DNA of 64,000 nt. Source: Amphiura filiformis (taxonomy: Eukaryota > Echinodermata > Ophiuroidea > Amphilepidida > Amphiuridae). The position numbers and the translations under genes were made by a program. The first letter of the stretch is position 1. Every line of letters starts with the position of its first letter. Location: positions 70,461,706 through 70,525,705 of the forward strand of contig NC_092628.1 in the NCBI RefSeq assembly GCF_039555335.1. Reading direction: 5' to 3'. Positions 1-64,000 of the stretch are shown here, piece by piece. The notes beneath the pieces are model-generated. The model searched no databases and had not been told where the DNA came from. It worked only from the letters and a program-made list of their open reading frames with translations.

Positions 1-3000
1 CTTCTATTTCAACTCGGGGAAGGGATCGCACGGTTGATAGAATAACGAAGTCCCATTCACTGCCTAAATGGGAAATAAATCAATGTTATTCAAAGTTTAG
101 CAGCGGTACTCTTCTATTGCCATTTCTCACTCAGTTAACTTATTAGCATTATTTGTCAGATAATACAATATGATAAAACATCCAAAGTTCAAATATCAGA
201 AAAATCTAGTTTTGAGAAAAAGCCTCTTTTGTATGGTAAATCTCTTTGATTTTTTTTCACAACTTAAAAGGGCTAGCCTATATTCCACCAAGAAAGCATC
301 ATATCAATTTTAAACCATTTCAAATGAAAGAACTGTTAAAGTAGGCCTATAGGTTTTACATTGATGTCAAAACAAAATGCCAAAATTAGGTCCACATTTT
401 TGTAGCCACTTGTTTTCATAAACGTTGGGGGTCATACAAACCCGTGTACCAAATTTGTCATTTTTTGTCACTCGTGTAACGATCTTCGCCTTGTTTGACT
501 TTAAAGCACTATACTATATGAATATTTTCAAGAAAAATGTTTGACAATAACAGTCCTACTTACCCTGGCTTTTAATGACTGTCCGTACACTGATATCATT
601 AAGGCCATATGAGCGTAGTTGGTCAAGTATCCTACTACACTGAAGCCGATACTGAGAGAGAACGACAATCCGAGATTCATCGAGGCCGCATCTTCTGACC
701 AAAGCAACTGCAATACGAACCTGCGATTATGGGGGAAAAGACTTAGGTACTTTAATGCTTCACATATAACATGTAGCCTAAACGTAAAGAAATAATATCA
801 TATCGATTTGATTTCTTCAAAGAGACGAATCAGATATATACATTTGAGAAAGGAAATATTGACAGTAAATATGGTGAATAGCCATCAAATGGATAGAGGG
901 AGGGGCATTGGAGATACCTTGACACTGGACATTGTCATCAATTTTACAAAGGGTCGAAGAGATAGGCATATTATATCTATCTAACTGTGTTTGCCTTACA
1001 TACACTATACGAATACTTTTGTTTCTTTAATATTTTTTGTCCAAACATGTATTGGAAGAAATATGAATTTTAGCTTGCATGTTGATTTTCTGAAATAAAT
1101 ACTTATTTCTGAACAATAATACTTACAACATTATTTGCTTCCTGCAGGTTTGCTTTAGACATTTCATTGCCTTCAGCCGTGCGGACACTTAGAGTTTCCT
1201 CGGGACCTGAACTATGACAGAACACGTGTGGAGCATCACCTGGCCATATTGGATGTCGAAGAGGCGATGGTCGTCGTCTTATTGTTTCAGGTGTCACTAA
1301 TTTGCCTCCGTAGAAAGCTTCCGATGGGAAATGACATATTGCCTGGTGCTGAACAAATCAAACGATTCAAACTTACAATTTTATTTTCAAAAAAGTATAT
1401 TCAGATCGAATGTTATTTCCAAAAAGTGCTTTCTGACTCCTAACAGCAATTAGGGTTAAAACTATATATAAATTGTTTGTTAGAGAATTAGGATTAGTGG
1501 TAAGAGTTAGAATTATTTATGGATAGGCCGAAGATGAACAATAACTTACCATGCGATATTGTATCGTGAGCATTCTCATTTCCCTCTTGTATCTCTCTAG
1601 CAGGGATATTTCCATTTCCAAGACTTTTGCTGTTGGCTCTTGAATGATTGGTCTGGAATTAAAACAAGTATGCTATATTTGAGGTGTGAATAAAGCAAAT
1701 TTGATAGTAAAGTGCTCTTTCCTGTCTCGGGATATCCTTACAAAAATATACTTGTGATGACAAATGAACACACAAATATACTCACAAACCAACCTGCCTT
1801 CAGAATAATACTACCACTAATATGCACACACCCCACCCCCACCCCCACACAGACCCCCCACCCCACATCACACACAAACACCCCCCATCCGCACACCAAC
1901 AACCCCCATACCCCCATACACACACACACACCGAGCTGCACGAAACATCTATTACTGTGCTGCTAATTTTGATGTGGGAATAGAGCAACTTTGATAGTAA
2001 AGTGCTCTTTCCTGTCTCAGGATATCCTTGCAAAATATAAACTTGTGATGACAAATGAACACACAAACATACTCACAAACCGATCTACACCCATAATACC
2101 ACACATTATACGTACACCCCCACCCACTCACCCCACATTCACATCCATCATGCACACCCCTCCCCCTACACACCCTCATATACAGATACACAAAAGATCT
2201 TTCACTGTCCTGCTATATTTGATGTGTGAATAAAGCAACTTTGATAGTAAAGTGTTCTTTCCTGTCTTGGGATATCCTATCAAAAGTAATACGTTTGATG
2301 ACAAATCAACACACATATACTCACAAACCAACTTGCCTTCAGAATAATACTACCACTAATATGCACATACCCACCCACGTAAAAGCAATTCACCACACAA
2401 TAACTCTAACACACCCCTCCCAACACACCATCATATTACCTCAGTTGTTTTGGGTCCCCAATCAACACGACTTGGACGGGATTTGAAGCAACCAGTGGAA
2501 TAAGTGTTTCAGGCTCACTGCACATTCCAGCTTCGTCTACAACACACTGGATTATGTTGCTTGAACGCCGTATACGAAAACTTCCAGCTGCATTGCAAGT
2601 ACACAATATCACTTGGTGCCTCTTAATCTCAATAGCCTATAATGGAAAAATGTGTTTGTTAAATAATTGTTACAACAATGATGTATAATTACAAACGACA
2701 GGCTCGCATGCTTGTCTCCGGACTTATCTTCACACTGTAGTTTATACACTTTTATCAAAATTTAAGGCTAGCTAGTAGCTACATAGATATAATGATTACA
2801 ATGTTTTGCTTCCTGAAACAAATAAATGATCATACCTCGGCAGCACTCACTAGCTTCCTGTACTCTTTGATCTCATCAGGCAATGGTTGATAACCTGTCC
2901 TGAATTTGATGTCATACGTTACAATTGCCTGACTGTTAGGGTTGGTCTTCTGTCTGATCAAGTGATGAAGTGAAATTTGCTTGTGACGTGGATCCATTTC

Positions 3001-4293
3001 GACATCACGAGATTCCAATTTGCCTGCTGGCTTTGGTTCTCCCGGAATCGGAAATTCATTGAATTCAATTGCTTTGCTGTAGACTCGAACGATGGAGATT
3101 GTTCTAGCAAATCTCTTGAGGTACTCTGTGATAAAGGTGACACGCAAATTAGATTTATTGCTATTGAAGGAACTTCTCTTAAAACAGCTTTTGTTTTCTA
3201 TAATGAATCAACATTTTGACAGACACCTTAATGCTTTCAATTATATATTTTCCCCAACCAAATAACGGAAGAAAGAAAACCGCAAACCTGTAATCACGTC
3301 CACAGATTTGTTGGAAGGTCCGCAGTAGAGTATTTGGGGTCGAAGGTCAGATGGAGGTAACTGCTGGTTGTGGAGACTGAAGAAGTACACTAGCTGTGCT
3401 CCGGTGACAGTTTTGCCAGTACCTATGTAGTATCACATGATGAAGAGTAGAATCAAAACATATAATTATTACTAAATACATATCACTTATAAAAAAAAGA
3501 GTAATCTCCTGAACTGATTTTCCCACAGCTTCTGATGTAAGTTAATGTTTGATGATTTGTGTTTTTGAATTGAGCATATATGAAACCTACCTGGTGGACC
3601 CTGAATCAGCGTGAATTCTTGTAACATGGCAGCTTTTAGTGCTTCAGTCTGTGAACTATTGGGATGAAAACGAGTGCCTTCAACGAAAAACTGGGTTCTC
3701 CTTCTTGCCAATTCCTTCAAAATTCCCATCAGCTCCTTTCGTTTCATTTCCGTCTTCATCTTTTTCTCCATCTTCTTTGGATTACCTATCTGCCGACCTT
3801 TATGACCTTGAAATATAAATAAAACATCTTGTGAATGGAAATTAGGGCACATCATGTCGCAATGCATCGGAAACATACTTTATTTGTGTACATCAGTCTA
3901 TATAACGTATAAAGACAATGCAAGTATTTCCACTATCGCGATACGCAGTTTTTACACATTCCCCTCCCTACCCACCATGAACACGCACATGTGAACACAT
4001 GATTGAATAGTTTTGTTATTCACTTACGAGTAGATTTGTCAGTTCCACTTTTCAGTAAGCATATGTTCTGAATCAAGTCGGGAGTATCGTCATTGGATAG
4101 GTTCTCCACTGCTTGCCGTAGTCGACTGTGATGTGAATAATAATAATAACATAACCAATGAAAAGAATGAAAACTGTATTTTATTACATAATATAGTTAC
4201 GGAGAAACGTATGTGACGATTTTGTAGCAATGTTCGGAGCACTGGGTATATTGCCGTAATTGAAATACGGAAGGTCTTACTGAAGGACCTAAC
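1..4293 (-). CDS. HELZ2: HELZ2-like exons 20-29: UPF1-like helicase 2, truncated by the window
   Basis: Exons 20-22 lead into FHPNSSQTEALKAAM (Q motif). The Walker A GPPGTGKT is split across the exon 22/23 junction (about residues 2830-2837). Exon 25 carries DEAG (about 3008-3011) and GDPKQL (about 3034-3039). Exons 26-27 join as LTIQYRM to HQAICHFPSEAFYGG (motif IV). Exon 28 gives VLSQYRLQC and ends SQG. Exon 29 reads SEWDFVILSTVRSLPRVEIE (motif V) and runs off at position 1, so motif VI and the stop codon are outside. Helicase 2 lies downstream of RNB as in vertebrate HELZ2. Intron 25 contains the three-unit tandem repeat at 1680-2438. Confidence 0.93.
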
Positions 4294-7200
4294 CTAGAAC
4301 AAAAACCTTTTTAGAGTTAAAACCACACCATGATTATAATAAAATCTAAATGAAAAAAGACACAATAGTTGGCCTAATGACGTTTTCCAGAAGGTTCTTT
4401 ATCTATGCAGATCTCTTATTTTCAATTGGATTTTTAAGTTTCCATATCTTACCTGCTAGGGTAGCTGTATGGGATGAACTCCACTGTCCACTCCTTGATT
4501 TCATTCCGTTTTGGTCTGATCAAACTCCTAGGAAAGCTTCCCATTGATGTCTGGTTCACTTCAAAAAAGATGGTAACCCTGTCTTTGGTTTCATCCTCTT
4601 TATTTGGGATCTGAGTGGCATCCGGGATGCAAGCATGTGCAACAAAGGTAACCCTTGTGGTTTTGTTACCAGAGCTTCTGGGTGTCTTAGCCTTTGTAAA
4701 AATATCACTTGGATTGCCGTCTGTCTTTGGGACCTCCATTGTTGAGTAGCGCAAACACAACCATGCATGTTTAAAGGTAGACAGGTCCTCGTAGTTGATG
4801 TGTCGTGCATCGCAGAATGCCCTAGTGAGAGAGAAAGATCCACACGGCAAGGTGTTCTTATCTTGTTGTTGAGGCTGCCACTCGATGTTTACACGCTGTA
4901 TGATGAAAGTGTTGTTCTCTGAGACAGAGCTGTAGGCGGACTCCATTTCAATAATGGGCAACCATGTTTTCTTGTACTGCAACAGGTTGGCTCTGTCCGG
5001 TAGTCTTTCCGCAACAGTGGTGAAACAATTCACAGGATCCGCGCGGTGTTCGAAGCAAAAATCCACAGACGGCGTAATGTTGAGGAGTTGAACACCGGGT
5101 GACAGAAGGCCTCTGGTTTTTGCAGAATGAAGTTGGACTGACAGGACATCACCAATGGCAAACGGGCGTTGGAAATTGACATACTGTCTACGTACTCTGC
5201 TGATGTCGTCCGTATTAATCTCACATGTAACATCTTGGACTGTGCCTTGTTGGTTTCGATTCGGATCTACACGTGCCAAATTCCGTTCCACAGCTTCGAC
5301 AACCTCACATGTTTTCTGAGTATCTTCAGTTGCAACAGCTTCCTGAAGTTCCTGCCACTGACTTACAGGGATTGTGTGGGTGAACCTTGCGTGTGTATCC
5401 AAATCTTTTGTTCCGAATCTTTGGTTTCTTCTAATATCGTCAGGATCCAAAGTATGTACGCCTGTCAAGCTGTAAACTCGTTCTTTCCATTTCATCGTTA
5501 CATTTCTGTTCTCCTCGACATTTGGACTTTCAATTGGCTTCAGCAAATTATACGGGACCTTTGCATTCTTGAGTGCCGGAAGAATTTCTGGAGGAAAGAT
5601 GACTTGGAAGGATCGAGGAGAAATACCTTCGATGAATGCATGGGCTTGGATTGGTTGACTCAATGCTTTCATTGCCATGTCTAGTGCGCGTGCTTTCAGT
5701 TCGAACTCTCGTGCTCTGAAGGCCTGGATATTGCACGTGTGACATATGTCCCCTACGTCTTCTTTGCTGTGGGGTGGTGTTTTCTTCCTGCCTATTGCTG
5801 CTACAAGTTGTCTGTGTGTCACTATGTCAATGTATCGTCGTATCGGCGAAGTGAAGTGGGTATATACGGCCATATCTAAACTTCCATGTGTATGTGCTGC
5901 TGTTATTCCTGAACACACGTATTCAGCTGGTTGGAGAATCTTGTGCAGCGCTGAGCGAATTGGAGCAAGCTGTGGATGGTATTGATCGGTACTGATGAGT
6001 CCAGCTAGACGAGTAAAGTCTTCAGTGCTTGCCGATACAATATTGTGCCAGATGTCCTTTGTAATGCTCATAGTGTTTGGTCTAGCACCCTGGTCATCTG
6101 CATCATCATTCTGTGCAATTGCGGCACACTGGTTTCGAAGAAGATCTTGACGACGTGATAGGGTCATACTAATGCCGATATTGCCCGAGTTGTTTCTCTG
6201 CCACTCTTGAAATTTGTCGATGTCAGGATTAGGTTGTCTGCGAAGAGGAGTGCACTCCGGATATGCATTCATAACATACTTTGCTACTTGCTCATTAGCA
6301 ATTAGCATCATTTCCTCGACCAAGCAATGTGCACGGAATGCATTGGCTGCTTCAATGGTACCTTCGTGCGAATATCGCTCGTTCTGAAGCCTTTGTTTCC
6401 TTCTTTCTGTTGCGAGTTCATGAAGTTTAGTTATTCGACATCTAACTTCGATACTTTGATCACTGTGATTTCCGGAAATGATATTCTCTGCGTCATCATA
6501 TGAGAGTTTGGCACTTGATGTTATTATTGTTCGCTCTATGCGTACGGTTTGGTCATCCACGTTACCCATCTCATCCATGGTAAAGAAGACTGACAAGGTG
6601 AGCCTATCCTGATCTGGAAGCAAACTGCAAAGGTTGGTGCTCAGATGAAGAGGAAGCATATGAATTGGTTCTGTGAAAGACGGATAGAAAGATGTCGCTC
6701 GAGCTCTGGCCTCTTTGTCGAGCTCTGAATCAATACGGACAAAGTAACCCGCGTCAGCTATATGAACTCCGATTTCATTCTTCTCGTTTGCCAACTTTTC
6801 GATACTGAGGGCGTCGTCAAGGTCTTGCGATTCTGGTGGATCTATGGTAAAGATGACGCGTTTTCTCAAATCTGTGCGCTTATTCTTGAGGATTTCTTCT
6901 TTTGGAATGACCCAATCTTCGGGGTAATCTTGAAGAACTTTCTTGGAGGCTTTGCTTTCAGAAACATCGTAGATATGTTTCAGGATCATTAAGCCATCTT
7001 CCAAGTTATTTCCCGATGGCAATTCTTTCGTTACCATGCCTAGTGGATATGCGAATCCTGGACTCCATTGCAGCCATTGAACTTTGAAAAGCTTGTGTGG
7101 ACGATCTTTGGTGCTTACTTCAATTTCACGGACACATACCGCCTTCCGATAACGGAAACGGCAAATTCGTACCACAAGAATTGCCTTTGACCTGCCCTTC

Positions 7201-10200
7201 TTGCCAGATCCACCCGGTTCTGGTCTCAGCACGTATATCTTGGGCAGATGTCGTTCGATTGGTACCATCAAATTATCTGTGAACGGGTCGGCTCGGCAAA
7301 CAATCTCCTTGTCGCGATATTCTATGAGTGGTGTCACTACCTCGATGACTTTTCCGTACACCTTGACTGGTTCATCAGGGCGACTCCAATCGGTGTTTTC
7401 AAGAATCTGAACTTGAACCTCATCCCCATTCATAGCTGTTCCTCTGTGGGTATTATTGCTTATACATATGTCTTCAATGTCTTCTCTTGGCTCTTTTGGT
7501 ATTGCGTATCGCCTGGTATCACGATCGATTCGAAACGTACAAAGAAGCGTTTCACCAGGCTGCGAACTGTCCTTGCGATGGCGTCTTTTATCTTCATCTA
7601 ACCGTACATGACCATCCTCTTCTACCATTACTAAAGTTGTGTCACGATTTCTCCTTGGTAACTCATCATCATTGGTATCTAATTGAGTGTTGTCAGTCAC
7701 TTCACCTCTATCTACCATTAGTTGACGACGAAGCTCTTGCAATATTATGTCATCTCTGTTTAGCTGATTATCGTCTTCTTCATCTGATTCTTCTGGAGAG
7801 ACTTCCGACAACGTGTCTTCATTGGTCACCTCTGACGCTGTGTCGGGGTTCTGGTCAGACCGCATATCACTTCTTATTTCGGGTATCTGTGTTTCGTCTC
7901 CTGTCATTCCCAATGGAACAGCATTCCTTTGACCATGGGTAGAATAGCCTCTCGAGTAACCTTCAGCAAATCCCAAAGCTGAGGTGCCTTCCAAACGTGT
8001 TGCTGCTCTATGGCTTCTAGCTCCTGTAGGAACAAAAGACTTGGCATGAGGATTCAATGCCTTCTGTGTTGATCTCTGCAAATCTTTGTATGTCACATCT
8101 CCATAAAGGCCGCCATTGTCTGAACATTCCTTTATGTAGCGCTTCCAGACGTTGCAACAGTCTCCGGCAGAACAGAGAGCGAATGGATCACCAACTACAA
8201 TAGCCAAGGATCGTGTTCTTGTGAGTGCAGTATTCAGCTCCTTTGAGTCTGACAGGAATCCCAGATAATCACCCGAGCCAGTCGACTGACTGTTGATTGT
8301 GTTCTGGGTTCTCACTGTGCTAATAATTACCACTCGAAACTGTTTGCCTGTACAAATATTTTTAAAAAAATATTCGTTTAAAAAAGAGCATACATAACAT
8401 TTTACTGCATGGCAGCAATGAAGTGTGACAAAATGTAAGTTTCAGAGCTTACCATGACCGACATTTATCAAGTCAAAGCTGAGTATGCAAAGTTGTCCAA
8501 TCTAAGAAGATGCTCACATAATATGCTATTGTCTGTTTCTGTTACATAACCTTGAGAAACTAACCTTGAACAGCTTGTAGCCTGTCTACAAATATCTCAC
8601 CAAGCTTGCTTCTCCGTAGCTGGTCACGTATCAATCGTACCTAAGCATAACATGTAAACCATCAATATGAAAAGAGCAATTCAGATATTTGTGATACAAA
8701 ATTTGAGTAGCATTATTAAATAAAAACTCATAGAAATTACCAGACGATATTAAAACCTTTAAGCTGTGTTGCTGGCAAAATAGACACACTTGCAATCCAA
8801 TCTGCCCCTACCGTTCAAAAAGATCAGTATGCCGGAATTACCGGCAACCACAATTTAAGGCAATAGTGCGCCTTAAACTAAGAATGTCTTTACAAGTTAT
8901 TTGTACTGACCTGTTGTTTGTACGGTGTGAGTACTCCTATTCCTTCAGGACATATCGGACCCCAATCAGCAGGCCAGTGCTGAACCAGCTCCTGTACTCT
9001 CCTGACAATCTCTTGTCCCTTTAGAGAGTCAACCAAAGAAGGAAATAGTGTCAACCATTTACTCGCTGAACATACTCAAGCATATCAACATATTCCTGAA
9101 TCTTAGTTCACTGGGTTGATAGGATGAACAAATTTTAATCTTTACCCGCTGGCTAATAATAATTTGTTCATATTCCTGAATCGTTTAATTAATATGACAT
9201 TATTATTGTGTGCTTTAAACTGGCTTGTCTTTATCTTTACATTTTACAGAATACTATTCAATAGCAAGTCGGTCAACTTCATTGTACGTGTATAGTTGAA
9301 ATCCTACCTCATATGCATTGATGTAAGAGGTCCCGAAGGTTTGGTCCTCTCCAAAGACTTCGCGAAACTCAAGCGGATACCAGAATGGGTGCTTTACCAG
9401 ATTACCACACGCTTCAATTTCGGCTGCTGTGTAGAAATTCTAAATCAAACCAAAAAAATAAATACCGCTTATAGGTGATTGTTGTCATATTCTCGATTGT
9501 CACCATAATGTGTATCACACAAATTTGTTGAACATACAGCCAAAATTGTTTCGTTACACTATAAGCTGTGTTAATTTAAAAATAACTCAAATATTTCCAA
9601 CAAACCCCGTTTTTTATAACATAACTGTACCTTTGAAAGAAATGTGAGAATTTCTGGGCATGTCCTGTAGTTGGCCGTCAGTAATATTTCTCGTCTGCAC
9701 TTCTTGTGTAACGAATGCTCAAATAATCTCTCCAGTAGAGATTTGTTCAAGTTCATCAGGCGCGCTTTTGATGAATATACCTATATGATAGAAACATTGA
9801 TGAAATATTTCTCATTCGTGCAAAATTTAGTTGCGGGTCAAACGTAGAAAAAAAGAAACAATTTGAAAGATACAAATGGTAGTGACACTACCTTTATATT
9901 AATTATAAAAGGTCGGTAATTATAAAAGCTGATGAAACTGTACTAAAACTAATCAAACAACCGGCGATCCAAATTTGAATGTGTACCCCTAGTACTCATC
10001 TGCTAATTGAACTAACAATGGCTAACAATCTCATAAGGTGGGGGAGGAGATATTTTAGGTTTTCTTATAAACCAATACTCTAATCATTTGAGTCGACAGC
10101 CTCTTACCTTTGGTCCCATTTGTAAGTGATCACCAGCTAGCACAATACATGTTCCTGTGTCTGCCAGCGCAAGAGGAGTGATGCATTCTGCCTCTAAGAT

Positions 10201-13200
10201 CTGCCCTGCTTCATCGATCAAGATATGTGTAAAATGACCTTTCAGCTCTGGTATTGCCGCCAGTTGCATAGCTGTTGTTGTTGTGGCAATGACAATCTGG
10301 CATGGTTTCACATCGGCTGCTCCTAGCTCTTTTGGTTTCTCTGGATTATCATCATCGAACAGAACGTACTGTTGCACTTTCGCAGAAATGGTTTCTTTCT
10401 TTCGCATCTCTGTGATGATTCGCCTCATTATCAGTTTCCCTTTGTGTTGCTTAACGAAATCATCAAAGAAATCTGTTATGTACAAATCAGCCGCACTGGA
10501 ATAATAAAATGAAAAACAACCCGGATAATCAATACGAAAGAGAACATTATGTGTATCCATAATGTAAGAATTAACTTTAGTTCTTAAGCAATGTAAATTA
10601 CACTTCATCGAGTAAGCCATGTTATAAACTGTCTATGATATCGTAACCTGAACGCCTAAGACGGAGACAAGAGTGAGAGAGAGCGAATAATGTTGAGAAG
10701 TTAACACAGATTACAACACAATATGTATGGATGATGCCACTATGTTTTCTCTAGAGACCAAAAGAGGGCTTCATTTGGAAATCACATTTGTGAGGAAAAC
10801 ACTGCTAAAATCTTACGGATTCGTGTGGGTACATATCAGGATTCTCGGTTGCTGTATCATATGAGCTCGTATTGTCTGCATGACAGCATTAGCTAGTGTA
10901 TACGTCTTCCCAGTACCGAAAGGCCCATAAACCAGCAAAATATCGGGTCCTTGTTGATGTTGTCGTCTCCAGCTGGATTCTATAAATCGTACAGCTCCCT
11001 TTTGTCTGCTGTTCATATCCTTGCTATCATCGCTTGGGTCTGGGCATCTATAGAAATGAATCAAAATATGTTAGGCATGTCATGCATGAATATCTAAGGA
11101 CACCGACTTATTTAGTGTATATACAACGTATATTATACATTGAACCGAAACCGAAAATATTAAATCAATCAACATCCAATCCCTCGCTTACTCCAACTAT
11201 GGTTACCTATACTACCAGTATGGCCTTCTTTTAGTCCTCTCCTCTACCATCTTTTATCACCATCTAACAACATCTCTATATACTCCCATTGTTCTTACTA
11301 AGAATTAAAAGAGTAACTATAGATGTGTAGAAAATATTATCGATCTGTGACAGCCAGTTGCAACCCCATTAGTAACCAGAAAATAGTGGTATTTAAAATA
11401 TTTGTATAGCTATCTCTGATACATCTACCTCTTAGTATTTAAAATATATATTTATCTACTTGGCTCTTACATTAAAGCAGGATGCTCATTTCTCGTAGGG
11501 AAAACCACATCAGGGTTTATTCGATCGACAGCGAGATGCTTTCTGCAGAATTGTAGCCGATCGACACAGAACTGAATCCCAACATCTACCTTCGTTTTGA
11601 CTCTCTCAAGCAGGCTCTCTTGTGTAATACACTCGGAACTCAGACAAACAAAGATACTCTCTTTCGTCAGACCACCTTCGTGACTAGTCATTATCTCTGC
11701 TTCGTAGACTGTGTCAGATGAAGCATCAAACTGTAATAAGATGAACTGGACACTTGTTAGAGCGATTTGGCTTGCTTCTGAATCCCCAAATATTGGTTGA
11801 GTGATGTCAATCTGCCCGAATAGTTGTCCAGGTTGAGCAGGTACTAACGTTGTGCCGGCAAATGATTCCATTAAGGCCACGTCTGTTATCAATATGGTCG
11901 TTTCATGTTTGAAGCTTTAAAGAATGAATTTGAAAACAAAATATTTCGTCATATGAGCGCAACACAAACGTATATCTGCAATAGTTGCTCGTGCAATAAG
12001 GTAAAATTGAGATTAGGGATCCGGCTCCTCCTGAGATGGTTTTATGGGACCTGACCGAGCTGCCCTAAATATGTTCTGCTAATCAAGTAGTGAGGAGCCA
12101 GTTTGGTCCACTGGATATAGAAGAATGAATGGAAGGAAACCTGGACGACCCACCCGAAGCATGGATGGGAGGAAGCATGGATACCGAAGCATGGATGGGA
12201 GAAAACCTTAGCGACCCACCCTTACTCATACATTGACATCCTCAAGGAAGACATCGCACTGGAGGCAACATGTTTCAAGAAAGCGATACAGGACAGAAAT
12301 CGTGGAAAGTCTTTGTGGTTAGGGACAATCACCCACCATAAGTAAGGAAATAAGAAATAAGCAAAAATCCACACCAACATAGTTAGCTGTTATGTTTGAT
12401 TTTTATCTTTACACATTGCTGTAACTATATAAATGCTCTTGAAACTGATGAAACTCAAACAAAATATGGAAGTTTCATAAAAAGATTTCCAAGAAAAGCA
12501 TCGCGAGATTTCACATAATTTGCTGAATTTATGGTTAGAAACAAACACACAACTGTATTAATGAGTAACTTCAAATTCACAGTTCACCTTACCTGGCTAG
12601 TCTTTCCACGTATTCGTTCTCTTCCAACCGCAACATATGATGCATCACATGCTTATAGTTGCTGATGTTTAACTTGGTCTCACCAGTACTGTCAATCTCA
12701 GCCTGAAACTCAGAGAGTTTGTATTTGGGTTCTAACTCTTCGCATTCCTTGTCCGGTCTTTCACAACGGATAACACGGGTATTAGCGCTGTTCCACAGCG
12801 GTTGACACACGTTGGATGGGGTTTGCGGAATGGACTCTCCACCAATGCTGACTGAAAGCTTTCGTATCAAGACCGGCTTCTCATCAAAATCAAACACGAT
12901 CCATTGCTTGAAGATACCCAGCATGTGTGACTCAAACTTCACAGTGATTTGATAGTGCGTCTTCTCATCACGCTCGTGTTGACCTATAATCGCACCGGGA
13001 CAGACTTGTGGCTTCTCAGCATTCCGTGGGCTTGAAAGGTGGAAGTGCGTTCGGTATGAGTCGTGAAGTAAGCCAACACGTTTGAGTCGTTTCTAGAAGA
13101 AAGTAATGATGATTAAACAGGTAATTTCGGGGAACCGTCACCATAGGTCATTGTTCCAGATATTTGTAATCGAGGGGAAGTAAAGGGTAAACACAGTGAC

Positions 13201-16200
13201 TAAGGGAACACGTCTGGACTCTCTTCACAAATATTAGTACAAACTGCCACTTTATTTGGAAGAAGGGGTACAGAATGAAAAAGTCGTGAATGAAGGGCAT
13301 AAAAGCCCCTTCCACGTCGAGCTACACCACATGAATCGTTACATAAATTATACATAGCCAGATTCTCATTTGTGGGTCTTTATATGATTGAAATCTTAGA
13401 TATCTCATATCAATCTTAATACCATTCAACAAATAAACATTATTGATTATGTGAAATGGTTCTTATTCTACTCACTCCATTCGAGGTCTTGATGGAAAAG
13501 TTCCAGGCTACAGTACTGGAACTATCCTTCTTTTTGACGTGGTCTGCTACCGCAATACGTTGGGTAAGATCATTGTTGCACTTTACCTCGACACTCACAG
13601 GGTCTTTCTCGGTCATCTGAAATTACAAAACAGACTTTACGAAACTATCCCAAACACATACACCACAGTTATTATGTATGTCCTTGACACTGACTCTGTA
13701 CACATTGAAACTATGATCTGACAAAATGGCCTTCAACCATTTTATCAATATAATGACTACTTACAACATCTCCTTCTGACATTGAAAAGTTGTACTCTGC
13801 CAGCAAGTCATCCATGAAAGAAAACATCTTCTGCATCTTTGCTTTCTTCATCTTCATCCTACGATAACTGTGTCTGTCTTGCCATTCCTTAAGTTCATCC
13901 TTACTGTGCGCTCTAGGGCACGGATTGTCATCAGGGTCCATATTGGAGAAATTGCAAGTTCCATCTGAGGCACTGTGAAGGAAATCAACAGAAATATCTT
14001 ATTGAAATGTTCGTTCTTGTATTGCCTTTGTTTGTGATTACATACATGAAATGAACTGAAAGGTAACAGATTGATCTGATAGCAAAAAAGGCCCCGATTC
14101 AATTTCAATAAAGTTGTTGCTGTTTATGGTGTGTGATAGCTTGGGTACAAATGCTTTAATGAGGGGAATGTTTTCACAAAAGCATAGTCGGCTATAATTA
14201 CCTTTGGCAAAGTGTATATATCCCATTGGTGACATTGGATGGAGGATCGCGGTACTTCCATGGTCGATCACTGTCAGATGTTATGTTGGCTTTATGATCT
14301 CCAGTATTGATGTGATCTTCAAAAGCAGTCTTTTCAACGAAAGACACGTTGCAGTAAGTGCAGCAGTACCCATCGCTGGTTTGCGGCGATTGCTTCACTT
14401 TCGACCCACAGTGCGAGACAATATCGTCGTATGAAATGTTTCCTAAACCCCATATCTGACGTTCAAAATCATTGTGGGCAAATTTGCACTTATCTTCCAA
14501 ATGGCAAACCGATGTCACGTACCAGCACATTCTTGCTTTGCCGTAAAAAGCTTTTGGTCGTGATCGTATTTTGACTGGAGCTTTGCCTTTGGCTCCCGGC
14601 AGATAAGCCATCACTTTTGCAGTGGACCATGGGTGTCGCTTTGGATTATTGCAGTGGTTTGCCGTTTCATGTTTTCGCGTCATCTTGGGGTATTCTCCAG
14701 ATAAGCAGTTATTGCAGAGGAAGGTGACACTACCAGGCTTTGTGTTTATCATACGATCCAGAGAGGTTTTAATCATGGACGTCAGTGGCTTTGTTTTATT
14801 TCGGCTTGGTTGGGTTGGTTGATGTTTTTGACGCTGCGAGGTGGGCTTTCGCGTCGAGACTGACTGCGAGACTGGCTTAATATTTCTGTAAGAACGGTAT
14901 GATGTACATTTAGGCCCGCTCTTGGATTTACGAGAACCAACAGTTTCCCATTCTCCTGGTACTGCTGCGTCGTCGGTGCCTTTATAACTGCCAAACATAG
15001 AATCTTTAAAAAACAAAAGATTTAGAAGTATAAATCATTCATTAAAATATAGGCATATCCCACTGAGCTCATTAACTTCAAAGCTTATAGTCTTTACACC
15101 ACGTCACACAAAGTTTCCAAAAACCATTGAAAAAGGAAGCAAACCGAACAAAATACAGTGGCAGCGAACGATTAATTGTTGTTTAAATTGTTTGACAATT
15201 TTCTTTGAAATTTATGATCATTAACCATGAGAGATGATACACTGAATAGACTTACAGTGTGATTCGGTTTCTGTTTGAGCTTGACCTATTTCAGATTCTG
15301 TCTTCCAGCTAGCGCTGTCTGATTCATCAGAACTGGAGGCTGCAAGGGTATCGAATACGAAGTCCAATTCTGCAACACTGGAGGACTTTTTTTTTTTTTT
15401 TTTTGTACTATGCTTTGGTTCTTGAGCCACGTCTTTGTCATCATTTCCGTCTTCGTCATCGCCGGCATCGTCGTCATCATGGTCATTATCGGCGGCATTA
15501 GCGGCTAGAAGCAAAATAGTCAAACTTGGCCTTTATATTTCAAATGCACATACAAAGTGAGATGGATTAACCTCTGCGCTGTATGCGTGCATAACAAATG
15601 AGATGTATTAACCTTCGAGCTGTATAATTGTTATGTTAGGGACCGTTCACAAACACTTGTAAGGAGGTGCCTGATGCAAAAAGGGGGGGCTGAAAATTTT
15701 TGACCCTCCTAAGGGGGAGGTCATGAAAAAAATGACCACAAATTTTCCTGGAAAATTGAGTTTATATGCTTTTCTATGGGTTTGACCCATAATTTTCATG
15801 TCAAAAAGGGGGGCCCTGAAAATTTTGAGGTCTGTAAAGGGGGGCCCCGAAACATTTTCGCGATGAAATTTTTTTGCATCAGCCCCCCCCCCCCCCTTAA
15901 AAGTGTTTGTGAACGGTTCCTTATGTATAATGGTCGCCGGACATCGCATAAAAGTGATGTTTGCTTGGGTGGGAGCAGCTGGTGGGGCGACCGGCACATC
16001 AGTCAAGAAATCATATACAACACAAAAATGCGAGACTAACCCGTGCGGCGACTAATACTAGCGGTATTGTTATGCAATACGCCTATTACCTTGTGGGAAT
16101 TAATCTGGCTACACTGACTTCCGATAGAGAACCCAAGGATCCACGTATATTGTTATTTGGTGCAATAATGCTCTTTTTTATATCATTGTAATGAGTATTG

Positions 16201-19200
16201 ATGTCGACATTATGTAGGCCCTACCACTGCATCAGGGTAACTGTTCTTACCATGATGTATGAATTTGTACTTCTTAGAAGCCCGCTTTGGTTGTTGACGA
16301 GATCCCTTGCCTTTGCCTCTGCCTTTGCCTTTCTTTTTGCCCTTCTTTTTCTACGTAAAATGAGTTGAAAATAAAAGTGTTAGGAAAATACCGTGACTCT
16401 CGCTATATGATACATAAAACTCGCTATATAAAACATGATAAACAAGCACATTTCCATATACTAGTATATACATGATAAACCTATATATACATGATATGCA
16501 TGATTCATCAGAATCCCAAGATCAAAGTCGTAAGGTATACACCTTTAAAAGGTTGATCCCTATATCTTACTTATTAAAAAAAAGCGCAGTGATTTATAGT
16601 GCGCTACGCACAGGCACAACGCCTAGACGTTGATCCACAAGCCTCAGCACACTTTTACTGGTTGTCGCTGACCACTACGGCCCCACATCATTCCATGAAC
16701 CATTTAACAACAACTCATGGACTTTGTTGCTACAAGAGAGCGCACATCCTAGACATTCCACAAATAACCCTCGCAACCAGGATCAGCTCCCCGAGTTTCG
16801 TACGGGTTACAATGAGACAATTAGCAGTAAGTTCCTTGTCCAGGGGAATTGCAAGCTAACTCATTTTTTCCACGAGATCGTATTACTGATTAAGCATCGC
16901 CAGGGTTCGAACCCGCAACCTCTCACCCCATAGTCGAACGCCTTATCGATTGAGCTAACTTTATCATTGTCAGAAAAAGTACGAACTTGGAGGAACCATA
17001 GACCCTAGAAAGAATGGAGGAACCTACCTTGGCTTTCTTTGATTTCTTGCCTGAAGAACCGGTCGCCTTTTCCCCACCAACTGCTCCCACCCAAGCAAGC
17101 ATAGACGATTCACTGTCACTTTTATCCGATGTCCGGCGAGGATGGCGGGCATCCGACTTTGGAATGTCCAGAGCTTCCTTTATTTTCACAATATCAGGGT
17201 GTGTTTGTGCCTGAAAACAACCATTACATGTTAAGTATTTAAATGTGTGATCAAAATATATCTTCAACAATAATACAATTCATTTGCAAAGTTAGTTTCA
17301 AATAATTGTCAAAGAAAGGTTTAACCAAAATTACGCGCAGCTATGACCTTTGAGCATGAGCACTTCTTTCATCTAACAGGCTTGACCTTAAACCTCTAAG
17401 TTAACCTTACTGACACTTCCCTGCTGACCTTGAAACTTCTAACCGCTATGACCTTGAAGCTTTCAACTAACCTAGCTGACCTTGAAACTTTAAACAATTT
17501 CTTCGGTAAACTTTTTGACGCAGATTTCCAATTTTGCATACTGCACATAAGCATTTTATCTATGGCTACAGCGCAGTGGTGTGGATGCTATATGATCCGC
17601 TCCCTCCACTCGGCTGCGGAGAATACTATAGCTATTAATGAGTGTAATGTCTATAAACATGTTTATTACACTTACCGCGTGTGTCAACTCACAGATCATT
17701 TGACAAATGGTTACAATTTTGGCCTCAAGAGTCGGTGGGAAAGAAAGACCTTTTTGAATCAGTGTAAACATCGAAAGTACCGGAAGGACTTCCATTGTAA
17801 TGTTGCTGGGATCCACTGTAATAACTAGGAACAGAAAAGGAAAAAATCACTAGTTCTCAAATGATTTTGTAAATACAGGCCAGGGACCACAATGTAGGGG
17901 ACCAAAATTTGGAGACAAAATATTGTGTTTGGGAACAAACATAACATCTACTGCAATGATTTACCCTTCCTGTCTCCCCCATCAATCAATGTTGGAACAC
18001 ATTGAGAACTGCTGAAGACATTGGTATTTCTCAACAGAGGGGGTGACAGGTTTTCATTCTTTGCACGAAAGTGTTCCAAGACTTATTTCCAAGATTGTAG
18101 ATCCGATCCAATTATGTTGCTGTGTCCAGGGGCAGCAAAATGTAAATCCGGCCCGGTGTGAATAGAAGAATGGGAGAGCGAGTTGGCGCAGCGGTAGTTC
18201 CTTCGCCTTGCACCACTGAGGTCCCAGGTTTATATGTGCACTTAGTTTATCCCGATTCCATGCTCGCTCTCGCGGGTCTTCTCCGAGATCTCCGGTTTCC
18301 TCCTACTTTCAAAAAATCGATGATCAGTAAGTTGTTTGGTTATCAAAAAAACTTCCTTACCAATGGAATTTGGAGAGCTGCACAGATAATTGGTGGATGT
18401 TTAATACAATCCATAGTGCGGATATAGGTTTGCACTGCAACCGGCCGCGGCCTAGTTGATGTGATCTGATTGTGATGATTTACCATGGCAGCGAAATTGA
18501 AGCGTTTTGAATCCTCTAAGATCTAGTGACTCGTTACAATACTGGTATTCCTTTTTATCAAAACTAAAAACTTACCTCGGTAACATTCCTCAGCTCCACG
18601 ATTAAACCATATTGCTTCAACTTGGCTCTGGACAGCTCCATTAGGGATACACTGGGCCTGAAAAAAAAGGCACTTTGCTATTAATTTATCCTTATTTCGT
18701 AATATTAATCCTTGTCTTACTCGTGTATTTTTGTTTGGTTCTCCGCTTTACTAGGGGGATTGTACTACCCCATGCATTTCTGTATCAAAATCCCTTATAT
18801 CGACTGCTCACTGCACTCATAGAAATGACTTGTTCGCCTTGTTGGCGCAATTCAAAAGGAGTAAGTTTGGACAACTCAAAATAGTGTAAAAGCCAAAACA
18901 AAATTCATTTTAGTTATCCGAACTTAAAAATGCTGAAAAAGCTCAAAAGTTCCGTCAACTAATCAACTTTGTTGACATTACTTAAAAAGTTGATGTAAGT
19001 CGTTGCGTCAACTTTTTAAGTAATGCCAACTTCTGAATTCAAGTTCAGGGAACTTAGAAAAATATACAAGGTCCAAAGAACCAATTAGTTGAGTTATTGT
19101 AACTCCACATGTAAGTTGATGTAACTCGTTCATATTAAGTTACTGGTACTTATTGTTTTGAGTTATTCCAATTTGGTACTTTGTTACTTAATTTACGTAA

Positions 19201-22200
19201 TTGGATCATTTTCTGCACAATTAGCAGTATTCAAATATTTATTTTTGTAATCAGTGCAAAATTTTGTATACTATAGCACACCTCTAGAAAATTATGTTAG
19301 GCTAGTTTCATTTTCTGAGTTGTAACAACTCAATAAAGTAAGTGCAAATGAGTGCGACCAACATAATGATATCGAGTCAGCGTTACTCAAAATTGTACGC
19401 GTTGGCATTACTCGGAAAGTTGACGCAACGACTTACATCAACTTACTGAGTAATGCCAACGAACAATTTCTATAAGTGTGCCAGAAGTGGGTAAGTGCAA
19501 ATTGCATAAATACACGTACTGCCAAAAATTAAGAATAACTACGGGTAACCTCATCAGGGGCGTAGCCAGGATAAACAAGACTCTAACTCGGGCTCTACAC
19601 TCCCCCCCCCCCCCATCTCCAACTTGAGTACAAAATAGAGCGAAGTGAGCGTATCGAGCCGGGGTATCGAGCGGAGCGTTTCTCGGCGTGGGGTTCAAGA
19701 CATCATTTTCGACATTATTCGCAAAAGGTTATAAAAGGTTGTCAGAAAACGTTTAAATGTCGGGTTATATAAAGGGTATATTAAGAGTATAAAACGTATT
19801 CATAATCTTAAAAAACATTTTTTGATAATCTACTTCTCAGCAAACAAAAATGTTTTACAGAAAACGTTTAAATGTCGGGTTATATAAAGGGTATAAAAAC
19901 GTTTTAATAACATTTCAAAAACATTCTTGAAAACTTGATACAAAAAATTCTAAACAGAATGTTATTTTGGGGTTGAAAAAATATTTTGCGAAAAATGTTT
20001 GCCCAAAATGTTTTCAATAACGTTTTAAAAACGTTTTCATGACCTTTATATAACCCGACATTTAAATGTTATTAAAAAAAAAAAAAAAAACATTTTAAGA
20101 ACATTTCTGTGCTTGCTGGGTTCAAATATTTTAACATAATGTTATTTAAGTATTGACACAATATTTTGCAAAAATGTTTGCAAAAAGTGTTTACAATAAC
20201 ATTGTTTGAAAACATTTAAAAATATTGTTGTAGTGTGTTTTCATACAAAACGTTTTAAAACGTTATCATGACCTTTATATAACCCGACATTTTAATGTTA
20301 TTAAAACGTTTTACCTAAACCAAAAGCCAAAATATAACTTATTTAAAATGTTTTTAAAACGTTTTTGTGTTTGCTGGGTACATATTAGAATGATCTGAAA
20401 ATGTATATAATTAAGCCTGTAATTTAATTGTAAATAGGTGGGAATAAAAAACTCTGTGTAAACTCTTGATCTATACTCAAGGCCCGTGTTTCTGTATATT
20501 GAACTTGCCAATGTAGCCTACTTTAGAACAAAGAAAAAAAATATGCATTAAAGTATTTTGGAAACCTTATTTCTTCATCTTTTTTTATTTATTATCTTTA
20601 ATCGAGAATGGATTTATACCCATAACCCAAGTGTCTTTCAGTATTATACATATAATTATTTATAATAATGTTCATTTTGAAAGACGGAAATAATGGAAAA
20701 GGATTAACCGAAACTGGACAAACATTATATATACTTACAATATGAAAACAACATTCAGCAAAACCTTGGTTAAGAGAGAAGTCCGCTTCATTTTTGCCGA
20801 GGTACTTATTCAAATTGCGACCAGCACCAAATAGACAATACGAATCGTCATAATGTCCACATTGTTGGAAACATTTTGCAATTCTTTTAATATCCCGCTG
20901 GAGAGTTTGGACGAATACGCGAAGCTGAAACAGTTATAAACATATGATCAATATTAAATGTGATTGCTTTTAATTTTCCCAACGTCGGTGTTGTTTGGCA
21001 AAAAAAAGTGCAGCTTCACGGCGGCGTCGATGTGGTAGGGTATTCTAAAGGTACTCCAAATAAAAATTCATTCTTTATGCGCGATCATTAATAAATTTTA
21101 TTAAAATCATCCATATAGGCCTATGGGGTCAAAAGTCAACTTTCATTACATATTGACCACCCCTCGTATACACAAAAAATATTAGTTTGCAGACTAATAA
21201 TCATGAAGCGAGGGATAACAAAAAAAAATCCTATACATTTTAATCGGGCCTATACTCTACCTGTATATTATTGCAATTAATTACTGAGGATGTTGTTGGT
21301 GGGTGTTTTTTGTTTTTGTTTTGTTTTGGTTTTTTTGGTCTTTTTTTCAGGTACCGTACAGTATAGACAAAAGCACACGAAACGGATCCTGTTTTTTACA
21401 TTTAGCTGTCTATATTGATATATTACCGATGCTGATTTTATTATGTGGTTGCTTAATTTTTCGTTTATTGCTTTATTTTGCTCTATAATTTCATTTTAAT
21501 CATGCTCTTTAATATTAATCCTAAAACTACGAGGTGGGTTGTACCAACCGTCATAAAAAAAAAACGCGCGTTTACGCCCAAACGACCTAAGCTAATCGCA
21601 GATCCATTGCGCTCATTTTAGCGATACAATTTGTACCCCAGCACCTTACCCGTAGGCCTATCTTGAATGTTAGGACCATAAAAGGAAGCTATGAAAAGTT
21701 GGTTCTGATTACTTACAATTGGTCCATCAGGTAATAGCGAAGATCTGTAAATAAGTGATAAATGTTTTGTTTCAAAAACAAATACAACAAAAAATACAAC
21801 AACAAAAAATCCAAGGAGTTGTTTCACATAAAGCTTAAATATTTTGTTTATAAAATTCCCTAGTGTGCCAAGAGCAGTTTGAATTTATATTAGGGACCGT
21901 TTACAAACACTTGTAAAGGGGGCTGATGCATAAAGGGGGCTAAACTTTTTTCTATGGGGTTGACGCTCATTTTTTATGGCCAAAAAGGGGGCCCTGAAAA
22001 TAATTTTAAGTCCGAAAGGGGGACCCTGAAAAAATATGTGATTTTTTCTTTTTGCATCACCCCCCCCCCCTGTTACAAGTTTTGTGAACGGACCCTTATC
22101 GTACTAGGCCTACACATATTTAACGAAGCAACTTTGAATTGCCATGTTAATAATTTCTGCATTGGATAGGCGTATGTGTGGGCGTATGTCATGTTAAACT

Positions 22201-22500
22201 GAATTGAATGGAATTTCAAATGAAAGACAAAGACAGTGCAGTTACCAATCAAAATTCATAAATTCGACACAGCTTTTTATGCCAATTTCCTTCCGAGAAT
22301 CAACATTTATAAAGCGGTTTATGGAAATAACTAATGGCGAATAATGCAATCACGACCAGGCATCATAAATTTAATAATAAAACTACTAGGTTTACATTAT
22401 TTTATTTTAAGACAAAAAAAGAGAAGAATTGTACAGACTCTAGAAGCTCAAGGCGATCGTACACGCCATCCAGGTCGGCTTGATTAACTCGATGTGCCAT
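1..22500 (-). CDS. HELZ2: HELZ2-like double helicase / RNB exoribonuclease, 29 exons, 3' end outside window
   Basis: Exons (minus, 5' to 3'): 22500-22435, 20924-20739, 18657-18576, 17824-17676, 17210-17028, 16350-16251, 15504-15256, 15003-14202, 13972-13765, 13616-13476, 13092-12593, 11914-11471, 11047-10817, 10495-10108, 9780-9631, 9439-9308, 9018-8911, 8640-8565, 8347-4453, 4293-4201, 4125-4028, 3806-3591, 3422-3288, 3125-2836, 2636-2440, 1652-1550, 1348-1127, 720-564, 63 to beyond 1. Every intron is GT-AG and every junction keeps frame (9,664 coding nt, about 3,221 residues). The start ATG has A at -3 and G at +4. Domain order zinc fingers, helicase, RNB, helicase is diagnostic of HELZ2. 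In vertebrates HELZ2 is interferon-inducible, acts as a nuclear-receptor coactivator and has RNB exoribonuclease activity. The function here is inferred from that family. The weakest points are exon 1 and the N-terminal exons, which rest on splice sites and reading frame rather than known domains. Confidence 0.93.
1680..2438. repeat. three-unit tandem repeat (about 250-280 bp per unit) in HELZ2-like intron 25
   Basis: Units start near 1684, 1970 and 2217. Each begins with GTGTGAATAAAGCAA-like sequence, then GATAGTAAAGTGCTCTTTCC and a GTGATGACAAATGAACACAC-like stretch, and ends in a variable CA/CCCCA-rich tract. Unit lengths differ mainly through the CA-rich tract. No coding potential; chance open frames here are low-complexity. 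Confidence 0.9.
4453..8347 (-). CDS. HELZ2: HELZ2-like exon 19 (3.9 kb): end of helicase 1, acidic linker and RNB exoribonuclease domain
   Basis: This single exon encodes about 1,298 residues (1399-2696). It opens with helicase motifs V-VI and runs through an acidic Ser/Asp/Glu linker (about 1560-1600). A cold-shock/OB-like section precedes the RNB catalytic domain. RNB signature IDPPESQDLDDAL has all four metal-binding aspartates (about residues 1901, 1907, 1909, 1910) in the D-x5-D-x-D-D spacing of RNase II/R. The second signature TSPIRRYIDIVTHRQL (about 2231-2246) retains the catalytic arginine. An active 3'-5' exoribonuclease is therefore predicted. The acceptor is tacag at 8348 and the donor AGCAG|gtaag at 4453. 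The exon is far larger than its neighbours (76-802 nt). Confidence 0.95.
8565..13616 (-). CDS. HELZ2: HELZ2-like exons 10-18: pre-helicase region and UPF1-like helicase 1
   Basis: Exons 10-12 encode a beta-rich segment ahead of the motor. Exon 13 carries Walker A GPFGTGKT (about residues 1078-1085) with the Q-motif glutamine upstream (MNSRQKGAV). Exon 14 carries CTHTNPAADLY (motif Ia), Walker B DEAG (about 1208-1211) and GDHLQ (motif III, about 1235). Exon 15 gives TANYRTCPEI (motif IV region), and exons 16-18 continue to the QGKQFRVVIIST strand (motif V) completed in exon 19. Motif VI, LNTALTRTR, is also in exon 19. All core superfamily 1 (UPF1-like) residues are present, so ATP-dependent RNA unwinding is expected. 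Intron 11 holds a LINE 3' remnant at about 12100-12345. Confidence 0.93.
12100..12345 (+). mobile_element. non-LTR retrotransposon 3' remnant in intron 11
   Basis: Frames of the plus strand read GRPTRSMDG and then YIDILKEDIALEATCFKKAI followed by QDRNRGKSLW. This resembles the extreme C-terminus of LINE reverse transcriptases (a -YIDxL..D-L----L--A--DR..W- pattern). An imperfect ACCGAAGCATGGATGGGA duplication lies near 12160-12200. It is a short, decayed fragment. Confidence 0.5.
13765..15003 (-). CDS. HELZ2: HELZ2-like exons 8-9: zinc-finger region
   Basis: Exon 8 (802 nt, about residues 339-605) carries three candidate zinc-binding sites. A C2H2-like C-x2-C-x11-H-x4-H lies near residues 435-455. 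A CCCH-type C-x6-C-x5-C-x3-H (CWYVTSVCHLEDKCKFAH) lies near 498-515. A second C2H2-like C-x2-C-x12-H-x5-H lies near 553-575. Exon 9 adds another possible Cys/His cluster (C-x11-C-x3-H) and ends in a Lys/Met-rich helix. CCCH fingers usually bind single-stranded RNA, and CCCH plus C2H2 fingers upstream of the first helicase are typical of HELZ2. The PGEWETVGSRKSKS segment near the exon 8 start may be a short interaction motif. Confidence 0.88.
15256..16350 (-). CDS. HELZ2: HELZ2-like exons 6-7: charged low-complexity linker
   Basis: Exon 6 (16350-16251) is almost pure Lys/Gly/Arg (KKKGKKKGKGRGKGKG). It is followed in exon 7 (15504-15256) by an Asp/Glu run (DNDHDDDDAGDDEDGNDDKD), a six-lysine run and a Ser/Asp/Glu segment. 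The junctions are phase 1 on both sides (CAT G to CC GCT, and CAC T to AT TCT). The basic tract may bind RNA or act as a nuclear or nucleolar signal, and the acidic tract may be disordered; both are inference. The poly-lysine codons form a long A-run (T-run on the plus strand near 15387-15404), a spot where polymerase slippage could shift frame. Confidence 0.8.
15636..15923. mobile_element. G/C-run MITE copy 1 (intron 6)
   Basis: Ends are inverted: GACCGTTCACAAACACTTGT at the left and its near-complement at the right, bounded by TTA on both sides. Inside are A/T-rich segments and long G and C homopolymers, including a C-run at about 15883-15896. The element abuts the inverted exon 5 copy. A second copy is at 21890-22098. 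Confidence 0.8.
15928..16012 (+). pseudogene. inverted partial copy of HELZ2-like exon 5 inside intron 6
   Basis: The plus strand here closely matches the sense strand of exon 5 (17028-17210, minus), including CGCCGGACATCG, TTGCTTGGGTGGGAGCAG and CAAGAAATCA. The copy is therefore inverted relative to the gene. It has lost several short segments and is out of frame. It directly abuts the G/C-run MITE at 15636-15923. It is a dead exon fragment, but in the pre-mRNA it could pair with exon 5. Confidence 0.85.
16576..16966 (-). mobile_element. tRNA-derived SINE (intron 5)
   Basis: On the minus strand the head at 16966 reads TTAGCTCAATCGATAAGGC (box A-like), followed by GGTTCGAACCC (box B). The tail near 16576-16640 has a TATAAATCACTGCGC-type end followed by a T/A run. 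A related fragment (GCGCAGTGATTTATAG, GACGTTGATCCACAAGCCTC) is at 58826-58880. Confidence 0.7.
17028..22500 (-). CDS. HELZ2: HELZ2-like exons 1-5: N-terminal helical region
   Basis: Five exons encode about residues 1-222, beginning MAHRVNQADLDGVYDRLELL. The region is mostly amphipathic helix. Stretches such as AEECYRVITVDPSNITMEV resemble tetratricopeptide (TPR) repeats, though I cannot confirm a TPR by eye. Exon 5 starts AQTHPDIVKIKEALDIPKS and ends in a Ser/Gly/Lys-rich tail. Exon 1 joins exon 2 in phase 0 (LELLES to LRVFVQTL). Introns 1-4 are rich in repeats: a G/C-run MITE at 21890-22098, CAGCAAACAC-family copies around 19700-20380, a hairpin MITE at 18950-19465 and a SINE at 18172-18530. 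A protein-binding role for this N-terminus is inference. Confidence 0.75.
18172..18530 (+). mobile_element. tRNA-derived SINE, family A (intron 3)
   Basis: The head is GGCGCAGCGGTAGTTCCTTC (box A). The box B region is degenerate (AGGTCCCAGGTTTATA) and part of the tRNA-like 3' half is deleted. The body is shared with 35356-35773 (TTTATCCCGATTCCATGCTC, GAGCTGCACAGATAATTGG, CCATGGCAGCGAAATT). It lies antisense to the host gene. Confidence 0.85.
18950..19465. mobile_element. MITE with hairpin ends (intron 2)
   Basis: The left end (18953-19031) and right end (19396-19462) are inverted copies of one 60-80 base unit. Each unit is itself a hairpin (GTTGATGTAAGTCGTTGCGT in the loop region, flanked by inverted AACTTTTTAAGTAATGCC). 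The centre is rich in AACTCA/TTGAGTT words. Confidence 0.8.
19560..19700. mobile_element. fragment of a GGGGCGTAGCCAGG element with C-run
   Basis: It starts CAGGGGCGTAGCCAGGATAA and contains a C-run at 19602-19614. It is cut off near 19700 by CAGCAAACAC-family sequence. A similar end (CAGGGACGTAGCAAG, with a complementary GATACGCCCCTGG) is at about 39133-39292. Confidence 0.5.
19700..20380. mobile_element. CAGCAAACAC-family MITEs, at least two overlapping copies (intron 2)
   Basis: Diagnostic pieces are CAGCAAACAAAAATG (19837), GTGCTTGCTGGGTT (about 20110) and TGTGTTTGCTGGGT (20365-20380). Internally GTCGGGTTATATAAAGGGTA and its complement TATATAACCCGACATTTAA repeat many times, with ACGTTTTAAAACG words. 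The leftmost copy is truncated. Confidence 0.85.
21890..22098. mobile_element. G/C-run MITE copy 2 (intron 1)
   Basis: Same family as 15636-15923: left end TTAGGGACCGTTTACAAACA, right end the complement CTTTGTGAACGGACCCTTA-like, with internal GGGGGCTGATGCA and CCCCCCCCCC runs. It is shorter by about 80 bases through loss of internal sequence. Confidence 0.8.
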
Positions 22501-23515
22501 TTTTCCTCTGAAGATTAAAACAAAAGATATTTATTTCAATTAATTGCGCAGCTGTAGTAGGCCCTATAGTATCTACATTTAAATAGTGGTGGTATTGCTA
22601 CTAGTATTAACAGCAGTAGACTACTATTACTAAAGATACAAATTTCAAAACCTTAAACCATGTTTACACTACTGTGCAGAAAAAAAATACATCCATTATG
22701 TAAAGCTTAATACATTTTGTATAGTACCTATAAATTAATACAAAATTATCTACCTTTAAGCGTCACAGATTCACAGCCATGATATGACAGTCATGTTCAA
22801 CTGGAACACCGTCACCACATGAATAATAATATACCGTCTGGTCCAGGTATTTGTCTGGTAAACAGGTATCTTGTGTACGGTATTTATTCTGTCAGAGCTC
22901 TACATAAATTTGTCCCAAGTGTAAACTTGAATTCCAAATATAAATTACTAACACCAATATTCCTGATATTTCTCAAACCTTTTAATCAATTTCCTACTAA
23001 TATTTCATGATGTTGTCAATTTCGTCAAATAATCATAAGACTGCGCAAAGTGGCTTCCGCTAAATCATGCAATATCTACAATGACGTCATCACAACATTG
23101 ACAGTGAACTTAATGACCCGAAGTAAAGTGCTTAATTTTGTAGACTGATTAATATTCACAAATAGACAAATAATTGTTGTATTTTAGATTGGTATTTTAG
23201 GCATATTTACAGGTGCAATGTGCATGCTTAGTAAACCACGCAATAAAACATTTCATAATTATGATAAAATTATAATCACCCTAAAAAGTCTTCTTTACTA
23301 ACGAAAATATAAACTAAATATAAAATGCTATAACTATGAAGAATCAAAGATCAATTATGAATACAATGTAAGCAAACAATGATCGACTTGGTAATAATCA
23401 TGTTTACAAATATTAATACGTGTAATATGACTGTGTTAAGATATACTTGCAGGTTGCAAGGTCAGTGCAATGTTAAGGATGTGTATTGTTATTAATTTAT
23501 CCTTTTTTTAGTTAT
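22501..23515. promoter_or_regulatory. 5' flank of the HELZ2-like gene; no specific site recognised
   Basis: This AT-rich stretch upstream of the start codon (22500, minus) should contain the promoter and any 5' untranslated exon. I see no interferon-response-like element or TATA box that I could defend. A non-coding first exon further upstream is possible. Confidence 0.3.
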
Positions 23516-23862
<347 letters not shown>

Positions 23863-23910
23863 TACAGTGGTCCTTTCGATTCCATTGGATTTGATTTCTT
23901 ATATTGTTGT

Positions 23911-24806
23911 TCCCTACTCCAGAAAAATACAGCACTAATTTTTGGGGGATTAAAAAAAATATTATCCCGTTTTGCAGAGCTCAATCCTAATCCTTTAATT
24001 ATTCCTAACTAGCAATAAAAGTCAAATTTTAATATTTGGCCAATTTTTGGAAATAAGGGCCAATAACATTTTTTCAGGGTGTTTTTCGTATGCTGTGACA
24101 TTCATGCCTGAAGACTAAGTGTAGTTTATAGGCCTACATTGGTTGTTTGGTTTTTCATGTCTGCTTATGTTCACAGTGATTGTCATTACTTGTTCTAGTG
24201 CACTCGTGCCCTTTTTCTTCTAATGCCTATGTTGTCCCCCACTACGTAGGCCCTACTGTCTACTCTGTATTTTACTTGTTCCCCCATGTCAAGTTGGTGT
24301 ACCTTGCTTTTTTTCTTTCCAGTTGTTCATATATTCAAGGTATCCTCTTGTATCATTTATTGATCCTTGGTGTGTTTTGTGTCCTCGTCCGTTGGATTCA
24401 TCATTCACCATTACCCACTTTTAATGTAGGCCTAGTATTAAAGATTATTTTCAGCTGCATTTGGAAAAGACATGTTTCATTCTTATATTACCGGTACCAA
24501 CCATTTAATTAAAGTAACACAAAAAGTGAAAATTAGAGCAAAATTTCGGCATATATACTCAAGATTTTGAATGCTGAGACTTGTTTCAAATCTGTGATTT
24601 GTGACTCGAGTGTCAGAAAACATGACGAAAATGCATGTTTTTGGCTCTTTTTTCAAGAAATTGGTAAAATAGTGAACTTTTTCTTTTATCTCCAGTTAGG
24701 ACTAAATGAATGCTTAGGATTGAGCTATGTTTCATTTGGCAGAACTTGATAATATTTTCTTAATCCCCAAAAAAATTAGTGCTGTATTTTTCTGGAATAG
24801 GTAGTA
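23911..24806. mobile_element. inverted-repeat element, 0.9 kb
   Basis: The ends are inverted copies of about 50 bases (CCAGAAAAATACAGCACTAA at the left, complement at the right). The longest internal frame (110 codons) matches nothing I recognise. It abuts the 4.1 kb element at 24809. Confidence 0.8.
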
Positions 24807-24997
24807 TATACCGTAAACGTTCGCCTAATGGCGCTATAGAGTTCATGGAAATGAGAGAGCGCCATCCCTATAAAAGCCGACTATTATCACTGATCATTAA
24901 GGGTACGTGTAGTTAAAGGGTGAAACCTATCGACACATACAATTATGAACAAGATCGAACAAACTTGTTCATGATAATGCGGTAATCATTCACCTGA

Positions 24998-25092
24998 TAC
25001 GTTGTGGCCCAGTGAGCAGAGCATTAGACTATAGCGCGAGGATAAAGAGAACTTGTGGAGAAAATTGATGGTTCGAATCTCATGCAGTAATT
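24998..25092 (+). mobile_element. tRNA-like SINE head
   Basis: GTGGCCCAGTGAGCAGAGC (box A-like) is followed about 45 bases later by GGTTCGAATCTCATG (box B). It lies inside the 4.1 kb inverted-repeat element. No clear SINE tail was found. Confidence 0.5.
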
Positions 25093-25254
25093 TCTGACAG
25101 ATTATGATGTCTGTCAATGTTTTTTTTTCTGATTTGAAGAAATTTTATTCTCGATTTTCTCGATTTTATCTTTAACATTGTTTATATAATTTTATTATTT
25201 TATCTTGTATGTGTCTTTTTTCATGATTCTTTGTTTTTATCGTTTCATTTTAGA

Positions 25255-26800
25255 GTAACTCAATCCATTCAATCAAATGTTGTAATGAACCTATTTGATT
25301 GGCATTTGTTATGTGTGTCAGACCATGGTCAGACGAACTGTCGCGTGCGACAAGTCTTTCAATTCGCGCGAGTGTCCTTGCCAATGCATCAGTGGTCATA
25401 AGAGGTATACCATTTTATTCGAAGGGGGGGGGCAAATATACGGGGGTCATAAAGTCTTGGAAAGAATAATAGGAGGGGGTCATAAAATGTTTTATGATCA
25501 AAATGTAGGGAGTCACACGATGACCACAGAAAGTGTGTTATTTTATTCAAAAAGACTGATTTCAATACAATTTTGGGGTTTGGGATCATAACATTTTTGT
25601 TGCCGAAATAGGGGGTGCACAATTTTATTGACGCAAACTTTTTGTAAATTTGGGACCCCCCTTCCGAAAAAAAATGATAGCCCTCTAAGAGGATTCAAAA
25701 GATAACCTCTGCCCCAATAATCCCTAGCTATATTTGTTTGAAACTGTTCCACGGAGGATGTATCATAATAGGCCCAGTCTTCGAATGATATAAATATAAT
25801 TTGAATGAGTGAACGAACAAAATCATACAACGACCAACTGAATAGAGGCTGTGCATATGACGTATCATCCCGTAAATATGGCGGACTACTCAAATGCATT
25901 CAACAAAAGCATGATTGCATCTACCGCGACAGTTCGTCTCACACACATAACAAAATGCACTGCGATCAAATAGGTTGATGACAACATTTGATTGAATGGA
26001 CTGCACTGCGCCATGATTACGGGGAAGAAACCGGTTCAAATCCTTTGTTTGGAGCCAATCGATAAACGCAAGGCCTCTATTCAGTATCGAAGTTACGTAA
26101 TGTTACTATGTCAACGGGATCACGCGCTAGAGTAATGAACCACGATCGAAATGATCACCACATAAAGTATATGGCACTCGAAGGCATACCAAAGTAGCGT
26201 GATCCGGTAACCAAGAGAATTACGTAACCACTTCGATGCTGAATAGCTATCATTGAATACTGGCTAGGATTCCACAACACAATGAGAACATGTTATAAGG
26301 CACTTTGGAAGGCACACAATACCCCAATGGATTTCCATATTATGTGCACTCAGCAACTATAGAGGCCCTGCATGAAATTATCGATTGGCTCCAAACAAAG
26401 GATTTGAGCCGGTGTCCTTCACCGTAGTTATGGCGGAGTGCAGTCCATTCGATCAAATGTTGTCATCAACCTATTTAATAGTAGTGCAGGGTTATGTGTG
26501 TGAGACGAACTGTCACGGTAGATTGCAATCATGCTTTTGTTGAATGCATTTGAGTAGTCCGCCATATTTACGGGATGATACGTCACATGCAATTCCTCTA
26601 TTCAGTATCGAAGCCCGGTATCGAAGTTACGTAATGTTACTATGTCAACGGGATCACGCGCTTTAGTTATGAACCACGATCGAAACAATCAGTACACAAA
26701 AAGGCATACCAAAATAGCGTGATCGTTATGATCGCCATACAAACAGTGCTTGGTTCCGATACCATCACGGAGTTACGTAACTACTTCGTGGTCTGATAGT
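25255..26800. repeat. nested palindromes: two inverted arms plus a repeated inner element
   Basis: The left arm, about 25856-26075, is the reverse complement of 26377-26600 (shared blocks include GTAAATATGGCGGACTACTC and TTGGAGCCAATCGAT). The loop holds an inverted-end element (GTATCGAAGTTACGTAATGT, about 26077-26255), and a second copy of that element follows at 26595-26800. A third copy of the arm's ATCAAATGTTGT end is at 25270-25315. Confidence 0.85.
25421..25665. mobile_element. G-run element
   Basis: Starts with a G9 run followed by GGGGGTCATAAAG repeats and ends GGGACCCCCCTTCC. The layout resembles the G/C-run MITEs but the sequence differs. Confidence 0.5.
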
Positions 26801-27149
26801 TATATGATCAATGGTCTGATCTACTTGAGTTCGATCCTTTTAAAAAAGAAAAAATACATGATCATTTATAATGCATAAATGAATAAAGTAATGTAGTTAC
26901 ACAATTTGAAACATTGAGGCCGTTCTATTTTTCAAAGGTCATTTAACTGTTAAACGTAGTGGAATATATCACGATAGGTAGCAGGTGGAGCAAATTTTGT
27001 CAGCGATTTTTGTTGCCGTTTGTTCGCAGTGCCTATTTATCTTTAAAAAAATAAGAAAATTAAAATTAAATTAAAAAATATTCACAATATTCGTTCGTAA
27101 AATGGGGACAAAATCCAAAAACATTTCTTGACCCTTCATCACATAAAAG

Positions 27150-27232
27150 TGGGGGCAGAAATCAAGATTCGAACAAGAACCATTCACCATTCAAGGCGCA
27201 CCCTCTACCGACTGAGCTAACGGGTAAGACAA
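27150..27232 (-). mobile_element. tRNA-like SINE head
   Basis: On the minus strand it reads CCCGTTAGCTCAGTCGGTAG, then a region with an anticodon-like loop, then GTTCGAATCTTG. Stems are imperfect, so this is more likely a SINE or tRNA pseudogene than a working tRNA. Confidence 0.5.
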
Positions 27233-29072
27233 CAGAAGGGTGTAATTTTGAACTGAAGAATATAAAAAACATGAAGAAATTACAATGTTATAAAAAGATT
27301 TACCTAAATGAGTTAGGTATAACGTATGAATCGCACTTTGAGAAAGAATAGGCCTACCCCAAAACATTTGCTACTCTAGCAACTAACCTAGTGACCTAAA
27401 GTATTGGGTCATGTCACGATATTTTTTCTGAGGCATTATGTCCAGGTTGCTCAATTTAACATACACGTATCCTTATATTAGGGATGACCAATGAACCATC
27501 AACTTGATTAGAACACTCCCATAGACATGCAGGGAGCTCAACTGTGCACTGCTTGCACATACATTTCTAAATTGATCTCATTCTTTTATTTTTCAATATT
27601 TTTCTGTAAAATTTGGGGAAGTTACTGCCAATTATATTTTGTAACTATCTTGCAAATTACAGCAACATAACTTATTTTGTTTTTCTGTAAGTGCGAGTCA
27701 AAATTGGTCCATCGCCACAGTGCGCTTAATTGCCAGTGGCTGAGTTTAGCACTGCTCAAGAATGGCACAAAATATTCAAATCAGTAAGATCAGGTGAAAA
27801 ACGTGGCCTACTGAGCTGTAATTTGGCAGAGTTGCTAGTAATACCTCTATCATACCCTCTGTAAAAAGGTTAAAAATTGAACAAGTAGATCTCGAGTTAC
27901 AAATTAAATCACCAGCTTCCCTTTGGAATTTTTATATTCCTTTCAAATCATGTTAAGAAGACACCTTTCTGAACATAAATGTGAAGTTTCGTGCTCATTC
28001 GATGTATTGTTCACCTGATCTTAACCCTAAACGTTTTCTTATATTTAGGCCTATAACATCTACAACTTGCTGCTGGCTATACCTTGTTTAGGACTTTCAA
28101 AAGAAGTACCTGAATGTGCAACCATAACTGTTTCAAAATAGCCCGCGATAGTCATGCAGGTAACTCCGAGGTCAAGCATTGAATTGGTTTGAACAAAGAT
28201 ACTCATAATGTATTGAGTGCTACTTTGGTTTGAATGAGGAATACTACAGGAATACACATGAGCATGATGAGGATAATCTCTATTGTTGTGAATGAGTCAA
28301 TGACCTTCAAAACTTAAGATTTTGTTTACATACACCTACTAATTGGTCATATTAAACCCAATAACATTGAAATTCTTGGTTGTGAAAAAAAGTTCACCTA
28401 CTTAGTGCAATTTTGATTTTGTGCCATATCGGCTATCTTGGATGATTTTTGGCAAATGTCCTCTAAATGCATGATTTCAATGCCTTGGTTTGAAAAAATA
28501 AGTTATGCCAGTGACTAGTTAAGTGCCATTTCATAAGAAACCCTTTGATACTTTCACAATATGCTTGTTTCATGTTTGCAAATATGTTAAAATAAAGAAA
28601 TATATAAAGGTAAATATATGCTTATGCCAATTTTGCTCCCAACTGCTATTTTTGGACCTTGTCATTTTATTTCGTTCCAATGACCGGTCAGAATGGGAAA
28701 CTTTGATAATTCATAATTCGAAAAGTTTTTGACCGATTTTGACCATTTAACCACCAAAATACTTCTGTTGATTAGTTCTACTCAGAAAACAATCTTTTGT
28801 AGCAATAGGGTCAACATGAAATTTTGATGGTTATCCCTACTTATATAATGCTGTTGAGATTTTACAAGGATGGCGCTCTCACATTTCTAAGAATCCAAAA
28901 GCGCCATTAGGCGAACGTTTACGGTAGTCCTGCTGCGTGGAGAAGACTTGACCAAATTAAATTTCATTGTCATCAGGTCATTGGCCACGTGGCGGCCCAT
29001 CATAACTTGCTTTCACAGTCATCTTGTGCATTCTATCTCAGATTCTATACAAATCCTATGTTTTTCGCATAT

Positions 29073-31282
29073 CATCAATCACACCGTCATCATCCCTATA
29101 TCTTCGTGTTAAAAATTGCCGTGGTAGTACGATAAATCCTCACGTTTTTCAACAACTACGCATGGTGATTTTGTTCGAGATAGGCCGTGCGACTCAGGCT
29201 ATGCATACAATTTGAGATTTTGAGAGCCGGCCACACTGTTTCTATTCTATGTTTTACGATTTTCGCATGATCAGTATATGGCTGGCCGTAACCGCCACAA
29301 CATGGAGCTGCTACGCGTAGCTTACTTTTCGCTTCGCGGAGCTAAATTGACCAATCATGTTAGATCTTTTTATTACGCGGAGCCAGTTGATGCATAATCG
29401 TTCCAGAGAGAAAACTCTTGCCAAAATTAATGTTTACTATGTGGATTTTAAAAGAATCGAATGTAAATAAACCACCAACAGTTGTACAGGATCAATACCA
29501 TTGTTTGATTAGTGTATAGTCAATGTTACCTTGCATGCATGTGCCATGTGTGTGGCGTGTTTGTTTGTTTGTCTACTGTGTCAGGCCAGGATCACTGACA
29601 CCCACGGTACTGATACTGTCATACTATCACGGTGATCATATTGTTGAATGTTGTTACTTTAAAATAATCATGATGCAGTCATGTCTACAGTAGAATTCAC
29701 CACGACCTTTGAAGGACTTAAACCCCATTAAAAGCTATTAAACCAAGATAACACTCAATGAAAACAGCTCAACTATGTTACATCAGATCTTCTCTGGTTA
29801 AATACACACTGCACTTGTGTCTGTTTTACCTGTGCAATGAACAATGAGCTGGTATTATAGTTTCAGTTGGGTGAATGATTATAAAGCGAACGCAAGGTAA
29901 CAATACTGTCTGGGCTTTTGTTTACGAAATGAGACAATAGTCTGCTTATTGTTAACCAGCGTTCTTGAAAATGAGAAGCATAATGGTTTGCAGACTTAAC
30001 ACGGTTTAGAAATAATTTGTTCATATTTTTTGGTGTTATCTGTCGTTTACATATCCTTCCTAAAACACAAAAGTACCAATATTTCCAAACACCTAAATTA
30101 GCTAAAAATTTAGGAAATGTTACAAAACTATATTTTCTAGAATTTCAGAGAATACTTTAAATATTGACCGGTTATTTTTTACACAGTGACGTCATATAGG
30201 CAATGGCATAATACTTCTAACATACACTAGGTCACGCGTCAATGGTGAGCGCACTGAGTATTGTGTATAGGAAAACGGGCAGTACCGTAACTACAGTATG
30301 TATGGCCTACTACTAGTATATAAAGTAAATCCGAACTGGTTTGCTGAAGGTCGAATTCCGCAGGCCACGCCGCGCAAGATGTACAAATCAGCTCCCGGCG
30401 ATACACTGCAGATCGCAGAATTGTGTGCATGGTTTACCACCACTCTGCCTAGCTATATAGTTGTGTACAATACTGTATGAGTTTCTTGTGAGTGCATGTC
30501 CATCTTAATAATAAGTCGGTTCGTACTTTTCATAAATTACTTTTTGAATCATAACTATCGTGACCGAGGATATCTTGCAACAACGTGAAGCTCGTCTGGC
30601 AAATTCTTAATGACTAAATTCGCTTCACGTAATGAGTAAGTCGTACTTGATTGGTCAGTTTTACCTCCGAGTAATGAAAAACTCTAACATGATTGGTCAA
30701 TTTGGCTCCACGGAACAAAAAGTCAGCTACGCGTAGCAGCTCCACGTTGTGGCGGTTGCGGCCTACCATATCAGTATCCCATATGATATTTCTATTGTAA
30801 GAAAATTTTATTTGTTGTCACGTAAATCACAGGTTTCGTTTAAATGTACTAACTGGAAATTAAATGTACTAATTAGTGAGGACCGGTATTTTGCTGTGGA
30901 TATGTTTAACTGCAATTTTGATGTAAAACATTTGAAATCCTGAGTAAAAATTTTGATAATATTTAACTCTTTGAGAAAATTATTTTATAAAGGAATGCTG
31001 GTAAAACCAGGTGCAATACAATGTACATTATTGACACACTATCACGCTCTTTATCTTCGTCAATAATAGAATAATCGATTTCAATCGAATTGAATGCATG
31101 AGTTTGTAGTTGACTACTGAGCGACCTAAGCGATCGATTGCTAGCCAATCAGATAGAACTCCTTTTCTTGCGTTCAGTGAAATACCACTCGCCTGTCGCT
31201 CACTACCACTCGCCCGTCGCTCACCAACGGAGTATTAAATTTATATTTATCGTATAGGACGTCGACGGTGTGCAATAGTTCT
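29073..31282 (+). mobile_element. 2.2 kb repeat unit, copy A
   Basis: The whole segment recurs inverted at 48693-50888, with long identical runs. The outer ends are imperfect inverted repeats beginning CACACCGTC. Inside is a 1.5 kb element with its own inverted ends at about 29275-29400 and 30640-30780 (GCTGCTACGCGTAGC, TTGACCAATCATGTTAGA). Both copies carry the same nesting, so the 1.5 kb insertion predates their spread. No coding frame of note. Confidence 0.88.
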
Positions 31283-32849
31283 TCTAATCGTTATCACATT
31301 TTGATTTCCAACAGATAATGAAATAGCGCTTTATAAATGCGTATGTTATTTTATGCAATGTGTCCATAAAAATTACCGGGTGCTTTTATTTTGTTATAAC
31401 TTCAAAGGTACACACTGGAATCCCAAAATTAAATAAGAAATTTGAAATACAAGTGCAAAATTACATTTGATTTGGTTCAGGGGTACAAAGAACTATTTAT
31501 GTAACGAATGTCACAATGCAGATTCTTTGATGTCGTCGTTTTTGTTCATTCAAAATGATTTCACATTTCTTAATTTGGATTGAGTAAACTTTTTGCAAAA
31601 AAAGAAAGGAAAAACTTATCAACGCACAATTAAATAAATGCAAAATACTTAGATAATGAAAAACGAATATTGACATCATCAAATAACTCCATTAATGAGC
31701 GCGTATGAAATGTCTTGTTAACAAACTTGGAATGAACTGCAGTGTGACATGCGAAAGCAAATTGATCTGATATGTAGGAAATATATTGTGTTATTTGTTT
31801 CCTTTTTAATCTTGTGATTCTATTCTAATATGTACTTTTGGAGTTACAACCAAATAAAAGCATCTGGTAATTTTGATTGGGACGCACTGTATGTAAGCAA
31901 TAACATTGTTACATTTCTTGTGCGTCTCTGAAAGTTTATTACACAATGAGCATTATATGCAATGTTGAAAGAACTGTGATCAAATAAAATTTGAAAGAAT
32001 AGTGTTTCCAATTTCCTGCTTTTGATTATAGAAATTCCATTCCGTCAGTCAAATGACAATAATTTGAGGGAGTAAATGTTTATGTTGATATTTCTTTTGA
32101 TTGGCTGTGATGACAACGCTAACTAACACACGAAGGGGTGTGTGCGGATATTAAACTTCTATAGTATTATACTGACTGACTGTTCTGTATTGTTGACGGT
32201 TGACCTAAAACACGTTCAATGAAGGAAACAATGCAGAATAAATAAAGTAGCCTGACCAACAACCTGTGAACGGAAAGACAACATTGGTATTGTTCAAGAA
32301 CCCGGGTTCAAGAATAACAGGGAGCGCGTAGGAAAAGAAGAGGGAGGAGGAGGAGGAGAAGAAGGAAGAGGAAGAGAAGGAGGAGGAATAGACGATTATT
32401 TAGGCCATATAAGACAAGGCGAGAAATGAAGAGAAAAAATGTAGAATACTGTAGTTAATTTTCGCAGAACTTTTGTTGATAAACAAAATATATGGGAATA
32501 AGCCCATCGGCATTGTAACCTCCGGTTTTTGTGAGCAGTTTTGGGACACTTAGACCTCTGACATGTCGGGGAAATTGCTGTAATTATTATTTATTCATTC
32601 ATTATTGTATAATGTTATCATTAACAATATTTTAAATATTTGATTAATTGTACAATCATGTTTTTTGGCAATATTGATGATAATAAATTGATGTGTTTTA
32701 ATTATAGCCTACCTTTAGTCCGGTTCTTTATTTCCATTCAATCACGTTCTTGATGATAATTAATTTAAATTTAATTTCTTATCTTAATAACTCCATTGAA
32801 TATAATAGGTTGCTAAGTTTGAAATTGAATTATTTCTTGTTTATGTTGA
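31283..32849. other. no recognised gene; AT-rich sequence with a purine run
   Basis: Nothing with coding or RNA-gene character was seen. A purine-only stretch (GGAGGAGGAGGAG type) lies at about 32330-32390. Confidence 0.6.
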
Positions 32850-34145
32850 TATTGCTGATAATGATATGCTAAAGAATCTGTTTAAACCCGAATGTGTCAA
32901 TTCTACTTTGATAATTCACTTGATTTTGATGTATCATTCAGTGACAGTTTTTCAATTTAACATTGAAATTAACGTAGTTTTAATGAAAACCGTAAAAAAC
33001 ATAGAAATTGTGATCATACTATGTTTCCGCTTATTGATCGCCCCACCAAGATTTCGTCAAATTCTGCCTTAATTCTTGAGAAAAATCTTCACTAATATCT
33101 CCATAATCTTTGACAAGAAAATTAAATCTGGTATATGTGTGTCTGACATCACGGATCATTGCCCTATTTTTCAATTTACTGATTCTATTTCACTGAAATG
33201 TAATTTTGTTGGTTCCATACATGGTCGTTCAATTACTCAGCGTAACATTCATTCTTTTACGAATCACCTTCAATTAACTAATTGGAATCAGGTCGTTAAT
33301 GTTCATAACATTTGCCATATTTATTTCATTGAAGTTAAATTACGATTTCGGAGCAGGGATAAATATCACACAGTAGGCCCTACACAATGGTATAAGAGGC
33401 TAAAATTATTAAAATTATTTTGAGCAATTTTAACACAAACTCTGAAAGAATTCATAGAACCTGTGAATTTTGCTTTATATTTAATATCTGAAATTAATTC
33501 CAGTTCCGAGCATATCCCACAACTCACGCAACTACAAAATCAAATAATACATTTTACTATCGCTACATTACAGATCATAGTAATCATAAAGCTTTTGGAG
33601 CGTTTAAATCCTTCTTTAGTTGAAAAGCGAGTGCAAAAATCGTAAATTTGGCCTTATATTACATGTATCTGAAATTCAGAACACATTTTACGGCTCATCT
33701 CATGTTGCTATAAACATGATAAAATTAAATATAATTTTGCTAACTGTTTCTGTTAAATTCAATCTGGACATCGTTAAACTTAAAATTGTTCTCTTAACAA
33801 TATTTCTGTTTGGTTTAAAGCTAATTAGTTGTCCCTTAATGTTCAGAAAAGGAATTATTTTTTAAACGCCATTATAGCTATTGTACCTATCACAATACGC
33901 ATATTTTTATTGATGGCATTGATTGTACCAATATGGTTTCAAGGTATAATGGAATTGTATTTCTTCCTACGCATATTCTTTGTACAATACATTAGTTATG
34001 CCTCATTTATACTACTGTAATAAAAATTGGGCAGATCCCAACAATCGTAATTTGAATTCTATTTTTATTAATAAAAGAAAATTATCAGGTTTTTAAATGT
34101 ACCAATTCAACGTGGCCATGTTGCCAGCAATAGTATTAGAAAACA
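32850..34145 (+). mobile_element. decayed LINE (Jockey/CR1-like) ORF2 remnant, copy 1, 5' part
   Basis: Plus-strand frames read KSGICVSDITDHCPIFQF (end of the endonuclease domain), TQRNIHSFTNHLQLTNWNQV, then across frameshifts ISVWFKAN-LSLNVQKRNY, FLPTHILCTI and YYCNKNWADPNNRNL (reverse transcriptase). Several stops and frameshifts make it non-functional. The element is interrupted at about 34146 by a CAGCAAACAC-family insertion, and its 3' end resumes at 36653. Confidence 0.85.
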
Positions 34146-34649
34146 CCCAGCAAACACAAAACGTTTTCGACATCATTCGCAAAAGGTAAAAAAAGGTTGT
34201 CAGGAAACGTTTAAATGTCGGGTTATATAAAGGGTATATAAAGGATATAAAACGTTTTCATAACATTCAAAAACATTGTTTGATATTACCTACTACAAAT
34301 ATTTTAACATAATGTTATTTTAGTGTTTGAAAAAATATTTGGCAAAAATGTTTGCAAAAAATAGTTTACAATAACATTTAGAAAATATTTTTAAAATATG
34401 GTTGTAGTGTGTTTACCCTTGGACAGAGAACCTAAAAAGCACAAGGACGCAACGTTTTGCTTGCATGTTGGTAATCAAACACGACAACCATTTATTTCAC
34501 TTTGATCAGACCCTCACCCGTACCTATGAACTCAGCCGTGTTATAAAAGATATTCTCAAAATTGAGTGACTGCCCCAACCCAAAACTCTAGCGGCACAAT
34601 GGCCAGAGTCGCAAAGAGAATTTAAATTAGATCGGAAAATTTGAGATGC

Positions 34650-35052
34650 CAGTGGGCACCCTGGGGGGGCACATCAAAAATTTTGGTGGGTATGCTCCCC
34701 GGAATTTTGAGGTGGGGTCTTTGGGAGCTGACGGCGTACCGGTAAAAGTGGGTCTTTCGGAGCTGCGAACCGGGCTGTGAACAAGTAAAATGGGGTCTTT
34801 TGGAGCTGCGAAAAGTCAAAATCAAGGGTCTTTCTTGGCTTTTTGGTTGAAAATCGCCTGAAAAAACAAGAAATATGAGGAATGAGCAATTTTGGGTCTT
34901 TTAGAGCTGAAATTATCAAAATCAAGGGTCTTTCGGAGCTGTATTTTGGTCAAATATAGGGGTCTTTCGGAGCTGCGAAACCCAAAAGGGGTCTTTCCGG
35001 GGAGCATATCCGTATGGTCATTTGTGTTGAGTGCCCCCCGGGGTGGGCACCG
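34650..35052. mobile_element. inverted-repeat element with GGTCTTTCGGAGCTG internal repeats
   Basis: The ends, about 55 bases, are inverted (GTGGGCACCCTGGGGGGGCA with GTATGCTCCCCGG at the left; CCGGGGAGCATAT and CCCCGGGGTGGGCAC at the right). The interior repeats a GGGTCTTTCGGAGCTG word about seven times at irregular spacing. Confidence 0.85.
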
Positions 35053-35355
35053 ACTATCCACTTTATCGCAGCGCCATGCCGCAATAAATTTTTCCATACG
35101 ACAACACGTGATCAAAACTTGCCGCAGGTGGCCATCACCCAAAACCCCTTGATCATTAACACACAAAATCATGGCTGGAACATCAACAATAAATAAAGGT
35201 ACTATACAAGGGTGAATACAGGTCAACTGCTCCCAGACGACGTAGCCCAAGACTCAACAGGCGTGTGACCTGAAGTTACAATGGATAAATTGTTAATTAT
35301 TAATGTTACATTCTATAATATGTGCATATATATCATTATCAATAAATCAGAACCT

Positions 35356-35773
35356 GGGAGGGCGAGTTAGCGCAGCGGTAGTTCCCTCGCTTTGCACCAC
35401 TGAGGTCCCGGGTTCAAGCCCCGGCGCGGCCCAAGGACTCATGTGCACTTGGTTTATCCCGATTCCATGCTCGCTCTCGCAGGTTTTCTCCGGGATCTCC
35501 GGTTTCCTCCTGCTTTCAAAAAATCGGTGATTAGTTGTTTGGTTATCAAAAACTTCCTTCACCCAATGGAATTTGGGGAGCTGCACAGATAATTGGTGGA
35601 TGTTACAATCTAAGTGCGGATAGGTCTGCGCCTGAGGTTCGGCTGCAACTGGCCTAGATGATACGATCTGATTGTGATGATTCACCATGGCAGCGAAATT
35701 ACAGCGCTTTGAATCCTTCAAGATCTAGCTGGAAAAAGGCGCTATATAAATCCGAAATTTATTTATTTATTTT
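35356..35773 (+). mobile_element. tRNA-derived SINE, family A, near full length
   Basis: Box A is TTAGCGCAGCGGTAG and box B is GGGTTCAAGCCCCGG. A unique body follows, then a 3' end AAAGGCGCTATATAAATCCG and a short TTTA tail. The GCGCTATATAAAT tail type is common in invertebrate SINEs. It is more complete than the copy at 18172. Confidence 0.9.
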
Positions 35774-36652
35774 ATCAAAACCCCATCTTTTGTCGCTTGT
35801 ACGAAGCATTCTGTTGTTTATACATGAAGACATGCTCTATTATATCCTTGATGACACCTGTACCTGCATGTAAGGCTTTGATATTGATGCACCACTGCCA
35901 TCAATGAATATTTGAACTAAAATACTGTGTATCTTTGAAGATCTGTGATTTTCCTATAAAATACTAATGAAAATTTGGTATTAATAACCACTTATTTAAA
36001 ACATATGTTGGAAACATATTCACGTACTGTGCATCTTTGAAGATATGAAATATTTTTCTTGTGCAGTGTTAATCTGGAAAGTGAATTCAATTTTAATTCA
36101 CATGCACACATTTTCCATTTATGATGAGCAATTAAAGCTCTCCCTTCATAACTAATTATTTTCAGGGACAATCATACTTCTAAATTTGACACATACTTAA
36201 TTTACTGCTACACATACATGTACTTAACTTCCTTACATAGCTTCCCCTACATGCCCGCAAAGGGAGTGGCGGGTGGGAAAGAAAAATATTTAGATGTTGT
36301 CATGTCCGATTTCCAATCAACAGTGAAAAATACCAACGAAACACACCCCAAGCCCGCGAAAGGCGACGATACCCATTGGTCCGGGTCAAGTAAACAAACA
36401 CGCTGCCATAACAATTGACCTCTGACCCAGAGAACAAAACATGGGATCGATCAATATTTTCTCAGCCAGGGTAAATTGAGTTTAACTTGTTGCACATCGT
36501 TAAACTTTATTTCCTACAAAACGTTTAAAAACGTTTTCATGACCTTTATATAACCCGATATTTTAATGTTATTAAAACGTTTTTATCTAAGCCCAAACCC
36601 AAAATATAACTTGTTTAAAACATTTTTAAAATCATTTTTGTGTTTGCTGGGT

Positions 36653-37076
36653 TTGTTAAGCGTAACTATAAAGATTACTTCATTTATTTATACTCTCTTA
36701 CTTTCTTTATACAATTTTTAACAAGTTCCCTGTATCATTGTACTATACTTGTATGTTAACATAAATTTTTACATTTATACTTCAATATTTCTCCCTAACT
36801 TTTTATATATATGACATTGCCAACGTCTTTGTCTGACTTCACTATTCCTGTTAGTCTACCGTTTGCACCCCGTCTGTAATCTGTAGGCGTCTTTTTTGTT
36901 TTGCACTAATTAGTTTTGCACTAAGTATTCTAGCCATGATGAGCAATCACATTTTCAGCGCTCTGCTCTTGTGATTGTCCTTACCATCCTTTTCTATCGC
37001 ATGTTTTGTTACTGTTACGAATCGTACTGACTCAAAGCCAAAAACACCTTCTCCCAAATTCAATTCAGAATGCACA
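36653..37076 (+). mobile_element. LINE copy 1, 3' end
   Basis: CGTAACTATAAAGATTACTT at 36661 matches the 3' end of LINE copy 2 (CGCAACTATAAAGATTACTT at 47393), encoding the C-terminal (K/R)NYKDY. The remainder to 37076 looks like 3' untranslated LINE sequence. It resumes the element broken at 34146. Confidence 0.75.
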
Positions 37077-39856
37077 CACAGCAAAAAATAAAAGCTCAAT
37101 ATTGAGTAAAATATTACTCATCACGATAGTAAAAAGGGAGCTAGTCGAATTTTGAGTAATTTTTACTCAGCTTCGGTTGATTAATTGTTTACTCAGCACA
37201 TGTTGATTAAACTTTACTCAATATTGAGTAGTTCCCTTTTTACTCAAAGATTAGACTAACATTTACTCTTTCACTTGGAGTAATATTTGCTCAACTTTTG
37301 TTGAGTAAAATTTACTCAAAATTCGACTAGCTCCCTTTTTTACTCAAAGATGAGAGTAAATTTTACTCATTGACTATGGAGTAATATTTGCTCAACGTTT
37401 GTTGATTAAATTTTACCCAATATTGAGTAGCTCCCTTTTTTGCTCTGAAACAAGGAAAAATTTACTCGTTTAACTTTGAGTAAAGGTTTACGCAAGTGTT
37501 GATTAAAACGATTACTCATTATTTGAGTAAAACTTAAGTGAAAAGATTTGCAAAATGATGAAGAGTAAAGTGTTACTCAACATTTTGAGCAACATGAAAC
37601 GTATTTTACTCAACAAATATTGAGCAAAAAACACTTTCGAGTTGTATTGTGGCTCCATCTGCAGCTGGAACAAAGCAGTATTTTAAACTAAAAGAATGAA
37701 AAGAATACGAAATTAAATATAATATTCTGCATTTTCCTGGTTTTATTTTCAAAATAGGTATCAAATAAATCACAATATAGCATGTCTATTGTCTCATTAC
37801 CCAATGTGAGCAAACATAGAATAAAATAGAAGCCGGTCACCTCTCCCAAAACTTTTGATGTGAAAAAGTCATTTGAAAATTAATGTTATAGATGCTGAGT
37901 GTTTTAAAAGGGACAGAAATTAAGTCTTCACTTCATTATGTTTTAACACTCAAGAATGGTCTAATGTTACCAGGTTCTTTAGTAGCTGATATAGTGTCCA
38001 GGAACTGCCAAATAGCAGTGATCAGCCTGTACATGTACTGGATATGCTAAGTCATTGTATGTGAAGGATTTGGTATATCTTGTGCACAAGTTCTACAACT
38101 TTCATCACTGTTGCGCATTGAAAAAGCTTGCCTATCCATTATATATAAAAACACTGCTCTGGATTCAACTTGCTTCACAAGTATATAAATGGCAGCGTGC
38201 GTCCAGTAAAGTTGGCGAGGAACCAGTCCAAAGCTGTGCCTTCCTGAAACATGTAATAAAGGACATTAATTTCATGGATTGGGACTATTCAAGTGAAATA
38301 AAGCCTTAAAATAGAAAATCCACCACCTTTTCATTGTATCAACCATAAATCAAAATGTGTTTGGTACTCGAAAGTGATGAAGTAGATGGAAGGTTTAAAA
38401 TATAAATAACCAAATTTATGGATGTCTTATTTAAACTGTCTATAATTGGTCAGATGGTATGTAACCAAAAATGAAAACTCTTGCTGAAATTCTTGAAATA
38501 TTAAAGCAAATATGACATATTTACATGTAATTTACATTGTAATCACCCATTGCATTGACATTTCTACTTTCATGCGATTTTGCAAATATTTAAAATATCT
38601 TTATAATTATTATATTATTATTCCTGTGATAGCGGGCAATGCTATTTTCAAGGGGACACAAACTTTAGGAGACAAGAATTTACAGAAATGGTAAACAAGA
38701 TAATTATAAGATTCGCGCTTGATTATTCAAAGTTCACGATAGCCAACACCTGTCGGGTGAGGATGAGAGGTTCTACATGGAGTTTTCCCCTTGGCATTTG
38801 AGGTTTCATGAACTACACATTCAATGAACTACATGTATTCTGAAATGTACAAAGAAATTGGCAAGTTAAATGCAACATTATTGATAGAAATTTACCTGTT
38901 GACTGACGTTCGTGCATTTTTCTTCAACACCTTTCCTGGAAAGAGGTAGGGCAGCACAAAAATCCCGAAGTCACATCTGATCTGTAAGTAAAATATAGAT
39001 CAATATTATAAATGCACTGAAAAAGAAAACTGCCTATGGAAAAAAATTTCAAGTGATATTTTGCAATGGTTTCACTCTCCTACATAAATTATAACTGCAA
39101 AAAAAGTTATGTGGCACGAGTCAACATCAGGATCAGGGACGTAGCAAGAGCTTTGGGGCATATGGACAAGGAGTAGTGTGAGGCCTTCTAAATATCTCCT
39201 TTATCAGCCCTATCCCTATCCACTTCATTTTCGCTTTTGCTCGGGCCCATGGACTTTGTCCACCCTATCCGCTTGCTGATACGCCCCTGGTCCCCGGGCC
39301 TGGTCCACATCAGCGTATGTACTTCGAGGTTGCTCAGACTAGTACATAAGATATACGATCGCAAATATACAAGTACACAGCTAGCATGGTGAGCCGATGC
39401 CCATACTGATAAGCTTAACTAACTTAAAAACCTGTCTATATCCGGTTCAAATCATACAATAAGATTTCTAAATTGTGTAACAGGTATATGGACATAAAGT
39501 TATGAATAATAGTAATGAAATTAGTACCTTCAAATATTGGTTGTACTGCTGACAAACTCCATTCCACCAGCAGACACTGCACCTCCGCATCCCGGCTCCG
39601 CTTTTATACGCCATGATGACATGAATTTTAATACGTCGTCGAATTAAACTTACTCCGCGTGTTGAATTTACTACGCGATTTGAGTAAAATACAATGTGGC
39701 GATTAAAATATTTTACTTCTTTCCATTGACCATTTTTTACTCTGGCAAAGAGTTGTGTCAAATATCGTCTTTTACTCGTTGATGAGTAAATAATTTGTCT
39801 ATTTTTTAATCAACATACTTTAGTCGGTAGCACTTTACTCCTTATTTTTTGCTGTG
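37077..39856. mobile_element. 2.8 kb element with GAGTAAA-rich ends
   Basis: Ends CACAGCAAAAAATAA (37077) and the complement TTATTTTTTGCTGTG (39856) are inverted. The left 550 bases are built from repeated inverted words (TTTACTCAATATTGAGTAG, AGGGAGCTAGTCGAATTTTG) in diverged units of about 100 bases. The right 220 bases carry the same words. The interior (37640-39620) has an 84-codon frame at 38055-38309 (+) and a 97-codon frame at 39468-39761 (-); neither is recognised. Confidence 0.8.
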
Positions 39857-40830
39857 CAACAAAACACACTTATCCAGCAGCCTTCTTCTTGTTGTTATTT
39901 ACTAAGTCTATTGTTCTTGATGTTTATCCTGAGTCACTTATCCTGCGAAGATTACTGTTCAGCGAAGTCCACTGAAGACTTTTATAATCCCATGCGTAAA
40001 ATCCTTTGCGTATAAAATCCTTGCTCAGAAATGGTGCTGCTTTCTCCACACTTCACTCCTTGCGCAGTTCTCCAAACACTTTTAAGTTCAAACTCCTTGC
40101 GCCGTTCTCTATCTCCAAAATGGTGCTATACTTTCACCTTTCACACACTTTCTTCAGGAAACAGGACTGCGTTGCAGTTGTCCCCCTGTTTCCACTTATA
40201 TTGACAGATGTGTTTTTCATAAACCAGACTTCAGCAAATCGACAGAAGAATATAATTTCCTTTCTTGGAAGAGGTACGCACTTTGACGTAAACTAGATCC
40301 TCTCCGACGTCACTGGCAGGTAGTAGTACATTGACTACATAAAATATTTCTGGTTCGTTGAAGGAAATGGACTGTAAGCACATTAGCTAGCCCAGAACAA
40401 CACTATAAACTGTGAAGAATTATGTTTACATTTTCTTATATACCATGCAGCATTGGGAAATCCCATTATTTTAATAGCCAATTACTATTCTACAACACAT
40501 GATGTAATCTTGGAAATTCCCAAGCCTTAATTATAACATTAATCTTTCACATAACAGCACTTCCTGAGGGGATTCCTATGATGTCATCATATCCATTTCA
40601 CAATCTCAGGGGAATTCACCAACTGTCCAAAATTTGTTGTTGCTCAGCTTGATGCCTGAGAGGGGAATCCCTAAAATGTCTCATGAAATAGACGTAAACA
40701 AAGATAAATAATACAAAAAAAATTACTCAGGGCACATCACATTGCCGTATTTCTGATTGATGATAGTGAAATAAACTTGAACTGTAGGGCAGCGGGCAAC
40801 CGACCTTCGGGAAGCGTTAATGAGTCTGTT
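39857..40830. other. no recognised gene
   Basis: AT-rich unique-looking sequence. A loose direct repeat (CTCCTTGCGC-GTTCTC) lies at 40047-40112. The 96-codon frame at 40006-40296 has no recognisable features. Confidence 0.5.
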
Positions 40831-42070
40831 GATGATGGGGACGAGCACCTCCAGAAGCTATCCTTTAAAAGCCTTGTGGGAACGGTTCGAAACTAACATG
40901 ACTGTAAGGGATTCAGAGATGAACTTTAAACATCTTCCGGGTTAGATTGACATGCTGAAACTAAAGGAACGAAGTGTTGCAAGACTCTGAAATATTATCT
41001 TTTAGAGCCTGATCCGATGTCATTGATCTTTGAATAAAGCGGCAAATATATACAAATGCGCCGACAGGGAAGCATTTTCAAAAGCCTGTCGTAAAATATT
41101 TTTTATGTAAACCTGTTTAGCAATTATAAACTTTAAATTGCACATCTTTTAAAAAAGAAAATAACATACAATAACACAATGGCACCCAATTGGGTGAAAC
41201 CGCAAAAACTAATAAAATCATTTATAATTATTTTTGTGCTTTATTTATTTAATTTTCTTCCCCTGTGCAATCACTAATGATGCTTTTAGACTATGCTTTA
41301 CTTTGTAAATAACTCAAATATGCATCGTTATTTTCAGTGCTAAAGTTATTGTCCGTATCTTCTCACTACCAATAGAATTCTAAATCTAGTATTAAGCTAA
41401 CAATGTTATTGGAAATTCAATGTATCAGAGATGACACCTCTATAGGAGACGGTTGGACTTGATGTTATATCGGAAAATGTAGTATACAATGTATATTATA
41501 CATGAAACCTTGATATAAATTATAACTATATGTATGCATATGGAATATTGTTTTTCTAATTAATCGTTTAATATATTCCTTTTAGCTGTACATCATACAA
41601 GCTATAACATTTGACGTTCGTAAGCCTTTTATATATCTTTCCGATGTTGTTATTGGAGACACGATAAATACAAGGCTGATAGGCTATTTATTGGACACTA
41701 ATGCCCTTACATATAGACTAATTGATTACACGCATCATTTATTTTACAAACTATAAATCTATGATACAGGGTGTATCAAAATGATTGGTACCCATTAATA
41801 TCCACTTAGTATGGCAAAGACTGTCACATCAACATACAGTAAAATATCCCCTTTATTTGTGGATTTATGTTATAACAGGTCATAAAACTATAATTTGCAG
41901 TCATTTCAAGAGGATCTAACGTTGAATTTGGAATTAAAGCAGGCGTTTCATTGGACAACAAGGTTGATGGGTACCAATCATTTTGATACACCCTGTATGC
42001 CTATATAAATTTGGAACTTTAAGTACCAATGTCTAGTATTAAACACATTTCCCATACAACTTTGCCCAAA
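40831..42070 (+). repeat. segmental duplication, pseudogene-side copy, flanking part
   Basis: 40831-41305 matches 47456-47910, and 41310-42070 matches 51260-51790, in the same orientation (shared blocks include GAGCACCTCCAGAAGCT, ACATCATACAAGCTATAACA, GTGCTTTATTTATTTAAT). Here the two parts are contiguous; in the other copy 3.3 kb lies between them. A mariner-like MITE (41767-41995) is inserted in this copy only. Confidence 0.9.
41767..41995. mobile_element. Tc1/mariner-like MITE with TA target duplication
   Basis: Perfect-looking inverted ends, CAGGGTGTATCAAAATGATT extending to GGTACCCAT, flanked by TA on both sides. The equivalent position in the duplicated copy (about 51716-51730) lacks it. 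No transposase is present. Confidence 0.92.
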
Positions 42071-42128
42071 GATGCAATCAAACGTTAAAAGGTTGTATCC
42101 ACGCTTTTAGCCACTGATCATATTGTAT

Positions 42129-42430
42129 GGGAGCACGGTGGCCGAGCGGAACGGGCTACGACTCATAATCGGAAGTTTGCGGGTTCGAGCCCCGGCGACG
42201 CCATCGTGTTGTGCCCTTGAGTAAGGCACTTTATCTCGATTACTCCTCTCCACCAGGTGTGAAATGGGGAGCTGTTATGAATACTGTCCATTGAGCGCCG
42301 CCCAAAGGTATGAGCATGCCTTGGGCATTGTATGGCAGCTGACATATTCTATCGACGGCGGAATAAATGTAAAGCGCTTTGGTACATGTTCACATGTGAA
42401 AGGCGCTGTATAAATATCAACATTTATTTA
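42129..42430 (+). mobile_element. tRNA-derived SINE, family B
   Basis: The head GGTGGCCGAGCGGAACGGGC resembles the box A of Ser/Leu tRNAs, with box B GGGTTCGAGCCCCGGC. The body includes GCCCTTGAGTAAGGCACTTT, which resembles a central segment seen in several deuterostome SINEs (from memory). The tail is GGCGCTGTATAAAT followed by T-rich sequence. It sits inside the pseudogene-side copy of the duplication and is absent from the other copy. Confidence 0.88.
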
Positions 42431-42960
42431 ACATTTATTAATGTTTTATGCGCTTTCATGACTAACCTGTTAACTGTTATACGAAAAGCACGATTATTTT
42501 AAAGAAAATGATGATTAATCATGTATCCAAAACCACTATAATTTCTTGACAAATTGACAATTCTTGACAAATTTGCGTAGAAACTGCAGAATAATATCAG
42601 TATGATATTGTAGGTTGTCGAGACAGTCAATCCTGTGCCCAGTTGAAAATAAAGTGTTAGTATCTGTTGCCTAGCTGTGTCGCAGATATTTGGACTATTG
42701 CAGAGAGATACGAAATAGCAAGCTGTGGTAAAAACAAGCTTTTATTCATTGTGTCATTAAGGTATATCTTGAGGAGATTACATTGCTGTTTATCAAAATA
42801 ATATTAGTTTGTTGCTTGCAACAGGTCTTGGTTGAATAATAAATATCGCGTAACCACCGGTTTGAACCTTTGCACTAGCTGACTATAGCAGATCAATATA
42901 AAAAGGGAAAATTGGCAATAGCGTGCTATATTTGTAGAAATTATTCTAAACATATAAATT

Positions 42961-43117
<157 letters not shown>

Positions 43118-43120
43118 GAG

Positions 43121-43190
43121 CTGGTAGCTTAATGGATAGAGCGTCCGTCTGGTAATCGGAAGGTCGTGGGTTCGAATCCCATGCCGGCAC
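43121..43190 (+). tRNA. tRNA-like sequence (Thr GGT-like), probably SINE-derived or pseudo
   Basis: GCTGGTAGCTTAATGGATAG, an anticodon-arm-like TCCGTCTGGTAATCGGA with loop CTGGTAA, and GTGGGTTCGAATCCCAT. Acceptor arms pair (GCTGGTA with TGCCGGC, allowing G-U). A base is missing between the acceptor and D arm, and the anticodon stem has a T-T mismatch, so a functional tRNA is doubtful. It follows an AAAG microsatellite directly. Confidence 0.4.
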
Positions 43191-44204
43191 ATTGTGTGTC
43201 GGTTGGGATTTGTGTTTATTTTATTGTCTTGTTTAATTGTAACACTTGGGTTGGTAAACTATTCTTTCTTTTTTATTAATTATATTCGGTTTCTCTTTTC
43301 TAATGGTACAGGAATTTGCCCTATGTTGCATTGATCCACACAGAGGGAAAAGGGCACGGCACTTCTCCGTCTGGCAATCCCCACTGAACATTTTCACTGT
43401 CCAGAAACAGCCCGTGTGATACATTCTCAGGATTCCAGATACCAACGGTAGCCATATCAGATGTGTTATCATCCCTCACCTGCCAATTTTTCAACGTGTA
43501 TTTACCAAATAGATCACCGTTTTCATAAAATGAGAATTGTACATTAGAGTTATAAATAACCGAAACATTGAGCAGCTAGTTACGTTGTAGATTCTCACCC
43601 AAAGTTCATTTTCACGCTAGCGTCCAATGCATATTAGCTATCGCAAATACTGCATTAATAACTTGAGTTTCAAGATGGGGAATCGGAATAGGGCAAGAAC
43701 CCCAATCTGTGCAATTATTAGCCACGTAGATATCTATACCATTGGCTAGCATTCTCGTACACCTGTAAGGTTAATTCTAGGATAAACTAGTGAAAGACCA
43801 TTGTAAATTGTGCATAAAGTCAGATAAATATACTGTCATGTAAGAGTTTTAGATGTGACGATAATCATGTCAATAACATCAAAATTAGGTCCCCAGGCGT
43901 CACTCAACTGGCGATGCCGATAATGGTAAACTTTCTATCTATACCAAACTACTCTTCGATAGCTCTTAATACCGCATGTGCTGCAATCCACACAAAAATG
44001 TAACAATAACTATTACTCTTGTTCTCTAAAGTTGATTTGATACCGGCAAATGGCCACAATGCAGATATCAAAACTCTCAGCTTAAGTTTGAATTTGGCGT
44101 GCACCGTGTATATTATAATGAATCTATCGAATAGAATAGTGCAATGTACTTCCAATTGTAATGCAACAGAAAAAATATGATTGTATTGACTCGTATGGTT
44201 CTTT

Positions 44205-47200
44205 TGGCCCCTAATTTAATAACGAATTAATTAAATTTCTATATGATTTAACGCTAATAAGTTGTCCCTTAATGTCCAGAAAAGGAGTTATATAATATTT
44301 AAAAACCGTCATAGGAATCGTATGTATCACAATACCCATATAGTTATCGATGGCATTTGAACTTGTTAAAGTAACTCATACTACGTTTGTGGGTGTTAAT
44401 TGTTCTTGCAGTTAGCAGCCTGGACAACCGATTATTTTGTTTAGCAAGGCTCACTCAGTCATTTAATGTGGCAATACAAACGATCGAATTTGGTGTTGAA
44501 ACGAGCTAAATTTTGAGTTACACTTTTCAATGTAAAATTAATTTTCTCGGCCAAATGAAATGCAATCATTTTAATTTTTTCAGTAAATGTCAGGTCAAAT
44601 TGTAGTGCTTGATACTTATTTTTTTTTTCAAATCCTAGTGTTAAACTTAGGCGTGAAATTCAGTAATTTCGTGTAAGATTTTCGATTTTGATAGGCTTAA
44701 ACTCTGCCCGCGAGCCTTTTCTTGGATCAACCTTTTAGCTTTTCAAAGTAATATAGTACGCTAATGAAGGATTTTTCCCAACTTTCTAACGCACATCACC
44801 GTGAGCGATATATCATAGTTTTGTCAGAATTTACGTTTTGATTTCACCATTTTTTCACCGGCTGAAATTTTTCAAAATCAACGCGTGAAATATAAGGCTA
44901 ATAATACTAGCATTGTGGATCGATATCCCTGGGTTTAATAGGAATACCGGCATGATACAGTGTTGCCAGAACTTCAATATAGCAACGAAATTCCCAGGCC
45001 TAGCGCTCCTATACTGATCATGTTTATAGCACGATGAGGATATTTCATCATCACGTGAGTGATTCGGACCAATGTGTTGAAATTTGCTTCTCCTCAAAAC
45101 AACTTTGCCCGAAGGCTTACATGCAATTGGGCAATATTTTAAACAAAACTTTCTTTTACAAAACATTATATTACGCTGTATGTTTTATGATCAAGCAAAC
45201 TGTTTGGAACACACTTCCAAAGAAATAATCTTCGTAACGCCCCGGCGTAACGCCCCAGACTTTCGTTATTTAAACGCCAGAAATAGATTGTCCTTATAAG
45301 AACCATCAGAGATTGTGGCTTATAAGAACCGTTCATTATCATTGTTAACTTAAACAGGTTTTTGTTTTTAAACATCTTTATAAATTGATTGTTTTTATGT
45401 TTGTTTGTAAATTTCGTGCTTTACGCGCTTTGAGTTCCTCATCAGAGATTGTGCCTTATAAGAACCATTCATTTTCATTGTTAACTTAAACAGGTTTTTG
45501 TTTTAAACAAAACCTGTTCAACAATTATTTAAAATTGCTTGCCTAAAAACAGAATAACTTGGATGTTAATACTTGACGTAGTGTTTCAATTGTCATGAAG
45601 GTGACTGGGTATGGTGCCTTTTGTTTGTGTTTGTTTGAAACTGCTTTTGGAAACCCACCGAAAGTCATAGGCCCTAATGAAGCAGCCAAAACAATACCAG
45701 GTTAAACATGGAAGTTTATAAAACTTATTAAATAACCGTAAGAAAAAAAAAAAAACCATTTGTGGCAACAATAAGCCTTGCATTGAAAGTCATGGTTAAA
45801 GTGTGTTGATTACCACACCAAAGTTTCCCTACATACACCCCCACTACCCACCTTACACACCTCTGCACCCACCCCACCCTATAGGCCTACATGTACATGA
45901 TATTACATAATAATATATAGCATAGCTATACATTTAGGTATAGCGCTTAATTATGACAAATATGGTTAGGCCTATATATAGGCCTACATGTCAAATTAAA
46001 ACAAACCCGAACACTGATGAATCTCTACAGAAACCCGAACACAAGTCTGAAGGGTGTAATGAAAATGGCAACCCGCGATGGGGGGGCGGGGGTAGGTCAT
46101 ACAAAATTCACATGGAGATAGGAGGGACAGAAGATTAAAATCCCCTATAATAACACGCTAATTTTTCTAGGTTTGGACCGTGGATTTTCATGAACCTCAA
46201 GCGTGCGTCTCTTAATACGGACTAACCTAGGTAAACAAACACACAGACAGACAAAATGGTTTTCATAATCATGGAATCCATATAAATTGAAATTGCAGGC
46301 TATCACCGGAGCAAATTTTTAAAATTCACCTCATTTACCAATTGGGGATTTGGGCTACCAAATCGCTAGTCGGGCAATCTTCATGATCTTTGCTTTTCAA
46401 TGGAAAATTGCCCTGGATGACAACAATGAAAATATCGACTATTTCTGCTGGTTGCGCACGAGATAAAAGCACCGAGTTTGACATTTTCAGAGCATGAAGG
46501 GAAAAAGGGTAAAATAAAACGGAAATTCTGACAAAACTATAATATATAGACCCACACGATGTGCTTTACAGAGGTGGGAAATATCTTTCTTTAGCAAACT
46601 ATATTAGTTTGAGACGCTAAAAATCAATTCCGTAAAAAGCTCGCAGGCGAACTCAAGGCCTATAAAAATCAAAAATATCACACTAAAAGATACAATTTGA
46701 TGCTTAATTTTAAAACCAGGATTTTAAAAAAAATGTATATCCAAGCACCAAGTTTTTAACTGACATTACTGAAGAAAAAAAAATATTGCTTTATATTTGA
46801 CCGAGAAAATTAATTTCATAGCAAAAGGTGTATCTCTGAATTGTGCTGATTTTAACATGTATCGATCGACTTTTAGCGCGACTAAGCATTTCTAAAGAAT
46901 CGGTTGTCCAGGTAGGTGACTGCTTGATGAATCTCTAATACATGGGTATATGATTAAGTAATAATTCTTTTGTTACCAATATCGTTTGAAAGTATATTGG
47001 CATTTCGTCTCACGTATATTCCTCCGTGTAATACGTTTTTACCTTGTATAATACATTATACCGTAAAAATTGTAATTTCTATTTTTGTTAATAAAAGAGA
47101 ATTGTCAGTTAGATACCAGTTAAACGCGGCTCGCCCACACACCACCTTTATTCTTTCAGCTATACTTTGAATATTTTGACATTCATAAACTAATCAAACT

Positions 47201-47440
47201 ATAAGCTTTGTTAAAATATAATTCACAACTTGTAATTTTGTCAATTATTGGTCATTTTACAGTTATTCCAATCGCTCATCCAATTTGTTTCGGGCCAGAT
47301 ATACTAATAAAATAAAATAAAAGATAGGGTTCATTGCTTTGGAATTCCATCCCCGATGATATCAAAATAGGCTTGTCTCCAAATTAATTTAAGCGCAACT
47401 ATAAAGATTACTTAATTTCTTTATATTCATAAATTTGTTG
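44205..47440 (+). mobile_element. LINE (Jockey/CR1-like) copy 2, split by a 2.5 kb element
   Basis: 44205-44405 reads LSLNVQKRSYIIFKNRHR and KVTHTTFVGV (reverse transcriptase). 46935-47440 reads GSLLWNSIPDDIKIGLSPN, then NYKDYLISLYS (C-terminus). The intervening 44419-46912 is a separate inverted-repeat element. The LINE cuts off the 5' end of the GPCR pseudogene at about 44192 and its 3' end meets the parental duplication copy at 47456. Confidence 0.85.
44419..46912. mobile_element. 2.5 kb inverted-repeat element inside the LINE
   Basis: Left end CCTGGACAACCGATT, right end the complement AATCGGTTGTCCAGG. Similarity extends inwards for several hundred bases as diverged inverted arms (for example the AAACTCTGCCCGCGAGCC region near 44700 with GCTCGCAGGCGAACTC near 46640). 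The centre carries a short duplicated segment (CAGAGATTGTGCCTTATAAG, about 45305 and 45443) and a G-run. No transposase frame was recognised. Confidence 0.8.
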
Positions 47441-47910
47441 TATTCACAATTTCCAACGAGCACCTCCAGAAGCTCTCCCTTTAAAAGCCATGTGGGCACG
47501 GGATCCAAAGAACATGACTTTGTGGGGGATTCAGAGATGAACTTTTAACATCTTTCGGAGTGACATGCTGAAACTCAAGGAACGAAGTTTTGTAAATGTG
47601 ACGTCTGCCCAATTGACATTGATCTTCGAACAGAAGAATGCGGCAAATATGTACAAATACGCAGATATATTGAAAGGGAAGCATTTTCAAAAGCACGACG
47701 TAAAATATTTTTTATGTAAGCTAGTTTAGCAATAATTAATTTAATATTGCACATCAAAAGAAAATAACATACAATAACACCCACTGGCACACAATTAGGC
47801 GAAACGGCGAAATGTAACAAAACCAATTATAATGCCATTACTTTTGTGCTTTATTTATTTAATATCCTTCCTATGCAATTACAAATGATGCTTTAAACTA
47901 TGCTTTATAA

Positions 47911-48692
47911 AGTGACCATTTAGTGATGTGGCAGTAAACACTTACCTGGCGAGGTTATAATTATACCAATAAAATATTACGATAAAATACATTAGTGCTA
48001 CATAACATAATCAAAGACGGTACCTCATCTAACATTTATGTATAACAACATTAAGGCACGTCGAAGAGGAGGCACGACCTTGCACTCAAATATTGAGGCA
48101 AATAATGCTGACACATAAGAATAATGGAATGAGTAGTATAATGGAGATAATATGGATTTAATATCATTTCTGGCTCATGTACATGATGTTTCTCGGGGAC
48201 GAAATATTTTTTTAAATATTATTGGCCTTAAGTAAAGAACCACAAGACCTATGGAAATATAAATATGATTATTAGCTTCCTTAACTCATTTCCTATAATA
48301 TTAAGAACACTTTGCAATTGTTTTACTTAAATGGCGAAAACTGAAAACAAATTGGCTCCCACTCGCCTTAAAGGAAATGTTTTTTGGGGAAGGCATTAGA
48401 GACCTTGGACTCTACGAGCTACGAGATTCTACGTGTATGTACACCGTTATTGTAGGATTAAAGCAATCTAGATACTAGTAATTCTTTTGAAAATGATCAT
48501 TACGAAAGATGCACAAAGAGCTACATCATGAATACACACAATACCTGATATTGAAATCCATGTAAACCGCAAAATGCCACATTTTACCCATATAACGATA
48601 CCTTTTCACTACCTTAACCAAGTTCCAATCATTACACTACGATTTTCAAATGGGTACATAAGGTAATAGAAACCTATATATAATATGAGCAA
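47911..48692. other. no recognised gene; sequence absent from the duplicate copy
   Basis: AT-rich, no long frames or RNA signals seen. It is part of the block missing from the pseudogene-side copy, so it may belong to an inserted element whose ends I cannot define. Confidence 0.5.
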
Positions 48693-50888
48693 TACACAGT
48701 GTCGACGTCCTATACGATAAATATAAATTTAATACTCCGTTGGTGAGCGACGGGCGAGTGGTATTTCACCGAACGCAAGAAAAGGAGTTCTATCTGATTG
48801 GCTAGCAATCGATCGCTTAGGTCGCTTAGTAGTCAACTACAAACTCAAAACTGAGCAATGTATTCAAATCGATTGAAATCGATATTCTATTATTGACGAA
48901 GATAAAGAGAGTGATAGTGTGTCAATAATGTACATTGTATTGCAGCTGGATTTTACATGCTTTCCTTTATATTATTATTTTCTCAAAGAGTTGAATATGA
49001 TCACAATTTTTACCCAGGATTTCAAATTTTTACCCGCAAATTGCAGTTAAACATATCCACAGCAAAATACCGGTCCTCACTAATTAGTGTATTTAATTTC
49101 CAGTTAGTGTATTTAAGATAAAACCTGACAACAAATAAAATTTTCTTGCAATAGAAATATCATATGGGATACTGATATGGTAGGCCGCAACCGCCACAAC
49201 GTGGAGCTGCTACGCGTAGCTGACGTTTTGCTCCGTGGAGCCAAATTGACCAATCATGATCATGTTAGAGTTTTTCATTACTCGGAGGTAAAACTGACCA
49301 ATTAAGTACGACTTACTCATTACGTGAAGCGAATTTATTCATTAAGAATTTGCCAGACGAGCGTCACGTAGTTGCAAGATATCCTCGGTCACGAAAGTTA
49401 TGATTCAAAAAGTAGTTTATGAAAAGTACGAACTGACTTATTATTAAGATGGACATGCACTCATAAGAAACTCATACAGTATTGTACATAACTATATAGC
49501 TAGGCAGAGTGGTGGTAAACTATGCACACAGTTCTGCGATCATGCAGTGTATCGCCGGGAGCTAATTTGTATAACTTGCGCGGTGTCCCTGCGGAATTCG
49601 ACCTTCAGCAAACTGCAAACCAGTTCGGATTTACTTTATATACTAGTAGTAGGCCATACATACTGTAGTTACTGTCCGTTTTCCTATACACAATACTCAG
49701 TGCGCTCACCATTGACGCGTGACCTCTACAAATAGTGTATGTTAGAAGTATAGGCCATTGCCTAGTTGACGTCAATGTGTAAAAAATAACCGGCCAATAT
49801 TTAAAGTATTCTTTGAAATTCTAGAAAATATAGTTTTGTAACATGTCCTAAATTTTTAGCTAATTTAGGTGTTTGGAAATATTGGTACTTTAGTGTTTTA
49901 GGAAGGATATGTAAACGACAGATAACACCAAAAAATATGAAGAAATTATTTCTAAACCGTGTTAAGTCATTAAGCTTCTCATTTTCAAGAACGCTGGTTA
50001 ACAATAAGCAGACTATTGTCTCATTTCGTAAACAAAAGCCCACAGTATTGTTACCTTGCGTTCGCTTTATAATCGTTCACCCAACTGAAACTATAATACC
50101 AGCTCATTGCTCATTGCACAGGTAAAACAGACACAAGTGCAGTGTGTATTTAACCAGAGAAGATCTGATGTAACATAGTTGAGCTGTTTTCATTGAGTGT
50201 TATCTTGGTTTAATAGCTTTTAATGGGGTTTAAGTCCTTCAAAGGTCGTGGTGAATTCTACTGTAGACATCACTGCATCATGATTTTAAAGTCAACAACA
50301 TTCAACAATATGATCACCGTGATAGTATGACAGTATCAGTACCGTGGGTGTCAGTGATCCTGGCCTGACACAGTAGACAAACAAACAAACAAACAAACAA
50401 ACACGCCACACACATGACACATGCATGCAAGGTAACATTGACTATACACTAATCAAACAATGGTATTGATCCTGTACAACTGGTCGTGGTTTATTTACAA
50501 TCGATTCATTTAAAATCCCCATAGTAAACATTAATTTTGGCAAGAGTTTTCTCTCTCTGGAACGAGGATGCATCCACCTGCTCCGCGTAATGAAAAGATC
50601 TAACATGATTGGTCAATTAGGTCCGCGAAGCGAAAAGTAAGCTACGCGTAGCAGCTCCACGTTGTGGCGGTTACGGCCAGCCATATACTGATCATGCGAA
50701 AATCGTAAAAACATAGAATAGAAACAGTGTGGCAGGCTCTCAAAATCTCAAATTGTATGCTTAGCCTAAGTCGTTCGGCCTATCTCGAATAAAATCACCA
50801 TGCGTAGCTGTTGAAAAACGTGAGGATTCATCGTACTATCACGGCAATTCTTGATACGAAGATATAGGGACGATGACGGTGTGTAATA
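48693..50888 (-). mobile_element. 2.2 kb repeat unit, copy B (inverted relative to copy A)
   Basis: Reverse complement of 29073-31282 throughout, including both nested inverted ends. A (CAAA)n expansion at about 50379-50402 is longer than in copy A. It lies within the 3.3 kb (47911-51260) that is absent from the pseudogene-side copy of the duplication, so it was probably inserted after that duplication, or deleted from the other copy. Confidence 0.88.
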
Positions 50889-50910
50889 TAACTACTTACC
50901 TTAACAAACA

Positions 50911-51257
50911 CAAAACGTTTTTAAAACGTTTTAAACAGGTTATATTTTGGGCTTTTGATTTTGGTAAAAACGTTTTAATAACATTAAATGGCGGGTTATT
51001 ATAAAGGTCATGAAAACGTTTTAAAACGTTCTGTAAAATATTTTGCAATTGTTTTCAAAATGTTATTGAAAAATATTTTCTGCAATCATTTTTTGCCAAA
51101 TCTTTTGTCAACACTTAAATAATGATGTATTGTCAAAAAATGTTTTTGAATGTTATGAAAACGTTTTACCCTTTATATAACCCGACATTTAAACGTTTTC
51201 TGGCAACCTTTTCTAACCTTTTACGAATGATGTCGAAAACATTTTGTGTTTGCTAGG
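50911..51257. mobile_element. CAGCAAACAC-family MITE
   Basis: AACAAACACAAAACGTTTTT at the left and AACATTTTGTGTTTGCTAGG at the right are inverted, with the internal TTTATATAACCCGACATTTA motif. It ends exactly where similarity to the duplicate copy resumes. Confidence 0.85.
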
Positions 51258-52043
51258 TAGTATTACTCAATTATGCAGCGTTATTGCGGTACTAAAAGCT
51301 ATAATTGTCCACAATTCTTACCTTACTACCGGGTTCTTACTACTATCTTTATGTTAACAATGTTGATGGAAAATCAATTTATCGGAGATAGTATCTCTGT
51401 GTCCATATGAACGGATGTACTTGATGTTATATCAGAAAATGTAGGATACATCAACCCCTGATCTAAATTATAACTATTTAGAATAGTTATGGTTTATCTA
51501 ATTGAACGTTTAATATATTCCTTTTAGCGGCACATCATACAAGCTATAACATTTGATATCCGTAAGCCTTAAATTTATCTTTCAGATGTTGTTATTGGAG
51601 ACACGATTAATACAAGGCTGACAAATGGCTGATAGGCTATTTATTGGGCACTAATGCCCTTACATATAGACTAATTGATTACACGCATCGTTTATTTTAC
51701 AAACTATAAATCTATGACATACATAAATTTGAACTTGAAGTACCAATAATGTCTAGTATTAAACGCATTTCCCATACAACCTTGAAAGGAAATATATTTT
51801 GTCTCCAAAATTGCTTGCTAGGTAGGGAAGGAATGCTCACTTTAATTTCTTGACAATTTCGCAAAAGGTTGGGTCTTTGGGTTACAAATTTGTCAAAATA
51901 TTAATGAGATGTTCGGGTGACAACGGGTTCTTAAAATGTTGGGTGAAATGGTTAGCACAACTGCACAATCACTCGGTGTTAACCTTGATGAGTGTCTAAA
52001 CATTCTCTCTCGAGTAGCTTTCATTCAATCTCGTTTACAATGG

Positions 52044-55000
52044 TCAAGTATAACTGCTTCTGGTTATCGGTATTGGGGCCACTGACGGCTCGATTACGTT
52101 AGAATGTAATGCTTCTGACGTGCGCCAATTCGCATATTCATCACTGTCTTCGAACTGAATAGCGTAAAATTTAGGCAAATACAAACAAATCAGCGTCAAA
52201 TAAACATTAAACAGCGAAACAACACTAAAAGTCCCAACCATCTGGGCTATATCGGCTGCCGTTGAATACACTGGTATGGCAGCCAAGCAGACAATAAGAG
52301 TAGAATAGACACTAATGGCGATGAATCTGGACTCGTTGTAGTTGTCAGGTACCTTACGGGCTTTGAATGCGTAGAAGCAGCAGAGTAATATCAGTATAAT
52401 ATTGTAGGTTGTCGAGACGGCGAAACCTGTGCCCAGTTGACAATAAAGTGTTAGTATCTGTTGCCTAGGAACTGGTATCAGTAGCTGTGCCTTAGAGGGT
52501 GAGATTAGTGCAGAGAGACACGAAATAGCAATCTGTGATAGAAACGACATATTATTCAAAGTTGATTATTTTGTCATTACAGTATATCTTGAGGTTTGGG
52601 AAAATTACATTATTATTTGTCAAAACAATCTTGTTTTGTTGCTTGTAACCTGGTCTTGGTCGAATAACAAATATCCACCGTTCGTTTGAATCTTGTTGCA
52701 CTAGCTGACTAGCAGATCAATATAAATAGGGGAAATGTGCAATAGTGTGCTATATTTTAAACTTATTCTAAATCATAAAAAACTGTTTTAGGGATGAAAT
52801 CGAAACCGGTTCCAACCGGATGGACTACCCGGAAACGGCGGTCGACTTTCATCCCTTAGGTTAACTTTAATAGTGCAAGTCACTACACAAATATGATAGC
52901 CATCGAAATCATCAAGGACTCTAAACTGTTATATGCAGCTTTGAAATATTTTATACATTTTTAAACATTTATTTACGAGTATCTTTTTTCAGATGATACT
53001 TACCTGTAACGTTATTAATCCCGTAATAATTATAAGTTGATGTTTAGGATTAACAAATCGTGGGCGCTGAGCTGATCTTTTGGCACTGGTAAAAATCCTC
53101 CAGATCCTGTTAACTTTAAGCAATATTGGGGCAAACGTTACACAAAAGCAAATAGAGAAAAGGAAATCTGATGTAATACAAGTTGCTCTACTTGGTCGAA
53201 ATATTGTGGAGACTGCTGCTGCACAAGACATGGAAAGTCCAATAATATTTACTCCACTAAGTTCAATGCTGCTTGCTTTAATTAAAGGATGTTGCCGATG
53301 ATAATACATTCCAAGTCCACACACGCAAGTCAAGATTAGTCCGATTCCAAAGAATACCACAGTTAACAGGAATACCGGGTGATCGAAACGGAGGTACACT
53401 GGTTGAATCGGTAAGCAGATTGTGAAATTAGCATTGGGCCAGTGGGTAATCGGGCAATCCTGGCACTCACTGCCATTCACAACGATAGCGAATTGGGCAC
53501 ATTGTCGGCATCCCCAACAACATTTCTTTTCTAATGGTACAGGAATTTGCCCTATGTTGCATTGATCCACACAGAGGGAAAAGGGCACTTCTCCGTCTGG
53601 CAATCCCCACTGAACATTATCACTGTCCAGAAACAGCCTGTGTGATACATTCTCAGGATTCCAGAAACCAACGGTAGCCATATCAGATGCGTTATCATCC
53701 CCCATCTGCCAATTTTTCAACGTGTATTTACCAAATGGATCACCGTTTTCATAAAATGAGAATTGTACATTAGAGTTAATAAACGAAACATTGAGCAGGT
53801 TACGTTGTAGATTCTCACCCAATGCTTCAGTACATAACTGAGTAGTCGCACAGTTCATTTTCACACTAGCGTCCAATGCATAAGCTATCGCAAATACTGC
53901 ATTAATAACTTGAGTTTCAAGATGGGGAATCGGAATAGGGCAAGAACCCCAATCTGTGCAATTGTTAGCCACGTAGATAGCATTTAATTTATCTCTATAC
54001 CATTGGCTAGCATTCTCTTGCATAAAAGGTAAATTCTGGTAATATTGGTGAAACCCCATTGTAGATTGTGCATGAAGTCGAATAAATAGACTGCCGTGTA
54101 AAATCTTCATATGTGATGAATCAATAACATCAACATCGGGTCCCCAGCCGTCACTGCCGATAAAAGTAAACTTTCTATCGATACCAAACTCTTCGATGGC
54201 TCTTAATACCGCATGAGCTGATTTCCACAAAGAAAATATAACAATAACGGTCACTTTATTAGTTTCTTTTAATCTATCGGCGATGTTCTGTACTTCGGTT
54301 TCTGACGGTTGATTTGAAACCGGTAAATTTGTTGTAATGCAGATATCAAACCTCTCAGCTAAAGTTTGAATTTGGCGTGCACCGTGTATACCATATGAAT
54401 CTATCGAATAGAATAGTGCAATGTACTTCCAATTGTAATGCAACAGAATATCTACGATTGCATTGACTTGAAATTTATCTGGCGGTACAGTGCGAAAGAA
54501 GTAAGGAAACCGTTTCGAATTACTTAATTCGTCACTCGTTGCATAATAAGATATAACAGGTATATCATAAATTCCACCGACCTTAGCAGCTAATAAACTT
54601 GTTGAGCTTCTACTGGTCCCGATTACTGCTGCAACTCCCCCGACATTTTCCCGCGCAAAAGTTGGGCATGCGTTTTCATAGTCTGTGCTCCCTCTGCCAC
54701 TTGCCAAAGTTATCATTGTCCATAGAGAAACTTCCTCACTGCTACAATCGTTCCGTATTTCATAGCCAAGAGTTACATTAGGAAGTAGATTTTCTTGGTT
54801 ATTAATCACACTTATCGCGTATGTCATACTTTCTACCATGCTGATTCTTTGTATTCTGTAGTCACCATCACAAGGAGTTTTTCCACTGGAATAAATAGGA
54901 AATATACCGCCGATAACTACATTACCAGGTTTGTAGTGTATTTCACAAGCACGATTTGGAATAGTAGTAGATTGACATTTGTGACTTAGTACGGAAATCA

Positions 55001-55091
55001 CGATGCAAAACGTGAAACGACATATAGAACCGATATATTTTGAACTACGAGTTACAGAGCGTCGAGCCATCTTATTAGCAACTGAAGTCAC
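52044..55091 (-). CDS. class C GPCR, metabotropic-glutamate-receptor-like, two exons
   Basis: Exon 1 is 55091-53004 and exon 2 is 52532-52044 (stop TGA); the phase-0 join TTACAG|gtaagt to cacag|ATTGCT gives 858 residues. A hydrophobic signal segment sits near residues 23-36. The Venus flytrap domain spans about 50-500, a nine-cysteine linker about 507-560, then seven membrane helices; exon 1 ends within TM4. The TM6 region (NYNESRFIAISVY) and the PKFYAIQF end of TM7 are mGluR-like. By eye-alignment to mGluR1, most amino-acid-binding positions are kept: Y78, R82, S162, T185, D205, Y233, D314. Two side-chain-pocket positions differ: the S186 equivalent is Y183, and the K409 equivalent appears to be Leu424. 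It should sense an amino acid at the plasma membrane; glutamate is doubtful. M8 could also be the start. Confidence 0.9.
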
Positions 55092-55577
55092 GATGTTATG
55101 CGCGGACTACTTGAACATGTTGAAATGTGTCCGTTTATAGCGACTTGTTTTTAATATGAATGCCCATTAACCGTTCGTTACCACTCACGTAGTTTCATGC
55201 GGTACGCGGGTGTGTGTTGATCAGATTTGACATTATGAATACGAACGAATAGGCTATTCTTATAATTTATATGGTCTATATTCTGTCAGCATCTGTCTTC
55301 TCTATCCCTAAAACGCAACTTCTACTGAATATGCACCTGGTTCTTAACTTAAGATAACGAATGCAATGTTTGGGTGCAGCAGAAATTGGTATGTGCAATT
55401 TTTTTTGGCTAGCCATATTTACCGGGGCCTCGGGCGTTGTTCATATGATATAAGGGCCTTCAATGTTTCATGGCCAGGACTTTGATATCAGCCAAATGGT
55501 ATTCTTATTATATGTCTAGATCACTCTGAGTTTATGATCCACGGTCCATGGGCATTTTATTGTCCCGATATTGTGTG
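55092..55577. promoter_or_regulatory. 5' flank of the class C GPCR; no specific site recognised
   Basis: This stretch should include the promoter and 5' untranslated region of the receptor gene on the minus strand. I see no convincing TATA box or initiator that I would place with confidence. Confidence 0.3.
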
Positions 55578-56486
55578 ATAAACATCTACCAAAAAGTAAT
55601 TATCCCCCTTTAAATAATGCCCATCTCCTAAACGGTCGATTGTATGCCAAATTTGGAATATGCAGTCGAAGCAGAATTTATTCGGGGCATTATGACACAT
55701 CATTTGTTGCAATGGTCCCAATATTGATGTCGCAGCATACAATTAAATGAAAGTAACCCAAGATTTGAAAGTTGCAGCAAAGTCCTATTGCCTTGTATTC
55801 AGTGTCCATGGAAGAAAATGTTTTGTGGACTCATTTGATTAATCTTCTTGTTTCGTGAATTTGCAGGAGGTCAAAACATGTTATAACCAATAAAAAAATG
55901 TCAATTTTTACATCATTGGTCATTGTTTACTTTATTCCATATTAAAACATTACAAATTCAATGTTTTCTGTGACCAAGAAGTGGCAGACCAAGGATTACA
56001 TCTGTTGTGAAAACCACCCAATCAGTAAGTTTTGAATCTAACTTTACCACTGAAAGGACAACTTGAAATTGTTGGTCATTTATGACCTTGTTAGTCAGAA
56101 AACAATATTGAAATCTTCATGTTTCAATTTCACATTACGTGAATAATGATCACTGATATGAATGATGACAATTGCTATTGATTATCACATGTTTTGATCC
56201 CCTTCAAATGCATGAAAGAAAAAGAATAATCCAATAAGAGTTAAAAAGATTTCCTTCAATGGATACTGAATACAAAGCAACTGCAACTTTCAAATATTGG
56301 GTTACTTTCATTAAAATGTACGCTACAACATCAATATTGGGACCATTGGAACAACTGAGGTGTCATAATGCGCAGAAATAAATTCGGCTTTGACTGCATA
56401 TTCCAAATTTAGCATACAATCAACGGTTTAGGAATAATGACCATTATTTAAAGAGGGGTAATTACTTTTTGGTAGATGTTTATCGG
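55578..56486. mobile_element. fold-back element with arms of about 230 bases
   Basis: The left arm starts ATAAACATCTACCAAAAAGT (about 55578-55810). The right arm is its complement (about 56262-56486, ending CTTTTTGGTAGATGTTTAT). The spacer of about 450 bases is AT-rich with no gene. Confidence 0.88.
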
Positions 56487-57539
56487 AGGCGGCGGATGGA
56501 ATTGTCCTACGCAGTTTTTATTGTTCCCGATAGTGTGTCATTTACGATTTATGGTTAGAATTTACAAGATAACTAGGCATTTTGTGTCTGTTTACAACAC
56601 GCTATTGCCAATATCTTGCCAAGATATTGTTTCCACATGTAGTAACACTTGTCTGTTGAATTGAAAACTGAAGTGCAAGTGTCTCTCTTAATCTTAGTTA
56701 CAGGAGAGTAGATACCTGAAAGCACCGTGAAAGAACAATTCTCTTTATAATTATATACCTGATGATATTGGTGTATAAATAGGTCAAGTCCCATTGAGGC
56801 CTATTGACCTTGACCTATTTTGTTGTGTTACCTACGCAGAAAATATCCAAGATGGTACAGTTATATCCTTATTTGAATTGATTTATCAAAACGAACATTT
56901 TGACACTTCTTTTGGCAAAATTGGAGCACATTGATTTTTTGACCCTCATAGAGCCAATACCGTGATCTTCGACCTTTTCGGTTATAAACTCAAGAACGCT
57001 ACATCCTAGTTAGATATACATTTTCTGAATCCTTGTGACTAGAGGAATACATTGGAATGTTTTCAACACAATTTGAACAACTTTTAAATCTGACCCTTTC
57101 TAAAGTTCGATGACCCTTTCCCGCCACAACCTACTCCGGTTTAATTATTGCTATCAGCCATTTTTGTGTAGCCCATGATGTCAACTACCTGTGGTAAAAG
57201 TGCAGTTTTGCCCCCTCTCCAAGCCACACACTATATCCGAAACATTCATCCAAGCAGAATCATTATTCATTATTGAACTTTGCTCCGTAGGATTCGTAGA
57301 AAACAAGTTGTTAAACAGAAACACAAGATCTTATTTATTTTGTTTCTTCACCATTTTTCTTTTCTTAGTTCAATACAATTTATAGAGATCTATATAATTT
57401 TATACATTATGTCAAGATTACGTATATATTATTATGTTTACAACAGGATTGCTATTCACTTTTCATGATATTGTGGTTAATTCTATTCATATCTTATTTA
57501 AAATGATTTTTATAGTCTCAAACTATTGTTTTATTAGGT
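56487..57539. other. no recognised gene
   Basis: AT-rich spacer between two fold-back elements, without long frames or splice-supported exons. Confidence 0.5.
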
Positions 57540-58312
57540 TCGATGGTTTTGGCAGAAAGTGTTTTTCTTCGCTGATTATTATTCTGTAGTACAAAATGAG
57601 ATTATAGGGGGTTACCCCTGAGCAATTCAAGATTTCCAAGGTCAACGTTTATACAGGGGTCTAATCATAAGGATTCAGAGAATGTTTTGACCAACCTCCG
57701 ACTTATCTCGTTCCGGAGTTTATAATAGGCCAAAAGGTCAAAGATTAAATTTGAAGAGCCACATGGGCTGAAATAGATCAAATGATGAAAATGGTCTCAA
57801 ATTGTTGGCACTGTTATCTAAATCTAATGAAGAATAGTTATAACAACCTGTATCGTCTCGATACCGAGGTCAACATCAATAGGACTCAATTAGCAATAAC
57901 CCATTTGCTGTGTTACCTAGGCAACAAGTCATTCTAGGTGTTCCAAACTATTCTATAATTTATTAGAGTTGTTATCACAGACAGAAAGAACCATTTGAGA
58001 ACATTTACATTAAAACTAGAGCATTTTTCTATTTTAATCCCTGTGAAGGCCCTTATTTAACCTAACCACAACGATAAGTCATAGATATGTGAAACCATTG
58101 TCTGAATCCTTATGACGAGAGAAATAATTTGGCATATGTTTGGACACATTTGGACCATTGTTTTAATTATGACCCCTGTTTAAACTTTGACCTTCGATAT
58201 CTCGAATTGCCCAGGGTGACAATTTTACACACCTCGGAATCTCATTTTGTACCACCCATAGAACAATAATTCACAAAGAAAAACACTTTAACTGATAAAA
58301 CCAGCCAACTTT
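57540..58312. mobile_element. inverted-repeat element
   Basis: AAAGTGTTTTTCTTCGCTG with GTACAAAATGAGAT at the left (57559-57604) recurs inverted at 58232-58292 (ATCTCATTTTGTAC, AAAGAAAAACACTTT). The interior has no gene. Confidence 0.75.
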
Positions 58313-58494
58313 GCTCTGCCAGCGGACTAATACCAGTTAATCATCTGTTGCATGCAATATTGGGAAATCGGTGTACATAAGTTAAGTCAATGATTTGAAA
58401 AGGTTTCAATTGGTAAACCCCATACTTTGCGTTTCTGATTTTAATTTTAGACATTTTGATTTCATCATGTTCACATAAGCAAAGGAACAAAACT

Positions 58495-59315
58495 ACACAA
58501 TGTTGTATGCAACATCGCTTAAAAAGAAATCGGAAAACTACACGTTGAAGATTCATTCAATATCCTGCCAATTTCACATAACGTACTTGATGGCAATGTT
58601 CTTTGCATGAAAGTAATACAAAATTGATGTTAATGTGTATTATACATGTCACTTGTGGTGACACTGCGCTTACAATGACAGAAAGCTGGAAATCCGTTTG
58701 AATGCAATTCGGAGAAACTAAGTCCGCAAAATTGTTATAGCTTTTAAGGTATCTGGGAAATTATGGTGGGAGAATGATTCATGGATGTTTCGGATGGAAG
58801 CAATTACCAGCCTTAGAGGACAGGGGAAAAGCGCAGTGATTTATAGACGTTGATCCACAAGCCTCAGCACACTTTACAGACAAAGTTCCTTCAAGGTCTG
58901 GGGACTCAGAAGAAAGATAGGTCACGTGGCTGTCGATGTTGACGTAGGCTACATATGATTGTCATTTGCGTCCAAGCACCACTTCTGGATAACCTTCTTC
59001 TGTAACCATTTTCTTGTTAGCTTGCATAAACCAATAAAACCATTTCGCGACCATTCTAAAGGCATCTGCATGTTGTGCACTTATATTTCTTTGCCATTGT
59101 GTTCAAACGGATTTCCATCATTTCACAATTGCAAGCACTGGAAAGCCAGCATGTCACCACAGGTGACACCTTCCATCCCATTGATGAGCCTCATCTTACT
59201 TATTTCATGCAAAGAACATTACCATCTATAATGTGTGAAATTGACAGAAAAGTGGATGAATGTTCAACTTACAGTGTGCCAATTTTGTCTGTTTTCAGCG
59301 ATGTTACAATAGTTC
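58495..59315. mobile_element. fold-back element with a SINE fragment in the spacer
   Basis: The left arm, about 58500-58730, and right arm, about 59085-59315, are inverted copies (GGCAATGTTCTTTGCATGAA against TTCATGCAAAGAACATTACC; GGAAATCCGTTTGAA against TTCAAACGGATTTCC). The spacer contains the SINE fragment at 58826-58880. Confidence 0.82.
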
Positions 59316-59389
59316 CGTGTATTTAAAAAGATAATGGTTTAACCAAAAGGGAGAATAAAAGGAAGTATTGGAGAGAACAGCGAACGAAA

Positions 59390-59825
59390 CAATCCAGCTA
59401 TTTTGTCTTTGGTTCTTCCTAATATTTCAATATGTACAAATATACATAAAACCTTTTTCATTGCAGTAAAAATAATTTGATTTGAAACTGAATGTGACGT
59501 CAAAGCTTTGATTACGAACACTGACGGACGTGATTGGTTGGTTTGTCATACGGACTGATCAACAGTCAAACTGACAGTGTCATGCTTACATACAGCTATG
59601 CTGAGTTTTGTTTTAAAGACACCGGTGGTCCAGCTATTTTGCCTTTGGTTCTTTCTTAAATGTACAAATATACATAAAACCTTTTTCATTGCAGTGAAAA
59701 TAATTTGATAATTTAAAACTGACTGTGGTGCCAATGCTTTGATTACGAACACTGAGGATATGATGGTTGGTTTGTCGTACGGACTGATCAACAGTCAAAC
59801 TGACAGTGTCAGGCGTACAGCTAAA
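59390..59825. repeat. tandem duplication, two units of about 195 bases
   Basis: 59394-59590 and 59631-59822 share CATAAAACCTTTTTCATTGC, TTTGATTACGAACACTGA and CGGACTGATCAACAGTCAAA. The junction segment between the two units (59591-59630) is not repeated. Confidence 0.88.
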
Positions 59826-60092
59826 ATGCTAACTAGTGGTGAATTATACAGTATTTCTTATTTTCCTTAGGAGGAGATTATCTTTTTTGCTCTTGTTGTT
59901 GCTGTAACAACCGCTGTTATTGTTATTGGTGGTGTTACTACTGCTTTGATTGCCTTCCTCTTTTTCATGTTCTTTGTCATGTTTGTTTCTATCTCCGGTG
60001 CTTTATCGATCATTACACCATATTTTGTTCACTAAAATAAAAGACTAAATATATTACTTTATGTACATGAGTGTTAAATTTTAACTTGAAGA

Positions 60093-60340
60093 CCTGAGCG
60101 CAAGAAGACCGTAAGTCCATTTGGCCCCTCAACATGTATACACTAAAGTTGCGTATAGTTTCGTATAGTTTGGTAATGTTTTATACATGTTCAGGGGCCA
60201 CAACAAATCTTTCACAACCTTTCATGATGTTTTCACCCTGGAACATGTATTAAACATTATAAAACCCTAAGAAACTATAAGTAACCTTAGTGTATACATG
60301 TTGAGGGGCCAAGTGGACTTATGGTCTTCTTGCGCTCAGG
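60093..60340. mobile_element. fold-back MITE with near-perfect inverted ends of about 54 bases
   Basis: CCTGAGCGCAAGAAGACCGT at the left is mirrored by CTTCTTGCGCTCAGG at the right, and the match continues inwards through GGCCCCTCAACATGTATACA. It lies just downstream of the adhesion GPCR stop codon (60420). Confidence 0.92.
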
Positions 60341-60419
60341 TATTCACTTGTAATCCTATTTATACATTGTACTTTCAAAAACAGAAGCATTTTGCTTCTA
60401 ATCTGCTTCCGATATTCAT

Positions 60420-62188
60420 TTAGTTATCTCCGAGTCTGTTCTCCAATGTACTCATCTTCGTAGACGATATGGCTTCGGTACTCGTTGCACTCACTTTACC
60501 ACGCTTAATTGCAAATGCCTTTTTAACCTAAATTCAAAGGGAGCAACAGAAAATTAAAGTTGAGGCTTTCTTTCAGTGTTCAAAAGATGCTAAATATATA
60601 TTTTGTATAAAATGTTGATCTAAATTGGCAATAGTTTTGTTTATATACGATTTAAGACGAACGATTGATTGTTTGATTGATTGGTTGATTTATCGATTGT
60701 GTGTGTGTATTTGCGAGTTAATTCTTTTAACCTGATATAAACATGTTTCTCACCTCAGCATTCAGAACGCAGTAACAGATAAATATAAATATACCCTGTT
60801 GTAATAAAACATATTGACATGGCATTATTATTGCATCAAGATGTTCATATTCGGTAATTGGCATAAATAACTCATTATCTAATAATGTTAATAAATAAAT
60901 CAAATTAGTAAATAAATTTTGAATTTATATAGCGCATTAATTTTGTCCAGAGGATTCAAATCTGATGGCATTACGCAAATGAATTATTATGACATGCGTG
61001 TAAATCGTTAAACCACTGTTAGAGCGGCATTTTCCTCACCATCAAGATCATTTAAGAATTTTGGAAGTATTCTACAAATATGATCATTTTTACGAAGATT
61101 TCCGGACCATGCTGGAAATAATACATTATTCTAGTAAATCTGATATTACTTTTACGGTGAGCTAGTATGCACAAAGAGAAAGAAGTACCTGTGTTGCAAC
61201 CAATATCCCATAGAGATATTCAAAAGCAACGTGGAAATTAACCAACAGTCCAAATACCCATGGTAATCCAAGGATAGGCGTCATAATAGCCACAGCTCGG
61301 AACGCCGTTCTGATAATACAAACAGAAAATGTACTTTTGAAATGAAATTTGGTACCCTGTCGATATAATTATAGATTAATATTACAGATCAAAATTTTTC
61401 AAGCAAAAGAAAATGTCAGATAAAACTATATTCTTACTTGAGTTTGTCCACCTCCGATTTATCTGTATTCATCTTCAGATTCATGAATGTACGCATAACA
61501 ATTCCCAAGATCATTATGTTTGCCTATATTGAACAAGAAATACGGACACACGTTATTTTTCAATTCCCTTCACTTTGTTTAGAATATTTAAAAATATTTT
61601 AGAAGAAACAAAATATACTAAAATCAAAACTTATTAGGCCTAAATAATAGTTTCATTGGGCTATTCCATTTAAAACCCACACTACCCCTGTGGAAGATTT
61701 AGCTAAAGTCTGCAACAGATGGAGTATCAATTTTAAATAGAATAGACAGTTGGGTAACTTCCATTTGTAATACCCACTCCAGTTGTGGAAGACATAGGCA
61801 TACCCATAATACAGGGGGAGTATGGGTTTCAAAATGATTACCTCTGACCAATTACATTTAAAAAACATACTCCCCATGTGGTAGATATTTCCAAAATCTT
61901 CCACAGGGGTAGTGTGGATTTCAACTGGAATAGCCCATTATTACCGGTCAGTGACAACAGCCAAGTACATAAAAACATAAGATTGAAGCTTAATTTCGCG
62001 TAAAAATAAAATAAAGAAAAATTTGAATATTACAAGGTTCTTATTTATTCGCCAAGACATGGAGTATATAATATACCTTTATCGCGTACTGTGTAATTAA
62101 CATATCAAAAGACACACTTACTGAAGTAACAAACAAAACAGGTCCAATAAACGCCCAAATAACGCCTTTTTCTGGTGAAATCCAGCAG
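60420..62188 (-). CDS. adhesion-type GPCR (class B2), last five exons: TM5 to C-terminus
   Basis: Exons (minus): 62188-62122, 61523-61438, 61309-61189, 60795-60754, 60527-60420 (stop TAA). All are GT-AG and all join in frame. They read CWISPEKGVIWAFIGPVL (second extracellular loop and TM5), ANIMILGIVMRTFMN (end of TM5), TAFRAVAIMTPILGLPWVFG (TM6), VAFEYLYGILVATQ then GIFIFICYCVLNAEV (TM7), and a short Lys/Ser/Thr-rich tail ending ENRLGDN. The CW-S-x3-G-IWAFIGP and GLPWVFG motifs are hallmarks of adhesion/secretin-family receptors. The exon for TM4 and everything upstream (GAIN domain, ectodomain) is not seen in 62189-64000, which is repeats, so it probably lies beyond the window. The first base of the first exon finishes a codon begun upstream. 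Confidence 0.88.
61655..61939. mobile_element. MITE in the adhesion GPCR intron
   Basis: GGGCTATTCCATTTAAAACC with CACACTACCCCTGTGGAAGA at the left is mirrored at the right. Internal partial copies of the CCACACTACCCC-TGTGGAAGA unit occur in both orientations. It lies in the intron between exons 62188-62122 and 61523-61438. Confidence 0.9.
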
Positions 62189-62289
62189 CTGGAAAACAAA
62201 TCATGTGTAAATATCGATACAACCTATCAAATTGATTACAATCTACAGCCTGTACATAATAGATACGTTGGCAAGTTTCAGTAATAAGA

Positions 62290-63965
62290 ATCTTGTGCGG
62301 TTTGCGATATCTTCAAAACCGCACAGACAATTTTTGTATGGTCCTGCTAATGAAAAGCAGGGATTTTCAATTATAAACAGAGAGGGGCTTTTAATTGGCA
62401 AGGTTCTGCAATAAGAATAAAGAGGGCGTTGATGCTGCCAACTAAAAAAAGGGATTTTCAAGTAAAATGCCCTTTCTAGTCTATTATGTCAAACCTTACA
62501 ATAACGCACATCCCTCCTTTGCAATAGCAGCACCACAAAGCAGGGATTTTCAATTACAAATAGAGAGGGCCTTTTAATTGGAAAGTTTAGGTCATAAGAA
62601 AAGAGAGGGCGTTTTGTCTGCACTGGGCCCCAGACAAACGAGAACCTAGACCAATGACTTTGACTCGCGTAGTGAAGCCGACACTGCTTAGCAACGAATT
62701 TGACAAGGACGCATACCCGGACGCAAACAAGTAGACATGTTCGCGTCTATGGAACATGTTGCATTTGACGCGGCGATAACGGCGCAGTAATCACGCAAAC
62801 GAGCGCGTCAAACATATATGCGATATTTCTTCGCGCCTAGTAACCCCGTCAATCCGTCAATATCACCTTGGATACGGGGCTTCACCTCCCGCTGTGGTAA
62901 AGGATGGGCAGTAATAGGTCTAGGTGGTATGTCTATGTACTGGCGCCGCCATCTTGTGCGGTTTGCGATTTCTTCAAAACCGCACAGACAATAAGGCGCT
63001 TCCCAGCAAACACAAAAACGTTTTAAAAACGTTTTAAGTAAGTTGTATTTTGGTTTAGGTAAAAACGTTTTAATAACTTTAAAATGCCGGGTTATATAAA
63101 GTCATGAAAACGTTTTTAAAACGTTATTGCAAATATTTTGGGCAAACATTTTTCGCAAAATATTTTTTCAACCCCATAATAACATTATGTTTAGAATGTT
63201 TTGTATCAGGTGTTCAAGAATGTTTTTGGAATGTTATTAAAACGTTTTTATACCCTTTATATAACCCGACATTTAAACGTTTTCTGTAAAACATTTTTGT
63301 TTGCTGAGCAGTAGATTATCAAAAATGTTTTTAAGGTTATGAAAACGTTTTATACTCTTAATATACCCTTTATATAACCCGACATTTAAACGTTTTCTAA
63401 CAACCTTTTATAACCTTTTGCGAATGATGTCGAAAACGTTTTGTGTTTGCTGGGTTCCAATGAAAAGCAAGGATTGTCAGTTATAAATAGCCTGAAAGGG
63501 CCTTTAAATTGGCAAGTTTCGGTATTAAGAAAAGAGAAGGCGTTTTGTTTGCACTGGGCACCGCCATCTGGTGTGGTTTACGATTTCTTCAAAACAGCAC
63601 AGACGATTACTTTAGGGCCAATGAAAAGCAGAAATTTCCAATCATAGAGAGAGCCTTTTAATTGGCATGTTTTGATAATAAGAATAAAGAGGGCTTGCTG
63701 CTGTCAACCAAAAGAAGGGATTTCAAGTTGTGGCGCTGCTATTGCAAAGGGCGTTGGTGCTGTCAACCAAAAGAAGAGATTTTCAATAATTGTGGCGCTG
63801 TTATTGCAAAGGAGGGATCTACGTTGTAAAGTATGACATAATAGACTAGAGAGGAAAAGAAGGGAATTTCAATTTGTGGCGCTACTACTGCAAAGGAGGG
63901 ATCTACGTTATTGTAAAATTTGACATAATAGACTAGAGAGGGCGTTTTCTTTGTACTGGGCGTCA
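62290..63965. repeat. repeat cluster with recurring 35-base hairpins
   Basis: A GTGCGGTTTGCGAT-TTCTTCAAAACCGCACAGACA hairpin occurs at about 62295, 62955 and (degenerate) 63570. Between them are repeats of AATGAAAAGCAGGGATTTTC, GGCTTTTAATTGGCAAGTTT and AAAGAGAGGGCGTT. A CAGCAAACAC-family insertion is at 63003-63456. No GPCR exons were recognised here. Confidence 0.8.
63003..63456. mobile_element. CAGCAAACAC-family MITEs, two joined copies
   Basis: CCCAGCAAACACAAAAACG at 63003, an internal end TTTGTTTGCTGAGC at about 63297-63309, and a final TTTTGTGTTTGCTGGG at 63456. The internal TATATAACCCGACATTTAAA motif occurs twice. Confidence 0.88.
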
Positions 63966-64000
63966 CCATCTTGTACGATTACATGGACGGGGGCTGTGAA

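Follow-up and report, generated by a model that had tools for sequence, protein, structure and literature searches.

We asked what protein is encoded on the minus strand of a 64,000-nucleotide stretch of Amphiura filiformis DNA (hereafter the window), in which two helicases flank an RNB exoribonuclease domain, whether its catalytic centres are intact, and what it could tell us about HELZ2 before interferon.

One open frame across 22 predicted exons

To delimit the gene, we ran a splice-aware predictor on the minus strand, which gave 26 exons at its strict setting and 53 at its loose setting. Our model keeps 21 of the strict-setting exons, discarding four weak upstream exons and a 5-base terminal exon, and adds the window-edge exon 63-1 from the loose setting; exon 8640-8565 was extended manually from a three-frame reading. 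The window is free of any N. The 22 exons, running from 15504 to 1, join into one frame of 2919 aa that contains no stops (155 and 203 stops in the two alternative frames), with GT at 21 of 21 donors and AG at 22 of 22 acceptors. As a guard against circularity, we gave the predictor only the RNB exon as training data and compared its scores with those of 20 Markov-1 random sequences per region. The retrained predictor scored 148.4 over 8400-15600 (random maximum 39.8, n = 20; plus strand 24.8) and 76.3 over 1-4440 (random maximum 5.3, n = 20; plus strand 7.7), and gave 3.2 to 13.2 in two control regions on both strands.

In the single 3.9-kb exon 8347-4453, which sits in a frame without stops between 8441 and 4449, helicase 1 ends and the RNB domain lies in full. 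Because motif VI and RNB lie in this one open exon, the linkage of helicase 1 to RNB is independent of splice prediction; that of RNB to helicase 2 depends on introns and linker exons that were predicted. The left edge of the window (position 1) cuts the gene inside helicase 2, directly after VIKSQGSEWDFVILSTVRSLPRVEIE and before motif VI. The features, in the direction of reading, are as follows.

17210-17028 and 16350-16225, minus strand: putative extra 5' exons outside the 22-exon model, from predictor score; low complexity
15256-15504, minus strand: first exon of the model, tentative, rich in acidic residues and lysine, of low complexity; in frame with GT/AG, on weak evidence
14202-14979, minus strand: exon with zinc-finger-like motifs, from the joined frame and Cys/His spacing
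14722-14633, minus strand: C2-H2-like motif, read by eye
14530-14474, minus strand: CCCH-like motif, read by eye
14362-14294, minus strand: C2H2/jaz-like motif, read by eye
From 14212 into the following exon, minus strand: additional CCCH-like motif, read by eye
12593-13972, minus strand: region N-terminal to helicase 1 in the joined frame (exons 13972-13765, 13616-13476 and 13092-12593)
8565-11914, minus strand: helicase 1 exons (11914-11471, 11047-10817, 10495-10108, 9780-9631, 9439-9308, 9018-8911 and 8640-8565)
4453-8347, minus strand: single exon with helicase 1 motifs V/VI, OB_HELZ2 and the complete RNB domain, followed by matchless sequence
7335-7565, minus strand: OB_HELZ2 (PF25049), Pfam 37.0 bits against a cut-off of 29.3; residues 22-98 of the Pfam query
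5793-6878, minus strand: RNB (PF00773), Pfam 254.3 bits; residues 251-612 of the Pfam query
4125-4028 and 3785-3591, minus strand: linker exons ahead of helicase 2, containing NSSQTEAL and the beginning of its Walker A
1-3422, minus strand: helicase 2 exons (3422-3288, 3125-2836, 2636-2440, 1652-1550, 1348-1127, 720-564 and 63-1)

Beyond the 5' end of this model, the same predictor scored 52.3 over 15510-19500 on the minus strand (random maximum 10.4, n = 20; plus strand 15.7), and on this score we dropped the reading that nothing upstream of 15504 is supported. Because the region outscores all 20 random sequences, the HELZ2 gene, or another minus-strand gene, probably continues upstream of 15504. 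The coding-like signal on this strand reaches to about 18700-18820; 19500-24500 taken alone scored 0, that is, without coding signal. Two of the predicted upstream exons (18515-18361 and 18302-18214) fall inside a repeat at 18171-18526 that is held in common with 35355-35728, others are lysine-rich and of low complexity, the exon set varies with predictor settings, and none of the upstream exons passed a homology test. The initial annotation had described 29 exons joining in frame over a gene ending at 22500. The joining stands, for 22 exons and 2919 aa with no stops, but neither the figure of 29 exons nor an end at 22500 was established, because the upstream exons lie partly in repeat and their set shifts with the settings. 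The higher figure may be correct in part.

The RNB exon

Within TIDPPESQDLDD, the four RNB aspartates are spaced 0, 6, 8 and 9, with codons starting at 6842, 6824, 6818 and 6815; the arginine lies in TSPIRRY (codon at 5840). In an alignment of 42 bacterial RNase R proteins, taken from among the matches listed, each of the 42 has the same four aspartates and the same arginine. In assembling this sample, at least 587 of at least 599 candidates were confirmed and 80 were kept; GVHIAD stood in an open frame in 71 of the 80, of which 70 were 600-1000 aa long; 43 fell below 60% identity, and all of these but one, omitted by oversight, make up the 42 aligned. The record titles were mostly of Bacteroidetes-type groups. 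Since the search for loci used two patterns, of GVHIAD type and EEFMLLA type, the sample is biased towards well-kept RNB domains; the catalytic aspartates and TSPIR lie outside both patterns.

Searching the PDB with the exon ranked DIS3L2 highest (E 5.1e-55), followed by DIS3, DIS3L1 and RNase R. The N-terminal flank alone aligned with the first OB/cold-shock domain of RNase R (hhalign against the 42 sequences, E 3.8e-06, probability 87%), and the rest of the exon alone gave no alignment with RNase R. For an S1 domain, the expected region alone gave a probability of 0.3% against RNase R. The whole-length profile comparison with RNase R spans residues 10-712, through the expected S1 region, and because that region alone gives 0.3%, the RNB core may account for this part of the alignment. 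The final 304 aa encoded by the exon had no PDB match up to E 5, its final 460 aa had no Pfam match, and NCBIfam matches (RNase R and IGHMBP2 family) were all under their curated cut-offs. A published study says that HELZ2 seemingly lacks cold-shock and S1 domains (PMC9839780).

Two UPF1-like helicases

Catalytic motifs in the helicases and in RNB bear their usual names. The Walker A motif of helicase 1, GPFGTGKT, starts at 10926, with the DEAG glutamate at 10212, GDHLQMGPK at 10134-10108 and ANYRTCP at 9675-9655; its motifs V/VI, ELNTALTRTRS (8240-8208), lie in the 3.9-kb RNB exon. Helicase 2 has a Walker A motif, GPPGTGKT, that is split by the intron between exons 3785-3591 and 3422-3288, a DEAG glutamate at 2534, an intron-split GDPKQLRP, IQYRMH, VIKSQGSEWDFVILSTVRS and VIKSQG. 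Pfam scored helicase 1 at 119.2 bits for AAA_12 and 73.9 bits for AAA_11, and its top PDB match was UPF1. For helicase 2 the scores were 140.7 bits for AAA_11 and 112.6 bits for AAA_12, the latter ending at profile position 162 (positions 3-162 of 195), as expected where the window edge cuts the gene, and the PDB returned a NAM7/UPF1 match (E 2.2e-38).

The RNB and UPF1-like helicase domains that had been proposed for this locus were thus recovered by profile search, with RNB, AAA_11 and AAA_12 all over their Pfam cut-offs. The accompanying claim of intact catalytic motifs holds for every motif read in the window (both Walker A lysines, the DEAG boxes, the four aspartates and the TSPIR arginine), but motif VI of helicase 2 lies beyond the edge.

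The intron between exons 2636-2440 and 1652-1550 contains diverged copies of one unit (1671-2376), which are 81-91% alike. Walker A look-alikes at about 2349-1676, GYPKTGKN and two instances of GYPETGKS, were set aside as repeat copies in this modelled intron, noncoding in the model.

Zinc-finger-like motifs at the N terminus

The CCCH/C2H2 fingers of the initial annotation can be read by eye from their Cys/His spacing, but they score below the Pfam cut-offs (zf-C2H2 16.9 bits, jaz 16.4 and CCCH 12.1). By offset arithmetic that ignores insertions, the first two motifs, on human numbering, would sit at -101 to -72 and -37 to -19. An upstream extension of HELZ2 with two zinc fingers, conserved in Bilateria, is described in a published study (PMC11317171), and it is to this extension that the two motifs would map. 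The region at 12593-13972 gave a weak match to the MOV-10 Ig-like domain (13.6 bits, under the Pfam cut-off).

Other features of the window

A class C GPCR gene lies at 55106-52047 on the minus strand. Its long frame, 55106-52992, matches ANF_receptor (203 bits) and 7tm_3 (89.7 bits), the remainder of 7tm_3 lies in a second piece at 52565-52047, and NCD3G is under its cut-off. Together with the introns, this neighbour points to an animal as the source. At 44193-42529, also on the minus strand, is a degraded partial copy of this GPCR, whose pieces are 50-95% alike and in different frames, several with stops. A 2.1-kb repeat forms an inverted pair (29080-31203 and 48743-50883; 92% identical; longest open reading frame in the first copy 93 aa) and is possibly a mobile element. 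A tRNA-Thr was called at 43118-43191 in two predictions, and a tRNA-Cys at 35360-35432 in one only; the stretch holding the latter recurs at 18171-18526, so this call may represent a short repeat of tRNA origin instead of a true gene. Long AATT and AAAG microsatellites occupy 23556-23860 and 42962-43117.

Identity of the gene and alternative explanations

Over the one joined frame, Pfam places helicase 1, OB_HELZ2, RNB and helicase 2 in the order of HELZ2. A study of the human protein names K550, E668, D1346, D1354, D1355, K2180 and E2361 as HELZ2 residues (Nat Commun 2023, PMC9839780), and the spacing of the corresponding catalytic residues is 125 here against 118 in human HELZ2, then 692 against 678, 8 against 8, 1 against 1, 888 against 825 and 173 against 181. 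The HELZ2 identity that had been assigned to the locus was upheld: because OB_HELZ2 exceeds its cut-off and both the residue spacing and the domain order agree with HELZ2, the gene is very probably a HELZ2 orthologue, and its product would be an ordinary 3'-5' exoribonuclease of the helicase-RNB-helicase type.

We weighed this reading against three others. Since predicted introns and linker exons are what joins the RNB exon to helicase 2, the locus could comprise two adjacent genes, a helicase 1 plus RNB transcript followed by a separate downstream UPF1-like helicase. Frame and splice sites join across this interval without a stop, the distance from RNB to helicase 2 is close to that in human HELZ2 (888 and 825), and the family-specific OB_HELZ2 is present, so that we regard two genes as highly improbable. 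A gene of HELZ2 type that is no longer functional, or that is broken in its C-terminal part past the window, is also very unlikely. Its 3' end does fall outside the window, and the degraded GPCR copy means that the same window holds pseudogene pieces, but the 2919 joined codons run without a stop, every modelled intron has GT/AG borders and each catalytic residue sought within the window is kept.

Descent from the bacterial antiphage helicase Mokosh MkoA, instead of from cellular UPF1-like helicases, would agree with the PADLOC MkoA matches of helicase 2 (162.2 bits) and helicase 1 (141.4 bits). A yeast UPF1 (NAM7) fragment, used as a control, scored higher with the same model (230.4 bits), so the match reflects the superfamily at large; a specific Mokosh link was rejected on this comparison (230.4 against 162.2 bits), and we consider such an origin extremely improbable. 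In searches for relatives in viral contigs, none of 7 and none of 35 candidates was confirmed, and OB_HELZ2, sought in a bacterial genome and in 14 controls, matched nowhere, controls included, which makes that search uninformative.

A possible mechanism and the second aspartate

Under the HELZ2 reading, and by analogy with the family, the N-terminal zinc fingers would bind RNA, the two UPF1-like SF1 helicases would spend ATP displacing duplexes or proteins, and the central OB-RNB exoribonuclease would digest the RNA thus released in the 3'-to-5' direction. Candidate substrates are RNAs that are structured, viral or transposon-derived. The balance between the two activities has been addressed for human HELZ2, in which helicase mutations weaken LINE-1 restriction more than RNase mutations do (PMC9839780).

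The second RNB aspartate of the window protein corresponds to human position 1352, which is untouched in the human RNase-dead mutant. Huntzinger et al. in 2023 are said to have found human HELZ2 active despite a substituted catalytic residue. We infer that this substituted residue may be position 1352; if so, the window protein would keep the older state. A tentative proposal, which we think somewhat less probable than its opposite, is that the exonuclease of ancestral HELZ2 was fully equipped, with a complete four-aspartate RNB centre and an OB domain of DIS3/RNase R type, and that the human lineage later lost one aspartate. If this were true, the nuclease would have been the primary function before interferon, and vertebrates would have shifted weight to the helicases, a shift that is hinted at by the weak LINE-1 effect of RNase-dead human HELZ2.

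HELZ2 outside vertebrates and comparison with known systems

Non-vertebrate HELZ2 is already published: in addition to the upstream region conserved in Bilateria, authors have annotated helz2 in a mussel (PMC13401447) and HELZ2 in a sponge (PMC11229196), and in an earthworm HELZ2 is one of five gene families in which the proportion of genes differentially expressed during regeneration is raised (PMC7253469). The HELZ2 entry of a helicase table is apparently filled only for mouse and human (PMC12511879), and HELZ2 is absent from the main text of a planarian paper (PMC7117911). The idea that HELZ2 is older than interferon is therefore not new, and evidence for it is already published in these sources. 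The content of the window bears directly on neither interferon nor defence; an ancestral defence role of HELZ2, as the initial annotation suggested, is conjectural. Alone, the window gene is one more member of a family known outside vertebrates. If expressed as modelled, it would offer an apparently intact animal HELZ2 to compare with the human protein on the second RNB aspartate, and its division of labour between motor and nuclease could likewise be compared with that of human HELZ2.

Both window helicases match UPF1/NAM7 best in the PDB and have the SF1 motifs of UPF1/NAM7 and IGHMBP2 in common; those proteins have a single helicase and are not known to have an RNB domain. With DIS3L2, DIS3 and RNase R the window protein shares the RNB core, and its first OB/cold-shock domain aligns with the RNase R counterpart, but it differs from them in its two flanking SF1 helicases and in the absence of a detectable S1 domain. 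DIS3 and RNase R proper are defined by a CSD-CSD-RNB-S1 arrangement without helicases. The two flanking helicases rule out DIS3/RNase R proper as an assignment, with OB/CSD1 detectable and S1 not. Human HELZ2 (Q9BYK8) has both the helicase 1-RNB-helicase 2 order and the catalytic spacing in common with the window protein. Its RNase-dead form is the triple mutant D1346/D1354/D1355, whereas the RNB domain of the window protein has four aspartates.
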